Positions 1 through 64,000 of a DNA stretch of 64,000 nt are shown piece after piece. The stretch spans positions 35,431,121 through 35,495,120 of the forward strand of contig NC_052511.1 of NCBI RefSeq assembly GCF_014356525.2, in the 5' to 3' direction. Source of the DNA: Nilaparvata lugens. Lineage: Eukaryota; Arthropoda; Insecta; Hemiptera; Delphacidae. The position numbers and the translations under genes are program-made. The notes under the pieces were generated by a model. It searched no databases. It was not told the origin of the DNA and worked only from the letters and a program-made list of their open reading frames with translations. Position 1 is the first letter of the stretch, and each line of letters begins with the position of its first letter.

Positions 1-821
1 TAACTCATATGTTTAAATTAACGTAACGTAAGAAAATGCAGCACAATAATCTCAATGATCATAAGAATAATATATAAGCTTAGTAATAATTGTGACAAGA
101 ACAAAAACATTAGGATCAATGAAGGCTAGTAAGTAGCCCAAAAAACAATCAATGAATGATGGATGAATTCTCAAGTGAATGGGGCTGAACTGAATGAACT
201 GAAATGAACTTAACTCAACTAAACTACACTTCAATGATTTAGCTTAGTAATTTATCAAACAATGATATACTTGTTGTTCTAGTCCCATCCTTGTATTCAT
301 ATTTCTCTATCATATATTATTACCCGGGCTAACAAATAATTTTTGAATAGTAGCGCTCATCGAATTTCCATATGGCTTTTTACCCTGTTGTCAATAATAA
401 TTGCAGTAGCAGAAGTTTTAGGGGGGATTACAGCATTTTATTTGGATTTTCGTTTAATAATAATATTTATTCATCAGCATTTCAATGAATGCAATACCTA
501 GGTAATTTCCATCTGTTGTCTATTATATTTATTTGAATACTTATATGGATTGTTCCCACATTAATAATAGCATTGACATAATACTATACAGAGTATCTCA
601 TATGATGTAATTAATGTAAAATGTCAAAAGCTGGGAAATAGATTTATGGGTCGAAATGAAGAGAAGATCAAGAATAACAATCGGGCGACCAATACCAACA
701 CAGCATCAATCAATAACTTGAAAAACATGGTCATAATATTACTGGCATAGATTCCAAGAGTCTGGCACTCAACATATGAGAGACTGTATAACTTGGATAT
801 TATATCAATAAATCTCTGGAA
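1..821. other. AT-rich stretch without recognisable gene
   Basis: No gene or known repeat is recognised here. The short frames on both strands have no splice context or familiar domains. The minus-strand frame ending in the neighbouring palindrome (624-863) starts inside a MITE terminus, which argues against a real gene. Confidence 0.4.
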
Positions 822-1111
822 GATACAACCATACAGAAACAATAGCGTAAGTAGATATCCCATGGTATAGGGCGTTTATGTCGCAACTTTTACTGTTATC
901 CCAAGCCGATTACTGTCGATTATTGTTGATTTTTACTGTTTTGACCAGGTAAAAGTGTATGAACGGCAGAATATGAGAGACTACCAGCGTCATAAAGCTT
1001 CACGGGAAAGAACTACGTGGGCTATCGGCTTGAGATAACAGTAAAAGTTGCGACATAAACGCCCTATGCCATGGGATATCTACTTATGCTATTGTTTCTC
1101 TATGATACAAC
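822..1111. mobile_element. 274-bp palindromic MITE (copy 1) with target duplications
   Basis: The element runs 830-1103. Its two ends are long inverted repeats of each other: the left arm reads AGTAGATATCCCATGGTATA and the right arm is its reverse complement. The octamer GATACAAC lies directly outside both ends (822-829 and 1104-1111) and looks like a target-site duplication. A second copy of the same 274-bp length is at 38309-38582. An 8-bp duplication suggests a hAT-type transposase mobilised it, but no coding sequence remains. Confidence 0.8.
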
Positions 1112-2136
1112 CAAGGTCTATAGAAACCAGGTCAAGACACCCGTGTCTCTTATGGAGCAACCGTTTTGTGGGGCTTTTATGGCGGCACATTTCAAAATCC
1201 AATCTGATACAATTTGCTCTCAACAAAATCATGCATTATGCATTAAAAAAACAATATTCTGTTTTGGATAATATGTAAATACAGGTTTTCGATTTTTTAA
1301 TAATTAAATTTCAATAATAAATGATTCCACAATTTATTTATTTATTATTAAAAATTGTTCTTATTCTTGCAACATGTTACGATTCATAAGGCATTGAGAC
1401 AAGAGAAGAGGCTAACCTTAAAAACAGTTGAAAGTCCCCGATCAATAAATTGAATCTGAAAATCAACAATTCAGTTCCTAGTTGGAATCTAAATATCATT
1501 TATTATGTCGGAAGAATCTATTTCACAATAATTCAAAGCCAAGCAAAATCATTTGAAAAACTCACACATGTAGTTTAATCTATAATGATAACAGCTGATA
1601 AATTTGAAAATTGGTGAACTAGAATAACCCACAAAATGGCGATTTTGCAATGCATAAGGGTATCGTGTCATGAACTGTATTCATAGACCTTGATACAACA
1701 TCTAAATCTTATCAAGGATAAGATAATAGATAATAGATAAGATAATACACCTCAATACCCCCTCCACCACTAAAGATAACAAAGCTCAAACTTTGTAAAG
1801 AATGCAAGATTGCATGAAGTTTGAAAGCAGAGCTGACTTCAAGATGGGACTAACCTGCATACCTGACATGAGAACACAGACTCAACAGAATGCAAGTAAA
1901 GTTTTCAGTAGTTGTTTGCCAGTATTTTGAACAGAGTGTAGTAGTATATGCTTTGGGGCACTTAGAGACGAACTGTGAATAACATGAAGATATCACGCTA
2001 TACTGTGAGATGGGATTCACTTGATATTGTCAGCATTAGTTGAATAAAAAGCAGTGATGTTATGTAATTAGGCATGCTGACAGTAATTTTCAACTTTCAC
2101 TTCAAACTGTCAGCATTCGTTGAATGGGAGGTTTTG
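1112..2136. other. Non-coding stretch with CTGACAG-type repeat fragments at its end
   Basis: No gene is recognised. From about 2020 to 2120 the motif pair TGTCAGCATT / ATGCTGACAG appears as a back-to-back inverted arrangement. It is a fragment of the dispersed repeat also seen at 5.75-6.3, 16.75, 49.5 and 55.1-55.4 kb. Confidence 0.4.
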
Positions 2137-2613
2137 GTGTTGTTCTCACAAATCTTTTTCTTCTTCTTCTTCCTCTTTCACTTCGTTTTTCCTTTCCTCT
2201 TCCTCATCCTATGCCTCTGCCTCATCCTCTTGCACTCCGTCTTCATCTTCCTCTATCACTCCCTCGTCATTTTCCTCTTCCTATGCATCTGCCACTCCCT
2301 CTTCCACTTCGTCTCCCTCTTCCTCTTTCTCTTCCTCTGCCTCCGCCTCTCCCTCTTCCACTTCGTCTTCCTATTCCTCTTCCTCACCCTCTTCCTCTCA
2401 CACTCGCTCCCCCTCTTACTATAACATACATGAATAAAGAAATATAATCTAATCTAAAACCTCTCCCTCTTCCACTTTGCCTTCCTCTTCCTCTCCCTCT
2501 TCCTCTCACACCCCCTCTCCCTCTTACTATAACATACATGAATAAAGAAATCTAATCTAATTTAAAAACTCTCCCTCTTCCTCTTTCTCTTCCTCTACCT
2601 CAGCCTCTCCCTA
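2137..2613. repeat. Polypyrimidine tract with embedded retroelement-tail modules
   Basis: The plus strand is almost pure C/T, built on TTCCTC units. It is interrupted by modules reading ACATACATGAATAAAG followed by AATCTAATC repeats, near 2420 and 2530. The module carries an AATAAA signal and looks like a retroelement 3' tail amplified together with the pyrimidine repeat. The Ser/Leu/Phe-rich frames across it are low-complexity translations, not genes. Confidence 0.8.
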
Positions 2614-2912
2614 TTTTGGTAGAGAGTTAGTGGGGAGGAAATTTTAATATTCTTTCCGAAGAATGGACATTGATATGTCCAAAGCTCCGCCAATTTATGT
2701 AGATGCATAACAATATAATTATTATCTATAGTTATTATATTACAAATGCTTTCTCTCATATCATATACAGTTCAATAATTATTTCTTAGTCTATATTATG
2801 TAAATTCATCACTATAATTTTGCTGTATTGTAAGCTATTGTATATAAGTGTATAAGCCAGTATAAATTGTAATCTACATGAATAAAGTACTCAATCAATC
2901 AATAAATCAATC
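2614..2912 (+). mobile_element. Retroelement 3' tail / SINE-like unit, copy 1 of 4
   Basis: This ~290-bp unit runs from TTGGTAGAGAGTTAGTGG to a (TCAA)n tail. Shortly before the tail it carries ATGAATAAAG, a polyadenylation-like signal. Copies with the same two boundaries lie at 13026-13313 (minus), 57556-57842 (minus) and 61687-61978 (plus). The simple-repeat tail and shared length fit a SINE or a uniformly truncated LINE end. Confidence 0.7.
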
Positions 2913-4072
2913 CCTCGTCATCTTCCTCTTCCTCTTGCACTTGATCTCTTTCTTCCTCTTTCTCTCCCTATGCCTCTGCCTCTCCCTCTTGCACTCCGTC
3001 TTCCTCTTCCTCACCCTCTTCCTCACCATCACCCTCTCCCTCTTACTATAACATACATAAATAAATAAATCTAATCTAATCTGAAACCTCTTCCTCTTCC
3101 TCTTTCTCTGCCTCTGCCTCTTCCTCTTACTCTTCCACCTCCACTTCGTCTTCCTCTTCCACTTCGTCTTCCTCTTCCTCTTCTTCTTCCTCACCCTCTT
3201 CCTCTCACACTCCCTCTCCCTCTTACTATAACATACATAAATAAAGAAATCTAATCTAATCTGAAAACTCTCCCTCTTCCTCTTCCTCTTCCTCTGCCAC
3301 TGCCTCTCCCTCTTCCACTTCGTCTTCCTCTTCCTCTTCCTCTTCCTTTGCCACTGCCTCTCCCTCTTCCACTCCCTCTCCCTCTTACTATAACATACAT
3401 GAATAGAGAAATCTAATCTAATACCTCTCCCTCTTCCTCTTTCTCTTCCTCTGCCTCTGCCTCACCCTCTTCCACTTCTTCCTCCTCTTCCTCACCCTCT
3501 TCCACTCCCTCTTCCTCTGCCACTGCCTCTTCCACTTCCTCTTCATCTTTCTCTCCACCTTCCCCTTTTTTCCTTCTTCTTCTTCGTCTTCTTCGTCTAC
3601 TTCTTCTTTTTCTTCTTCTTTTGTTTTCCTTCTTCTCCTTTTTCTCCTTCTTCTTGTTCTTGTTCTTGTTCTTCTTCACCTCCTGTCTCCTTCTTCTTAT
3701 TCTTCTTCTTCTTTTCCTGCCTCCTTACTATCCTGTCTTCTCTTTTTCTTCTTCTTCGTCTCCTGTCTTCTTGTTCTCACTTATTTTTCTCTTGTCTTTT
3801 TCTTCACCTGTCTTTTTTTTCCTTCTTCTTCTCTCCTGTCTTCTTCTCCTCCTGTTTTCTTTTTTCCTCTCTTCTTCTACTCATGTCTTCTTCTTCACCT
3901 CTCTTCTTCGTCTCCTGTCTTCTTGTTCTCCTCACTTCTTTTTCCCCTGTCTTCTTCTTCTCCTCACTTCTTTTTCTCCTGTCTTCTTCTTCTCCTCACT
4001 TCTTCTTCTCCTGTCTTCTTCTCCTCCTCTCTTCTTTTTCTCCTATTTCTTCATCATCTTCTTCTTCTTCAA
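2913..4072. repeat. Long polypyrimidine tract
   Basis: About 1.1 kb of TTCCTC, CTTCTT and TCTCCTGTC units on the plus strand. Further ACATACATAAATAAA/AATCTAATC modules lie near 3050, 3230 and 3395. Frames on both strands (Ser/Phe/Leu-rich on plus, Lys/Glu/Arg-rich on minus) are repeat translations. Mirror-symmetric pyrimidine tracts of this size can form triplex DNA. Confidence 0.8.
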
Positions 4073-4514
4073 CTGGCAGCACTCCTTATTGCATAACACC
4101 AATACCTCCCATTCAACCACTTGCTGACAGATTCTAATGAATCTCGCAGTTTGGTCTATCACGACCAGTAGTAAGTTAGTCTCGTGTGAGAAGATTAATT
4201 TGCAAGTAGTGTAATCGTTGTTGTTCAAGAAAGTTGTTTGCGGAATGCAAAAGCAGCAGAAACTTTTCGACAATCATTTGTATGATAGCGTGCAGCAGCT
4301 GTTGTTGTACCCGGTTGTTGTTGGCTTTGTAGAGTACAAATTACTCCAGTAAACGTCTGAAAGACGTAATTATCATTTGAGGTTTGAAAAGTCTTGTTTC
4401 AGAGTGTAGTGGTTCAGGGGTTGATAAGTTGATTCTGTTGAGACGAATTTAGTGGCAGGATGAACTACTCACTATTGACTACCAAAAGCTAGAAACTTCT
4501 ATACACTAGAGATT
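4073..4514. other. Non-coding unique stretch
   Basis: No gene, RNA or known repeat is recognised. A minus-strand frame crossing 4043-4273 ends in the polypyrimidine tract and has no domain. Confidence 0.3.
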
Positions 4515-5375
4515 AGACGGGTCGATGTCAAACGAGGACACCGACAGTTGAGGACTCAGAAGCGACAGTGATGGACTCGACAGTTGAGGACTGCGACAGT
4601 CCAGGACTCCTGGTGAAGAGTCCTGGAATGTCGCGTGCACCAGACGACAGTTCAGGACTCTTTATTTTTTGCATAGCCCCGTCAGTTGAGAACTGCAACA
4701 GTCCAGGACTCCTGGTAAAGAGTCCAGGACTGTCGCCTGCTCCAGGAGATAGTTGAGGACTCTTCAATTTCTGCACAGCTCTGACAGTTGAAAACTGCGA
4801 CAGTTAAGGGCTCCTGGTAGAGATTGAAGGAATGAATGAAGTTTTATTCTCAATAAGCTTCATACAAAAAAAGTAAAATACATGCATATCAAAAACAAAT
4901 AAACAAGTTTATAATATACACAACTGCATAGTAACGAATCACTAACCAAATCAACTGCGCCAGGCAACAGTTGAGGACTACTCTTAATTTTAGCACAACC
5001 CCGACAGTTGAGAACTGCGACAGTCAAGGACTCCTGGAAGAGTTCTGGAATGTCGCGTGCACCAGACGACAGTTCAGGACTCTTTTATTCTTGCACAGCT
5101 CCAACAGTTGAGAACTGCGACAGTTGAGGGCTTCTGGTAGAGATTGAAGGAATGAATGAAGTTCTATTCTCAATAAGCTTAATACAAGAAAATGTAAAAT
5201 ACATGTATATCAAAAACTAATGAACAAGTTTATTATTTACAGAACCACTGTGTGTAACGAATCACAAACCAAATCATCTGCGCCAGGCGACAGTTGAGGA
5301 CTGCGATAGTTCAGGACTCCTGATAAAGAGTCCTGGAATATCGCCTGCGTCAGATGACAAATCAGTTGAAGAGTT
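4515..5375. repeat. Higher-order minisatellite (GACAGTTGAGGACT units)
   Basis: Short units related to GACAGTTGAGGACTGCGACA and GGACTCCTGGTGAAGAGTCC (itself a small hairpin) repeat many times. A longer period of about 318-320 bp is laid over them: the block GATTGAAGGAATGAATGAAG, an A/T-rich retro-tail in reverse orientation, recurs at about 4826 and 5144 with matching flanks. Small frames on both strands here are translations of the repeat. Confidence 0.75.
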
Positions 5376-5749
5376 CCAGAGTTGAGTTAAGATCAAATTT
5401 GGGAATTGGAGTTGATTGATAAATTAAAATTGACCATAAAATGAGTGTAGAAGTGAACCCATTATCAATCATTCATGAGGTATCAAATTTAGATCTTTCA
5501 TCAACGCCAACTCCTTCATAACATTCAATCTTCAGAACTCTAGTCCACCACAACATACCTCCAAATAGTTCAGTGATCAAATCAAGAACTGGCAACTGAA
5601 TCCAACCAAGTCTGGATAGAACATAACAAGTAGTGCCAGGTGCGTTGGAATATGACAGCAGGTATTAATCAAGCATGCAGTAGCAAGCGGTGTGGTTACG
5701 TTTTGGATTTGATGTGGCATGAATGAATGCTCTCTCCCTCTGAGAGACT
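5376..5749. other. Non-coding stretch
   Basis: No gene or recognised repeat between the two minisatellites. Confidence 0.3.
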
Positions 5750-6300
5750 CACTTTAAACTTTCAGCATTGGGAGAATGGGAAGCTTCAGAGGTATTTGCA
5801 ATCTCCACACTGACAGAATATAGTGAGTCTCACACTAGTGGGTTACTGTGAGCTATATAGTGGAATCCACTTGAATCTGTCAGAATTGTTCAGATTGGAA
5901 ATATTGGGGTTATTTGTTAACAGTACTGACAATATTATGTGAGTTACACATCAGTGGGATATTATGAGCTATATAGTGAGATCAACTTGAATCTGTCAGA
6001 ATTGTTCAGATTGGAAATATTGGGGTTATATTTATAGACAATACTGACAATATTATGTGAGTCACATACTAGTGGGTTACTGTGAGCTATATAGTGAGAT
6101 CAACTTGAATCTGTCAGAATTGTTCAGATTGGAAATATTGGGGTTATTTGTAGACGATACTGACAATACTATGTGAGTTATACACTAGTAGGTTACTAAA
6201 AGCTATATAGTGAGATGAATTTCAAACTGGCAGAATTGTTCAGATGAGAAGTGTTGGTGATATTGCTAAGGATTACTGACAGTATAAAGTGAGGGGCACT
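5750..6300. repeat. ~117-bp tandem repeat, about five units
   Basis: The motif CAGAATTGTTCAGATTGG starts at 5881, 5997 and 6115, with diverged versions at about 5763 and 6231, so the period is 116-119 bp. Each unit also carries TACTGACAATA and an AGCTATATAGTG box. The units are related to the CTGACAG palindrome family found elsewhere in the window. Confidence 0.8.
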
Positions 6301-6395
6301 TTGTTGAGATTGTGGAAGGGTGAGGTTTACCCTTTCGGAGGTGGAATTGGCCGGAGGGGTGGTTAAGGGGAGATTTAAAGGGGGTTTTCAGATGT
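6301..6395 (+). other. G-rich segment
   Basis: Several runs of three to five G occur within about 100 bp (GGAGGGGTGG, AAGGGGAG, AAGGGGG). They could form a quadruplex on the plus strand. No gene is associated. Confidence 0.35.
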
Positions 6396-6539
6396 GTAGG
6401 CTACTATTGGCTCGCTAGATGGATGAATGCCTGTGGCTTTTCTTAGCCGAGGCTCGAAACTCCCACGCATTGAATTTTCCGCACAAACGTCTGTCTGGCT
6501 GCTGACTTTCATTCACTACTCACTTCTATTCTATTCTCA

Positions 6540-6720
6540 TTGAGTTCTTCTTCTTCTTCTCCTTCTTCTCTTCTTCTCTTCTTCTTCTTCTTCTCTTCTT
6601 CTTCTTCTTCTTCTTCTCTTCTTCTTCTTCTCTTCTTCTTCTTTTTCTTCTTCTCCTTCTTCTTCTTCTTCTTCTCTCACCTTTCCTTTTTCTTATTCTT
6701 CTATTCATTCTTTTTCTCCT
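6540..6720. repeat. (TTC)n microsatellite
   Basis: A nearly pure TTC/TCT array on the plus strand. The matching Ser/Phe- and Lys/Arg/Glu-rich frames are repeat translations. Confidence 0.9.
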
Positions 6721-7009
6721 TGTCCTCCTCCATTCCCTTCTTGTTGTTGACTTCATCTTGGTATTCTTATTGTCCCTTGTTACTCCTTGAAGTTGTTGTA
6801 CCTCAAACTCTTCTTGATCTTCTCATAATAATTATTATAAGAATTTATTTTCAACTTTTATTCTTGATCTTTTTCATGCTTTTTCCCTTCTAATGTTCTA
6901 CTTGATTAGTAATATTGACAGTTTTGTATCAATGCTCTTTCTATCGAATAACAGGTCATCAATCAATTATTTTTCGTGTAGTTGAGGAGTTGATATTGTG
7001 GTAATTATT
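6721..7009. other. Non-coding stretch
   Basis: A/T-rich with nothing recognisable as coding. Confidence 0.3.
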
Positions 7010-7185
7010 CATATTGAATAAAAAAGACTAAGAAATTGTGCTTGACTAATTCTGCTGCTCTTGAATTTAGTTTTAGTTTATAAGAGATTGACAATGGTGT
7101 AATAACCGAAACCGGTCTTTCTAATTATCAATAAATCAGTGGTTTTTTGACAATTTCTTAGTCTTTTTCATTCAAAATCAATTAT
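7010..7185. mobile_element. Palindromic MITE, partly degraded copy
   Basis: The right arm reads ACCGAAACCGGTCTTTCTAA then ATCAATAAATCAGTGG and ends in TTAGTCTTTTTCATTC. The left end retains GAATAAAAAAGACTAAGAAA, but the middle of the left arm is replaced by unrelated sequence. The intact copy at 49719-49884 defines the element. Confidence 0.75.
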
Positions 7186-8149
7186 TTGAATACTCATGAT
7201 GTCCAATCCAAATGAATACTTGAAATTCATAGTACCCATCTTAGCTTCACCTTTGAACTCTGATTTTCTGTAGATTATATCACATTCATTTTTACTTAAA
7301 ACAAACAAGCTGGAAAAAGACATGATTCAAAATTCAGAATCAAGTCTATACAGTACCAACGCTATCTACCTGAAACGAAAATAACTAACAGGAGACTCTG
7401 TAGCCGCCTTGCTTGCTTGTGATTGGTTGGAGGCGTGGCTAGTTGGAGGGGATCCTAGTCGTTCGACCAATCACAAGGCGTGAAGTATTTTGAGGCGGCC
7501 TAACTGTTTTCACTTCTGACTGGCTAGAATTGCTATGGCTGCTTCAATTCATAACTACTTCTATGGACGCATTCAGATTGGTCAATTCAAGTTGACTTTT
7601 TGAAATGGTCTTTCCACGTTATATGGAAGATTTCATCTAAATACCGTTGTCTTTCGCACGGTATGGATTCAAACTGAAACTATTCAGCTGTCTGAATAGT
7701 GATGAATAGTTTGATGAATAGATGAATAGTTTCTGTCTCAAACTGAAACTATTCATCTATTAAGATGCAGCTTAATTCTACGTGGAGAAACTTGAATAAC
7801 TTGAGCAATCAAGAAATATCAACGTGAACTTTAATACTGTTCTTTTTCATTAGTTCATGTAATTCATCCCGACCTTCATTTCATCCTTACTCCGTTCTAA
7901 CCAATTATCAATCTATTTGATCTTCATTCCACATCCAGTAGTTCAGAACATTGACAAATTTCTCATAAATTCACTCATTAACTGAGAAAATAATCCCTCA
8001 CTTTCCAACATATTATAGACCTATCTGAGAGATTGGGAAATTTCTGAGAGAAAGAGTGGTTTGACAATATCTAGTCTTTTAATTCGATATGAATAACCAC
8101 CACAATAGTCCAACCAGTGTTGAGTTTGATAAAAACATATAGAAATAAG
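7186..8149. other. Non-coding stretch
   Basis: No gene is recognised. A local near-duplication of AAACTGAAACTATTCA occurs around 7670-7760, and a short inverted segment (TTGTGATTGG / CCAATCACAAG) around 7420-7480. Confidence 0.3.
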
Positions 8150-8330
8150 TGGTCAGATCAAGTCCTTAGAATGGCTGAAGACCGTTTCCCATTGAATGTC
8201 CTACTCCACAAGCCAATAGGCAGAGGAAGTATTGGTAGGCCGAAAAAGAGATGGACGCCGGAACAGGCTTGAAAAACCTAATCCATGACGACCATGATGA
8301 TGATGATGATGATAACCACCACAATATCAC
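8150..8330 (+). mobile_element. RTE-like LINE 3' end fragment
   Basis: The plus strand encodes the last ~40 residues of a non-LTR reverse transcriptase, from WSDQVLRMAEDRFP to GRPKKRWTPEQ and a stop at about 8272. A short 3' UTR and a (GATGAT)n tail at about 8288-8315 follow. The GRP(K/R)KRW-x-PEQ terminus and trinucleotide tail match the element at 24760-25720. This copy is 5'-truncated and inactive. Confidence 0.75.
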
Positions 8331-8781
8331 CTTCACAACTTATCGGATGGGCAACGTTAAACTGTCTGTCCCGGCTGAAGTATGACAGTCGTAAGGCTTA
8401 AATTATATATTAAGGCGGTGGGACCTTACGGCAAGAGACTCTCCACCAACAAAAGCCATACGAATTTACTTTTTAGCTTCACGTGTAGTTGTCAATCCTA
8501 TAAGGCTACTGATATCGTGGTAATACTAAAGTGACATAATATTAACTGAATCATGATGAATTTTCCAGTGAAAGTATAATTTAAGTGTGCTGAGATACAG
8601 CCAGACCTGATTCCATTACATACTATAACTGTGCCCTCATTCATTTATTCCTCTAGAATTCCATCAAAAATGAAGTTATAAACGAAAAATAGAGAACAAC
8701 AGAGCATCTTGAGACACCCATTCAGAAGACAGTATTGTTGACAGCCTGTAAAACAGACATGACAAGTGCACAAAAAGAAGT
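8331..8781. other. Non-coding stretch
   Basis: Nothing is recognised as a gene between the LINE fragment and the GAA microsatellite. Confidence 0.3.
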
Positions 8782-8938
8782 AGAACAAGGAGGAGGAGGA
8801 GGAGAAGAAGAAGAAGAAGAAGAAGAAGAAGAAGAAGAAGAAGAAAAGAAGAAGAAGAAGAAGAAGAAGAAGAAAGAAGAAGAAGAAGAAGAAAAGAAGA
8901 AGAAGAAGAAGAAGGAGAAGAAGAAGAAGAAGAAGAAA

Positions 8939-8969
<31 letters not shown>

Positions 8970-8998
8970 AGAAGAAGAAGAAGAAGGCAAAGGGAGAA
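8782..8998. repeat. (GAA)n microsatellite
   Basis: About 215 bp of GAA/GAAGAA with short A-rich interruptions. All six-frame translations (poly-E, poly-K, poly-S, poly-L/F) are repeat artefacts. A looser purine tract (GGAGGAGGA) follows at about 9095-9200. Confidence 0.9.
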
Positions 8999-9200
8999 GT
9001 AGAATGGAAAGCAGAACAGCCAATTACTTTCAAGAGTGAAACTTGTGAAACCAGCTGAGGCCAGCGTGATACTTTGTCAGGGGAGGAAACGGTCGTAGAG
9101 GATGATGAGGTGGAGTAGGAGGAGGAGGAGGAGTAGTAGGAGGTGGAGAAGAAGGTGGTTGAGGAGGAGGTGGAGGAGAAGGCGAAGGAAAGAGATGAAG

Positions 9201-9639
9201 TGTAGACGAGTGGTTTCATCTGAACACCCAGCAGGCAGTAAACATAAAAAGCCAAGAGAAGCCAGTGTCAAGTGAAGTGAGTACGTATTCAGTTAGTTCA
9301 ATTCACTTGCTTTCTGATGTTCCATTTTCTAGAGTCTAGTCCTCTTAGTAGCTCTGTACAACGCAGTAGAATCCTGCTGTGAGCTAAATGAAAGGGAAAA
9401 GTATGTGGATAATAACTTTGTAGATACAAAATGCCACTGTCGCGAGTTGGAAGCGACTGTGGAATTGGAAGCCAATCTTACAATAAGTAACAGTGCATTA
9501 CTTCACTCTGTAATGTTGAGGAAAGATTGGAGATCGGTGTTAATTGAATTGTTTGATCTGATACATTTCATTGCGTAGTAGCTCATTCAGACCATGATTA
9601 CATTCGATTTATTTCTTCTTTCTTCTCTTTCCACATCAT
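9201..9639. other. Non-coding stretch
   Basis: No convincing gene. The short plus-strand frame that begins near 9594 runs into the dispersed repeat and has no domain. Confidence 0.3.
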
Positions 9640-10205
9640 ATAATTGCGAGAAAATAGTTATTTGTGCAACTAGTGCGCAAAGTGACAGTTTGCTGCACCG
9701 AAAGAAACGTTTACGCCCGAGCCGTAGGCTCGGGCGAAATGGTTTGTTGAGTGCAGCAGAGGAACTTTGCGTACGTATTTCACATTAAATTTTTCCTACA
9801 GTTACCATTGAATATGAAAAGAGGGTAATTATTAGTAAAATTGCCTGAAATCCATCAAATGTTTGTGTGTGTGTGATGCTGTTATTAATAAAAACCTTAA
9901 TTTATTGTCAAATTGAATAATGTAGTAGTGTTTGAATGGCGGGGCGGCTGTGTGCTGTGTGGGTGGCACTGTGCTGTCCTCGAACTCGGTGTCCATGTCG
10001 TTGTCCATCGTTATTATTATAATAACAGTCACTGTTACCAACTTCATTTTGATTTTGCTGCTCTGGTGCTCCATATAACCTACTAACTATTTTTTGTTGC
10101 CATGTTGCAAATCTGGAGTGCAGAAAACATTTTTCCCGCACTAGAGCGGAAAAGTGATTCTTTGCGTTCTGTAATCAGTGCAGCAATGGCCACTTTTCAA
10201 GGTAA
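9640..10205. repeat. Dispersed element H, copy 1 (direct)
   Basis: A ~560-bp unit carrying TTTGTGCAACTAGTGCGCAA, a GC-rich hairpin CCCGAGCCGTAGGCTCGGGC and TTTTTCCTACAGTTACC near 9790, with the partner GGTAACTGTAGG near 10200. The inner ~420 bp is therefore bounded by short inverted repeats and may be a MITE inside a larger repeat. It has no coding potential. Confidence 0.7.
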
Positions 10206-10750
10206 CTGTAGGAAATAGTTATTTGTGCAACGAGTGCGCAAAGTGACAGTTTGCTGCACCGAATGAAACGTTTACGCCCGAGCCGTAGGCGATTGCGGAA
10301 TGGTTTGTTGAGTGCAGCAGAGGAACTTTGTGCACAAATTTCACATTAAATTTTTCCTACAGTTAACATTGAATATGAAAAGTGGGTAGTTATGAGTAAA
10401 ATTCCCTGAAATCCATCAAATGTTTTTCTGTGTTAATTTTATTATTAATAAAAACCTTAATTTATTTAAAGTTGAATAATGTAGTAGTGTTGAATGAAGG
10501 GGCTGCTGTTACTCATGTCGCTGTCCTCGTTGTCCTTAATATTATTATAACGTGCACCACAGTCACTGTTACCAACTTAATTTTGATTTTGCTGCACTGG
10601 TGCTCCATATAACCTACTAACTATTTTGTGTTGCCATGTTGCAAATCTGGAGTGCAGAAAAAAATTTTCCCGCACTAGAGCGGAAAAGGGAATCTTTGGG
10701 TATTATAATCAGTACAGGAACAGCAACTTTCCGAAGTAGCTGTAGGAAAA
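10206..10750. repeat. Dispersed element H, copy 2 (direct tandem)
   Basis: This repeats 9640-10205 in the same orientation: TTTGTGCAACGAGTGCGCAA, then TTTTTCCTACAGTTAAC near 10350, ending at AGCTGTAGGAAAA. The hairpin is degraded (CGAGCCGTAGGCGATTGC). Confidence 0.7.
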
Positions 10751-11074
10751 AAGAATTGCAGTTCTCTACTAGTTCAAAGTTTCTTCCTGGATTCTATTAA
10801 TTAATCGAAGTGTCTCGTGAAGTAGCTCGTATCTAACAGCTAGGCTATAAATTTATAATTAATTCGTGTGCATCTCTCTATGCACAGAGACAGAAGTCAA
10901 ATATTTCGAATTTCAACAGTCAATGAACTAAAGCAATAGTAATACGATTTCGTCCTATTTCCCTGTAAGAACAGATTCAGTTGCTATTGAACTAATATCC
11001 CTATACTGTGTGTGGAATAGCTTGAGTAGGCCAAACATTATTTATCTTGGTTTCAAGTGAGATTCAAAATATTT
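10751..11074. other. Spacer between direct and inverted copies of element H
   Basis: Unremarkable A/T-rich sequence. It is the loop of the large inverted arrangement formed by copies 2 and 3 of element H. Confidence 0.3.
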
Positions 11075-11690
11075 TTTTCCTACAGGAACCTTGAGAAGTG
11101 GCCATTGCTGCACTGATTACAGAACGCAAAGAATCACTTTTCCGCTCTAGTACTTTGCGTACTCCAGATTTGCAGCATGACAACGCAAAATAGTTAGTAG
11201 GTTATTATGGAGCACCAGTGCAGGAAAATCGAAATTAAGTTGGTAATATTGATAGTGAGCCCCACGTTATAATGGTAGTGGAGAAGAGCGTTGCCTTCCC
11301 ATTATGTGCCTTGATTATAGTCATTTCAATGCTTACATAACATGAACCCCCTTCAAGCAATCACATAAATCCTCAATTGAATTACTAATCATTATAATTT
11401 GATTATCATTAATCAATTTTAAATAAATTAAGGTTCTTATTAATAATAAAATTACACAGAAAAACATTTGATGGATTTCAGGGAATTTTACCCATAATTA
11501 ACCACTTTTCATATTCAATGGTAACTGTAGGAAAAATTTAATGTGAAATACGTGCGCAAAGTTCGTTTGCTGCACTCAAGAAACCATCATTCCGCACTCG
11601 CCTACGGCTCATGCGTAAACGTTTCTTTCGGTGCAGCAAACTGTTACTTTGCGCACTAGTTGCACAAATAACTATCAAATTGTGATAGAA
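11075..11690. repeat. Dispersed element H, copy 3 (inverted)
   Basis: The reverse complement of copies 1 and 2: it opens with TTTTTTTCCTACAGGAACC, passes GGTAACTGTAGGAAAAATTT near 11520 and ends with GTTGCACAAATAACTATCA. An extra ~60-bp segment near 11330 is not in the other copies. Confidence 0.7.
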
Positions 11691-11927
11691 GTTTCTTGTT
11701 TGATTTTGTGTTTGAAAGTGAATAATTCTTCAGATGAACTAGCTTAAGTAGGGCAAACATTGTTCATCTTGGTTTCAAGTGAAATTCAAAATATTTTTTC
11801 AAATTGTGATAGAAGTTTCTTGTTTGATTTTGTGTTTAGAAGTTAATAATTTATCATATAAAATCAAAAGTCTAGTAAAACATTTTTTTGAATTGTATGT
11901 GAATCAAATCTTGAACTCTAAGCCTGC
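11691..11927. other. Non-coding stretch with short tandem duplication
   Basis: AAATTGTGATAGAAGTTTCT occurs near 11675 and again near 11800, a duplication of about 120 bp. No gene is seen. Confidence 0.4.
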
Positions 11928-12112
11928 GTTTACATCAAAGTTATTAACAAAATCATAATAACTTAATCTTTATAGATTCTATTAGATTGAACACAACTTA
12001 TACTACACATGATGAACAAGTGTTTATCAAGTTCTGTTCAATCTAATAGAATCTATAAGGATTAAGTTATTAACATTTTGTTAATAACTTTGGTGTAATA
12101 GCAGCTTACATA
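11928..12112. mobile_element. Palindromic MITE
   Basis: The arms read TTTACATCAAAGTTATTAAC and GTTAATAACTTTGGTGTAA, and both contain TCTAATAGAATCTATA-type sequence near the centre. The whole 185 bp can fold into one hairpin. No coding sequence. Confidence 0.75.
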
Positions 12113-12520
12113 ACCTCCTTATATTATGCTAGCAAGTAACCCGTGCTACATAATGGTCTGATTACAGATTTGTCAATCTGGAAACTTGTCGTTATGAATT
12201 ATTGAAAAAAGGCTTGAAAATAGAGTGAATAATGTGCCATATATTATGCTAGCAAGTAACCCGTGCTACGTAATGGTCTGATTACAAATTTGACAAACTG
12301 AAAACTTGTCGTTATGAACTATTGAAGAATTAAAAGTGGGCCTGAAAATAGAATGAATAAAGAATCACTCGACATTTGCAAACTATCAAGTAATCAGTCT
12401 AGTAGTTGAGACGAGATGATGCGTCATTCGTGAATTTCCTATCCCATACGTATATAAGCCAGTTCTTTCCTTTAGTACAATATAGATGACATCAATGCTT
12501 CTCTTACAACCAATGCTGAC
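12113..12520. repeat. Dispersed repeat with internal tandem duplication
   Basis: GCTAGCAAGTAACCCGTGCTAC occurs (in part) at 12128 and 12246, duplicating about 118 bp. Further right, TTCCTATCCCATACGTATAT and AAGCCAGTTCTTTCCTTTAG match the repeat at about 52050-52290 and its duplicate near 54260-54470. Non-coding. Confidence 0.65.
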
Positions 12521-12729
12521 ATTGATAGTGAATCTTGCTATATGAGATACTTTACACAAGACGCAACTTGAACGCCGGCAGACGAATCTGAGAAGGGCTT
12601 GCAACATGAACAGTGGAATAGTTGCAATGTAATCATTAGCTGCTGCCTGGCTGCGGGGCTACCTGACCTGAAATAACCTGGTGTGGAATTGGCCACAACG
12701 CTAAATGAGAGCAATTTCTCGTCCAATTA
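12521..12729. other. Non-coding stretch
   Basis: Minus-strand frames here show no domain and no shared splice structure. Confidence 0.25.
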
Positions 12730-13025
12730 GAGAGAAGAAGATAGGGCAATAGAAGAAGAAAAAGAAGATAATGATGATGTACAAGAAGAGGGATGTGGAG
12801 AAGGTGGTGGAATGTGAAGACGATGGTGGAGAATGAGGAGGATGAGGAGGAGGAGGAGGGGAAGTAGGAGGGAAAGGAAAAGGAGGAGGAGAAGGAGAAG
12901 AAGGAGAAGAAGGAGAAGGAGGAGAAGATGGAGAAGAAGGAGAAGAAGGGGAAAAAGAAGAAAAAGAAGAAGAAGGAGAAGAAGGGGGTGAAGGAGGAGA
13001 AGGAGAAGAATCAGAAGAAGGAGAA
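12730..13025. repeat. Polypurine tract
   Basis: GGAGAAGAAGGAGAA-type units on the plus strand, continuing beyond an inserted retroelement tail at 13026-13313. Confidence 0.85.
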
Positions 13026-13313
13026 TTGATTGATTGATTGATTGAGTACTTTATTTATGTAGATTACAATATATACTGGCTTATACACTTATATACAATA
13101 GCTTACAATACAGCAAAATTATAGATGAATTTACATAATATAGACAAAGAAAATAATTATTGAAAATATATGATATGAAAAAGTAATTTGTAATATAATA
13201 ACTATGGATAATTATATGTTATGCATCTACAAAATTGGCGGAGCTGGGACATATCAATGTATCTTCGGAAAGAATATTAAAAATATCCTCCCCACTAACA
13301 TCTCTACCAAAAC
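13026..13313 (-). mobile_element. Retroelement 3' tail / SINE-like unit, copy 2 of 4
   Basis: The reverse complement of 2614-2912: it begins with (TTGA)n and ends at CACTAACATCTCTACCAAAA. It sits between two polypurine tracts, as copy 1 sits between pyrimidine tracts, so the repeat and the tail may have spread together. Confidence 0.7.
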
Positions 13314-13389
13314 GATAATTTAATTATATTAAGCTAAGGATTATTTATTAATGGAAATTGTAAAAGTTTTAATTAATATAGATATTTAA

Positions 13390-13835
13390 GAGAAAAAAAG
13401 GAGAAGAAGGAGAAGAAGGAGAAGAAGGAGAAGAAGGAGAAGAAGGAGAAGAAGGAGAAGAAGGAGAAGAAGGGGAAGAAGGAGAAGAAGGAGAAGAAGG
13501 AGAAGAAGGAGAAGAAGGAGAAGAAGGAGGGGGAGAAGAAGGAGGAGAAGAAGAAGGAAAAGAAGAAGAAGAAGGAGGAGAATCAGAAAAAGGAGAAGAA
13601 GGAGAAGAAGAAGAAGAATGAGAAGAAGGAGAAGGAGAAGAAGGAGGAGGAGGAGAAGAGGAAGAAGAAGAAGAAGAAGAATCAGAAGAAGGAGAAGAAG
13701 GAGGAGGTGGAGAAGAAGGAGAAGAAGGAGAACAAGGAGAACAAGGAGAAGAAGGAGGGGAAGAAGAAGGAGAAGAAGGAGGGGAAGGAGAAGGAAAAGA
13801 AGAAGAAGAAAGAGAAGAAGGAGTAGAAGGAGTAG
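13390..13835. repeat. (GGAGAA)n polypurine tract
   Basis: About 440 bp of almost pure A/G with a GGAGAA core. The Arg-rich plus frame and the Ser/Phe-rich minus frame are repeat translations. Confidence 0.9.
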
Positions 13836-14439
13836 TAGTGTAGAAAACTAGTGTGTAGAAAAGTAGTAGTAAAAGAGAAAATGCATATAGAGAAGATGTG
13901 TGTAGGATGAACTAGAATTCGATGGAGAACAGAAAAACAGAGTGGTGAAGAAGAAAAAGGGGACTTAGATGGCGAATGGGAAGGAAAAGAAGTTGGAAAT
14001 ACAGAGGAAGCAGAAAAATAAGATATTGATTTATTGACGATGGAGAAGGTACGGAATGCTGATAAAAAAGTGGAGTAGCAGAAAGAGGAAGAAATGGTGG
14101 TTGGTGGAGAAGTAAGTGAAAAAGAAGAAAAAGTAGGAGGAGGAAGAGGATGAGGAGTAGGAGGAGTAGAACAAGGAGGAAACAGCCCCTGTAAATTAGT
14201 GGTTTGAAAGTTGGTCACGAAATTTAGAATTCTCGACATATAGCAGAATTCTGAGCCGGTCTGACTTTTGCTACTGAGATTCGGGACTGCTTCTTAATCT
14301 CGTATTCTTCTGCTTCTTCTTTTTCTCCTTTTCATTCCCCACTCAAGGGTTGATCCATTCTATATTATCAAATCTTATGACACTTTCAAAAACTAATTGA
14401 TCTTCAAAATAAAGTTGATCAAAAACGTTAGATTCAAGT
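13836..14439. other. Purine-biased non-coding stretch
   Basis: Loose A/G-rich sequence decaying from the polypurine tract, with no gene. The long Ser/Phe/Pro minus frame (13682-14239) is compositional. Confidence 0.45.
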
Positions 14440-15545
14440 TTACTGGGGTATTGGTAATGTGTGAAATTATCAAACAATATAGTATATTTCGCACCTAGGA
14501 CCGAAAATGAGACTTTTCCGGCTCGAAATCGGGTTTCAAGATAGAAAAGATTGAGAGCCGGAAAAACATTTTTGCCCATGGTGAGAACGTTATTTTTCGC
14601 CACACAGAAAAATGAACAATATAAATATGAGAATAATTGTTTACTAGGCACTTCCGAAAGCAAAACTGGAAGGTCATAGCTCTAGCAAATTTGAGGTTTT
14701 CTGAATATCAGAAAATTGTCCAAGTATTTTATTTTTTTATCTGATTTGTCTAAATAACCTGAAAGATTATGTTCAATTATGTGGGCGGTTGAGTTTCTAC
14801 TTTTTTATTCTTTCAAATGACAATCAGATGATATTATTATAAATGTTTCAATTATTGAATAATAAACACAAATAATGAAAAGTTTTTGATCAGCTGTTTT
14901 AGCACACTTGAAATTTGGCCAATCTGAATGTCAACGTCAACAATGCTTGTTGTCATCGACTTCGGAAGTTTAGGTTACAAGTTCTATCCTACTCTGAAAA
15001 TCGAATTTGAATAGTTTATAATATTTATATCTTATCTGTATATCCTTCATCCAAATAAAATGATAGTATATTATTGCAGAATACTTTAATTAATTCTAGA
15101 AGCATAAACTGATTCCGTTACATAAACTATTTGTAAAAACGTTCAGCACCATGGATATTGCCCAAGTAGTTCCAAAATTATCCACCAAGTTTCGTGATAA
15201 ACGATTAAACGCAGTACGATTAAAAACAGGTTTGAGGTTAGATTCTATTATACTCTGAAAATTGAATTTGAATAGTTTATAATATCTTATTTGTATTTCA
15301 TTCATCCAAATGGAATGATAGTATCTTATTGCAAAATACTTTATTCAAATCTAGAAGCATAAACTGATTCTGTTCCATAAACTATTTTGTAAACACGTTC
15401 ACATCGAATCAGAATCAGCTGACTTCAAGGTTATTTTACAGCCCTAGGGCCGTAAAAATTTTACCGGCCTGGTCAGAAAACAATCACTTTCGGCCTCCAT
15501 ATGACGCACGAAAACCAGCTTATTACATCCAAGTGGGGCGAAAAA
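14440..15545. mobile_element. Dispersed repeat I, copy 1
   Basis: It begins near TAGTATATTTCGCACCTAGG and ends at TTCGGCCTCCATATGACG. The same order of sequence occurs at 29395-30235. A block with TTTGAATAGTTTATAATAT and TAGAAGCATAAACTGATTC is present twice here (about 15000-15130 and 15250-15400) but once in the other copy. The CCTAGG(A/G)CCG and CCCTAGGGCCG motifs near the two ends suggest paired termini. No domain is recognisable. Confidence 0.65.
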
Positions 15546-16739
15546 ATGATTACAGACTCATAAAGAAAACCCTACACACTGTTTTAGTCTATTTTCCCTG
15601 ATAAGTGTTCATAGAGAATAAAAATCGCATTGCGCATTTCCATTGTTCCAATATGATCTACAGTTATTTTGAGTATAAAAAAAAGTAGTGATAGTTTCCC
15701 TTTTCAAGGAGTTATCCACTACATTCACTACTTCTATTTTACATCTTCTTTATCAAGTTACTGAATCATTATTGAATAGTTCTAAGTTGATTGGATGTTT
15801 TGGTTCTACTGAACTTATTTCACATATTCATCATTGTATTCTTCAACCTCAATGAAAAAAAAAAGCAGTTCTACTCTCCATGATCATTTGTCAAAACTAC
15901 TTTTGCAAACCTCCACTTATCCCTTTATATTACATCATATTGCTGCTTATAGTTGAGTATAAACTGGTGCGTTAATCTTCAAACTGCCCTTTTTCATACT
16001 TCTACCTTACCATACTTCTACCATGTCATATTTCTAATGTTATCATATCACATAATATGATTACCTCCTTGCTTTCGAGTGAAATAGTCATTTCGTGAAG
16101 CATCATAGGAGAATCATCGTATCTTTTTATGAAAATTATCATGAATTTAAATTATCATACTTGAATTATCCTCTGAACTATCTCTTAGATTTCTTCATTT
16201 TCATTTTGTTCTCTTATTCCACTCCATAAATCCCATTGCAACAACCTCATTCCGTGAATTATCTATATTATCATGGATTATCCTGTAAACTAACTCGTAA
16301 ATTCTCTCATTTCTATTTGTGAACTATCTCGTAAATTTTCTCATTTCCATTTCGTTCCCTTATTCCACTCCTCAACTCCCACCCACTTCTGTACCAACCT
16401 CATTCCGTGAATTATCCCATGAACTATTAAATTAATCAGTTCACATATATCCAGTTCTCTCATCTCATTCGATTACTCCCTTGTGCTTCTGTAAAAAGTA
16501 CATAAATTATTTCGCAGGAGAACGCTATTTACCTCAACTGTTACAACCTTACAGCACTCAGCCAGCAAGTTATATAGCGTCCATGAATTTATCTAATGGC
16601 ATTAAGTACAGAGTCGTGTTATATCCCTGGAGAGCTACCTGCCAGTTTTATGCTAACAAGACAGTCTGTTTCACCTACACCTGTCATTATTATGTGAATA
16701 GGAAGCAATAATGTGTTCCCATAAGGTATACTGCCAGTA
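15546..16739. other. Non-coding stretch
   Basis: No gene is recognised. A short region near 16240-16400 carries two similar versions of TCGTAAATTTTCTCATTTCC, a local duplication. The plus frame 16481-16711 has no family resemblance that I can see. Confidence 0.35.
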
Positions 16740-16850
16740 CAAATGTCTGCTAAACTTTAAACTGTCAGCATTGGTTTAATGAGGATCATTGATAAGGAAT
16801 ATGCTGTAATGCTGACAGTATTTGAGTGAATTCTACTATAGGTTTTAACA
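16740..16850. repeat. CTGACAG palindromic repeat
   Basis: AACTTTAAACTGTCAGCATT and AATGCTGACAGTATTTGAGT form an inverted pair separated by about 45 bp. It is one copy of a small dispersed foldback family. Confidence 0.6.
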
Positions 16851-17498
16851 AGGATCACCTCATATTCAGCAGGATTTTATTGTTTTTTATACGGTTATGG
16901 AGGTGTGATGGGTGGAGTTTTATGAGTTGACCTGTTGATAGTTTATGGGTGCTTGTCTCTACATGTTTTATGGCTCAGATATAATGGAGAGTGATCGATT
17001 GTGTCATAAGAAATGGATGATATCAGTTTGGGAAAGGTAATTGTGCAGTTTGTCTTGGATGTTCCACTCAACGTATTCATGACCTGAGAAAGACTGCATG
17101 TTTATATAAGACTGAGAAAAATTGTGTGATGATAATTTATTTATTTTTTTTTTTTTTTATCACATTACTATTGCTATCTAGTCTTGAGACTAATGAGCAA
17201 ATTTTATCAAACCTAATTTACTAATTGTATATAATATGGACTACAGTGAAACTCTCTTTAGAATTTCTTACTGCTACCTACTAATAATTATTATGTACAT
17301 CTATTAACTGTACTACTAAGCTAGATTTCACTCATCACTGCTCTGCTTTTTCACTAGACACCACTTTCACTGCACCAATTCAAATGGTTTCCTTCTTTTC
17401 AGTCTCCGCACCACCCCTCGTTGTCTAGCAGCTGGATTGCTTCGACGTTCGTGTGTTGGTGGAGCCGTTCTTCATGACTTTCTGCATACCTTTGAATC

Positions 17499-20055
17499 TC
17501 ACAGGATACCATGTTGACTCAGGTCCCTATGGATGTCGCTGTTCCGCACATACCAGGGAGCATCAACGATGTTTCGGAGCACCTTGTTCTGGAATCTTGT
17601 ATGATGGTGACGTTGCTCTGTTTGGTGCAGCCCCATAGTTGTATTCCATAGGTCCAAACAGGTTGAAGATCTGCTTGTAGAGGAGCAATTTGTTTGGTAT
17701 TGAAAGTGATGAGTTTCTTCCAATAAGCCAGTAGAATTTCTTGTATTTTATGTTCAGTTCTTCTTTTTTCTTTTTGACATGCTCTTTCCAGCGAAGCTTA
17801 GCATCAAGAGTCATACCTAGGTATTTAGCTTGATTTTCATGTGGTATATTAATTCATTGATGTTGATTGGAAGGTACACAGCTCTCTTGTTGGTGAAGTT
17901 AACATGAATCGACTTTTCCTCATTGAGCTTCATTCTCCACTTTTTGGTCCAGTCTTGTATCTTGTTGACAGATCTCTGAAGCTTCGCTGTTGCAATACCA
18001 ACATCACTGTCTACTGCTAGTAGGGCGGTGTCATCTGCGAACGTGGCTGTGGTATTCTCCTCCAAATTAGGGATATCACTAGTGAAGAGAAGATAAAGGA
18101 CTGGTCCTAAAACACTTCCTTGCGGAACTCCTGCTTTTATCTCTCTTAGATCAGAATATGAATCTTCATATTTGACTCTAAAGTACTTCCTGTCAAATAT
18201 GATTGCAATATTTCTGTAAATTGCTTAGGAAGCATTTTCTTCAGTTTATAAAGAAGTCCCTCATGCCATACTTTGTCAAAAGCTTGCCCTATGTCGAGAA
18301 AAACTGCTGAACAAACCTTTTTTCTTCCAAGCTCTTCTCTATTATATTAACTATCCTATGTACTTGATCAATTGTGGAGTGTTTTTTTCTGAAACCAAAT
18401 TGATGATTAGGAATTAATTGCTTTCTCTCAATTATTGGCTTGAGTCTACTCAATAATATCCTCTCAAACAACTTTGATAACACGGTAACAATGAAATTGG
18501 TCTGTATGAAGCTACTTCATGTGGTTCTTTTCCTGGCTTGAGTAAATTATAACTTCAGCTACTTTCCAGACTCCTGGTACAAATCTGAGTCTGAATGAAG
18601 CATTCAGGATGTTGTTAGCTTGATGAGTGCTTTCCTTGGTAGATGCTTCAGGACTAAGCCAGTTATCAGGTCAAATCCTGGAGTTTTCTTAGCATTCATA
18701 AGTTTATTTCCTTTCTCACTTCTTCTACTGAGACATTCATTAGTTCTTGATTTTCCTGCATGATGTTACCTTCAATTTCTAGATCTTCTTGAGCTGCAAC
18801 GTTTGGCTGGAAGACATTCACAAGATGATCAGCAAATGCCTGTGCCTTTTCTTCATTATTCTTGGCCCATTGTCTATTCAGTTTCCTAATAGGGGGAACT
18901 AATGGATGGGTGTTTTTATTTTCTTAGAAGCCTTCCATAGTGAGTAATCAGTGTTGCCTTGTCTGTCAAATTACTCAAGTAACTGTTGATTGATTCATTT
19001 TTAATAAACTGTATCTCTCTTTTCAGTTCCTGTGTGAGAGTATTCAGTAATCTTTTATCTTGAGGAGAACGTGAATGCTGCCACCTCCTTCTAGCTCTTC
19101 TTTTCTCTGCAATCATTTCTCTTATTTCCAATGGATAATATTTCCTACTGTTCTTCGTTTCCTAGTCTGCGGAGTATTACACCAGGCTGCCTGTTGTATA
19201 TCAGTAACAAATTTTTCCAGCTCCTCATCTATTTGATCTGCAGTTGTTAATGGTGAATTCAGGTTAATTCTTTCCTCCAACACTTGCTGAAAGCCATCCC
19301 AATCTGTATACTTATTAACTAGTGTGGGATAATTATTTTGTTTTTGTAAAATAGTGTCACTCAACTTCAGAATAATTGGAGAGTGGTCTGAATTGAGATC
19401 AAAACTTTCCTCTACTTGCAAATAGTTTACTGAAATGTTTTTGATTATGAAAAAGTCTATGAGATCAGGTATCTTACTTGTATCTGTAGGCCAATAAGTT
19501 GGTTTTCCAGTTGAAAGAGATTCACATCTTGACTCTCTTACAGCTTCGTAAAGTACCTTGCCCTTATGAGTTGTTAATCGTGATCCCCAATGAATGTGTT
19601 TGAATTGAAGTCACCGCCAAGGATAAATCTCGTTCCCAACATATCAAACATTGATAGATGATCTTCTTTTCTGAATGAATATCGAGGAGGACAGTAGACA
19701 GCTGCAACTACAAATCGATAATTAACTGCTTCCACACATACTCCTATCAATTGAATTCGTTCAGTTTCTAATTTAACGTGTTCATTATGCTGAATGCTCT
19801 CTTTGATTATGATTGAAACTCCCCTCTCGCAACATTGTTGGGATGTAAGGCGTGGTAGGTCCTGTAACCTTTAAATTTTATGTAGGACTGTTTTGTAAAG
19901 TGAGACTCAGAAATGAGACAAATATCTACATTATCTATGTTTAGAACTGCTTCCATTCCAGTTGTCGTTGTAAGAGTCCATTTGCGTTCCATTCCATTAT
20001 GTTTAGTGAACGAATCATTTTGTTTTTGTTGTCTATTATTGTCTAATTTCTCGAT
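17499..20055 (-). pseudogene. LINE ORF2 (endonuclease-reverse transcriptase), frame-broken
   Basis: Fragments in order on the minus strand: an endonuclease start with ICLISESHFT (19807-19992); a later endonuclease part (19122-19421); a linker with MIAEKRRARRRWQHSR (18916-19131); reverse transcriptase fingers/palm with QFGFRKKHSTIDQVHRIVN (18289-18483); the catalytic box ATFADDTALLA (17817-18065); and the C-terminal APWYVRNSDIHRDL (17499-17723), typical of Jockey elements. At least five frame changes separate them. They may be real decay or, given the indel noise in the adjacent segment, partly sequencing error. The protein would act in target-primed reverse transcription. Confidence 0.8.
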
Positions 20056-20075
20056 GCGAGATTGAAGGGATGAAA

Positions 20076-21572
20076 TTATTTCTCTTGTTTATCAAGTTTA
20101 GATAAGATGAGCTGTAGGATTTGTGAGGTGTCTTTTACTTCTTCATTTTTCTTCATCTGCGATTTATTTTCTTTGGATACGATTTCGGCGAAAGTCATTC
20201 TCTTTTCTGTGGGCCTACTTTGATGTTGAGTGGGCCTACTTTGAGAATTAGCCACATTCCGAGCCTGAGAATCGACAACATTTTTTGATGTTATATTCTT
20301 ACTGGCTACCCTACTCGAGTTACGTATTTTTTGTAACTCAATTGCTACAGAGCAACCACGGTAGCTTGCAGGATGAGCTTCACCACAATGAATGCATTTC
20401 GGTAGTGCTTCACTAGGTTTCGTACACTCCTTTGATGCATGTTTTCCAGCGCACTTCACACATCTGGCCTCCTTGTTGCAATAAGCCTGAGTGTGGTTGA
20501 AAGCCTGGCAACGCTTACATTGAGGTATTAGATTAACTTTCTTCAATGCTTCAACTTCTACTCTGCAACCCAGAATATGTTTAAGTTCAAAAACCTTCTT
20601 AACATTCTCTTCTGCGCTGAACGAAACCATGAACATGTCTAATGGTTCTTTAGTTTTCCACTTCAACTTATTCACTACATCTACCACTAGCAATCCCTTA
20701 GCCTTTAAGTCCTCCATTATGGATTCTATACTACAGGAGTGATGAAGTTTTTTTATCATCACTCTTATGGGTCTCACCTGTTTGTTTTCATACGAGTGCC
20801 AGTTGAAACCATCGTTGATTAATTCTTTTGTAATATTTCTGTACGTTTCTGAATCTACTGAATTTACTTTGAAAGTCTCTCTACTCAAGAGCTTTATTCT
20901 AAATTTTTCATCTGAAGTCACTTTTTTCAAACTTTTATGAAGAGACTCCAGGCTCTTTATACCATCCACTATGATTGGTGGCGGTGGCGTTTCTTTCTTC
21001 TTGTTCTTTACTTCCTCACCTTTATTCTTCTGCAATGAGGTGATTTTGTTCAACTGACGATGGTTACCAGTAGGCTCATTCTTTGGTTCAGGAGACAAAG
21101 TACTATTTAGTTTCCTCTTCTTTGTAGTACGTTTGTTACGGGCCCTGATCCACTCAGTCTCTTTTGCCAACTCCTCCTCATTAGTTGAGTAGTTTTCAGC
21201 AACTGCTGGACTGCATGGTTGTTGAATGTTCTGTTCTATTTTTTGAAATCGCAATTCTAAGTCTTCAATTCTCCGCTGAAGTTCTACGTTGCTCTTCTCT
21301 AGCTGCTTTCTCTTCTCATCCGACTCCTTCCAGGCGATGAAGAGTGCATGCTCGGCGGCTGAATGGAGCTTATTTGATTTAATATAACGATCCGGTGAAC
21401 ACTGGATCTCTGATGGTTTGGTGGTGTCCATGTTCTCGATGTTGCTTTCCTCGTCTTCTTGCTCTTCAAACTCCGGGGCAAGAAAACTGGGTAGTTTCAA
21501 CAATTTCCACTTGACGTAGCCATAGTCAATAATTGCGAACATACTTTTCGAAAAGCCCTCGTACTCACTCAC
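20076..21572 (-). CDS. LINE ORF1 (gag-like nucleic-acid-binding protein), 498 aa
   Basis: This is an uninterrupted frame. Residues ~80-117 form a likely coiled coil (RKQLEKSNVELQRRIEDLEL). A basic, low-complexity part covers ~143-200. Residues ~265-345 resemble the domain that precedes zinc knuckles in arthropod LINE gag proteins. Three CCHC knuckles follow: 352-365 (CX2CX4HX4C), 371-383 (CX2CX3HX4C) and 393-407 (CX2CX3HX6C). The C-terminus (~408-498) is polar. Such proteins coat LINE RNA and help it reach the target. The start is the first ATG after the CG-rich 5' UTR. Unlike ORF2 just downstream, it has no frameshift. Confidence 0.85.
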   Translation of the reverse strand: MSEYEGFSKSMFAIIDYGYVKWKLLKLPSFLAPEFEEQEDEESNIENMDTTKPSEIQCSPDRYIKSNKLHSAAEHALFIAWKESDEKRKQLEKSNVELQRRIEDLELRFQKIEQNIQQPCSPAVAENYSTNEEELAKETEWIRARNKRTTKKRKLNSTLSPEPKNEPTGNHRQLNKITSLQKNKGEEVKNKKKETPPPPIIVDGIKSLESLHKSLKKVTSDEKFRIKLLSRETFKVNSVDSETYRNITKELINDGFNWHSYENKQVRPIRVMIKKLHHSCSIESIMEDLKAKGLLVVDVVNKLKWKTKEPLDMFMVSFSAEENVKKVFELKHILGCRVEVEALKKVNLIPQCKRCQAFNHTQAYCNKEARCVKCAGKHASKECTKPSEALPKCIHCGEAHPASYRGCSVAIELQKIRNSSRVASKNITSKNVVDSQARNVANSQSRPTQHQSRPTEKRMTFAEIVSKENKSQMKKNEEVKDTSQILQLILSKLDKQEK

Positions 21573-21711
21573 GATCGCGGAAACGCGAGCGCGAACGAAA
21601 ATTGAAGGCCGCGCGAAAGTAGGTCACTTCGATTGCATAAAGACGGCGGATTTTAACCGAAAATTTGATGCAATGTTTTGTTCCACTTAAATACCGTGAA
21701 CAATCAACTGC

Positions 21712-23236
21712 TGACTCACTACTTCTACTGCACTACACTACGAGTACGTCTGCACTGTATGAGAGCTAACGCGATACTGATAATTTATAAAGGTAGAATT
21801 ATAATCCGGTTTGAACTATTTTAAAGACACTCAGTCTAATTTTGAATAGTGGGTAAAATAGATTGAGTAAAATTGGATTCTATATTATGGAGAACGTGAT
21901 TGATGATCTTTTTCAAACCTGTTAGAATGGACTAAAATCTCGGGATACAGATTTGTCAACCTTAATATGGTATAATTATTTTTCCTCCACCTACTGTCTA
22001 GAGTACTTACTTTACTCACTGAAACCGAATACTAAAGTGTCACTTTTTCGCTCTCGGTAGTAAAAAACAGAAAAAACTCCCTAGTGAGTGAAAGTGACTC
22101 CATTTAAATAACATGGGGAGCATCTCTATTTTGAAACTTACATTGTAATAGGTTAGAAGGTCTAAGCTCAGATGGGAAAGCATAATAGAGGTGTCTGTCA
22201 TTGAGTCAACTGAATTCAATACCACAACCAGAAAATTTGATTAACTCATGAAATATATGTTGTATGATAATTATTATATTTAATATAGTGGACAATAAAA
22301 TTAAAAATTTTTAAAATATTTTATTCTATTCAAAATACCAGCCAACAAATATTTTGATCTGCAATTCAAATCTGAACCGCGTGATCTGGAGTCAGCCATT
22401 TTTGGGTAGCTGCTCAGCTGATATAATTGTTACAACTTTTGACGATAGATAGCGCAATCGGCAGTGCCAATCAGACGACCGGTTTTTAGGTTTTAGTTTT
22501 TAGATTTGGGTTATGTTGTTAGGAATCATTGTCACCAATACGTAAGTTATTAGAATGATTTTATTTGCAGTTTCTATAAAAAAATGTAGATGGAGGAAAA
22601 ATGTTGTGTGTACATCACGAGCGAAAAATAGTTTTTCTCCCTCAGGAAAATTGTTGCCCTCGGCTTCGCCTCGGGCTTCAACTTTTTCCCACAGGGGAAT
22701 AAGTCGTACTTTTCACTCTAGATATACAAATAACTATTATTTCGCGTATGTCAATATACATCACATATAAAGCTCATGAGTCTCAAATGTACATATACAC
22801 TTATTTTCCCCATTTCTTCAAGATGTTATGTAGTTCTTGGTCAGGAGAACATAAGTTTGTCTGACCGCCATTATTTGCTAGTCCATTTAGCGTAACCCAA
22901 TGTGCACCATGGAGGCGAACTCGAGTACACATATTTAAGTAAAAAAAATTGCTGGAATAATTTGAGGTTAAAGAAGGTTGAATTTCACAGTATATTTGTA
23001 TGTAGAAAAATAGTACTTGAAAAAACATTATAATTAAATAAATAAGAAAGGAATTAATAAAATGAATCACTCCTCGATTTGGATCTTGTTCGGAACCATG
23101 AGAGAATTTTACTAGTCCAAAAAAGTCATCATCATCTTCACTTCAGGGATTAGGTTATTGATAACCTGTCCGGTACCCATCTCTTTCTTGGTCTCCCTAC
23201 ATCTCTTTTTCCTTTAGGTCTATAGTTTTGGACTAC
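21712..23236. repeat. Duplicated segment flanking the gap, left copy
   Basis: From TGACTCACTACTTCTACTGC to GTCTATAGTTTTGGACTAC this ~1.5 kb matches 23337-24889 from end to end. Differences are mostly one-base gains or losses in homopolymers. The match ends exactly at the N run, as expected if two contig ends overlap but were not merged. Contents: A/T-rich DNA, a segment with CCCTCGGCTTCGCCTCGGGC, and the 3' tail of the neighbouring LINE. Confidence 0.85.
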
Positions 23237-23336
23237 NNNNNNNNNNNNNNNNNNNNNNNNNNNNNNNNNNNNNNNNNNNNNNNNNNNNNNNNNNNNNNNN
23301 NNNNNNNNNNNNNNNNNNNNNNNNNNNNNNNNNNNN
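23237..23336. other. Assembly gap of exactly 100 N
   Basis: A run of 100 N, the usual placeholder for a gap of unknown length. The frames shown across it are meaningless. The flanking duplication suggests the true gap length may be negative (overlap). Confidence 0.98.
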
Positions 23337-24889
23337 TGACTCACTACTTCTACTGCACTACACTACGAGTACGTCTGCACTGTATGAGAGCTAACGCGAT
23401 ACTGATAATTTATAAAGGTAGAATTATAATCCGTTTTGAACTATTTTTAAGACACTACAGTCTAATTTTTGAATATGTGGGTAAAATAGATGAGTAAAAT
23501 TGTAATTCTATATTATGGAGAACTTGATTTGATGATCTTTTTCAAACCTGTTAGAATGGACTAAAATCTCGGGATACATTATTTGTCATAACCTTAATAT
23601 GGTATTAATTATTTTTTCCTCCACCTACTGTCTAGAGTACTTACTTTACTCACTGAAACCTAATACTAAAGTGTCACTTTTTCGCTCTCGGTAGTAAAAA
23701 ACAGAAAAACTCCCTAGTGAGTGAAAGTGACTCCATTTAAATAACATGGGGAGCATCTCTATTTTGAAACTTACATTGTAATAGGTTAGAAGGTCTAAGC
23801 TCAGATGGGAAAGCATAATAGAGGTGTCTGTCATTGAGTCAACTGAATTCAATACCACAACCAGAAATTTGATTAACTCATGAAATATATGTTTGTATGA
23901 TAATTATTATATTCTTAATATTAGTGGACAATAAAAATTTAAACAATTTTTAAAATATTTTATTCTATTCAAAATACCAGCCAACAAATATTTTTGATCT
24001 GCAATTCAAATCTGAACCGCGTGATCTGGAGTCAGCCATTTTTGGTAGCTGCTCAGCTGATATAATTGTTACAACTTTTGACGATAGATAGCGCAATCGG
24101 CAGTGCCAATCAGACGACCGGTTTTTAGGTTTTAGTTTTTAGATTTGGGTTATGTTGTTAGGAATCATTGTCACCAATACGTAAGTTATTAGAATGATTT
24201 TATTTGCAGTTTCTATAAAAAAATGTAGATGGAGGAAAAATGTTGTGTACATCACGAGCGAAAAATAGTTTTTCTCCCTCAGGAAAATTGTTGCCCTCGG
24301 CTTCGCCTCGGGCTTCAAACTTTTTCCCACAGGGGGAATAAGTCGTACTTTTCACTCTAGATATACAAATAACTATTATTTCGCGTATGTCAGATATACA
24401 TCACATATAAAGCTCATGAGTCTCAAATGTCTACATATACACTATTTTCCCCAATTTCTTCAAGATGTTATGTAGTTCTTGGTCAGGAGAACATAAGTTT
24501 GTCTGACCGCCATTATTTGCTAGTCCATTTAGCGTAACCCAATGTGCACCATGGAGGCGAACTAGCGTTACACATATTTAAGTAAAAAACTGATTGCTGG
24601 AATAATTTTGAGGTTAAAGAAGGTTGAATTTCACAGTATATTTGTATGTATGAAAAATAGTACTTGAATAAAACATTATAATTAAATAAATAAGAAAGGA
24701 ATTAATAAAATGAATCACTCCTCGATTTGGATCTTGTTCGGAACCATGAGAATTTACTTAGTCCTCAATAAGTCATCATCATCATCTTCACTTCAGGGAT
24801 TAGGTTTATTGATGAACCTGTTCCGGTACCCATCTCTTTCTTGGTCTCCCTACATCTCTTTTTCCTTTAGGTCTATAGTTTTGGACTAC
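23337..24889. repeat. Duplicated segment flanking the gap, right copy
   Basis: The counterpart of 21712-23236, 28 bp longer because of small indels. It continues without a break into the LINE at 24890, so it is probably the better-quality version of this region. Confidence 0.85.
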
Positions 24890-25720
24890 AACGGGAATTC
24901 TTCCAGGTGGCATTCTATCCAAATGACTGCACCAGTTGCGTCTATTTTGAATAATTCTTTCACGTAGAGGAGCAACCAATAAACCCTGTCTTATATCAGT
25001 GTTTCTTATTCTATCAACTCTAGTGCAGCCAAATACACTGCTTAGAAACCTCATTTCTGCAGCTTGAATTCGACTGTTCATTCTACGTGTGTGAATCCAA
25101 TTCTCACTTCCATATAGGAGAGTCGGAACTGCAATGGTATTATAGAACTTTATTCTGGTTACTTGTCTTGATTTAATTTGGAGGTTTCTATGTATAGTGC
25201 CACATATTTTCTGAAACTTTGAAATTTTATTGTATACATCAATATCTGTATCATATGTTACATCATTACCAAGATAGTTGAAATTTTTCACTTGTTCTGT
25301 TAATTTTCCGTTCAATTCTATTTTGGTTCTAATTGGATATTTTCCTTTGAATGCCATTGATTTGGTTTTTATAACTGATACTCTCAAATTGTAATTTTCA
25401 GCAACTCTGTCCAACATGAAAACTGATTTTTGTAAGGAATCTTCATTTCTCTGAATTATTACTAAGTCGTCTGCATACATACTTGAATTTACAAAACTAT
25501 GGGTTGAGAGCTGTAAACCTGAGTCCACTAAAGTTTTCCATGTGCTTAACATGTCGTCAACATAAATATTGATTAAAGTCGGCGATATACGACAACCTTG
25601 TCTAACCCCTTTCTTTATGCCAATGGCATCGGTCAAACCCCCCCCCCCTTTACTTGCAGACGAATTGTAGTATCCATGTAGAGATGTAGAGGCTCTGTAG
25701 AGATTTCCTCAATAAGTATA
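24760..25720 (-). mobile_element. LINE reverse transcriptase, 5'-truncated copy
   Basis: The minus strand has an open frame of 276 codons (24806-25636). It contains GVRQGCRISP (residues 10-19), the catalytic MYADDL (YADD at 54-57), a thumb region and the C-terminus GKRDVGRPRKRWVPEQ. A (TGATGA)n 3' tail lies near 24770-24783. Upstream, LYMDTTIRLQVK is in another frame; the break falls in an 11-base C run at 25638-25648. No endonuclease domain is present, so the copy is truncated. The termini resemble RTE-type elements and the fragments at 8150-8330 and 62075-62245. Confidence 0.85.
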
Positions 25721-25975
25721 TACCAGAATATGAAAAGGAGAATAACCTGCTATTCAAAACTGATATTCAGACTCATCATTTATTCAAATTATGTATATTT
25801 CCAATGAGAAAAGTATAAAAATAAAAAGTTTTTGAGTGAAGTCGTTTATGGTTTCCTGTTCTAGAAATTGCTCCACTTCTTGACCGCATATCCTTCCCAT
25901 TCAATGATTTCCAAACAATTTTTCCTATAAATTAGAAAAAAACATCCTATTATCACATTCACACAAAACAATGTT
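25721..25975. other. Non-coding stretch
   Basis: No gene is recognised between the LINE and the gene A upstream repeats. Confidence 0.3.
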
Positions 25976-26345
25976 TCCTCTATTCCTCTCACTCTTATCA
26001 AAATAAAAGCAGGATATATGCAGTGTAAATCATCTGTTTACCCGTGAGCTCTATACTATTTATTTATATAAAATAGATACCATAGTCCAGGTGTGAATTT
26101 GTTCTATTATGAAGTGTTTATTCCTTCCACTCTTATTAGAATAAAAACAGGATATGCGGTGTAAATTATCTATATCAATTTCCCGGGAACTCAATTCTCC
26201 TATCAATTGATTCATATGCGATAGATACCATAGTCCAGGTGTGAATTTATTCTATTATGAAGTGGGAAATAAGAGTGGAAAATTGGTTAATTGTGGTAAA
26301 ATAATCCGTATCAATTTCCCGCCAACTCAAGTCTCTTATCATGGA
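25976..26345 (+). promoter_or_regulatory. Duplicated upstream module of peptide gene A
   Basis: Two tandem units of about 145 bp (25976-26120 and 26121-26268) share AGATACCATAGTCCAGGTGT and TTCTATTATGAAGTG. A third, partial unit (26268-26345) shares ATCAATTTCCCG and CAACTCAA with unit 2. The last unit leads into TCTTATCATGGAGTAGAAAA, a box also found upstream of gene C and, more diverged, of gene B. The repeats end about 90 bp before the ATG and are candidates for multiplied enhancer sites. Function is inferred. Confidence 0.5.
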
Positions 26346-26391
26346 GTAGAAAATAGAGTTTTATAGGAATGAGAAGTAGGTGAATTTCTCC

Positions 26392-26434
26392 TATAAAATA
26401 TATCGCATCTTAGCAAGTGGTTACAGTGTTCGAA
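26392..26434 (+). promoter_or_regulatory. Core promoter of gene A
   Basis: TATAAAA begins at 26392 and the initiator-like TTACAGTG carries its ACAGT at 26422, a spacing of 30 bp. Gene C has the same pair at 36356 and 36387. The predicted 5' UTR is only about a dozen bases. Confidence 0.65.
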
Positions 26435-28764
26435 ATGAAGCTGGGACTATTCTTCTTCCCCATTCTTCTATTCTCCATCTCCTTCTTCCTGGTGGAAGCG
26501 TCTCCAGCCGCCGATGATGAGGCACAAATGTTGGAGGAGATGATGAATCAATGTGAGTTATTCCTATCGATTTATTCGATTCTATCAATTTGAAATGTTA
26601 ATTTTCAAAATTCGTTGGCTTTCAAGATTTTTTTGATTTTTAAGATTCGACTATTTGCTGTTGTTTTCTTCTGTTTTCCAACTATTATTTTTTTTTCTTT
26701 CAAATAATTTGGGGGAGGATCAACAGATACAGCACAAGACAGTTCCTCCCCCGAATTTCGATTCATTAAAATAGTCTGGAAAATAGGTTACGCTTTCTTC
26801 ACTTTTTGAAAGTTTGTATAGTATTCTCACCAAACACTTGAAACAATAAATTTTGAATTTAGAAAGAATAAGATCCAAATTAATAACAAAATTCATTTCA
26901 CCCAGCACTCAATACTATGTATCATAGTGAGGTCCAAAAATTATGATGGCAGTTGGGAAAGATAGTAGAACAGCGTTGTCGATTCTCTGCCTCATTTGAA
27001 AGATGGCTGATACCGGTATATTTTATGTAATTTAACTGAGTTAATTCTTGTCCAAAATGATCGTTTATGCTTCAAGAGAATTATATTTTCAATGATTAAA
27101 TAACAAGTTTTCATAATATAAGATTTAAGTTATAGTTTTCATGTGTTTCTTGTTCATTTTCGGCAGTTTCTCATTGCAGAAGTCAATTCAAATTTATTTA
27201 ATTCAACACACAATAGTTCAGTATACGATAGAAATCAAAATACAGGAAAATATCAATCTATATATATATAAGCGAAATGGCACTCACTCACTGATTGACT
27301 GACTGACTCACTCACTCACTCACTCGCAGAACTAAAAATCTACCGGACCAAAAACGTTCAAATTTGGTAGGTATGTTCAGTTGGCCCTTTAGAGGCGCAC
27401 TAAGAAATCTTTTGGCAATATTTTAATTCTAAGGGTGGTTTTTTAGGGTTTAAAGTTCGTCTTTTAGCATGTATATTCTTCTTATTCTCTTAATTATAAT
27501 TGAAATAAGGCCATACCATATGTTAATATAGAACTATAATTCAGATAGAGTGCCTCTTCGAAACAGTTGTTAACTGGTAACTAAATTAATAATTTTGTCA
27601 GGTTGGCATTAAGTTGAGTTGACTTTGTTAGGTTGGCACCAAGTTGAAGATTGAAATGCATTTATCGCGGAAAAATTGATTGGGCACTGCTACTTCAATC
27701 AGAGCTATTTCTGGGAATATTATATTACTAGCCGTCAGGCTCGCTTCGCTCGCCATATCCGTTTAGGCAGACGTCAAGTCTGGACCCCCGACTGGATCGT
27801 CCTAACATATGATAAAAATGCTCAAATGAAAACTGCAGGCGAGCGAAGCGAGCCTGCTGATCTCATTCTTGGACGATCCAGTCGGGGGTCCAGGGGGCTC
27901 CGCCCCCTGGCTAGACGGATATGGCGAGCGAAGCGAGCCTGACGGCTAGTCAATAATAAAGGAGAGACCTATTTTCACAATCATACGTACGGGATTGGAA
28001 ATTCACGAATGACCCATCATCACATCTGAACTACTCAACTGATTAACTTCAAATTCTGCATATCGTTTTCTCAATTTACCGAGGATTGTTGTAGGCCTAT
28101 TTAAAATTCTTCAAGATTTCAGTGGTACGTCAATTTTAAATTATATTTTTGCAGAGCACGGGTTCCCTGCTTATTACGGATAAATATAGAAAAAACAGGC
28201 TTTATGTTTGGATGAGCCGAATGGAATTGAAGGAAAAAAAATACCTAGCCAACTATGGTCTACTAAGTAAAAGGCTGGTAGAGGGTAAAAGCGAGGAATG
28301 TGGTGAAAAGGGAAGAATTAGATTAGATTAGATGAGAGTTCATTATCATGTATGTTATAATATACATGTATAAGTATACTGGCTTGTCTTTTTTTTAGTG
28401 GACCTCACTATGATACATTGCGGAAATAATTTTAAAGAGTACTTAGATTTCTATTTTTATTTGTGTACTGGCTTATACACTAACTAATGGCAATTTTTCA
28501 TGAACATTGATGTTGCTAACCTTGTCCATCAGTTGACAACGCAGATAATGCTACCCTTTTCTAGCTTTGCAACGTTGCTAGATTGTGTTGTAACAACGTG
28601 TGAAAATAATTAAATAACATTCTGTTTCAGTGTCCCAGGATGCCTTACCGGTAAGACAAGAGCGATCAAGTGCGTTCTGGGGGAGACGCAGATGGAATCA
28701 TTGGGGATCACGTTGGAGACCACGAGATGATCCTAGGAAAATTGTTGACTATCGACCAGGTTAA
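26435..28764 (+). CDS. Peptide gene A: small secreted cationic peptide precursor, 83 aa, two exons
   Basis: Exon 1 is 26435-26552 (ATG, 39 codons plus 1 nt), donor GTGAGT. Exon 2 is 28631-28764, acceptor TTTCAG, stop TAA. The intron is 2078 bp, phase 1. Residues 1-22 form a hydrophobic signal peptide (MKLGLFFFPILLFS..., likely cleaved after VEA). Residues 23-39 are an acidic propiece (DDEAQMLEEMMNQ). Exon 2 starts LSQDA and becomes basic and Trp/Arg-rich (FWGRRRWNHWGSRW, residues 55-68), with no Cys. RQER (48-51) and GRRR (57-60) are possible processing sites; the C-terminus is RPG. Estimated net charge after the propiece is about +6. AATAAA lies at 28937. Paralogues B and C support the model. 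The role is unknown: antimicrobial, effector or neuropeptide-like. Confidence 0.8.
26700..26905. repeat. Fragment of dispersed repeat K in gene A intron
   Basis: CAACAGATACAGCACAAGAC followed by CCTCCCCCGAATTTCGATTC resembles the motif ACAGGCACAGCCCAAAACTG plus TTTCTCCCCCGAATTTTGAT found at 35.05, 41.46, 58.2 and 59.2 kb. It is probably a retroelement 3' end. Confidence 0.5.
27257..27949 (+). mobile_element. Non-autonomous Helitron, 693 bp
   Basis: It begins TCTATATATATA directly after an A and ends ...GACGGCTAG directly before a T: the Helitron hallmarks (5' TC, 3' CTAG, insertion between A and T, no target duplication). GGCGAGCGAAGCGAGCC near the end gives the terminal hairpin. The last ~220 bp also fold back: CGTCAGGCTCGCTTCGCTCG at about 27735 is inverted near the 3' end, with GACTGGATCGTCC and GGACGATCCAGTC inside. 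No Rep/helicase is encoded. A second copy lies at 56270-57074. Confidence 0.85.
28320..28385 (-). mobile_element. Short retroelement tail
   Basis: GAATTAGATTAGATTAGATG followed by TATCATGTATGTTATA is the reverse complement of the tail module found in the 2.4-3.4 kb pyrimidine tracts. Confidence 0.6.
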
Positions 28765-28936
28765 CTTCAAAACACGTCACAAATACTTTTATAAATAGGA
28801 AACTAGGAACAAAAAACCTTCAATAATTTTTTTAATGTATTTATTCATACAGAAATATCGAGAATGATTCTCGATCACCAATTAATTTTATCCTGTTTCT
28901 TCCGATATTGTTGTACGTTCAAATGTCCTGATATTG

Positions 28937-28942
28937 AATAAA
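28937..28942 (+). terminator. Polyadenylation signal of gene A
   Basis: AATAAA lies 173 bp after the gene A stop codon. It is the first canonical signal downstream. Confidence 0.6.
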
Positions 28943-29394
28943 CATTTTGATTGCTAATAAAAAAAGATTTGTTTTGTTCACATGTTTTGATTGAAGAAGC
29001 ATACATCTTTTCAATTATTCGCACACCACTCCAGTATCCTAGAAAATTAGTGTTGAAATATTGCCAACTAGTCCAGGCAATGAATGGTTAGAAAAAGTTG
29101 CAAAGGGAAAATTTTGTAATACAATTTTTCGACTCGCATTTCTTTTTTGGATAGTGAGGAGGTGAACATATCAAAAGTCTCCACTGTGTGAAGGGGGTCG
29201 ATGTGATACATAGATACCATTTTTTGGTTTTCCACAATATATGTACCCTTTTTCAAAATTTTTACTCAAAAAATGTTCCAACAGTAATGTCGTTATCAAG
29301 TTCTGATAATGTAATGGATGTGAGGACTCAATAGAAAATTACAGTTACATGTCGTTAAAAATAAAAAAGCTTCATTTTCAGTGTCATGATTAAG

Positions 29395-30235
29395 TGTGAA
29401 ATAGTATATTTCGCACCTAGGGCCGAAAATGAGACTTCTCCGGCTCGAAATCGGTTTTCAAGTCCGAGGCCGTAGGCCGAGGACTAGAAAAGATTGAGAG
29501 CCGGAAAAACATTTTTGCCCATGGTGTGAACGCTATTTTTCGCCACACAGAAAAATATACAATATATATATATGAGAATAATAATTGTTCATTAAGCACT
29601 TCCGAAAGCAAAAGTGGAAGGTCATAGCTCTAGCAAATCTGAGGTAATCTGAATATCAGGATATTGTCCAAGTATTTTTATTTTTTATTCTGATTTGTCT
29701 AAATAACCTAAAAGATTATGTTCAATTATGTGGGAGGTTGTGTTTATACTGTATTATCCTTTCAAATAAGATGACAATAAGATGATATTATTATAAATGT
29801 TTTAATTATTGAATAATAAACACAAATAATGAAAAGTTTTCTGATCACCTGTTTTAGCACACTTGAAATTTGGCCAATCTGAATGTCAACGTCAACAATG
29901 CTTGTTGTCATCGACTTCGGAAGTTTAGGTTAGAAGTTCTATCCTACTCTGAAAATATAATTTGAATAGTTTATAATATCTCATTTTTATTTCATTCATC
30001 CAAATGAAATGATAGTATCTTATTGCAAAATTCTTTATTCAATTCTAGAAGCATAAACTGATTCCGTTTCATAAACTATTTTGTTCACATCAAATCAGAA
30101 TCAGCTGACTTCAAGGCTTTTTTACAGCCCTAGGGCCGTAAAAATTTTACCGGCCTGGTCAGAAAACAATCAATTTCGGCCTCCATATGACGAACGTAAA
30201 CCAGCTCATTACATCCAAGTGGGGCGAAAAAGCTC
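29395..30235. mobile_element. Dispersed repeat I, copy 2
   Basis: The same order of sequence as 14440-15545, from ATAGTATATTTCGCACCTAG to TTTCGGCCTCCATATGACG, but without the internal duplication. It carries an extra CCGAGGCCGTAGGCCGAGGA hairpin near 29464. It lies between genes A and B. Confidence 0.7.
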
Positions 30236-30506
30236 ATTCCTACCAGTCAATAGCTTCTAACGAATTCTTCATACATTAAGGAAATAATCTTTTTATCCTT
30301 CCCATAAAACAACCATTTTTCAAGTGTGAAAAAGCTAATTTCTTCCAGCCAATAGTTCATAACGAATTCTTGATATATTAAGGAAATAATCTATTCACCC
30401 TTCTCTTGAAACAACCATTTTCTTCCATTATTTCACTCAATTATTTTATCAGCCACTCGAAGTGTCATTCTTATCATAGATAGATGAAAACGAAAGTTTG
30501 TGGTCT

Positions 30507-30624
30507 ATCAATTTCCGTAATATTCGTTCTCGTATCATTTATGTAATAGAAAATAGAAGAATGTGGTCAATGTCTCCTATTATTAGATACAGCATAACAT
30601 AGTAGCAGGTCACAGTACCCAAAA
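30507..30624 (+). promoter_or_regulatory. Upstream region of gene B
   Basis: ATCAATTTCC (30507-30516) then CGTATCATTT and ATAGAAAATAGA resemble the gene A and gene C modules in the same order. The TATA position has only TATTATTA (about 30578), with the initiator-like TCACAGTAC near 30610, about 30 bp further on. This promoter looks weaker or more diverged than those of A and C. Confidence 0.45.
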
Positions 30625-33559
30625 ATGAAGATGACAAAGGACTTCTCTCTCATTCTACTGTTCTCCATCTTGTTCTTTGTGGTCAAAGCTTCTCCGTCCA
30701 CCGTTGAAGAAACGAAAATGATGGAGGAGATGATGGATCAATGTGAGTTATTTCTATTTTTTTTTGAATAAATTTATTCCAATTGCTGATTTTCAGCATA
30801 CATTGGCTTTATAATAATATATTCTACCACTTCTCTCCTTCACAATTCACGTTGTTTACAACGTCTTCAACTAAATTATTTTTTATATTCCACTTTCCAT
30901 ATTGATTTCCACGGAGGATATAGAGTAACAATGAGAGTTATTTCTATCAATTCATTTGATTTTATCTATATGTGCCGGTTGCACAGAAGCCGGTTGAATT
31001 TTAACCGTGATTAATTCCACGAGAACCAATCAGAGAAGGCGTTATTGAAAAGACAGCTTCTCTGATTGGCTCTTTTGGAATTAATCACGGTTAAAATTTA
31101 ACCGTCTTTTGTGCAACCGGCCCTAAGAGTTGTTGATTTTCAGCATCTATTCGCTTCATAAAATCGACCAACTTCCTCCTTATCAAATCCTCAATGTTAA
31201 CAACGTATCCTTCCCTCTTTACCATTTTCCAAGCTCTTCGATTGAAAGTGAATTGTTTGGCTCAACTCACGTGACTCAGGTCGAGAAAAGACTCGACTCT
31301 AGTCGAGAGCATGACGTGTTTTCAAATGGTGACAGTCATAGAGACTAGAGTCGACTACACAAACACATGCTCACGACTAGAGTCGAGTCTTCTCGACCTG
31401 AATCGCGTGAGTGTGTGTTAAGCCCTGATTACCTAGAATTTATTACATGAAGGTTACGGTTATTTAGTTACTTGGTCACTTATATCGCTCACAAGAAAAT
31501 CATAGTATTATTCTCTTTTAGTCATAATAATTTTTTTTACAATTATTTTATGAGTTTTCATAATTAGAATGAAATATTTTGTTGGTTAATTATTAATTCT
31601 AAATTGTGTAAAGACGATCTGGCAACATAGCAAAGCGAGAAAGAGATAGCGCTATCCGCTTTGTTGAATGATAGACAAGGATAGCAATACTAATGGTAAT
31701 CGAACACTGCCATTAAAAAGTGGACCTCACTATAATACCTACACATGCATTGTTGCCATTCACCCTAGATCGGTTCGAATTGAGAAAAGATGCAACGCAT
31801 CGTGAGAATCTGTTTAAGCATACCATAAAACTCAATAGTTCATTGAATGTTGCAACGTCGCATAGTCACTGGATTTTTTCACACTTCGAGACAGAAAGTC
31901 GTAAAATAATGAGCCATTTGAAACATAGACGAACTAAGTTTGTAAGTTGTTAATTTTGTCTTTTTTCTGAAGGTCTATCGAAATATGATATTTAATTATA
32001 TTATTCTTATAGACCTTCGTCTTCAGATGAAGGTAGATCTTCATCATTATATTACTAGCTGGCCCGGCGAACTTCGTACCGCCAAATAGTTTAATGCATC
32101 TCACGACAAACTTTAGCTGGATGCACACCTGAGGAGGCGCGTTGAGGCATTTTATTTACATTTATTTCTGTGTGTGGCCAGCTCACAAATCTTCTCCCAT
32201 AAGGATTACATGTAAACTTAGAAGGACCGTAGAAAAGAGTTCTGAAGTCGGATTAAAAATTTGATAGGCCATAACCCTGGTCCTGAACATAACGAACACA
32301 ACTAAAAAAAATCATCAAATTCGGTGCAGACATAAAAAAGTTATTGAATGTCAAAATTTGAGGCTCGATTTCTATTTATATAGATAATATCGGAGGACCG
32401 AGCTTCGCTCTGAAGTACAAAAGCATAAAGAATGTATTACGAAAGAAGAAATTATAATATATCTATAGTTCATACAGAAATGTTCATGTAATAACAGTGG
32501 ATTGAGATTAATTCCTAGAGGAATGCAACAAATTCTCTCATAAAGGCCCGGTTGCACAAAAGCCGGTTAAATCTTAATCCTGATTAATTTCACGTGAACC
32601 AAATCAAAGAAGATCATTTCTAAAAGATGGCTTCCCTGATTTGTTCTACTAGAATTAATCAGGATTAAAATTTAACCGACATTTGTGCAATCGGCACTAA
32701 GTACCAGCTGATTGAATGATTATAAAAGTTCAACAGCTGAGTCATAACTTTGTCTCAGTACTACAGACATCCACTCGCTCACTCACTTCCATTATCAACA
32801 GACATCGAAATTATCAGTTGTTTTTACAAAAATGAGCAATGTCCTTCAGCGAGTTTTTCCAGGGATGAGATCTAGTGCAATCGAATTTTTATATTATAAA
32901 CCTACAATGTTTTGAATTTCGTGAGAATCGATAGAGCCGTTTTCGAGATCCAGTTATAATGACAGTATTTAATCAATTTTGGTTTTGCTATCCCTGTCTA
33001 TCATTCGACAAAGCGGGTGGTACTATCCTTTTCTAGGTCCAAAACGATGACAATTATGTTTTTGACAGTGTAGAAATATAATTAATTAATGCAGAGAATC
33101 GGCATCGCTATTCTTCTATCTTTATCCACTACCATTATAACGTGGACCATACTATAGCTAAAAGACAACTCTATTCATCCACTCAATAATTGATACTGAT
33201 TGCTCACTTTATCTTACAAATTTCAAGTATATCCCCTATAAAAATCTTCTTCACGTAATATTGGATAGATAGATTGAATCAGAAATTAATCAAAAACATG
33301 AGTTTTGAGCCAATTTCGCATGAAAAACGGCTGAAAATTCATGAGATACACGTGAAAATTCCAACATTTTATTTCAGTGTCCCAGGATGCATCACGGGCA
33401 AGACATGTGCGATCGAAGCGGCAAGAACCTGACCGCCAAGAGGAACGAGCGGTCTACGGACCGAACTGGCGTGCAACAATTGCGGCCACGTCACGACGAC
33501 CTCATTATACTAGATTCAGACCTCGGATGTATATTTCTAAAATACGGCGTGGATTCTAA
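30625..33559 (+). CDS. Peptide gene B: small secreted cationic peptide precursor, 99 aa, two exons
   Basis: Exon 1 is 30625-30742 (donor GTGAGT), exon 2 is 33378-33559 (acceptor TTTCAG, stop TAA); the intron is 2635 bp, phase 1. The signal peptide covers residues 1-22 (FSLILLFSILFFVVKA, then SP). The acidic propiece is 23-39 (VEETKMMEEMMDQ). Exon 2 starts LSQDASRARH and contains RSKR (51-54), a furin-type site; the rest is Arg-rich with aromatic residues and ends KIRRGF. No Cys; estimated charge beyond the propiece is about +11. Exon 1 matches gene A at 22 of 39 residues; exon 2 matches mainly in its first dozen. Exon 2 is the longest of the three and lacks GRRR. The Arg/Pro/aromatic richness would also suit an antimicrobial peptide. 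Confidence 0.78.
30972..31126. mobile_element. Palindromic MITE D, copy 1 (gene B intron)
   Basis: The arms are GTGCCGGTTGCACAGAAGCC and TTTTGTGCAACCGGCCC, with TTAACCGTGATTAATTCCAC and AACCAATCAGAGAAGG inside. The unit is a near-perfect 155-bp foldback. Copies with TAA next to the ends elsewhere (e.g. 44.4 kb) suggest PIF/Harbinger-type mobilisation. Confidence 0.8.
31257..31425. mobile_element. Palindromic MITE (gene B intron)
   Basis: ACTCACGTGACTCAGGTCGA and TCGACCTGAATCGCGTGAGT are inverted, with ACTCGACTCTAGTCG / CGACTAGAGTCGAGT inside. No coding potential. Confidence 0.75.
31598..31740. mobile_element. MITE family E fragment (gene B intron)
   Basis: Contains AGCGAGAAAGAGATAGCGCT, GAATGATAGACAAGGATAGC and the terminus AGTGGACCTCACTATAAT. 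The same parts occur in reverse order and orientation at 52296-52420. Confidence 0.65.
32052..32385. mobile_element. Retroelement-like fragment (TAGCTGGCCCGGCGAACTTC)
   Basis: It begins with TAGCTGGCCCGGCGAACTTC, an opening I recognise from RTE/SINE-type insect repeats, and ends in TTTCTATTTATATAGATAAT. No frame is conserved. It lies directly before repeat B copy 6. Confidence 0.5.
32383..32955 (+). repeat. Dispersed repeat B, copy 6, split by a MITE
   Basis: It opens TATCGGAGGACCGAGCTTCG and ends near AGAGCCGTTTTCGAGATCC, as in the other copies of repeat B. MITE D copy 2 (32546-32699) interrupts it. Confidence 0.65.
32546..32699. mobile_element. Palindromic MITE D, copy 2
   Basis: GGCCCGGTTGCACAAAAGCC and TTTGTGCAATCGGCAC are the ends of a 154-bp foldback, with ATTAATTTCACGTGAACC / TACTAGAATTAATCAGG-type arms. 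It is inserted in repeat B. Confidence 0.8.
32953..33165. mobile_element. MITE family E, degraded copy (gene B intron)
   Basis: TATAATGACAGTATTTAATC, CTATCCCTGTCTATCATTCG and the right end CATTATAACGTGGACC match the family E elements near 52.3-52.7 kb. Confidence 0.65.
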
Positions 33560-33727
33560 ACATTGATAACAGGCTTTTAAAATCTTCCTACAGAGGAAAA
33601 TAAGAATAGAATCCCTGCGAGGAAATTACTAATTTCTGCTTAAGACAGCAACAATATGAGTATTTATTATACAAAATTATTAAACTATTTTCATATTCAT
33701 TGTATCCTGAATCATGTGGACTGCGTG

Positions 33728-34435
33728 TTAAGGCTGTGCAAAGGCTGAAAATAAACTTTCTACTGGTGATATTTTCCAAAGTTTTTCGATTTGTATATCA
33801 TCAAGCTATCAAAATAAAATAGTTTTTTCAGGTAAAAATTTTCTTTCGATCATTACTTTTTGAGATATGAGCGCCTAAAGTTTTAATTTTCGAGACAGAA
33901 CATTTAAAATTCGGTAAGAGATAAATCCATGAAGTTCAAAGGATGAATTCTTCATGATATTGTAGATTGAATGGAACAAAAATTTACTAAAAATATGAAA
34001 TGAAATAAAATGAAAAAATTCTCTATTAGGCGGAGTTAGGACTAGGGGAAAATATCAATTTTTTAGAAAGTTATTCAATTTACCAAAAATGATCAGAGAT
34101 AACTATTAGTTGAATTAATTTTGGTCACTTTTTGTAAATTGAGCAACTTTCTCAAAAATTGATATTTTTGAATTTTTTTGTTCTATTCAAGCAACAATAC
34201 CATGACGAATTCATCCTTTTAATTTCATGGATTCATCTCTCACCGAATTTGAAATGTTTTGTCCCAAAAATCTGAACTTTAGGCGCTCATATCTCAAAAA
34301 GTACCGTAATGATAGAAGAAAAATGTTTTCCTAAAAAAACTATTTAATTTTGATAGTTCGATAGTTTACAAATCGAAGAAACTTTGAAAAATATCACCAG
34401 TAGAGAGTTTATTTCTAGCCTTTGTTCAGCCTTAA
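33728..34435. mobile_element. Large foldback element ending in TTAA, downstream of gene B
   Basis: About 700 bp that reads as one long imperfect palindrome: TTAAGGCTGTGCAAAGGCTG at the left and GCCTTTGTTCAGCCTTAA at the right, with AGATATGAGCGCCTAAAGTT / ACTTTAGGCGCTCATATCTC inside and the centre near 34080. TTAA at both ends fits a piggyBac-type target site. It begins 169 bp after the gene B stop, and its first AATAAA (33749-33754) is the first such signal downstream of gene B. Confidence 0.75.
33749..33754 (+). terminator. Candidate polyadenylation signal of gene B (within foldback)
   Basis: The first AATAAA after the gene B stop codon (190 bp). It lies inside the foldback terminus, so the transposon may supply the 3' end. 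Confidence 0.4.
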
Positions 34436-34964
34436 GAGAGCCGATCCCAAATTATAATGGGAATAAGAAGAAGATTAAACTATTAATCATCAAACTGAAA
34501 CTTCTAAACTTCTAAAACTTCTGGGAATAAGAAGAAGATTGAACTATTAATCATCCAACTAAAACTTCTATCATCACTTCAAAATATTCTAAGGCAATAC
34601 CACATTGGTTGTAGAAACAACTGATACAAGATAATATTGACTGGATTACAGGTTAAGTTCGCCACCTCACTGCACTTGAACTCACACGATTTTTATAAGG
34701 CTCACTTGATTCAACTCAGTTGAACCTTACTTATATGGTTCAAGGTTTTTAATGAAGATATCCAAGCAGAGCTGAGAATATACATTTTGAATGAAAAAGT
34801 TACAGAATACTGAATTCAACGGAAGAGAATGTCTGCAGCAAGGTTTCCCCTACGCGTATTCAATATTATCAACAAGAAGGCAGAAGATCAATCATTGTTT
34901 GGAGGCTTCTTAAGAGATGCCAATAATACTAATGTATTGAATTTGAATTTATTAACTCGTATAA
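34436..34964. other. Non-coding stretch with a short tandem duplication
   Basis: GGGAATAAGAAGAAGATT occurs at about 34459 and 34524 with flanking ACTATTAATCATC, a 65-bp duplication. No gene is seen. Confidence 0.4.
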
Positions 34965-35660
34965 TAACTAATATCGAGGCACCAAGCTTCGCTCGTTAAT
35001 TATTTATTGATAGACAGAACTCAATTCTTTAAAATGATTGGGTGAGTACTAACAGGCACAGCCTAAAGCTGTTTCTTCGCCGAATTTTGATTCATACACT
35101 ATAAATATTCCAAAAAGTAGGTTATGTTCAATACACTTGAATTCAGGTCAAATTTTCAGTCCAAATATTTGAAAACATAAAAGTTCTAATTAAGATTGTT
35201 TACAATCTAAATTGAATTACAAAATAACACTCACTAATCACTTAGAACTGTAAAATAATTATTAACTTTGAATATTATGATATACCATCTCATGTCAACA
35301 AATCAGATTATTTTGATCGAGTCAATTAAAATTTCTAGATAATATTTCTCGCGAGATACGGTAAGCTAATTGATTACACAGCTGATCTCCCACACAGGCA
35401 CACGCATCTTCTGTTATCGACAGACGTCGAAATTATCATCTGTTTTTCCAAGGATTGATTATCCTTTTCATGTCCTTCAGCGAGTTTCGCCAGGGATGAG
35501 ACCTAGTGCAATCGAATTTTTATATCATAAACCTACTATGTTACAAATTTCGTGAAAATCGTTAGAGCCGTTTTCGAGATCCGTTGAACATAAATAACCA
35601 GATAACCAGATAATATAAAAATATAAACAGACATACATAAATCGCTCGCTTCATATAATA
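34965..35660 (+). repeat. Dispersed repeat B, copy 1
   Basis: It opens AATATCGAGGCACCAAGCTT and ends ATCGCTCGCTTCATATAATA. It contains TTTCGTGAAAATCGTTAGAG and CCGTTTTCGAGATCCGTTGA, found in all copies. An internal segment ACAGGCACAGCC (repeat K) is shared only with copy 3, so copies 1 and 3 are closest. The element class is unclear; no domain is encoded. Confidence 0.75.
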
Positions 35661-36220
35661 GGATAATAAGCTGTTTGTAAGTCAAAACAGGCAATAGCCT
35701 ACATTTTGCACGTAAGATGATGATGATGATGATGATTTTTAGATTCTGTTAGATTTGAAACAATCTTAATAGAGGAAAATCCTAAGTACATTTTTCACGA
35801 TAAGATTATGTTTTTGAAATAACTTTAAGCCCCCATAAAGGAGCGTAGAATGCATTTTCGCACAGATATGAGCTCAGTCAGCTTTATTTACATCTGAGTG
35901 ACTCTTTCCAATTTTCCATAGTTTGAAGAGTACAGTCATGTATGAGGCATTGAAAATGGCATAGACAGCCATCATAATAATCTGATCATTATAATACTAA
36001 TTGTGTGAAAAAGTTGCTAGGTAATACTCCACCATTTCCGCATGGAATTCTAAAAATATTCTGTTTCATATCTAATTAATCAAGTGAATAACATATCCAA
36101 TTTCTTTCCTTCTTAAATAATTAGATTTTCCTCACATACCACTTCCACTAGAATGAAAATTTCTTGTTCCATTTATTGGTTTTATCATGAGTTTGGTATG
36201 AAGAATTGAATTTAGTGGAG
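35661..36220. other. Non-coding stretch with short (GAT)n
   Basis: Six ATG/GAT trinucleotides at about 35717-35735, otherwise nothing recognised upstream of gene C. Confidence 0.4.
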
Positions 36221-36398
36221 GAATTTCCTTAACACTCTACTATCTTATCATGGAATAGAAAAAAATTTACAATTTTGTGGACAACTTATCTATATAATTG
36301 AATTTCTGTAGCACTCAACTCTCTTAAAATTGAGTAGCTCGCGGTTAATGAATCTTATAAAAAGCATTGTTTTCCAGCAAGTGGATACAGTGATCAAA
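36221..36398 (+). promoter_or_regulatory. Promoter region of gene C
   Basis: GAATTTCCTTAACACTC then CTTATCATGGAATAGAAAA matches the gene A module. The core has TATAAAA at 36356 and ATACAGTG with ACAGT at 36387, a spacing of 31 bp, almost as in gene A. Confidence 0.6.
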
Positions 36399-36870
36399 AT
36401 GAAGCTGGGACTATTCTTTTGTCCCATTCTCCTATTTTCCATCTTCTTCCTCGTAGTAGAAGCTTCTCCTACCGCTGATGACGAGGCCCAAATGCTGGAG
36501 GAGATGATCAATCAATGTAAGTCTCTATCAATTTTTTATTTCAATTCAATATGTTTATTTATTCATCTATGCATATACAAAAATACAATCCAGGTAGAAA
36601 CAACAGGCATTCGCCCAAAACTGCTCTAAATTTGGAATACACAGTCTAGAGTCTAGAGGTTATGTAAAAATGATAACTTAATTCACACACTATTTTGTGT
36701 CCAAAAATAGGTATCTACTACAATTTTGATTTTATCAGATTAATTGATTTCAAATTAATTAGTTATTTAATTGTTATGCTCAGCTAGGAATCCATCATCA
36801 CCATTATTAATGTTACAATCTTTTCCTTATTCTACAGTATGTATTATTATTATTATTATTATTATTCAAC

Positions 36871-36923
<53 letters not shown>

Positions 36924-39900
36924 TTATGGAAATAGTAATAATCATATTATATTATGCGAGCAATTTCTGTATAACATCTGTTTATATTTTTATATCTGGT
37001 TATCTGGTTATTTATGTTCAACGGATCACGAAAACGGCTCTAACGATTTTCACGAAATTTAGAACATAGGTTTATGATATAAAAATTCGATTGCACTAGG
37101 TCTCATCCTTGGGAAAACTCGCTGAACGAAATTAAAAGGATAATTCATCCTTGGCTGAAGCAGCTGAGACTTTCGTCGTCTGTGGATAGTAAAAAGTGAG
37201 CGAGTGATTCTGTGGAAAATCAAAATATTGCATCCCCGAAATTCATTAGCTGACGTATAGCTAGCTGTAAAATATAAACACGATCATTTTAGAGAATATT
37301 GTGTTCTGTTTATCAATAAAAAAAAAAAAAACGAGCGTGGCTCGGTGCCCCGATATTCAATATTCACTGGGAAGTGGTTATACTCTATCTTGAGAGTTCA
37401 AGTCAACGTTAAGGTTCCATCCATTAATCCAGTAAATCAAAGTGCACAAAAGCCGGTTAAATTTTAATCGTGATTAAAATATTCAACAGACTTCGGCCCG
37501 GCTGCAAAAAAGGCAGTTAAATTTCAATTGTGATTATTTTCACGAGACCCAATTAGGAAAGGTACCTATTTAATAAGACGACAAGGTCTTCTTAGAAGCT
37601 GGTTAAATTTTAATCGTGTTCAATATTTCACAAGAACCAATCAGAGAAGGTCTTTTTACGGCTTCTTTGATTGGTTCTCGTGGAATTAATCACGATTAAA
37701 ATTTAACCAGCTTTTAAGAAGACCTAGTCGTCTTATTAAATAGGTACCTTCTCTGATTGGGTCTCGTGAAAATAATCACGATTGAAATTTAACTGCCTTT
37801 TTTGCAGCCGGGCCAAAGTCTGTTGAATATTCTAGAATGAAGTAAATCTTCAATCATTGACGATGATACTCTGATCTTTTAAACTTCAATTCTGTGGGGA
37901 TAGAACATGGAACTATTGAAATAAAGAGAACAATCTAATATTGGACTTCATTTCATTACGTTGTCTAGAAAAATATTCTAGATGGGATAATAAAAAGTAT
38001 TGGAACTGTCCTGAATTCGGCAGATTTTTGGGCGGGTTTAGAATCGACATCGGCTTTCTTCGTTTGCAATCAGAATTTCCCGTTGACAAAAATTATTAAA
38101 GCAGCAGTTATCATGTTATTTTGACATCGCTTGCTGTGATTTGAGGTACAAATTTTATTTTTATTCGGAAATTTTCGACTGTTATCCATTAGCCTATTCT
38201 GGGATTATGGGCGGAGCCTATCGTTTACTTTTCGTCTCACATGTCAAAAGTCTAAAGGCTACCGATTCTCATCAATATCTAATCAGTTTCTCCTCCATTA
38301 TGTTCTATCATAGAGAAACAATAGCTTAAGTAGATATCCCATGGTATAGGGCGTTCTTGTTGCAACTTTTACTGTTATCTCAAGCCGATTACCGTTGATT
38401 ATTGTCGATTTTTACTGTTTTGTTGGGGTGAGAGTGTATGAACGGCACAATATGAGAGACTACCAGTGTCACACAGATTCACGGGGAAGAACTACGTGAA
38501 CTATCGGCTTCAGATAACAGTAAAAGTTGCGACATAAACGTCCTATACCATGGGATATCTACTCACGCTATTGTTTCTCTATGGTTCTATGTACTTCACC
38601 GTTGTTATTGCTACTACTCCTAACCACAGAATACATACCAATGAACTAGTGTTCTTTACTCAGTGACCAAACCTATCCGCTATGGGCACCTAGATGGAGG
38701 GGGTTTCAAGAACTTCGGAAGACGTAATTTTCATCAATTCATCAAAAAGACCACAATTTTAAACAGGGAGGATAGGGATTCTGCATTGAAGACGCCAAAT
38801 AGCAGTTATAATAGCCAGAGTTCAAAACAGAGAAAGGTCGAGAGAAAATACTACAGTATATTGCTATTACAGTAACTATATAACTATGGTTACACTATGG
38901 ATACACTATGGTTATATAGTTACTGTAGGAACTATGAGTTATTAATTGCATGCGCCATTGCTTGTGATTATTGACCGAGCGATGTGAGGTCTAAGATTCA
39001 AGTCGACGGTTTGGCATTTCTCTTAATGTTTAAATGTTTGAATGTATAAATGTTTATATGTTGCGCATTTACGGCGAAACGCGGTAATAGATTCTCATGA
39101 AATTTGATATTGTTATTTGTATGTTCCTTTTTTAATTGCGCGTCGACGTATATACAAGGTTTTTTGGAAATTTTGTATTTCAAGGATAATATAAAAGGAA
39201 AAAGGAGCCTTCTTCATTCGTCAATATTAGAGTAAAAATCAGACTATAGAATTATTCATCATAAATCAGCTGACAAGTCATTACACAGATGTGTGGAGAA
39301 GCCAGTCTATTGTTGTATTTCCATAAGGTCTATAGTTTCAATCAGGTACTTGTGGATGAGAATACTGTGTGAGGTCTACTGTTCAAAGAACGGCTGCACT
39401 TTAGTATATGGGCCGCGGAATCTAGCATTGAGACCTACATAGATCGATAGAGGAGATCAAGACGAGATCAACCATGTATAACATTGTTGTCGATTTCCAA
39501 GGATTAGCTGAAAAAACATGGCGGAAAGTTCAAATTTGTTATATCAATTTTTTATTTTTAATAATTTTTTTATGGCTAAATTATGTTTAAAACTAGTGCA
39601 ATCTCATGTAAAATTCGACGAGGAATCCAATGAAACTAATTTCAGGTTCGTAACTTCAGTAGTTTTTGAGATATTGCAAAAAATGTGCAGAAAAATGCAA
39701 ATTTTTTTTGCTTTAAAAAAGGTTAACTTGTTTTCATGATAATTAATAGGTATTTTAAACTATTGGATTTAGTAGAATGATAAATTCTAAAGAGAAAATG
39801 TCAAGTCACTTGATAGCCTAAACTCAAAATTGTTCGAGATATTTGGGAAAATAAAAAAAATTGCACACTCAATACTCTTCAATTCTCAAATTTAATTTTT

Positions 39901-42900
39901 TTTTTTTTTACTACTTTTTGTGACTAAATTGGCTTAATCTCATTGGGATTTTTGCAGGGAATTCATAAAAATAGATTTGAGGTTAGAAATTTCTATAGAT
40001 TATTAAGATATTTGGAATAAATACAAGAAAATGTAGTATTTTAGCTTTAGAAGAGTTCAATATGTTTGCATAGGCATAGTGCAGACCGATATTGAGGATC
40101 ACATTTTATTCAGCTTCCAATGCAATTCAGAAGCTTTAAAAGATTGTAAAAATAATTGAATCAAATCAAGCTTTTCCTAACCTACGCTTTTTCCCAATCT
40201 TTTCCTAACCCAAGCTTTCCCTAACCTAAGCTTTTCCCAATCTTACCTTTTTTCCTAATCTAATCTTTTCCTAACCTTAGATTTTTCCTAATCTAAGCTT
40301 TTCCTAAACTAAGCTTCCCCTAACCTAAGCTTTTCTCAAACGTAGCTTCCCCTAACCTAAATTTTTCCTAACCTAATCTTTTCCCAATCTTAGCTTTTCC
40401 TAACCTTAGATTTTTCCTAACCTAAGCTTTTTTCTAACCTAAGCTTTTCCTAACCTAAGCTTTTTCTAATCTAAGCTTTATCTAACCTAAGCTTTTCCTA
40501 ACCTAAGTTTATTCCAGACCCAGCCTTCTCTAACCTAAGCTTTTCGTAACCTAAAAGTTTTCTAATCTGAGCTTTTCCTAACCCAAGCTTTCCCCAACCT
40601 AAGCTTTTCCCAAACCCAGCTTCCCCTAACCTAAGCTTTTCCTTATCTACGTTTTCTCAACCAAGCTTTCCTTAACCTGAGCTTTCCTTAGACCCAGCTT
40701 TTCAGAGTTCATTGTTATAAATACGGGTAACGATTGAAAATAACTCTTTACATAAAAAATACAATACTCACATTAACTTCCTCATCCATTAACGAGTCAC
40801 TAGTTACCGGAAATATTCGTTAGAACTGCAAAATTGACGAGAGCGGTAACATAGAGGTCCGTTCCACTTGAAATTCGCGACGCGACTGAGGTGAACAAAG
40901 GCAGAGGTGACCGTCAAAATTTGACAAGTTATGACAAGCGACGTGCTTACCTGACGGCCGGCACACGGTTCATGGCTACCGCGTGTCATCCACCGGTTGG
41001 CATCGTAACGGCGCTTGGCGGCACATTTGAAAATTTCAAAATTACTGCCGACTGAGTTTCTACACCTTTAGATAGTTATATTGTCGAGCATTGTTGAATG
41101 ATCATTTGAATACCGAAGGAAAAGAAGAAGAAGAAGAAGAACAAAAAGGAGAAAATGAAAAAGAGAGAGAGATAGGTAAAGAAGAAATAATAATGGAGCC
41201 AGCCGATATTGAATGGGCTGCAAAGCTAGCTGCGCAGTAGCTTAATTTGCCATATTTTTGTAAGCTTGGTTTGAAATTATTCATAGCCTCAACATCTCAA
41301 AAATGCGGAATTCAAATAATATTATAAGATAAAATCAAATGATTGAATTGAATTATCCTAAGTATTATAATATTAATATATATAAATATCGGGGCACCGA
41401 GCTTTGCTAGTTATTTATTTATTGATAAACAGAACTCGTTTCTTCAAAATGATTGAATAAGGACTAACAGGCACAGCCCAAAACTGTTTCTCCCCCGAAT
41501 TTTGATTTATACACTATAAATCTTCCAAAAAGTAGGCTACGTTCCATACACGAGTTCAAGTGAAATTTTCAGTCCAAATATTTGAAAACATAAAAGTTCT
41601 AATTTAGATTGTTTACATACCAAATTGAATAACAAAATATCACTCACTCTCACTAATCACTTGGAACTGTAAAATAATGATTCACTTTATATATTATGAC
41701 ATATACCATCTCATGTCAAGAAATCCGATTACTGTATTTTGATTCGAGTCAATTGAAATTTCTAGATTTCTCGCGAGAAACTGTAAGCTAATTGATTACA
41801 CAGCTGATCTCCCATACAGGCACACGCATCTTCTGTTATCGACAGACGACGAAATCATCATCTGTTTTTCACAGGATGAATTATTCTTTTCATGTCCTTC
41901 AGCAAGTTTTTCTAGGGATAAGACCTATTGCAATCGAATTTCGATATAACAAACCTACTATATTCCAAATTTCGTGAAAATCGTTAGAGCCGTTTTCGAG
42001 ATCCGTTGAACAGATAAGAAGATAGCCAGATAACCAGATATAAAAATAGGAAAATATAAACAGATAATATACAGAAATTGCTCGCTTAATATAATAGGAT
42101 ATTATTTTCTATCAAATTTATAAAAATAATTCAATAGATGATTTGAAAAAATGGTTTATTATAAATTCGAATCCAAGTACCCAATCCAAAATTCTAGTCG
42201 ACGGTTTGTCATTTCTCTTTAAATGTTTAAATGTTTGAATGTTTATATGTTGCGCATTTACGGCGAAACGCGGTAAAAGATTTTCATGAAATTTGATAGG
42301 TATGTTCCTTTTTTAATTGCGCGTCGACGTATATACAAAGTTTTTGGAAATTCTGCATTTCAAGGATAATATAAAAGGAAAAAGAAGCCTCCTCCATTCG
42401 CTAATATTAGAATAAAAATCAGACTATAGAATATTATTCATCATAAATCAGCTGACAAGTGATTACACAAATGAGTGGAGAAGCCAGTCTATTGTTGTAT
42501 TACCATAAAGTCTATAGTTTCATTCAGGTACTTGTGGATGAGAATACTGTGTGAGGTCTACTGTTCACAGAACTACTAGTTATTGTGATCGGGTGGATTA
42601 TTCACCCGAAAGCCGATCATTTTCAGGTTATAATTAAAGCTCAGGTTACCACTCGAGTATCTACAACCATATATCTTATATCCTTGAAACTACACGAGTA
42701 CAAGATGATTTTTTAATTGGTTACCTAACTCGCAATGTCTATCTGTAACTATACAAATCTATAGCTGTAGTTGTTAACCCTATTATCTTCTGTGAGTAAA
42801 ATAGGTTAGATTTCCGGAGCTCATTGTTATAAATACGGGTAACGATCAAAAATGACTCTTTACATAAAAAATACAATACTCACATTAACTTCCTGATCCA

Positions 42901-44268
42901 TTAACGAGTCACTAGATACCGGAAATGTTCGTTAGAACTGCAAAATTGACGAGAGCGGTAAGAGAGGTTCGTTCCACTTGAAATCCGAGCTATTATTAGA
43001 GACATTAATTGAGATATTAATTATAGGAGATTTCTCTGGTAATAGGTGAAAGAAGAAGTAATAATCGAAGCCAGCTGATACTGAATGGGCTGCAAAGCTG
43101 TTTAATTATAATTCTTGTCATAGTCATTCAATTTCAGCTGTTTTACATCCTTGGAATCAAGCCGGTAAACAGCTGATTGTAGTACAAATAAACATATGAT
43201 TCTCATTACAGCATACTATACTGTAATAAAATAATATGTTTTCTTTAAAGTCGAGTATGTTTCTTAGTACAAAAACCGCCTTTTAGCGCTCTAGGTGGAA
43301 GTTTTGTCAACTACAATCAAGAAATTCCTGATTCGAAACTTGTAAACTAGGTTATGTTTATAGAATGCATGTAGTAATGTCAGCACAAGCAGGTAATGTT
43401 TTCTGTTTCTCAATTATTATTCTTTTCTAAATTATTATGACAAAAAATAGTGTAATACTTGGAAGTGAATGTCTTTTGCAGTGCTCAAATGGAATTCTAG
43501 TCTCGGCTAACGCCTTGACTAGAAACATCATTCTCGCCTGCAAAAGGCCCCTTCCTGTCCTTGTGATTTAAGATACTATAACTCTCGCCAAGCCGCAGCC
43601 CATGCGTAGTAGCCTACTTTATTGTAAGCTTGGTTTCAAATTGTTCATAACCTCAACATCTCATCAATGCGGAATTCAAATAATAATACAAGATTAAATC
43701 GAATAATTGAATAAAATTATCCCAAGTGTTCTCATATTAATATATAATATTATTTTCTATATAATTTATCAAAATGATTCAGAAAATAATAGATCATTTG
43801 AAAAAAATGGTTTATTGTATTGGAGTCCAAGTTACTACTCCAACATTCTTTCACCTCTCGCCTTCAAATTTCAGGGGTCATCATTTCAGATTCAATCTGT
43901 ATATGACAGTTGTTATTGGACAGTACATACTGGTAGTTCTCAAACAAATACTGAATTTTCAAGGATAGTTTTATGATGTTTACCTTTAAAATTTTCCATT
44001 CCTATGCCTATCAACAATATTCTCGAGCGGAGCTCGGTCGCCCGCTGTTTGACATAAGGAGAAATGCAAAACAAAATCTTAGACCTCACTTCGCTCGGTC
44101 AATTGAACAAGAATGACATGAAACTTGTCGCATTTTGTTTCAGTGTCCGAGGACGCTGCTACACCAAGGCATGGACGTTCCAGTCAGCTCCGAGAAAGAC
44201 GTTCCGCATTCATTGATTGGACTAAAGTGTATCATTTAATGAAAGGAAGAAGGAGACAAAAATCATAA
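36399..44268 (+). CDS. Peptide gene C: small secreted cationic peptide precursor, 80 aa, two exons
   Basis: Exon 1 is 36399-36516 (donor GTAAGT), exon 2 is 44144-44268 (acceptor TTTCAG, stop TAA); the intron is 7627 bp, phase 1, and swollen by transposons. Exon 1 matches gene A at 33 of 39 residues: signal peptide 1-22 (MKLGLFFCPILLFSIFFLVV, then EA) and acidic propiece 23-39 (DDEAQMLEEMINQ). Exon 2 starts LSEDAATPRH, then RERR (56-59), SAFIDWTKVYHLMK (60-73) and GRRR (74-77). This is the classical layout of an amidated peptide between basic cleavage sites, though no receptor or family is recognised. No Cys; charge beyond the propiece is about +7. The upstream in-frame extension to 36330 is rejected because it precedes the TATA box. 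Pairing of these two exons rests on order and splice phase, not on a transcript. Confidence 0.72.
36838..36922. repeat. (TTA)n then (TA)n microsatellite
   Basis: TATTATTATTATTATT followed by about 20 TA repeats in the gene C intron. Confidence 0.9.
36952..37365 (-). repeat. Dispersed repeat B, copy 2 (gene C intron)
   Basis: The reverse complement of repeat B: it starts ATTATGCGAGCAATTTCTGT and ends CTCGGTGCCCCGATATT, without the inserted repeat K segment. Confidence 0.75.
37439..37820. mobile_element. Nested palindromic MITEs of family D (gene C intron)
   Basis: A fragment of family D (AAAGCCGGTTAAATTTTAAT) lies at about 37447-37480. The outer palindrome runs about 37495-37818 (GGCCCGGCTGCAAAAAAGGC ... 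TTTTTTGCAGCCGGGCC). Inside, at about 37588-37727, is a second family D palindrome (GGTCTTCTTAGAAGCTGGTT ... AACCAGCTTTTAAGAAGACC). One copy evidently inserted in or near the centre of another. Confidence 0.75.
38301..38590. mobile_element. 274-bp palindromic MITE, copy 2 (gene C intron)
   Basis: The element 38309-38582 has the same length and arms as 830-1103. The flanks are TGTTCTAT (38301-38308) and GGTTCTAT (38583-38590), an 8-bp duplication with one difference. Confidence 0.8.
38591..38972. other. Intronic stretch of gene C
   Basis: A small palindromic patch near 38873-38935 (ATATAACTATGG / CTATGGTTATAT); otherwise nothing recognised. The short plus frame 38663-38875 lacks a domain. Confidence 0.35.
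38973..39425 (+). repeat. Dispersed repeat C, copy 1 (gene C intron)
   Basis: It opens TTGACCGAGCGATGTGAGGT and CTAAGATTCAAGTCGACGG, and contains TTACGGCGAAACGCGGTAA and TTGCGCGTCGACGTATATAC. Copies: 42185-42580 and 63525-63830, with an inverted end fragment at 44076-44106. Class unknown, no domain. Confidence 0.7.
39426..40167. other. Intronic stretch of gene C
   Basis: A/T-rich with nothing recognised. Similar phrases (GAGATATT, TTTTTGCA) repeat loosely from 39650 to 40080 and may be an old degraded repeat. Confidence 0.3.
40168..40706. repeat. CCTAA-containing tandem array (gene C intron)
   Basis: About 30 degenerate units of roughly 16-18 bp, consensus TTTTCCTAACCTAAGC. Most units carry CCTAACCTAA, the complement of two TTAGG telomere repeats, joined to AGCTTTTC. 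The array is absent from the paralogous segment at 42580-42818. Confidence 0.75.
40707..41385. repeat. Intronic duplicated segment, copy 1
   Basis: GTTATAAATACGGGTAACGA, CATTAACGAGTCACTAG and AATTGACGAGAGCGGTAA recur at 42818-42985. CAGCCGATATTGAATGGGCT recurs near 43073. GTAAGCTTGGTTTGAAATT recurs near 43625. The order is kept, so this is a tandem segmental duplication together with repeat C. Confidence 0.7.
41386..42107 (+). repeat. Dispersed repeat B, copy 3 (gene C intron)
   Basis: It opens ATATCGGGGCACCGAGCTTT and ends TTGCTCGCTTAATATAATAG. It includes the same inserted repeat K segment as copy 1 and is very similar to it throughout. Confidence 0.75.
42185..42580 (+). repeat. Dispersed repeat C, copy 2 (gene C intron)
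   Basis: It matches 38990-39390 from TAGTCGACGGTTTGTCATTT to GAATACTGTGTGAGGTCTAC. The first ~20 bp are missing. Confidence 0.7.
42818..43745. repeat. Intronic duplicated segment, copy 2
   Basis: Three blocks matching 40707-41385 in the same order, separated by unique sequence (43100-43620). No coding sequence. Confidence 0.6.
43746..44075. other. Intronic stretch of gene C upstream of exon 2
   Basis: Two overlapping short plus frames (43707-43976) show no domain and no splice support. CTCGAGCGGAGCTCGGTCGC near 44020 resembles ends of repeats B and C. Confidence 0.3.
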
Positions 44269-44411
44269 AATGCTCATTGCTGTTACTATTTCACAAAATT
44301 ATTGAAGATACTTCACGTTCTCTGATAACGTTGATCCATAACTTGATTCTAATATTGTGATTGCTTTTATTGTTATTGAAAAATTATAGAAAATAGTGTT
44401 CGTTCTCTAAG

Positions 44412-44567
44412 GTCCGGTTGCACATACGTCAATTACATCTTATCCGTGATTAAATTCACGAGACCCGATCAGAGAAGGCTTTCTTAAAAAGACGGCTTCT
44501 CTGATTGGTTCTCGAAGAATTAATCACGATTAAAATTCAACCGACGTATGTGCAAGCGGCACTAAGA
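44412..44567. mobile_element. Palindromic MITE D, copy 5, downstream of gene C
   Basis: The ends are GGTCCGGTTGCACATACGTC and GACGTATGTGCAAGCGGCAC, with TAA immediately outside both (44408-44410 and after 44565). Arms contain AGAACCAATCAGAGAAGC-type sequence. It starts ~145 bp after the gene C stop. Confidence 0.8.
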
Positions 44568-45430
44568 ATGTTAATCCAGTTAATATTTCCATAATATTAA
44601 ACAATAGCATTGATTAAAAAAGCATATACCAGAGCAAATAATATTTATTTTTGTTCCCTTTTCTCTGAATGACTGTATAACTACTATAATAATGAATTAA
44701 TATACGAATAAGCAATCTAATCGATTAAATGTACATAATATTCAAAAATACAATAAATGAAATTTACTACAAATGTAAATAAATTGATTTTTTATCGGAA
44801 ATTAATCTACTCAACTATGGGAAACCCATGTTCTACAGCAGGTACTATCGCATTATTATCGTTGAATACACTAATCTCGCATGAAAATAACATGAAATGT
44901 ATGTAGAAGTGGCTGAGCTGATAGTCCACGCCTCCGAAACCAAGGAGCAGCATGATTGGTCAATGGGTTGATTAGCCGCCATTTTACCTTCGCAGCAAAC
45001 TACCAATAGGAATCAAGCAGCTTGAGAATGTCACCCGCAAGTCATTATTCAATGGATCTGTTCGTTGAATTTGGGGCGTGGCATAGCATGACCACTCTCA
45101 TTTTTATTGTTTTTTGACTTGGCTCTGCCAGAATCAATTTATCTCTGAGATCCTCAATGTGAACGGAACAGTATGTTCTTTAGAAAATCACTATGATAAT
45201 AAATATAATTAAATATCAGTACCCTTTTTTGAATTATTTTATGTTGAAACATGTTGTGATAAAATAATTCGAAGGGGGATTTTTATTTTTATTTATTATA
45301 CAAGTAGCCCTATACAGAAAAGAGACACTATGATAATAATTATGGAGATGTATCGTGATAATATGATGTTCAAGAAATTAGCTTAATGGGCATGCTACAG
45401 ATGTTTGAGATATGTTTCAGTAAAGTAATT
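44568..45430. other. Non-coding stretch
   Basis: AATAAA-like signals (CAATAAATG near 44751) might serve gene C. Otherwise no gene or clear repeat. Confidence 0.35.
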
Positions 45431-45605
45431 CTAAAGGTGCGTACAGATATATGCACCGCGAACATGAGCAATTCACTTTTAATCAGCTGATGACAAGCTT
45501 TTTTTATCTGTATCTTACCGTTTCTGTAAAAATACAGATATAATCAGCTGATTAAAAGTGAATTGCTCATATTCGCGGTGCGTATATCTGTACGCACCTT
45601 AATGT
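45431..45605. mobile_element. Palindromic MITE (AGGTGCGTACAGA ends)
   Basis: AGGTGCGTACAGATATATGC and CGTATATCTGTACGCACCT are inverted ends flanked by TAA on both sides. Inner arms AATTCACTTTTAATCAGCTG / CAGCTGATTAAAAGTGAATT are perfect. Confidence 0.85.
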
Positions 45606-45798
45606 AGATGGATTGATTGACTTTTGTCAAGTCGGCCCCTTGACAAATATATCAACCTTGATTCGGAATTGAACACTCAATATATTTTCATCTGTAATTA
45701 AATCTATCAACATAAGAGTATGATCACATTACATGCACTTGTTCGTGTGCTGATGAGGGGCAAAATCAGGAGAGAGCCGTAGGAGAACTAAATAGGGT

Positions 45799-46045
45799 GT
45801 GATCACATTGGATGCACGTATTTACAAGTGAATGCAACACCACGCGTGCAGATGAGAAAATAATCTGGAAATCTGAGCTATGGCAATACTCACACTGAAC
45901 GCTTTTTTTTGCTTGTGGAGTTCAGTGTGAGCAGCAAAAGACAAGTCACGATATGTCTCTATGGCTCTCTCCAGATTTTGTTCCTCATCTGCACGCGTGG
46001 TCTCGCATGCACTTCCACATACGTGCATCCAATGTGATGATACCC
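45799..46045. mobile_element. Palindromic MITE
   Basis: GTGATCACATTGGATGCACG and CGTGCATCCAATGTGATGAT form the ends, with CACGCGTGCAGATGAG / CTCATCTGCACGCGTG inside. A partial relative lies just upstream at 45720 (GATCACATTACATGCAC). The overlapping small frames are arms of the palindrome. Confidence 0.8.
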
Positions 46046-46317
46046 CAAGGAGGTGAGAAATTTCTACAAAGCAAGCATTTTCAATACAAGCCAATTTTTA
46101 AAGATAAAAATTTAAAAGTGATGAAAAAGCTACGTCGAAACGTACTATAAGTTGAAAATGGAAAACGTTGAAAGTCATGTAGGTCTTTGGTCTCGCATGC
46201 CTTTATCTCATCTTTGATACTGTACATGGAATCCAGGGTGATATTTTGGATTCAAAAACATATGGACCGAGAAATCTGAACATTGTGATGATCAAGAAAT
46301 CGAATATCATAACATTC

Positions 46318-46513
46318 AGCTTAGCCACTATCTCCGTAAACAAAGCCGTAGTGCATTCGTGTGACGTCAGTAGAGGTAGTGCTTCTACACCAATAAAAAC
46401 TCGTTGATTTCAGCTGAATTATATCAGCTAGTGTTTTTATTGGTGTAGGAGCCCTACCTGTGCTGACGTCACACGAATGCACTACGGCTTTATTTACGGA
46501 GGTAGTGACTCAG
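46318..46513. mobile_element. Palindromic MITE
   Basis: CACTATCTCCGTAAACAAAG and CTTTATTTACGGAGGTAGTG are the ends, with AGTGCATTCGTGTGACGTCA and its complement as perfect inner arms. The loop contains a small TCAGCTGA-type hairpin. Confidence 0.85.
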
Positions 46514-47039
46514 CTCATCATGGAGGAAGAATTTTCGAGCAATTTTAAGCAAAAAATGAGATAAACTCACTCAGAAACGAATTATTGTTTGATAATTTTT
46601 CATAAGGATTTTGTTTTGTGTGAAGAATTTTTCTAATCCAAGGTCATCCAAGTTGGATAACATTATTTCCTTCTTCTGTACAACGTCTTCCTCTCACATT
46701 CTTTTCCATTTTCTGTAGTCTATTCAAATTTTCAAATTTCTTTGATAATTTCTCTTCCGGTTTCATTCCTTTATCTCTATTCCTTTTGATTGTCAAGTCA
46801 AATAATCATATTTTTCCTCACCAACTTTACATACCAGTCTCCTCCTCTTTCTAATTTACTCTACATCTTACCACAGAATACAACATTGCTGTTTTCTGTG
46901 ATCTTACTTGCCACTCTCAAATCCTTTCTCACTCACTCCCCCTCACATTATGTGTCGTCTGTCTTTGTTCTTTTTCGCTCCATTACAATGATCACGAGTA
47001 ATATTTCAACAAACGATTCGGTCAAAATTTATTAACGGT
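46514..47039. other. Non-coding stretch, pyrimidine-biased
   Basis: No gene is recognised. The plus frame 46790-47035 is compositional (C/T-rich). Confidence 0.3.
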
Positions 47040-47339
47040 CGGTGAGTAAATTCAGTGTAGGAAGGAGAAGGAGTATGGGAACAAAGAGGTGCTAGAGAAG
47101 GATAAAGATTAGTGGATTTAGTCAAGGGCAGTTTTGCCAGGCGGAACGGCCATTGGATTCAGCTTCAAACGGAAGGCTGAATTAATCTGGGACAAGAGAA
47201 CTGGAAAAGGAAAACCTGGAATTGGGGATGAGTCGAGTAGATAGAAGGGACAAAAGGATGGTGTTGGGTGAGGAGGATGAGGAAAAGAAGGAAGTGGAGG
47301 AGGTGAATGAGGAAAATAGGATGAAGAAGGAATTGTGTA

Positions 47340-49190
47340 GAAGGGAGAGAAAGTGTACAAGGTAAATCGTGAGAGATGTGGATGAGCAGAAGGTGGAGGA
47401 GAAGCACTCAGAGGAAACTGAGGAGAATGAGCGAGTGAAGGAGATGGAGAAAGAGAAAGAAAGAAGGAATAAGAGCATGCAAAAGAGTTGAAGAGGAGTA
47501 CAAGAAATCAACCGAGCCGATGTAAAAGGGTAAGGTTTCAGAGAACAAAAATGTAGAACAGGAGACTAAAATAGAAATATTATTCAATTACATTAATTTA
47601 TATTCATATTTACATTCTCTTATTCTTATATGAGAGACGTAAACCAGAAGGAGAATTAAGAACTATATGAAGTTATAAGAAACATAATGTTCCAAGGGAT
47701 GAAAATTAAAAGACGTATAGATTAACAGTAATGATGAGCAATATTCGAAGAATAAGGAATAATAAATCATTACAGGTGGAAGAAAAGTGAATAAAGTAGA
47801 AGTGTTGGAGAGGGAAAAAACAATATCACAAAAGAACAGATGAAAAAAGGAATGGAAACTGTGTTAGATGAGAGAATAAAATAGATTGGCGGAGAAACAA
47901 GGTAACATTCATAAAAGTGTTTATTACATCCATAGGTAAAAGTGAAGTAAACTCGTATTGTATTTGCTGGTGGGGAGTCCATTGCGGGAAAGAATAGAAT
48001 AAAATCGGAAGAAAATAACAGGGAGTAGCAAACTCTATTATATCAAGCGAGCAATTTCTGTATATATTTTTATATCTGGTCATTTATATATTTATATTTG
48101 TTTTATATTTGATTATTTATATCTATTTCTGGTTATTTATGTCCAACCGATCTCGAAAACGGCTCTAACGATTTTTACGAAATCTGGAATATAGTTGGTT
48201 CATTATATAAAAATTCGATTGCACTAAGTCTCATCCCTGGGATAACTTGCTGAACGACATTGAAAGGATAATTATCCTTGGAAAAACAGCTGAGACTTTC
48301 GTCGTCTGTGGATATTAAAAAAGTGAATGAGACCGAATCTGTGGAAAATCCAAATATCTCATCCCAGAAATTCATAAGCTGACGTATAGCCAGCTGTAAA
48401 ATATAAACATGATCTTTTTAAAGAATTGTGCTCTGTTTATCAATGAATAAAAATAACGAGGAAGCTCGGTACCCCGATATTGAAGATAATAATGAAAGCT
48501 ATTGAAAACGTGAGGAACAATAGAAGAATCAGGATGATTATTGAAGAAAGAAGGGTGATCACTAGCGAACATGAGAATATTTTTGCTTTTTGAAAAAAAT
48601 ATTTTCATATTTTAGAGAAGAATATTCTCTTACAGAGAACTATCACTTTTGTATAATTATGCTAGAGAAGCTGGAAATGCAAGAGAAAAGAGGAAATACG
48701 ATTGAATCAAATTTAGTCAAAACTAAGAATTATTTTCAACTAAAAAGATGTTTAGAAGAACATGAACTGAACAGGAGAGAGATGGGAAAAGAGAAACAGA
48801 AACAGACAATCAGATTTATTCTTCCTTATTCTTTGAATCTTGTTCATCATTACTGTTAATCTATCCGTCTTTTACTTTTCATCCCTTGTAACATTATTTT
48901 CCTTATTGTTCTCAATTCTCCATCTCTGTATCTTATTTTCATATTTATTTTAGACTTCTGTTCTACATTCTTGTTCTCTGAAACCTTACCCTTACCCTTA
49001 CTCACATCGGCTCGGTTGATTTCTTGTACTCCTCTTCAACTCTTCTGCATGCTCTCATTCCTTTTTTCTTTCTCTTCCTCCATCTCCTTCACTCGCTCAT
49101 TCTCCTCAATTTCCTCTGAGTGCTTCTTCTCCACTTTCTGCTCATCCACATCTCTCACACTTTCCCTTGTACACTTTCTCTCCTTCTTTA
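47340..49190. repeat. Large inverted repeat with ~1.1 kb loop
   Basis: The left arm (about 47345-47575, plus 47680-47740) is the reverse complement of the right arm (about 48948-49170, plus 48838-48905). Examples: GTACAAGAAATCAACCGAGC against GCTCGGTTGATTTCTTGTAC, and GATTAACAGTAATGATGAGC against TCATCATTACTGTTAATC. Arms are purine-rich on one strand (GAGAATGAGCGAGTGAAGGA). The short frames in both arms are mirror images of one repeat. Transcription through it could give a long hairpin RNA. Confidence 0.75.
48042..48485 (-). repeat. Dispersed repeat B, copy 4 (in loop of inverted repeat)
   Basis: It runs from TCAAGCGAGCAATTTCTGTA to GCTCGGTACCCCGATATT, in reverse orientation. Confidence 0.75.
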
Positions 49191-49212
49191 TCCTCCTATT
49201 TTCCTTCCCATT

Positions 49213-49402
49213 ATTCTCCAACCGCCAGGTTAACGTTCCTTTCATTCAGTTCCTTCCTTCCTTCATCCTCTCTCTCATACCAGATTCTGGTATTAAAGTA
49301 TGAGAATATGAGACGATGACAAGTTAGAAAAAGAGGAGGAATGAACAAAGAGGAAGGAAGGAACAGAATGAAAGGGAATTAAACCTGGCGGTTGGAAAAT
49401 AA
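49213..49402. repeat. Palindrome abutting the inverted repeat
   Basis: CCAACCGCCAGGTTAACGTT and TTAAACCTGGCGGTTGG are inverted, with TTCCTTCCTTCC / GGAAGGAAGGAA inside. Confidence 0.7.
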
Positions 49403-49469
49403 TGGAAATAGTTTATGCGTAGTTTCCGTTTTATTTGGCAGTGTGCCCAGTACAAGGGTTTCACTCCCT

Positions 49470-49565
49470 GAGATGAGATTCACTTTAATCTGTCAGCATT
49501 CCTTATCATTGCTTCCCATTTAAACAATGCTGACACTTTGAAGTGAATCGTCCTATAGCAGTTGC
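49470..49565. repeat. CTGACAG palindromic repeat
   Basis: GATTCACTTTAATCTGTCAG and AATGCTGACACTTTGAAGTG form an inverted pair around TTGCTTCCCATT. Confidence 0.65.
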
Positions 49566-49718
49566 CCATAAGTGTGATCTGACCACTGAACCCCTTTGTT
49601 CAACAGTGGAAGTCAACTTATGCTTTCCTACATCACAATTATTTCCATCTGACCTCTGTCATGTGTGTGATTTCTGCTCATCTGGCAATTTTGTATGCAG
49701 AATCAACCATATTGAATG

Positions 49719-49884
49719 AAAAAGACTGAGAAATTGTCAAAAAACCACTGATTTATTGATAATTAGAAAGACCGGTTTCTGTTAGCCAGTGTGATTGACA
49801 ATGGTGTAATAACCGAAACCGGTCTTTCTAATTATCAATAAATCAGTGGTATTTCGACAATTTCTCAGTCTTTTTCATTCAATA
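49719..49884. mobile_element. Palindromic MITE, intact copy
   Basis: The ends GAATGAAAAAGACTGAGAAA and TTCTCAGTCTTTTTCATTC and the inner arms AATTAGAAAGACCGGTTTC / GAAACCGGTCTTTCTAATT pair over about 65 bp each. It is related to 7010-7185. Confidence 0.85.
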
Positions 49885-50118
49885 TGAATAATTACCACAA
49901 TATCAACTTCTCAACCACACAAAAACAGAATCAAACATGTCACGGTTGATCTTTATTACATTTCTAACTTTCATTGGTTATCAACTTATATTAATTTTGG
50001 TTAATTAATATTGGTTGGTCAACTTCCAATACTTTCTCATTTAGTGAAAAAAGACATATGCAAAGCTTTAAAGCTTGACTGCATAAGAGAATATTTACAA
50101 ATTGAACAAATTACATAT

Positions 50119-50545
50119 AATATCGGGGCACTGAGCTTCGCTCTTCATTTTTATTTATTGATAAACAGAACACAATTCTTTCAAATTATTGTGTTTATAT
50201 TTTACAGCTGGCTATAAGTCAGCTTATGAATTTCGGGGATGAAATATTTTGATTTTTCACAGACGCACTCGCCCACTCATCCACAGATGACGAAAGTCTC
50301 AGCTGTTTTTCCAAAGATGAATTATCCTTTCAATGTCGTTCAGCGAGTTTTCCCAAGGATGAGACTTAGTGCAATCGAATTTTCATATCATGAACCAACT
50401 ATGTTCCAAATTTCGAGAAAATCGTTTTCGAGATCCGTTGGACATAAATAGCCAAAAATAAATATAATTAACCAAATATGAATAAATATAAATAACCAAA
50501 TATAAAAATATATACAAATATCGCTCGCTTAATATAATAGGATTA
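50119..50545 (+). repeat. Dispersed repeat B, copy 5
   Basis: It opens ATATCGGGGCACTGAGCTTC and ends TCGCTCGCTTAATATAATAG. It lacks the repeat K insertion. Confidence 0.75.
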
Positions 50546-50668
50546 CTTTTTATAACAGTACATTCATTACCAATGAAAAAAATACACATTCACTTGATTT
50601 TTCAATACCAGCTAAATATAATTCAACTTGAAAATATAAATCTGAGTACCCTTTTCAAATTATAATTG

Positions 50669-52878
50669 AAAAATAATTTGAAAATGGGACTCGAATTAAT
50701 ATTTTTATTTACATCTTCCATTAAACATATTTGTCTGTTTAACATTTCTTACATAATGCAACACGGGCCACCGTGTTGCTCTTTCCCATCATTGCCACAT
50801 TATCTCTCAGACTACTATTTTTCTCCCTTCTTCTATCTCTCTCGATCTCTCTCACACTCCCTCTCTCACACTCTCTCTCTCTCGCTCTCTCTCACTCTCT
50901 TCTCACTTCCAAACAAACCCATTTCATCTTCCACTTTCTCAATCCTCCTTTTCCTCTCTCTCTCTTGCTTCCCTGCCACTCAATCACATCCTCTCTAATC
51001 TCCTCCTTATCGGTTCTTTTTGCAGTCATTTGTGAGCTCTGTCTGTACAATGCCCGGGGCATCACTTCAGATCAGCCCTCCTTATCAATCCTCCCTTAAT
51101 GTTCTTCCAATAGATTTCACACATCCTCAGATGTGTAACACCACCCACAGATTCTACTGTGTAACACTATTAGACTTCCATTCAGACAGTTTCAATTCCT
51201 TCTCTCAATCGTCCTGTTCACAATGTATAGAACTGACAAACTCTAAATTTAATAAAAATTCTACTCTTTAAATTGAACGTTTCTCTAATAAAACTTGATC
51301 ATCACTGGCTGAATAAAAACAAGATAACAAAATTTTTCTGTGAAGGGTTGCCAAACAACGGATGTTAATGATATGGTAGCCATGTAGGGACTCCCTTCAC
51401 AACTATATCAAATGGTTTAATATAATCCAGCGAGTTGAATGATCATCATCTAATAAATCATAATAGTCTTTTAATAGTTTTTATAATAGGTTTTATTATA
51501 GTCTTGTCAAGTATATTGCTTTGTTGTACGAGCATTGTCAGTTCTTACTGATGACCAGCTGTCATGTTTGTTATTGAATAAGATTTTAATCCAATTAGTT
51601 CCAATTCTCACAATAAAAAATGATTGAAAGTTGATGATTTTCATTTATATTGAGTCTAGTTCTGAAAAAAGAGATGTTTAGAGAATTGATCCTGAATCAA
51701 CTTCTTCCTGAAACAATTTTCCGTGCAACTATCCCGAAGTATCAGCCAATTAAATATCAGGAGTTGATTTCCCAGCCCACAGCTTTCAGTTTAACAAACG
51801 CGAATTTTCAGTTCTTTTTCCAGATTTCAGGGACTCTCACCAAATCCAGCCATCGGACAGAAAAATTCATTCGCAGCTTTTTACTAGCTAATACAATTTC
51901 GAATAAAATGGAATCATCCACTGCTCTCTATCTCTATAAAAAACTGAGTTACAATCTTCCAAAATCAATTATTTTTCAGAAATAATCAATATTTCAACGA
52001 ATTTCCGTTTTTGATGGACAATATTCTTCTATTATCTTTGGATAAGATTTATTGAAGTACTAGCAGGTAGACTAACTAAGAACTGAAAAACTGAAAACTT
52101 GCCCTTCTAAAAAATTGAAGAATTTGAAATAGGCCTATGAACATCCTCGATAAATTGAGAATCCATAAGCAAAATCTCAAGTTAATAAGTCCAGTAGTTC
52201 AGGCGTGATGATAAGTCACATTCGTGGATTTCCTATCCCGTACGTGTATAAGCCAATTCTTTCCTTTAATATAATATAGACTAGAGTGGGGTCTACGTTA
52301 TAATGACAGTATTTGATGAGCAATAGCATTGCTATCCTTGTCTATCATTCAACGAAGTGGATAACGCTATCTCTTTCTCGCTTTGCTCTGTTGCCAGTAC
52401 GTCTTTTAACAATGTAGAATTATTTATTGATTAACAAAATATTTCATATTATGAAACGTCATTATGAAGAAATTATTGAAAAATATCATTTATTTCTTAA
52501 TAAAATATAATGTATCATTCAAAACAAGAATAAACAGTTAATATTACATCAATAAACCGGTATCAGCAACTATCATTGAAGGCGCTGACAAAACAGAAAA
52601 CTTGCCAAAGACAGAAAACAAGACAAACGATCGGCAACGTTGTTCTCCTATTTTTCTCCACTGTCATCATAACGTGGACCTCACTACAGCAGGTAACCCG
52701 TGCTCCGCAAGCGTCTGATATTCTAGAAGATGGAGTATGATTAACGATAAGGCAAACGACCGTTAAATTCCCCAGTTTGCAAATAAAAGGAACAGAGATT
52801 GCTCGAGACGTGGATATTCTCAGTAGCCATCTCTCAAGATCTGCCAGAACAGAAGACCCAAAAGTCAATGGAGGAGGC
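50669..52878. repeat. 2.2 kb tandem duplication, unit 1
   Basis: It opens AAATAATTTGAAAATGGGAC and ends AATGGAGGAGGC. The same sequence follows at once as unit 2. Contents: a CT-rich tract (50830-50970), a segment with short conserved frames (51650-51985) that I do not accept as coding, a dispersed repeat near 52050-52290 and MITE family E (52296-52690). Confidence 0.85.
52296..52690. mobile_element. MITE family E in tandem unit 1
   Basis: AGTGGGGTCTACGTTATAAT at the left and CATAACGTGGACCTCACTA at the right are inverted termini. It contains CTATCCTTGTCTATCATTCA. Confidence 0.75.
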
Positions 52879-53035
52879 AAAAATAATTTGAAAATGGGAC
52901 TCGAATTAATATTTTTATTTACATCTTCCATTAAACATATTTGTCTGTTTAACATTTCTTACATAATGCCACCGTGTTGCTCTTTCCCATCATTGCCACA
53001 TTATCTCTCAGACTACTCTTTCTCTTCCTCCTTCT

Positions 53036-53042
53036 ATCTCTC

Positions 53043-53104
<62 letters not shown>
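53036..53104. repeat. (CT)n microsatellite
   Basis: About 30 uninterrupted CT repeats. Unit 1 of the tandem duplication has only a broken version. Confidence 0.95.
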
Positions 53105-53107
<3 letters not shown>

Positions 53108-54466
53108 ACCCCCAAACAAACCCATTCCATCTTCCACTTTCTCATCCTTTTCTCTCTCTCTCTCTCTTTCTTCCCTGCCACTCAATCACATCCTCTCTAA
53201 TCTCCTCCTTATCGGTTCTTTTTGCAGTCATTTGTGAGCTCTGTCTGAACAATGCCCGGGGCATCACTTCAGATCAACCCTCCTTATCAATCCTCCCTTA
53301 ATGTTCTTCCAATAGATTCCACACATCCTCAGCCCACAGATTCTACTTTGTAACATCATTAGACTTCCATTCAGACAGTTTCAATTCTCTTACTCAATCG
53401 TCCTGTTCACAATGTAAAGAACTGACAAACTCTAAATTGAATAAAAATTCTACTCTTTAAATTGAACGTTTCTCTAATAAAACTTGATCATCTGACTGAA
53501 TAAAAACAAGATAACAAACTTTTTCTGTGAAGGGTTGCCAAACAACGAATGTTAATGATATGGTAGCCATGTAGGGATTCTCTTCACAACTATATCAAAT
53601 GGTTTAATATAATCCAGCGAGTTGAATGATCATCATCTAATCAATCATAATAGTCTCCCAATAGTTTTTATAATAGGTTTCATTATAGTCTTGTCAAGTA
53701 TATGGCTTTGTTGTACGAGCATTGTCAGTTCTTACTGATGACCAGCTGTCATGTTGTTATTGAATAAGATTTTCATCCAATTAGTTGCAATTCTCACAAT
53801 AATCAATGATTGAAAAATGAATTTTCATTTTTATTGAGTCTAGTTCTGAAAAAAGAGATGTTTTTAGAATTGATCCTGAATCAACTTTTTCCTGAAAGAA
53901 TTTTCCGTGCAACTATCCCGAAGTATCAGCCAATTAAATATCAGGAGTTGATTTCCCAGCCCACAGCTTTCAGTTTAACAAACGCGAATTTTCAGTTCTT
54001 TTTCCAGATTTCAGGGACTCTCACCAAATCCAGCCATCGAACAGAAAAATTCATTCGCACCTTTTCACTAGCTAATACAATTTCGAATAAAATGGAATCA
54101 TCCACTGCTCTCTATCTCTATAAAACTGAGTTACAATCTTCCAAAATCAATTATTTTTCAGAAATAATCAATATTTCAACGAATTTCCGTTTTTGATGGA
54201 CAATATTCTTCTATTATCTTTGGATAAGATTTATTGAAGTACTAGCAGGTAGACTAACTAAGAACTGAAAAACTGAAAACTTGCCCTTCTAAAAAATTGA
54301 AGAATTTGAAATAGGCCTATAACCATCCTCGATAAATTGAGAATCCAAAAGCAAAATCTCAAGTTAATAAGTCCAGTAGTTCAGACGTGATGATGCGTCA
54401 CATTCGTGGATTTCCTATCCCGTACGTGTATAAGCCAATTCTTTCCTTTATCATATATAATATAGA

Positions 54467-54848
54467 CTAGAGTGGGGTCTACGTTATAATGGCAGTATTT
54501 GATGAGCGATAGTATTGCTATCCTTGTCTATCATTCAACAAAGTGGATAACGCTATCTCTTTCTCGCTTTGCTCTGTTGCCAGATCGTCTTTTAACAATG
54601 TAGAATTATTTATTGATTAACAAAATATTTCATATTAATTATGAAACGTCATTATGAAGAAATTATTGAAATCATTCAAAACAAGAATAAACAGTTAATA
54701 TTACATCAATAAACCGGTATCAGCAACTATCATTGAAGGCGCTGACAAAACAGAAAGCTTGCCAAAGACAGAAAACAAGACAGACGATCGGCAACGTTGT
54801 TCTCCTATTTTTCTCCACTGTCATCATAACGTGGACCTCACTACAGCA
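54467..54848. mobile_element. MITE family E in tandem unit 2
   Basis: A copy of 52296-52690 with a small internal deletion. The right end is AACGTGGACCTCACTA. Confidence 0.75.
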
Positions 54849-55123
54849 GGTAACCCGTGCTCCGCAAGCGTCTGATATTCTAGAAGATGGAGTATGATTA
54901 ACGATAAGGCAAACGACCGTTAAATTCCCCAGTTTGCAAATAAAAGGAACAGAGATTGCTCGAGACGTGGATATTCTCAGTAGCCATCTCTCAAGATCTG
55001 CCAGAACAGAAGAGTCCCAAAAGTCAATGGAGGAGGCATCAATTACTTAAACGCCCGATCAATAGCTAGACAAAGAACAGACAAAGACAGAAAACAGCTT
55101 CCTTGGAGATTAGAGAGAGGACT

Positions 55124-55410
55124 TAGCGAATAAACAGTGAGACTGTCAGCATTGCACAAATGGGAAGCATTGATGTTATTTCATTAGGAATGCTGACAAT
55201 TTGAAGTGAATCTCCACTCAGCGAATAAACAGTGAGACTGTCAGTATTGCTCTAATGGGTAACATTGATGTTATTTCATTAGGAATGCTGACAAATTGTA
55301 GTGAATCTCTGCCAAGCGAATAAACACAGCTCTAGTGAGACTGTCAGTATTGGTCGAATAGGAAGCATCGATGGTATTCCGTAAGGAATACTGACAGTTT
55401 GAACTGAATT
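55124..55410. repeat. 95-bp tandem repeat, three units, CTGACAG family
   Basis: AGCGAATAAACA starts units at about 55124, 55219 and 55314. Each contains GTGAGACTGTCAG(T/C)ATT and GGAATGCTGACA, so each unit is itself a palindrome. Confidence 0.8.
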
Positions 55411-56269
55411 TTAGCAAGCCAGGCAGGCAAACTGTCTGTGGGATTGAATAAAGAATTCGTTTTTCTGTTGAATGAGGAGAAAGGGTCTTGGATATCCCAT
55501 TGGACAATTTAGTTCATGCTATCGGACTACCTGCACGATGATTGACCCAGTTTCAATCAATTCTAATCACCATCTTATGAGAGAAATTCTAAAAGTTAAA
55601 GAGAATAACAACTGTATAAAGAATAATAAAGAATGTTTTTTGCCTCAATCAGTTCTCAAGTAATCCAATAGGAGAGAAAGACAGAGCGATGCATAACTTG
55701 AAAGTCGTTGAAGGTACATACTTATGAACACTATTCTCAAGAACGTTGTCAGTCAAGCGCGCTTTGGGAGTCAATCAGAACCTTTAAAGCAGCTACTAGA
55801 ATTATTCTCGTCCTTATCGTACTTTTAAATTTTGTATAGATACAGCATTTGGAGTTACACGCTCTAGACAATCCGAACTCATAGTTATTTTTAGAAAATT
55901 AACAAAGTGATTATCAAAATCATGGTTTGAAGAATAATTTGGAGAAAGCAGATGACGATTAGTTGAGAGGAACAAGGGACTATGAACTTGAAACTCCAAC
56001 TTATAATGAGCTCAAATAAAGTAACTATGAACTTGGAAGAACAGAGAAGCCTTTGAGTAAAAGAAAAAGTTGTAGGAAATACGACTGATCAACAATTTAT
56101 TTCTCTGGACATCAATGAAAATAACATTTCAAATTGTTATTTATTCAAGCCGCGGCGAACTCCATCTAAAGCAAGCTATAGTATGATTGAAAAAAAGAAA
56201 ATCTTCACCGAAACTAGATAAGTCTCTGTTGAGAAAGCTGGTATTGTGAAAAACTGGTTACAACGTTAA
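55411..56269. other. Non-coding stretch
   Basis: No gene is recognised. Short frames on both strands lack domains. Confidence 0.3.
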
Positions 56270-57074
56270 TCTATATATATAAAAGCAAAATGGCACTCAC
56301 TCACTGATTGACTGACTGACTGACTGACTCACTCACTCACTCGCAGAAATAAAAATCTACCGGACCAAAACTGTTCAAATTTGGTAGGTATGTTCAGTTG
56401 GCCCTTTAGAGGCGCACTAAAAACGGATTTAAAACAATTTTCAAAGATACGCCCAAAATCTGCGTATTTGTAGCGTTTTTTAGCGTTTTCTCAGCTTTAT
56501 CGAGAACAAATAAACAGAAAATGTTCAAATTTAGTACAGAAGCTCAGCTAGGGTGTAATAATGTTGTGTTAGAAGGAATTCGCAATAACGTCAAAGATAC
56601 GCGCAAAATCTGCGTTTTTTTTGCGCTTTCTAAGCTTTATCGAGAACAAATGAACAGAAAATTTTCAAATTGAATACAGAAGTTCAGCTGGGGTATAATA
56701 ATGTTGTATTAGAAGGAATTTAAAAAATCGTCAATGATACGCCCAAAATTAGCTGTTTTTTGCGTTTTCTCTGTTCTTTCATTAATTAATAGACAGAAAA
56801 TGTTCAAATTTGGTACAGAGGTTCAGCTGGGGACTGAAAATTTTGTGATGAAGTGACTTTAATATTTCATCAAAGATACCCCCAGAATCAGCGTTTTTCT
56901 CAGCTTTTCTACGTTTTCTCAGTACTTTGACTTTCTGATTGGATGTTCAAATGAAAAATGCAGTCGAGCGAAGCGAGCCCGTTGATCTTATTTTCGGACG
57001 ATCCAGTCGGGTGTCCAGGGGGCGGAGCCCCCTGGCTAGACGGATATGGCGAGCGAAGCGAGCCTGACGGCTAT
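56270..57074 (+). mobile_element. Non-autonomous Helitron, copy 2
   Basis: It starts TCTATATATATAAAAGC after an A and ends GAGCCTGACGGCTA followed by T; the terminal G of CTAG seems lost. The 3' ~100 bp (GACGATCCAGTCGG, GGCGAGCGAAGCGAGCC) match the copy at 27257-27949. The middle differs and contains three tandem ~120-bp repeats around AAAGATACGC(C/G)CAAAATCTG. It ends 44 bp from the receptor exon. Confidence 0.8.
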
Positions 57075-57117
57075 TTATGATATATGATTAAAGTTGAAGA
57101 AGGATGTTATCACTCAC

Positions 57118-57257
57118 CACATCGATGAGCTGCGACAACTTGAGCTTTATCTTGACGGTGAGGGCGTCTGAGACGTTGACGACTGGTCGCACCAGCTTGT
57201 TGTAGTTGGACAGGAGGTCGTCGTACAGTCGCTTTGCATCTGGGTTGCCTAGGCATC
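57118..57257 (-). CDS. Nicotinic acetylcholine receptor alpha subunit, one exon (partial gene)
   Basis: This 140-nt exon is bounded by a TTTCTCAG acceptor and a GTG/GTGAGT donor on the minus strand. It encodes 46 whole codons beginning [20 protein letters not shown] and ending LKLSQLIDV, the N-terminal extracellular segment of Cys-loop receptor subunits. Known insect nAChR genes have an exon boundary after (L)IDV, and the next exon would begin NLKNQ. The [20 protein letters not shown] wording is closest, from memory, to alpha3/alpha4. The protein is a ligand-gated cation channel at neuronal synapses and the neonicotinoid target. The signal-peptide exon (to the right) and the next exon (to the left) were not found, so the introns are long. 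Confidence 0.9.
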
Positions 57258-57555
57258 CTGAGAAACACAACAACAATGAAATCGAATGTATTACATCAAT
57301 ACAAGAATACAGAACGAAGAAATACAATAGACTTGTATTTATTTCTATTCCATACACACGTACACAAGATAAATACAAATGAACACATGCAAAACAACAT
57401 TGACAATAAATCAAATGAAAAACAGTGGTACAAGAAAAAGGAGAAAGGATTGAAGGGTTTTATAACCATGGTTATCCATGTACCACAAAAAACTTCAATC
57501 CTTGAGAAGGTGAGGAAGGTAATCAGGAAAAGTAAATAGACGGTGAGTATGAAAT
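57258..57555. other. Intron of the receptor gene
   Basis: No further exon is recognised. The frames that read into 57414 and 57539 are intron read-through. Confidence 0.5.
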
Positions 57556-57842
57556 TATTGATTGATTGATTACTTTATTTATGTAGATTACAATATATAC
57601 TGGCTTATACACTTATATACAATAGCTTAAAATACAGCAAAATTATGGATAAATATTTACATAATATAGACTAAGAAAATAATTATTGAACTGTATATGA
57701 TATGAAAAAGTAATTTGTAATATAATAACTATGGATAATTATTATATTGTTATGCATCTACATAAATTGGCGAAGCTTTGGACATATCAATGTCCATTCT
57801 TCGGAAAGGATATTAAAAATATCCTCCCCACTAACTCTCTGA
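57556..57842 (-). mobile_element. Retroelement 3' tail / SINE-like unit, copy 3 of 4
   Basis: (ATTG)n at the left, TTTATGTAGATTACAATATA next and ATCCTCCCCACTAACTCTCT at the right: the same boundaries as copies 1, 2 and 4. Confidence 0.7.
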
Positions 57843-58140
57843 TAGGATGGGGAAAGGAAAATATGGGAAGAATAAAAACGATAGAATCAGGTGGTGACAA
57901 AAGAATTGAAAGACTAGAGAATTTATGAAGGATTGAAGAATAAGCAAGCACACTAGTCAAAAGAGATCTTCAATAAAGGATCTAAAATAATTCTTAACTA
58001 TTTATCACAAACAATATCACAGTACACTTGCACAAAACTACAAATATAGAGTTAGCTATTAGTAGATATGTATTGCTTATACTGATTCAAGACTAGATTG
58101 CAATAACAACGAATATAATTCACTCTTAGGGCCATTAATC
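57843..58140. other. Non-coding stretch
   Basis: Nothing recognised. Confidence 0.3.
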
Positions 58141-58585
58141 AATCAACGAGTGAATTTCATTTATTTATTTTTTATGCACAATCACAAATCATAAATGAAT
58201 ATGATTGGGAGAAGACAACAGGCATAGCCCAAAACTGTCTTCTCCCAAATTTTTACGAATAAAAGTTTCAAAAAAAAATGAGGTTAGATTTCACTTTTCA
58301 CTTCAAAAAGTCCAATTTACACTTCAAAACCAATGACTAAACTAAAAATTTTAAATTTTGATATCATAAAACTAATTGACAACAAAAATATTCCACTCAA
58401 ATCTCTACGAATTGAAATTCGAATTCTCAGTTTTATTATGAACAGGGGATAATCAGATTTGAAGGAATATGGAAAACTCTCACTTCCACTCCCTTGGAGG
58501 GTTAAGTGTAAGAGAGTGCCGACTGCGCCCTAACTTCACCCTCCTAGGTCAAAATAAAGGCAGTCATTCAATTGAATTTAATATG
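58141..58585. repeat. Retroelement-derived segment (repeat K and a 3' tail)
   Basis: CACAATCACAAATCATAAAT and AACAGGCATAGCCCAAAACT are repeat K. At its end, TTGGAGGGTTAAGTGTAAGA, GTGCCGACTGCGCCCTAAC and GTCAAAATAAAGG look like a retroelement 3' UTR with a polyadenylation signal. Confidence 0.55.
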
Positions 58586-58634
58586 CGGACAGCATATTTG
58601 GACTTTGCATATGTTATTATGTTCAGTCTGAATT

Positions 58635-58855
58635 TTATCTAGAATTGAAAGGATAAGACTCTGATGTTGTCAATACCACTCACTATTTCTGTCCAAAATC
58701 AATTAAAATAACAACACCATTTAATAACAATCAACATCAGTTCTGCTGAAATTTGGCGGGTGTTGCCATAAAACCTGGTTCTGTAATTTGGATTGATTTT
58801 CAACAAATATAGTGGTATTGACAACATAAACGTCTTATTCTTTCAATTATGGAAA
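58635..58855. mobile_element. Palindromic MITE
   Basis: AATTGAAAGGATAAGACTCT plus TGTTGTCAATACCACT at the left and AGTGGTATTGACAACATAAA plus ATTCTTTCAATTAT at the right are inverted. Confidence 0.75.
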
Positions 58856-58950
58856 AATACCACATCTCCTCCTATGCAATCAAATTATGGTTTTACTCAG
58901 TCCGTGTGTATCTATAAGTTATTGTTTATTTTGTATGACTAACCATAGAA

Positions 58951-60085
58951 TCATCATCAATAATGATTATTAGAATCAAATGATCAAACAAGCTTTGTTG
59001 ATCATAATGTGTTGAAGATGAATGTAACACATCGATCTCCTGATATCCAAAGAAAATACGAGTGACAGTGTATAGAAAGTACTGAAGATGCAGGAAATAA
59101 CTCATTTCCTATTATAATATTGCTGTCAAAGTAGTTAACAGCGATATTTATCATTTATCATTTATTCGTGGACATAATCACAAATCATATAAATATGATT
59201 AGGAAGGAACAACAGGCTTGGCCCAAATCTATTCCATTCCCAAATTTTGATAAATTGATGAAATGTCCAAAAAATGGGTTATGTTTCTACTGTAAAATAT
59301 TCTAGTTCAATTTTTGTCCAAAAATGAATATAAGCTAAACATTTTGAATTTAGAGGAATTAAAACACCAAAATATATTTAAATATAACACTTAATTATCA
59401 CTTCTTATTGAATTAATCAAGTTATTTTATAGAATTTTGAACCCAAAAATACACACAACTTCTCTCACTAAGCACAGCTGTTTATAATAATTGCTGTTTA
59501 TATTGTCATCATAATTATAATTATTAGAATCAAATGATCAAACAAGCTTTTGTTGATCATAATGTGCAGCGGAGAAATGTAACACATCTCCTGACATCCA
59601 AAGAAAATACGAGTGAAAGTGTCTAGAAAGTACTGAAGATGCAGGAAACAACTTCTTTCCTATTTTAATATTACTGTCAAAGCAGTTGACAGCGATATTG
59701 TCATCATCATTATAATTATTAGAATCAAATGATCAAACAAGCTTTTGTTGATCATAATGTGTTGAAGATGAATGTAACACATCGATCTCCTGATATCCAA
59801 AGAAAATACGAGTGACAGTGTATAGAAAGTACTGAAAATGCAGGAAACAACTTCTTTCCTATTTTAATATTACTGTCGAAGCAGTTGACAGCGATATTGT
59901 CATCATAATTATAATTATTAGAATCAAATGATCAAACAAGCTTTTGTTGATCATAATGTGCTGCGGAGAAATGTAACATATCTCCTGACATCCAAAGAAA
60001 ATACGAGTGAAAGTGTCTAGAAAGTACTGAAGATGCAGGAAACAACTCGTTTCCTATTATAATATCGCTGTCAAAGCAGTTCTCC
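58951..60085. repeat. ~195-200-bp tandem repeat, four units, one interrupted
   Basis: AATGATCAAACAAGC occurs at about 58979, 59533, 59727 and 59927. Each unit carries ATGATCAAACAAGCTTTTGT (palindromic around AAGCTT), CCAAAGAAAATACGAGTGA and TGCTGTCAAAG/TACTGTCAAAG. A ~350-bp repeat K segment (about 59155-59500) separates unit 1 from unit 2. Units alternate between GTGTTGAAGATGAATG and GTGC(A/T)GCGGAGAAATG, hinting at a two-unit higher order. Confidence 0.75.
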
Positions 60086-61686
60086 ATTGAGATCCGAGGA
60101 ACCAGCCATGAAATACTGCCAACAATGATTTATTATTCACGAGGTGTTTTCATTGCTGACTCGGCAAGTCACAAAAGTAAATAAATATTCTCACAAATGT
60201 CTCGGAAGTACTTTATTTACTTTGTAAGTGATGTGCCTGTTCAGCGAAAATGTGAATCACATAACAGAGAGAGTAGAGCTCTATATACTCTCTGATCACA
60301 TTCGAGAGTATGAGGTGTTGTTTCTAGGAACTCTTGAAACATACATCGAGGAGCTTCATATCCTGAATTCGATTGTTGCAAACTTATCATATTTATTCAT
60401 ACACTCATATTTATCATAATATCTTAGTATAAGCTCACAGAAAATCTCTTTTTGCAGTTTTGTAACTTGGCTGAAAAATAGTTTTTCAGAAATCTCACAG
60501 AAAATCTGTCTCTCTCCATGTTTAAATCTCTTTCACTGTTTCTGGGAAAGTTAGAAGCTTGGTATAAAAAGTATGTTGAGATAAAAACGAATAAGGAGAA
60601 TAAAATAGAAGAGAACATGTTGAAAGCTTGCAGGAAATGTATATGCGCTTTCTCTTCGATATGTTTTTTAAACTCCTCGAGACTCTCTCAAAACTCTCCC
60701 ATCCCTCATCATTATCCTGTTTCATTACCGATGCACAATCTCAATTTGAGGACCATCTTTAGCGAGAAAATTCAAGCTTCCAACGAATATGATACTTGAA
60801 TCATGTAACAAGAAGAAGTGTTCACGTCTCAAATTAGAACTGCTCATTGGCGTAAATAGCTGTTTGACATTGTTGGGGGAAGTACTGAGGGGTCTAGGGT
60901 TTTTTGAAAGTTTTTTTTTGAAAAATAGCTTATTAAAATGATGGGTTTTAAAGCATATTCCACTTCAAATCCGTTTTAAATACTCTTATTTGGCAGTAGT
61001 AAATGAATAAAATTCTGAGTTGATGGGTTTTAAGTGTTACTAAATACAAATTATTCGAGCAGTTCAACTGCTGATCTTCAAGAACGGGAGATGAACGAAA
61101 GATCGCTCTGTAATATGATATTGGAATAATCTCTTCAAAAATCCAATCCTAATAGATGAGGTGAATGATTGATGAACTATCCATATATCGTTTTAGAGAT
61201 TGCAAGAATAAATTCGTCCATTATTTTGAGAAGGTCATATTGGAATTTCCTTGAAGTTGCTTGAGGTTGGAATTTGATGAAAAAATGGAAACTGGTATGC
61301 ACCATGTAGTCGATTTCAATGGTGAATAGCCATGTAGAACATGTAGATTATGTAGAACATGTAGAACATTGACGGACTGACATTAGCATATTGAACATGC
61401 AGCATCGAAATCTATAATAATGGGATTAGTAATTGAATGAATTGGTAATTAACTCAACTGTAGGGATTTGTAATTGACAGATCTATCAGGAAGAAAAGCC
61501 GCCATTGGCCGAAACAAGTTACACCAATCATATTCCACTAATGATTCAATCATTGATGCTGTTTGTTTATTGGTTACAGCTTTAGAAAGCTCCACCACTG
61601 TCTCGTCTCAGCCAATGACGGTCGTTCTTTCACTTTGATTGGTCAGCCAACTACCAATCATATTGCTCCAATCGAATATTCCGCTA
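60086..61686. other. Non-coding stretch
   Basis: No gene is recognised. Duplicated CTCACAGAAAATCT near 60435 and 60492, and a triple ATGTAGAACATG near 61330-61365, are minor local repeats. The receptor gene may continue across this stretch as intron. Confidence 0.35.
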
Positions 61687-61978
61687 TTTGGTAGAGAGCT
61701 AGTGGGAAGGATATTTTGAATATTCTTTCCGAAGAATGGACATTGATATGTCCAAAGCTCCGCCAATTTATGTAGATGCATAACAATATTATCTTTATAG
61801 TTATCAAAATTATTGTTTTTTCGTATCATATACAGTTCAATGATATTATTCTCTTAGTCTATATTTTGTAAATTCATCTACAATTATTTTGCTGTATTGT
61901 AAGCTATTTTATATAAGTGTATGGGCCAGTATAAACTGTAATCTACATAAATGGAGTACTCAATCAATCAATCAATTT
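61687..61978 (+). mobile_element. Retroelement 3' tail / SINE-like unit, copy 4 of 4
   Basis: It runs from TTGGTAGAGAGCTAGTGGG to (TCAA)n, with TCTTTCCGAAGAATGGACAT and GGCCAGTATAAACTGTAATC inside. It is full length compared with the other three copies. Confidence 0.7.
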
Positions 61979-62074
61979 CGTGTTTGAGCATTCAGTTCGT
62001 TGAAATTTCAATATAGTATAACAAGTGAGAATAGTTTTCCAGATAGAAATTCAGTGATTCATGAAACTTTTTCA

Positions 62075-62245
62075 TTTTCATCATCATCATCCATCATGGA
62101 TGGACTAGGCTTGTTAATTAAGCCTGTTCCGGTGTCCTGTTCTCGGTCGTCCGACGTCTCTTTTCCCATCCAACTGCAACACTTCCATCCAACTACTTCC
62201 AAACTTGTAGTGGAAGACGAGTTTGTGCATTTATTCTCATTTAAT
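62075..62245 (-). mobile_element. RTE-like LINE 3' end fragment
   Basis: On the minus strand GKRDVGRPR is readable in one frame near 62155, followed by a (GATGAT)n tail at about 62082-62100. It is the counterpart of the tails at 8.3 and 24.8 kb. The other short frames here are shadows. Confidence 0.65.
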
Positions 62246-62289
62246 TGAATCATTTTCATGACTAAACCATCTATCATATTCTTCTTACA

Positions 62290-63035
62290 CGATCAATAAC
62301 TCATGATCATCTCACTGCATAGTGTGAGAGACTGATTGATGGAAAAACATTATTCATATCTAATTTGAGATTTATTTATTTTTCAGGTTGATTTCCAAGG
62401 ATTTTGGAGATTTTGTGAAAGTAGTACAAGGCTAGATTGTGATAGGATCTAAATCATTCTGGAATTTGGTAGCTCTGTCTCATGACATACCGGCTAGAAT
62501 TTTCACCATAATATTGGTTCATTTCTGATCAAAGTATTTTATTTGTGAAAAAAAATATGAATCTACCCTTTGAAATTATTTGAAACATAAATTATTATAA
62601 TTTTAAAGGCTACTCAGATTAATATTTTCATTCATATTAAAAGTATCACTAAAGAGAGAATAAATATTTGAATTGTGTATTATGATAATGTGAATAAATA
62701 AATAATCTAACGATACAACCAATTCGTAATTGTTGATAGCAAGTCAACTCCACCATCTACTGTAGAAAACTTACTTGTATCACATCATGTATTACAGAGC
62801 CAATAAACGCCTGAAACCATCCCCGACAACCTTCCGACACAAATTTTATTTCGACACCCCTAACAATCCAACAATTTCATCCCAACACCACTTTCCATTA
62901 TAGCGCCTATTCAGGGTTGAGGCACATTGTAGGCACAGCACTCAAAACAGGATGTTTAGATCACAATCAGAGCCTCAGAGGTAGCACCTATCGCCCGATA
63001 TAGAGACGCCTAACATCCACAGTTCAATTACTGGT
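62290..63035. other. Non-coding stretch
   Basis: Nothing recognised as a gene or repeat. Confidence 0.3.
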
Positions 63036-63240
63036 TGAGGGGGGGTTTTTACTACAATGGGGCTGGATTTTAGGGGATGTAAAAGGGTTTTGAGGGGTAT
63101 AAAGTAGGAGTTTTGGGGGTAAAACGGGGTACAGGGGGTAAAAGGTATAAGGGAGGGTTTTTAGGCAAAAGGGGGTACAGGGGGTGTGGTGAATAAGGGG
63201 GGTTTTGGGGATCAGGTTGTGATCAGGGGGGTGATTGGAA
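63036..63240 (+). other. G-rich degenerate repeat
   Basis: About 200 bp with more than a dozen runs of three or more G (GAGGGGGGGTTTTT, GTACAGGGGGTAAAAG, GGGGTACAGGGGGTG). The loose unit is GGGGTACAGGGGGTAAAA. It could form G-quadruplexes. Confidence 0.6.
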
Positions 63241-63524
63241 AGGGTCTACTGGTGCACAATAACATTTTAATAGCATCCAGGCAAACACAACATTACACCT
63301 TTGTTTAGAGACGGTTTAGCGACCTCCATACACTGAGATCCACTTTACAAAATATACTGACAGGATTCCATTTAACAACAATATTGCTTGCTATTTAGCC
63401 AATGCTAACGATTTAAATCCAAACTTTGATTCATCAGGTTCATTTTAAGCTGTCATAATCCATTGAAAATATCAAAGCAACCCATCTAAATGTATAGTTT
63501 TCATATTTATTTTAGACTAAATTT

Positions 63525-63830
63525 TTCGACCGAGCGAAGTAAGGTCTAAGATTCAAGTCTACGGTTTTCTCTTTATGCTTGAAATGTTTATATGTTCACG
63601 GCGAAGCGCGGTGATTGATTTTCATGAAATTTGACACGTATGTTCCTTTTCAAATTGCGCGTCGACGTATATACAAGATTTTTGGAAATTTTGCATTTCA
63701 AGGATAATATGAAAGGAAAAAGGAGCCTCCTTCATGCGCTAATATTAGAGTAAAAATCAGACTAGAATTATTCACCATAAATCAGCTGTCGAGTGGATTA
63801 TAAATTGCATGCAATTCAATATCTCAATGT
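63525..63830 (+). repeat. Dispersed repeat C, copy 3
   Basis: CGACCGAGCGAAGTAAGGTC, TTGCGCGTCGACGTATATAC and AAAAGGAGCCTCCTTCAT match copies 1 and 2. Nothing is recognised after it, up to the window end. Confidence 0.7.
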
Positions 63831-64000
63831 AAATTAGTGAAAAAACAGCTGTTGTGTGAACTATTAATTGCATGCAGTGAGGCATGCAATTGATAACTCG
63901 AAGTAGCATAGTATTTTTACCGACTTTTCTCTGATTTCAACTCGGTGAGCTTTTGATGATACTGTAGTAGCATAGTTGTTTACAACAAATTATCAGCATT

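Follow-up and report, generated by a model that had tools for sequence, protein, structure and literature searches.

The 64,000-nucleotide stretch of Nilaparvata lugens DNA analysed here (hereafter, the window) carries three genes, A, B and C, each consisting of two exons and predicted to encode a secreted cationic peptide. These genes, an exon relic within one of them and a receptor exon on the opposite strand were located as follows:

26435..26552, plus strand: gene A exon 1, encoding the predicted signal peptide and an acidic propiece
28631..28764, plus strand: gene A exon 2, encoding the propiece end, an R-x-x-R/S site (slash, predicted cut) and a 32-residue basic mature part ending in YRPG
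30625..30742, plus strand: gene B exon 1
30913..30972, plus strand: relic of an exon-1 end and intron start within the intron of gene B (local score 64)
33378..33559, plus strand: gene B exon 2, encoding a 48-residue basic mature part
36399..36516, plus strand: gene C exon 1
44144..44268, plus strand: gene C exon 2, encoding a basic mature part of 29 residues that has an amidation-like site, G-R-R-R, within it
57118..57257, minus strand: nicotinic acetylcholine receptor alpha-type subunit exon (PF02931, E 1.1e-8), ending in LSQLIDV

The coordinates of all six exons, the length of 118 nt for each first exon, the GT-AG borders and the phase-1 introns proposed in an earlier sequence-only reading were reproduced exactly, as were the precursor lengths of 83, 99 and 80 amino acids for A, B and C. 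The 22-residue signal peptide proposed for each precursor is a prediction, which fits the usual cleavage rule. An AATAAA signal was present within 500 bp downstream of all three genes. The score of the relic was matched at none of 1833 random places, and the maximum in 500 shuffles was 43.

Elsewhere in the window, pieces of LINE-type retroelements (reverse transcriptase, endonuclease and a PRE_C2HC zinc-finger-associated domain) were found on the minus strand at 17817-25708, and two direct copies approximately 2.2 kb apart at 51305-54970 were 96%–99% alike over the four stretches compared. Strand-skewed low-complexity arrays of TTCCTC, CCTCTT, CTT, AAG and AAGGAGAAG at 2158-4070, 8775-8986 and 13398-13832 give rise to long spurious open reading frames, and a AAGCTTTTCCTAACCT array occupies 40168-40685 in the intron of gene C. 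Rfam yielded no match at the gathering score within the window, which also contained no tRNA.

In searches within the window, the exon-1 peptides of A and C matched at 85% (E 3e-18), those of A and B 56% (E 4e-10) and those of B and C 54% (E 2e-9). A profile built from six database proteins only, none of them encoded by the window, ranked the six exons of A–C first to sixth when run on the window (70.2, 58.9, 33.8, 20.2, 14.5 and 14.2 bits), the top three being exon 1 of A (70.2), C (58.9) and B (33.8). The next window match reached 5.8 bits, and the best match in 30 shuffled windows reached 11.0 bits. Candidate upstream elements were found at the following positions:

26335..26342, plus strand: CTTATCAT (GATA-type) upstream of gene A, at -100
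26392..26427, plus strand: gene A core promoter candidate, TATAAA at -43 and ACAGT at -12
30470..30477, plus strand: CTTATCAT upstream of gene B, at -155
36244..36251, plus strand: CTTATCAT upstream of gene C, at -155
36356..36391, plus strand: gene C core promoter candidate, TATAAA at -43 and ACAGT at -12

The arrangement of TATA(A/T)A approximately 43 nt and ACAGT approximately 12 nt before an ATG occurred in the window only at A and C (2235 ATGs, both strands); upstream of gene B, ACAGT lies at -13 and TATAAA is absent. On the exon-1 matches, the profile ranks and this promoter arrangement, a chance origin of the resemblance among A–C was rejected; the earlier reading had already judged such an origin of the shared design hard to obtain. 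Exon-1 and exon-2 profiles built from nine proteins, A–C included, detected no further copy in 194 kb (70 kb to the left, the window and 60 kb to the right), where the remaining matches had E values of 0.19 or worse.

The receptor exon at the right of the window ends in LSQLIDV, and its reading frame is continued by the NLKNQIMTTNLWVEQ exon immediately beyond the left edge of the window; the next receptor exon (EYGG...WRPDIVLYN) lies 58 kb beyond the NLKNQIMTTNLWVEQ exon. The three ligand-binding domain exons are thus in order on the minus strand, in a gene traced by a motif scan of exons only, not as a full assembled gene. Because receptor exons lie on both sides of A–C, the exon order places the three genes, in antisense orientation, inside an intron of 57,167 bp that belongs to a nicotinic acetylcholine receptor gene of the alpha type. 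This nesting might be why annotation missed A–C.

Homology searches, with candidates scored at E values up to 10, identified relatives in 2/127, 6/1072 and 7/1903 cases. The seven relatives (P0001–P0007) comprised five N. lugens proteins from four loci (LOC120352620, LOC120352621, LOC120352622 and LOC111043204), one protein of Laodelphax striatellus (LSTR004288) and one of ‘bacterium LRH843’, all named either ‘uncharacterized’ or ‘hypothetical’. Among the scored candidates, relatives were therefore limited to two delphacids, N. lugens and Laodelphax, with the addition of a single contig of 400 bp deposited as bacterial. The latter entry (P0007) is a 64-residue frame that crosses the exon junction unbroken, as spliced RNA would, which points to contaminating planthopper cDNA; it agrees at its start with cassette I1 and at its end with cassette I5, both of the second cluster described below. 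P0007 is thus probably a planthopper-family peptide, apparently spliced, that reached a bacterial assembly through contamination. None of these searches gave A–C themselves among the known proteins, although the second cluster is annotated.

No relative was found among solved structures (best E 0.99), and an AlphaFold model of P0004 alone was uninformative (mean pLDDT 64.5). In trees based on the approximately 52 residues before the mature part, A–C grouped together, apart from the proteins of the second cluster (bootstrap 82 in IQ-TREE, 0.93 in FastTree), whereas the placement of the Laodelphax protein differed between the two trees. The literature search, outside of which lay subscription papers and supplements, revealed no paper naming the five family loci; nor was any found for ‘bacterium LRH843’ or a tryptophan-rich planthopper antimicrobial peptide, and no title among the matches listed for wider topics describes this peptide family.

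Whole-genome searches with protein A and P0005 located family members only in two clusters on the contig that contains the window (C8). At an E limit of 10, these searches gave 17 and 23 matches, of which the best candidates only were scored, and the member counts are consequently lower bounds; the matches off the two clusters (2 and 6) were weak, the best having an E of 0.0126 and 35% identity on C14. The clusters and the database proteins that map to the second of them are as follows:

C8 35.457-35.475 Mb: window cluster (A–C), as located by the genome search
C8 9.998-10.070 Mb: cluster 2, 25 Mb from the window cluster, with 6 leader exons and 10 second exons
P0005: leader a (E1a) joined to I3, skipping I1 and I2
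P0004: leader b (E1b) joined to II2, skipping I4
P0003: leader c (E1c) joined to I5
P0002: leader d (E1d) joined to V, skipping leader e
P0001: leader f (E1f) joined to W

The initial description of a tandem family of three thus holds for the window, but on the contig these genes form one of two clusters. In cluster 2, to which the exons of P0001–P0005 map, all 10 second (mature-peptide) exons are open and preceded by an AG acceptor, and 8/10 encode PWW near the end. The 118-nt exon 1 with a phase-1 donor is common to A–C and leaders a–e, while leader f is one codon longer. Four terminal exons follow leader a ahead of the next leader, and two each follow leaders b and c; P0005 and P0004 are annotated as isoforms X7 and X8 of one gene. 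Around cluster 2, the motif scan used for the receptor gene covered 110 kb and detected no receptor exon.

A 19-bp minisatellite of 6 to 65 copies stands in front of all eight type I and II exons of cluster 2, to which the scan was directed, leaving out the stretches with V and W. It ends approximately 10 bp or less from seven of these exons and 70 bp from the other one. Two forms of its unit, which resembles a splice acceptor, occurred 137 and 153 times (three mismatches or fewer) in the 110 kb around cluster 2, compared with none in the window. It is plausible that this minisatellite has served as a substrate for unequal exchange copying the terminal exons. A separate 22-bp minisatellite lies between cluster-2 exons (C8 10.000-10.030 Mb).

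The upstream elements differed in how widely they were retained. The TATA and ACAGT arrangement was present in 8/9 family leader exons. In the annotated models of P0001 and P0003, the start lies 51 nt further upstream and translation runs through the TATA segment; this casts doubt either on that TATA as a core promoter or on those models. Half of the six window copies of CTTATCAT lie upstream of A, B and C (P 5e-5, for a motif picked after being seen). Within 150 bp of the six cluster-2 leaders, CTTATCA was found only at b, leader e having N upstream; the octamer was therefore rejected as a family-wide element. In the 1-kb stretches upstream of the three genes, no kB-type GGGRNNYYYY site was found, and a looser 9-base form occurred once, 800 bp from A.

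All nine proteins (A–C and P0001–P0006) share a hydrophobic leader ending in A/S (slash again marking the cut) and an R-x-x-R-S motif followed by a variable tail. Their propieces have a net charge of -2 to -6, and the mature parts a charge of +4 to +14 in eight proteins and -1 in P0002. The pooled mature parts of these proteins contain 9.8% Trp, 22.2% Arg, 13.0% Gly and 9.2% Pro; Trp accounts for 12%, 2% and 3% of the mature parts of A, B and C, respectively, with one Trp each in B and C. A C-terminal Gly is the usual amidation signal, and it is encoded by 10 of the 13 second exons located in the genome (exceptions, B, C and V). Judging from this residue, the Gly-ended mature peptides are probably C-terminally amidated. 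In addition, G-R-R sites occur in A, C, P0003 and P0004.

Several established peptide classes were considered and rejected. Insect defensins are defined by a six-cysteine pattern, whereas the mature parts contain no cysteine in A–C and P0002–P0006 and two in P0001, which excludes this class; the earlier description of the peptides as cysteine-free holds for A–C but not for the whole family. Drosocin, apidaecin and pyrrhocoricin have a high Pro content with PRP repeats; Pro accounts for 9%, 8% and 0% of A, B and C and at most for 16% (P0001), and the proline-rich class was likewise rejected. A cecropin-like amphipathic helix was not supported for A, B and C, the hydrophobic moments of which were equalled in 0.87, 0.93 and 0.77 of 500 shuffles. 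The helical moments of P0001, P0004 and P0005, which are Gly- or Pro-rich peptides, were above most shuffles (0.01, 0.01 and 0.02). Cathelicidins, including indolicidin precursors, carry a cathelin domain, and this class was excluded because no Pfam family was above the cut-off in A, B or C.

Divergence was compared across leaders and mature parts. The leaders of A and C differed by dN 0.068 and dS 0.757 (omega approximately 0.09). Against the cluster-2 leaders a–e, over 39 codons per leader, which makes the values rough, and with leader f left out, omega was 0.16–0.24 for A, 0.10–0.27 for C and 0.82–1.01 for B. Among the cluster-2 leaders themselves, it ranged from 0.28 to 1.66, exceeding 1 in b/d (1.66) and b/e (1.23), both at dS 0.06. 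Since the values for B approach or reach 1 and those two pairs exceed it, leader constraint, as estimated from these codons, is not uniform. Among the type-I exons, of which there are five copies, all 10 pairs had an identical 35-nt propiece part, the 250-bp 3′ flank was 94%–99% alike and the intron flank 86%–99%, compared with 77%–99% for the mature part (gaps uncounted), in which the length changes leave every frame open. The mature part was less alike than the 3′ flank in 9/10 pairs and than the intron flank in 8/10; these are plain counts over non-independent pairs, given with no formal test. In contrast, the three type-II copies were 96%–99% alike in the mature part and 96%–98% in the 3′ flank and showed no mature-part excess, indicating that acceleration of the mature part is not general.

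The gene models, the relatives, the profile and the second cluster support the proposal of an unnamed family of secreted cationic two-exon peptides in a hemipteran, and we regard the family and its gene structure as secure, with very little room for doubt. Among the papers covered by the literature search, no earlier description of the window cluster, its nesting or the family architecture was found; the cluster-2 members are already in databases as uncharacterized proteins. A and C are likely to be working genes, and we are less sure of gene B.

The sequence-only reading left the role open among antimicrobial peptide, salivary or venom effector and hormone. The leader, the variable mature part, the R-x-x-R/S site and the Gly ends would favour a defence peptide. 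Host-defence peptide families show a conserved leader, a convertase site and a variable cationic tail, and are clustered and lineage-restricted; we see about an even prospect that A–C belong to a lineage-specific (delphacid) family of this kind. Each leader exon would have its own promoter, for which TATAAA and ACAGT are the candidates in A and C. The signal peptide encoded by the leader exon would be removed in the endoplasmic reticulum, the acidic propiece would hold the basic part inactive, and a furin-like convertase would cut at the invariant R-x-x-R/S motif. Exon 2 would thereby supply a basic mature peptide, usually Trp/Arg/Gly-rich, Gly-ended and probably C-terminally amidated, which most likely would bind and damage microbes like Trp/Arg-rich defence peptides. 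Diversity may have arisen through gene duplication in both clusters and, in cluster 2, also through the copying of terminal exons for the mature peptide downstream of a leader, one of which splicing would pick per transcript, as in the annotated models.

Counted in favour of this reading were the intact frames and splice sites, the shared promoter motifs, the restriction of the relatives to delphacids (the one contig filed as bacterial aside), the A/C leader constraint, the R-x-x-R-S motif, the charge pattern, the Trp/Arg/Gly content, the Gly ends, the type-I mature divergence, the annotated models that skip family exons and the unbroken frame of P0007. Counted against it were the absence of A–C from the listed proteins and of a 10-base kB site, the charge of P0002, the Trp-poor B and C, the shuffle-level helical moments, the type-II copies without acceleration, the uneven leader constraint and the P0001 and P0003 models translating the TATA segment. 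A more specific version can be offered only tentatively and is doubtful as a whole. Under it, planthoppers, to which only defensins have been ascribed, would possess a fast-evolving repertoire of amidated Trp/Arg-rich defence peptides in two clusters, and behind a cluster-2 promoter and leader exon there could be as many as four terminal ‘warhead’ exons to choose from. Eight of the 10 such exons would be entered via the acceptor-like 19-bp minisatellite, which would promote exon duplication, and splicing would choose the peptide.

Alternatively, the products might be salivary effectors, secreted into the plant from the salivary glands, with mature parts diversifying against host targets. This seems unlikely, as a cationic, Gly-ended and Trp/Arg-rich make-up is more typical of defence peptides, and neither salivary evidence for these loci nor a paper naming the five family loci was found, supplementary tables lying outside the search. 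Nevertheless, fast evolution and lineage restriction would fit this role, and many genes high in L. striatellus salivary glands are planthopper-specific according to the accessible part of one study (PMC9911632). A reading of the window cluster as a silent or decaying branch of the annotated cluster at 10 Mb is quite unlikely. The absence of A–C from the known proteins returned, together with the lack of TATAAA, the high leader omega and the exon-1 relic in gene B, would agree with decay, whereas all three frames and their splice sites are intact, AATAAA follows each gene, and A and C retain both TATAAA/ACAGT and low leader omegas, between each other as well as against leaders a–e.

Amidated neuropeptide-like signals are highly unlikely. 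The G-R-R sites offer a route to them, since a short W-amide could be released from the SSxFW-G-R-R with which A and P0003 start, and C has K-G-R-R-R, but signalling peptides are usually conserved, whereas type-I mature parts differ strongly between copies and no relative outside delphacids was found among the scored candidates, the one contig filed as bacterial aside. Equally improbable are seminal or accessory-gland peptides evolving fast under sexual conflict. In their favour, N. lugens does have a lineage-restricted secreted peptide of this kind, the accessory-gland peptide maccessin; against them, maccessin has six cysteines and no amidation signal in the accessible part of its description (PMC12077777), unlike the A–C family with its zero or two cysteines and mostly Gly ends.

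A defence role, if correct, would bear on current views of planthopper immunity. As far as the accessible part of the N. lugens immune inventory goes, defensins are the sole antibacterial peptide genes in the genome, and the lack of others is suggested to help keep symbionts (PMC3616906). The inventory of Sogatella furcifera, headed homology-based, gives in its accessible part two defensins, with well-known other families absent (PMC5090245). A homology-based inventory would miss the A–C family; if this family is microbicidal, the defensin-only picture would be wrong for N. lugens, and a candidate effector set would be gained for symbiont and pathogen control. Moreover, the 10-Mb cluster lends itself to studying how mature-peptide exons diversify while the leader in front of them stays fixed.

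Among known sequences, the proteins of the four N. lugens loci and LSTR004288 have the leader, R-x-x-R/S site and design of A–C. Most mature parts of cluster 2 are richer in Trp and Gly than those of A–C, and more than one terminal exon follows 3/6 cluster-2 leaders, whereas A–C lie in a receptor intron and did not come back from the searches as annotated proteins. Indolicidin- and tritrpticin-type peptides are likewise short, cationic and Trp/Arg-rich with an amidated or amidatable C-terminus, but they derive from cathelicidin precursors with no homology to A–C shown, and B and C are Trp-poor. In the accessible part of a study on venom peptide genes of Tetramorium bicarinatum (PMC10800049), these genes form tandem clusters with a conserved two- or three-exon structure, like A–C, and have GATA sites in their promoters and a TATA box in at least one gene. 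Their intron lies mostly inside the mature sequence, whereas that of the A–C family splits the propiece and so leaves the mature part wholly in exon 2. Defensins A and B of N. lugens, as described in the accessible part of the inventory (PMC3616906), are also two-exon products of approximately 100 residues, like the A–C family, but are cysteine-rich, in contrast to the zero or two cysteines of the latter.
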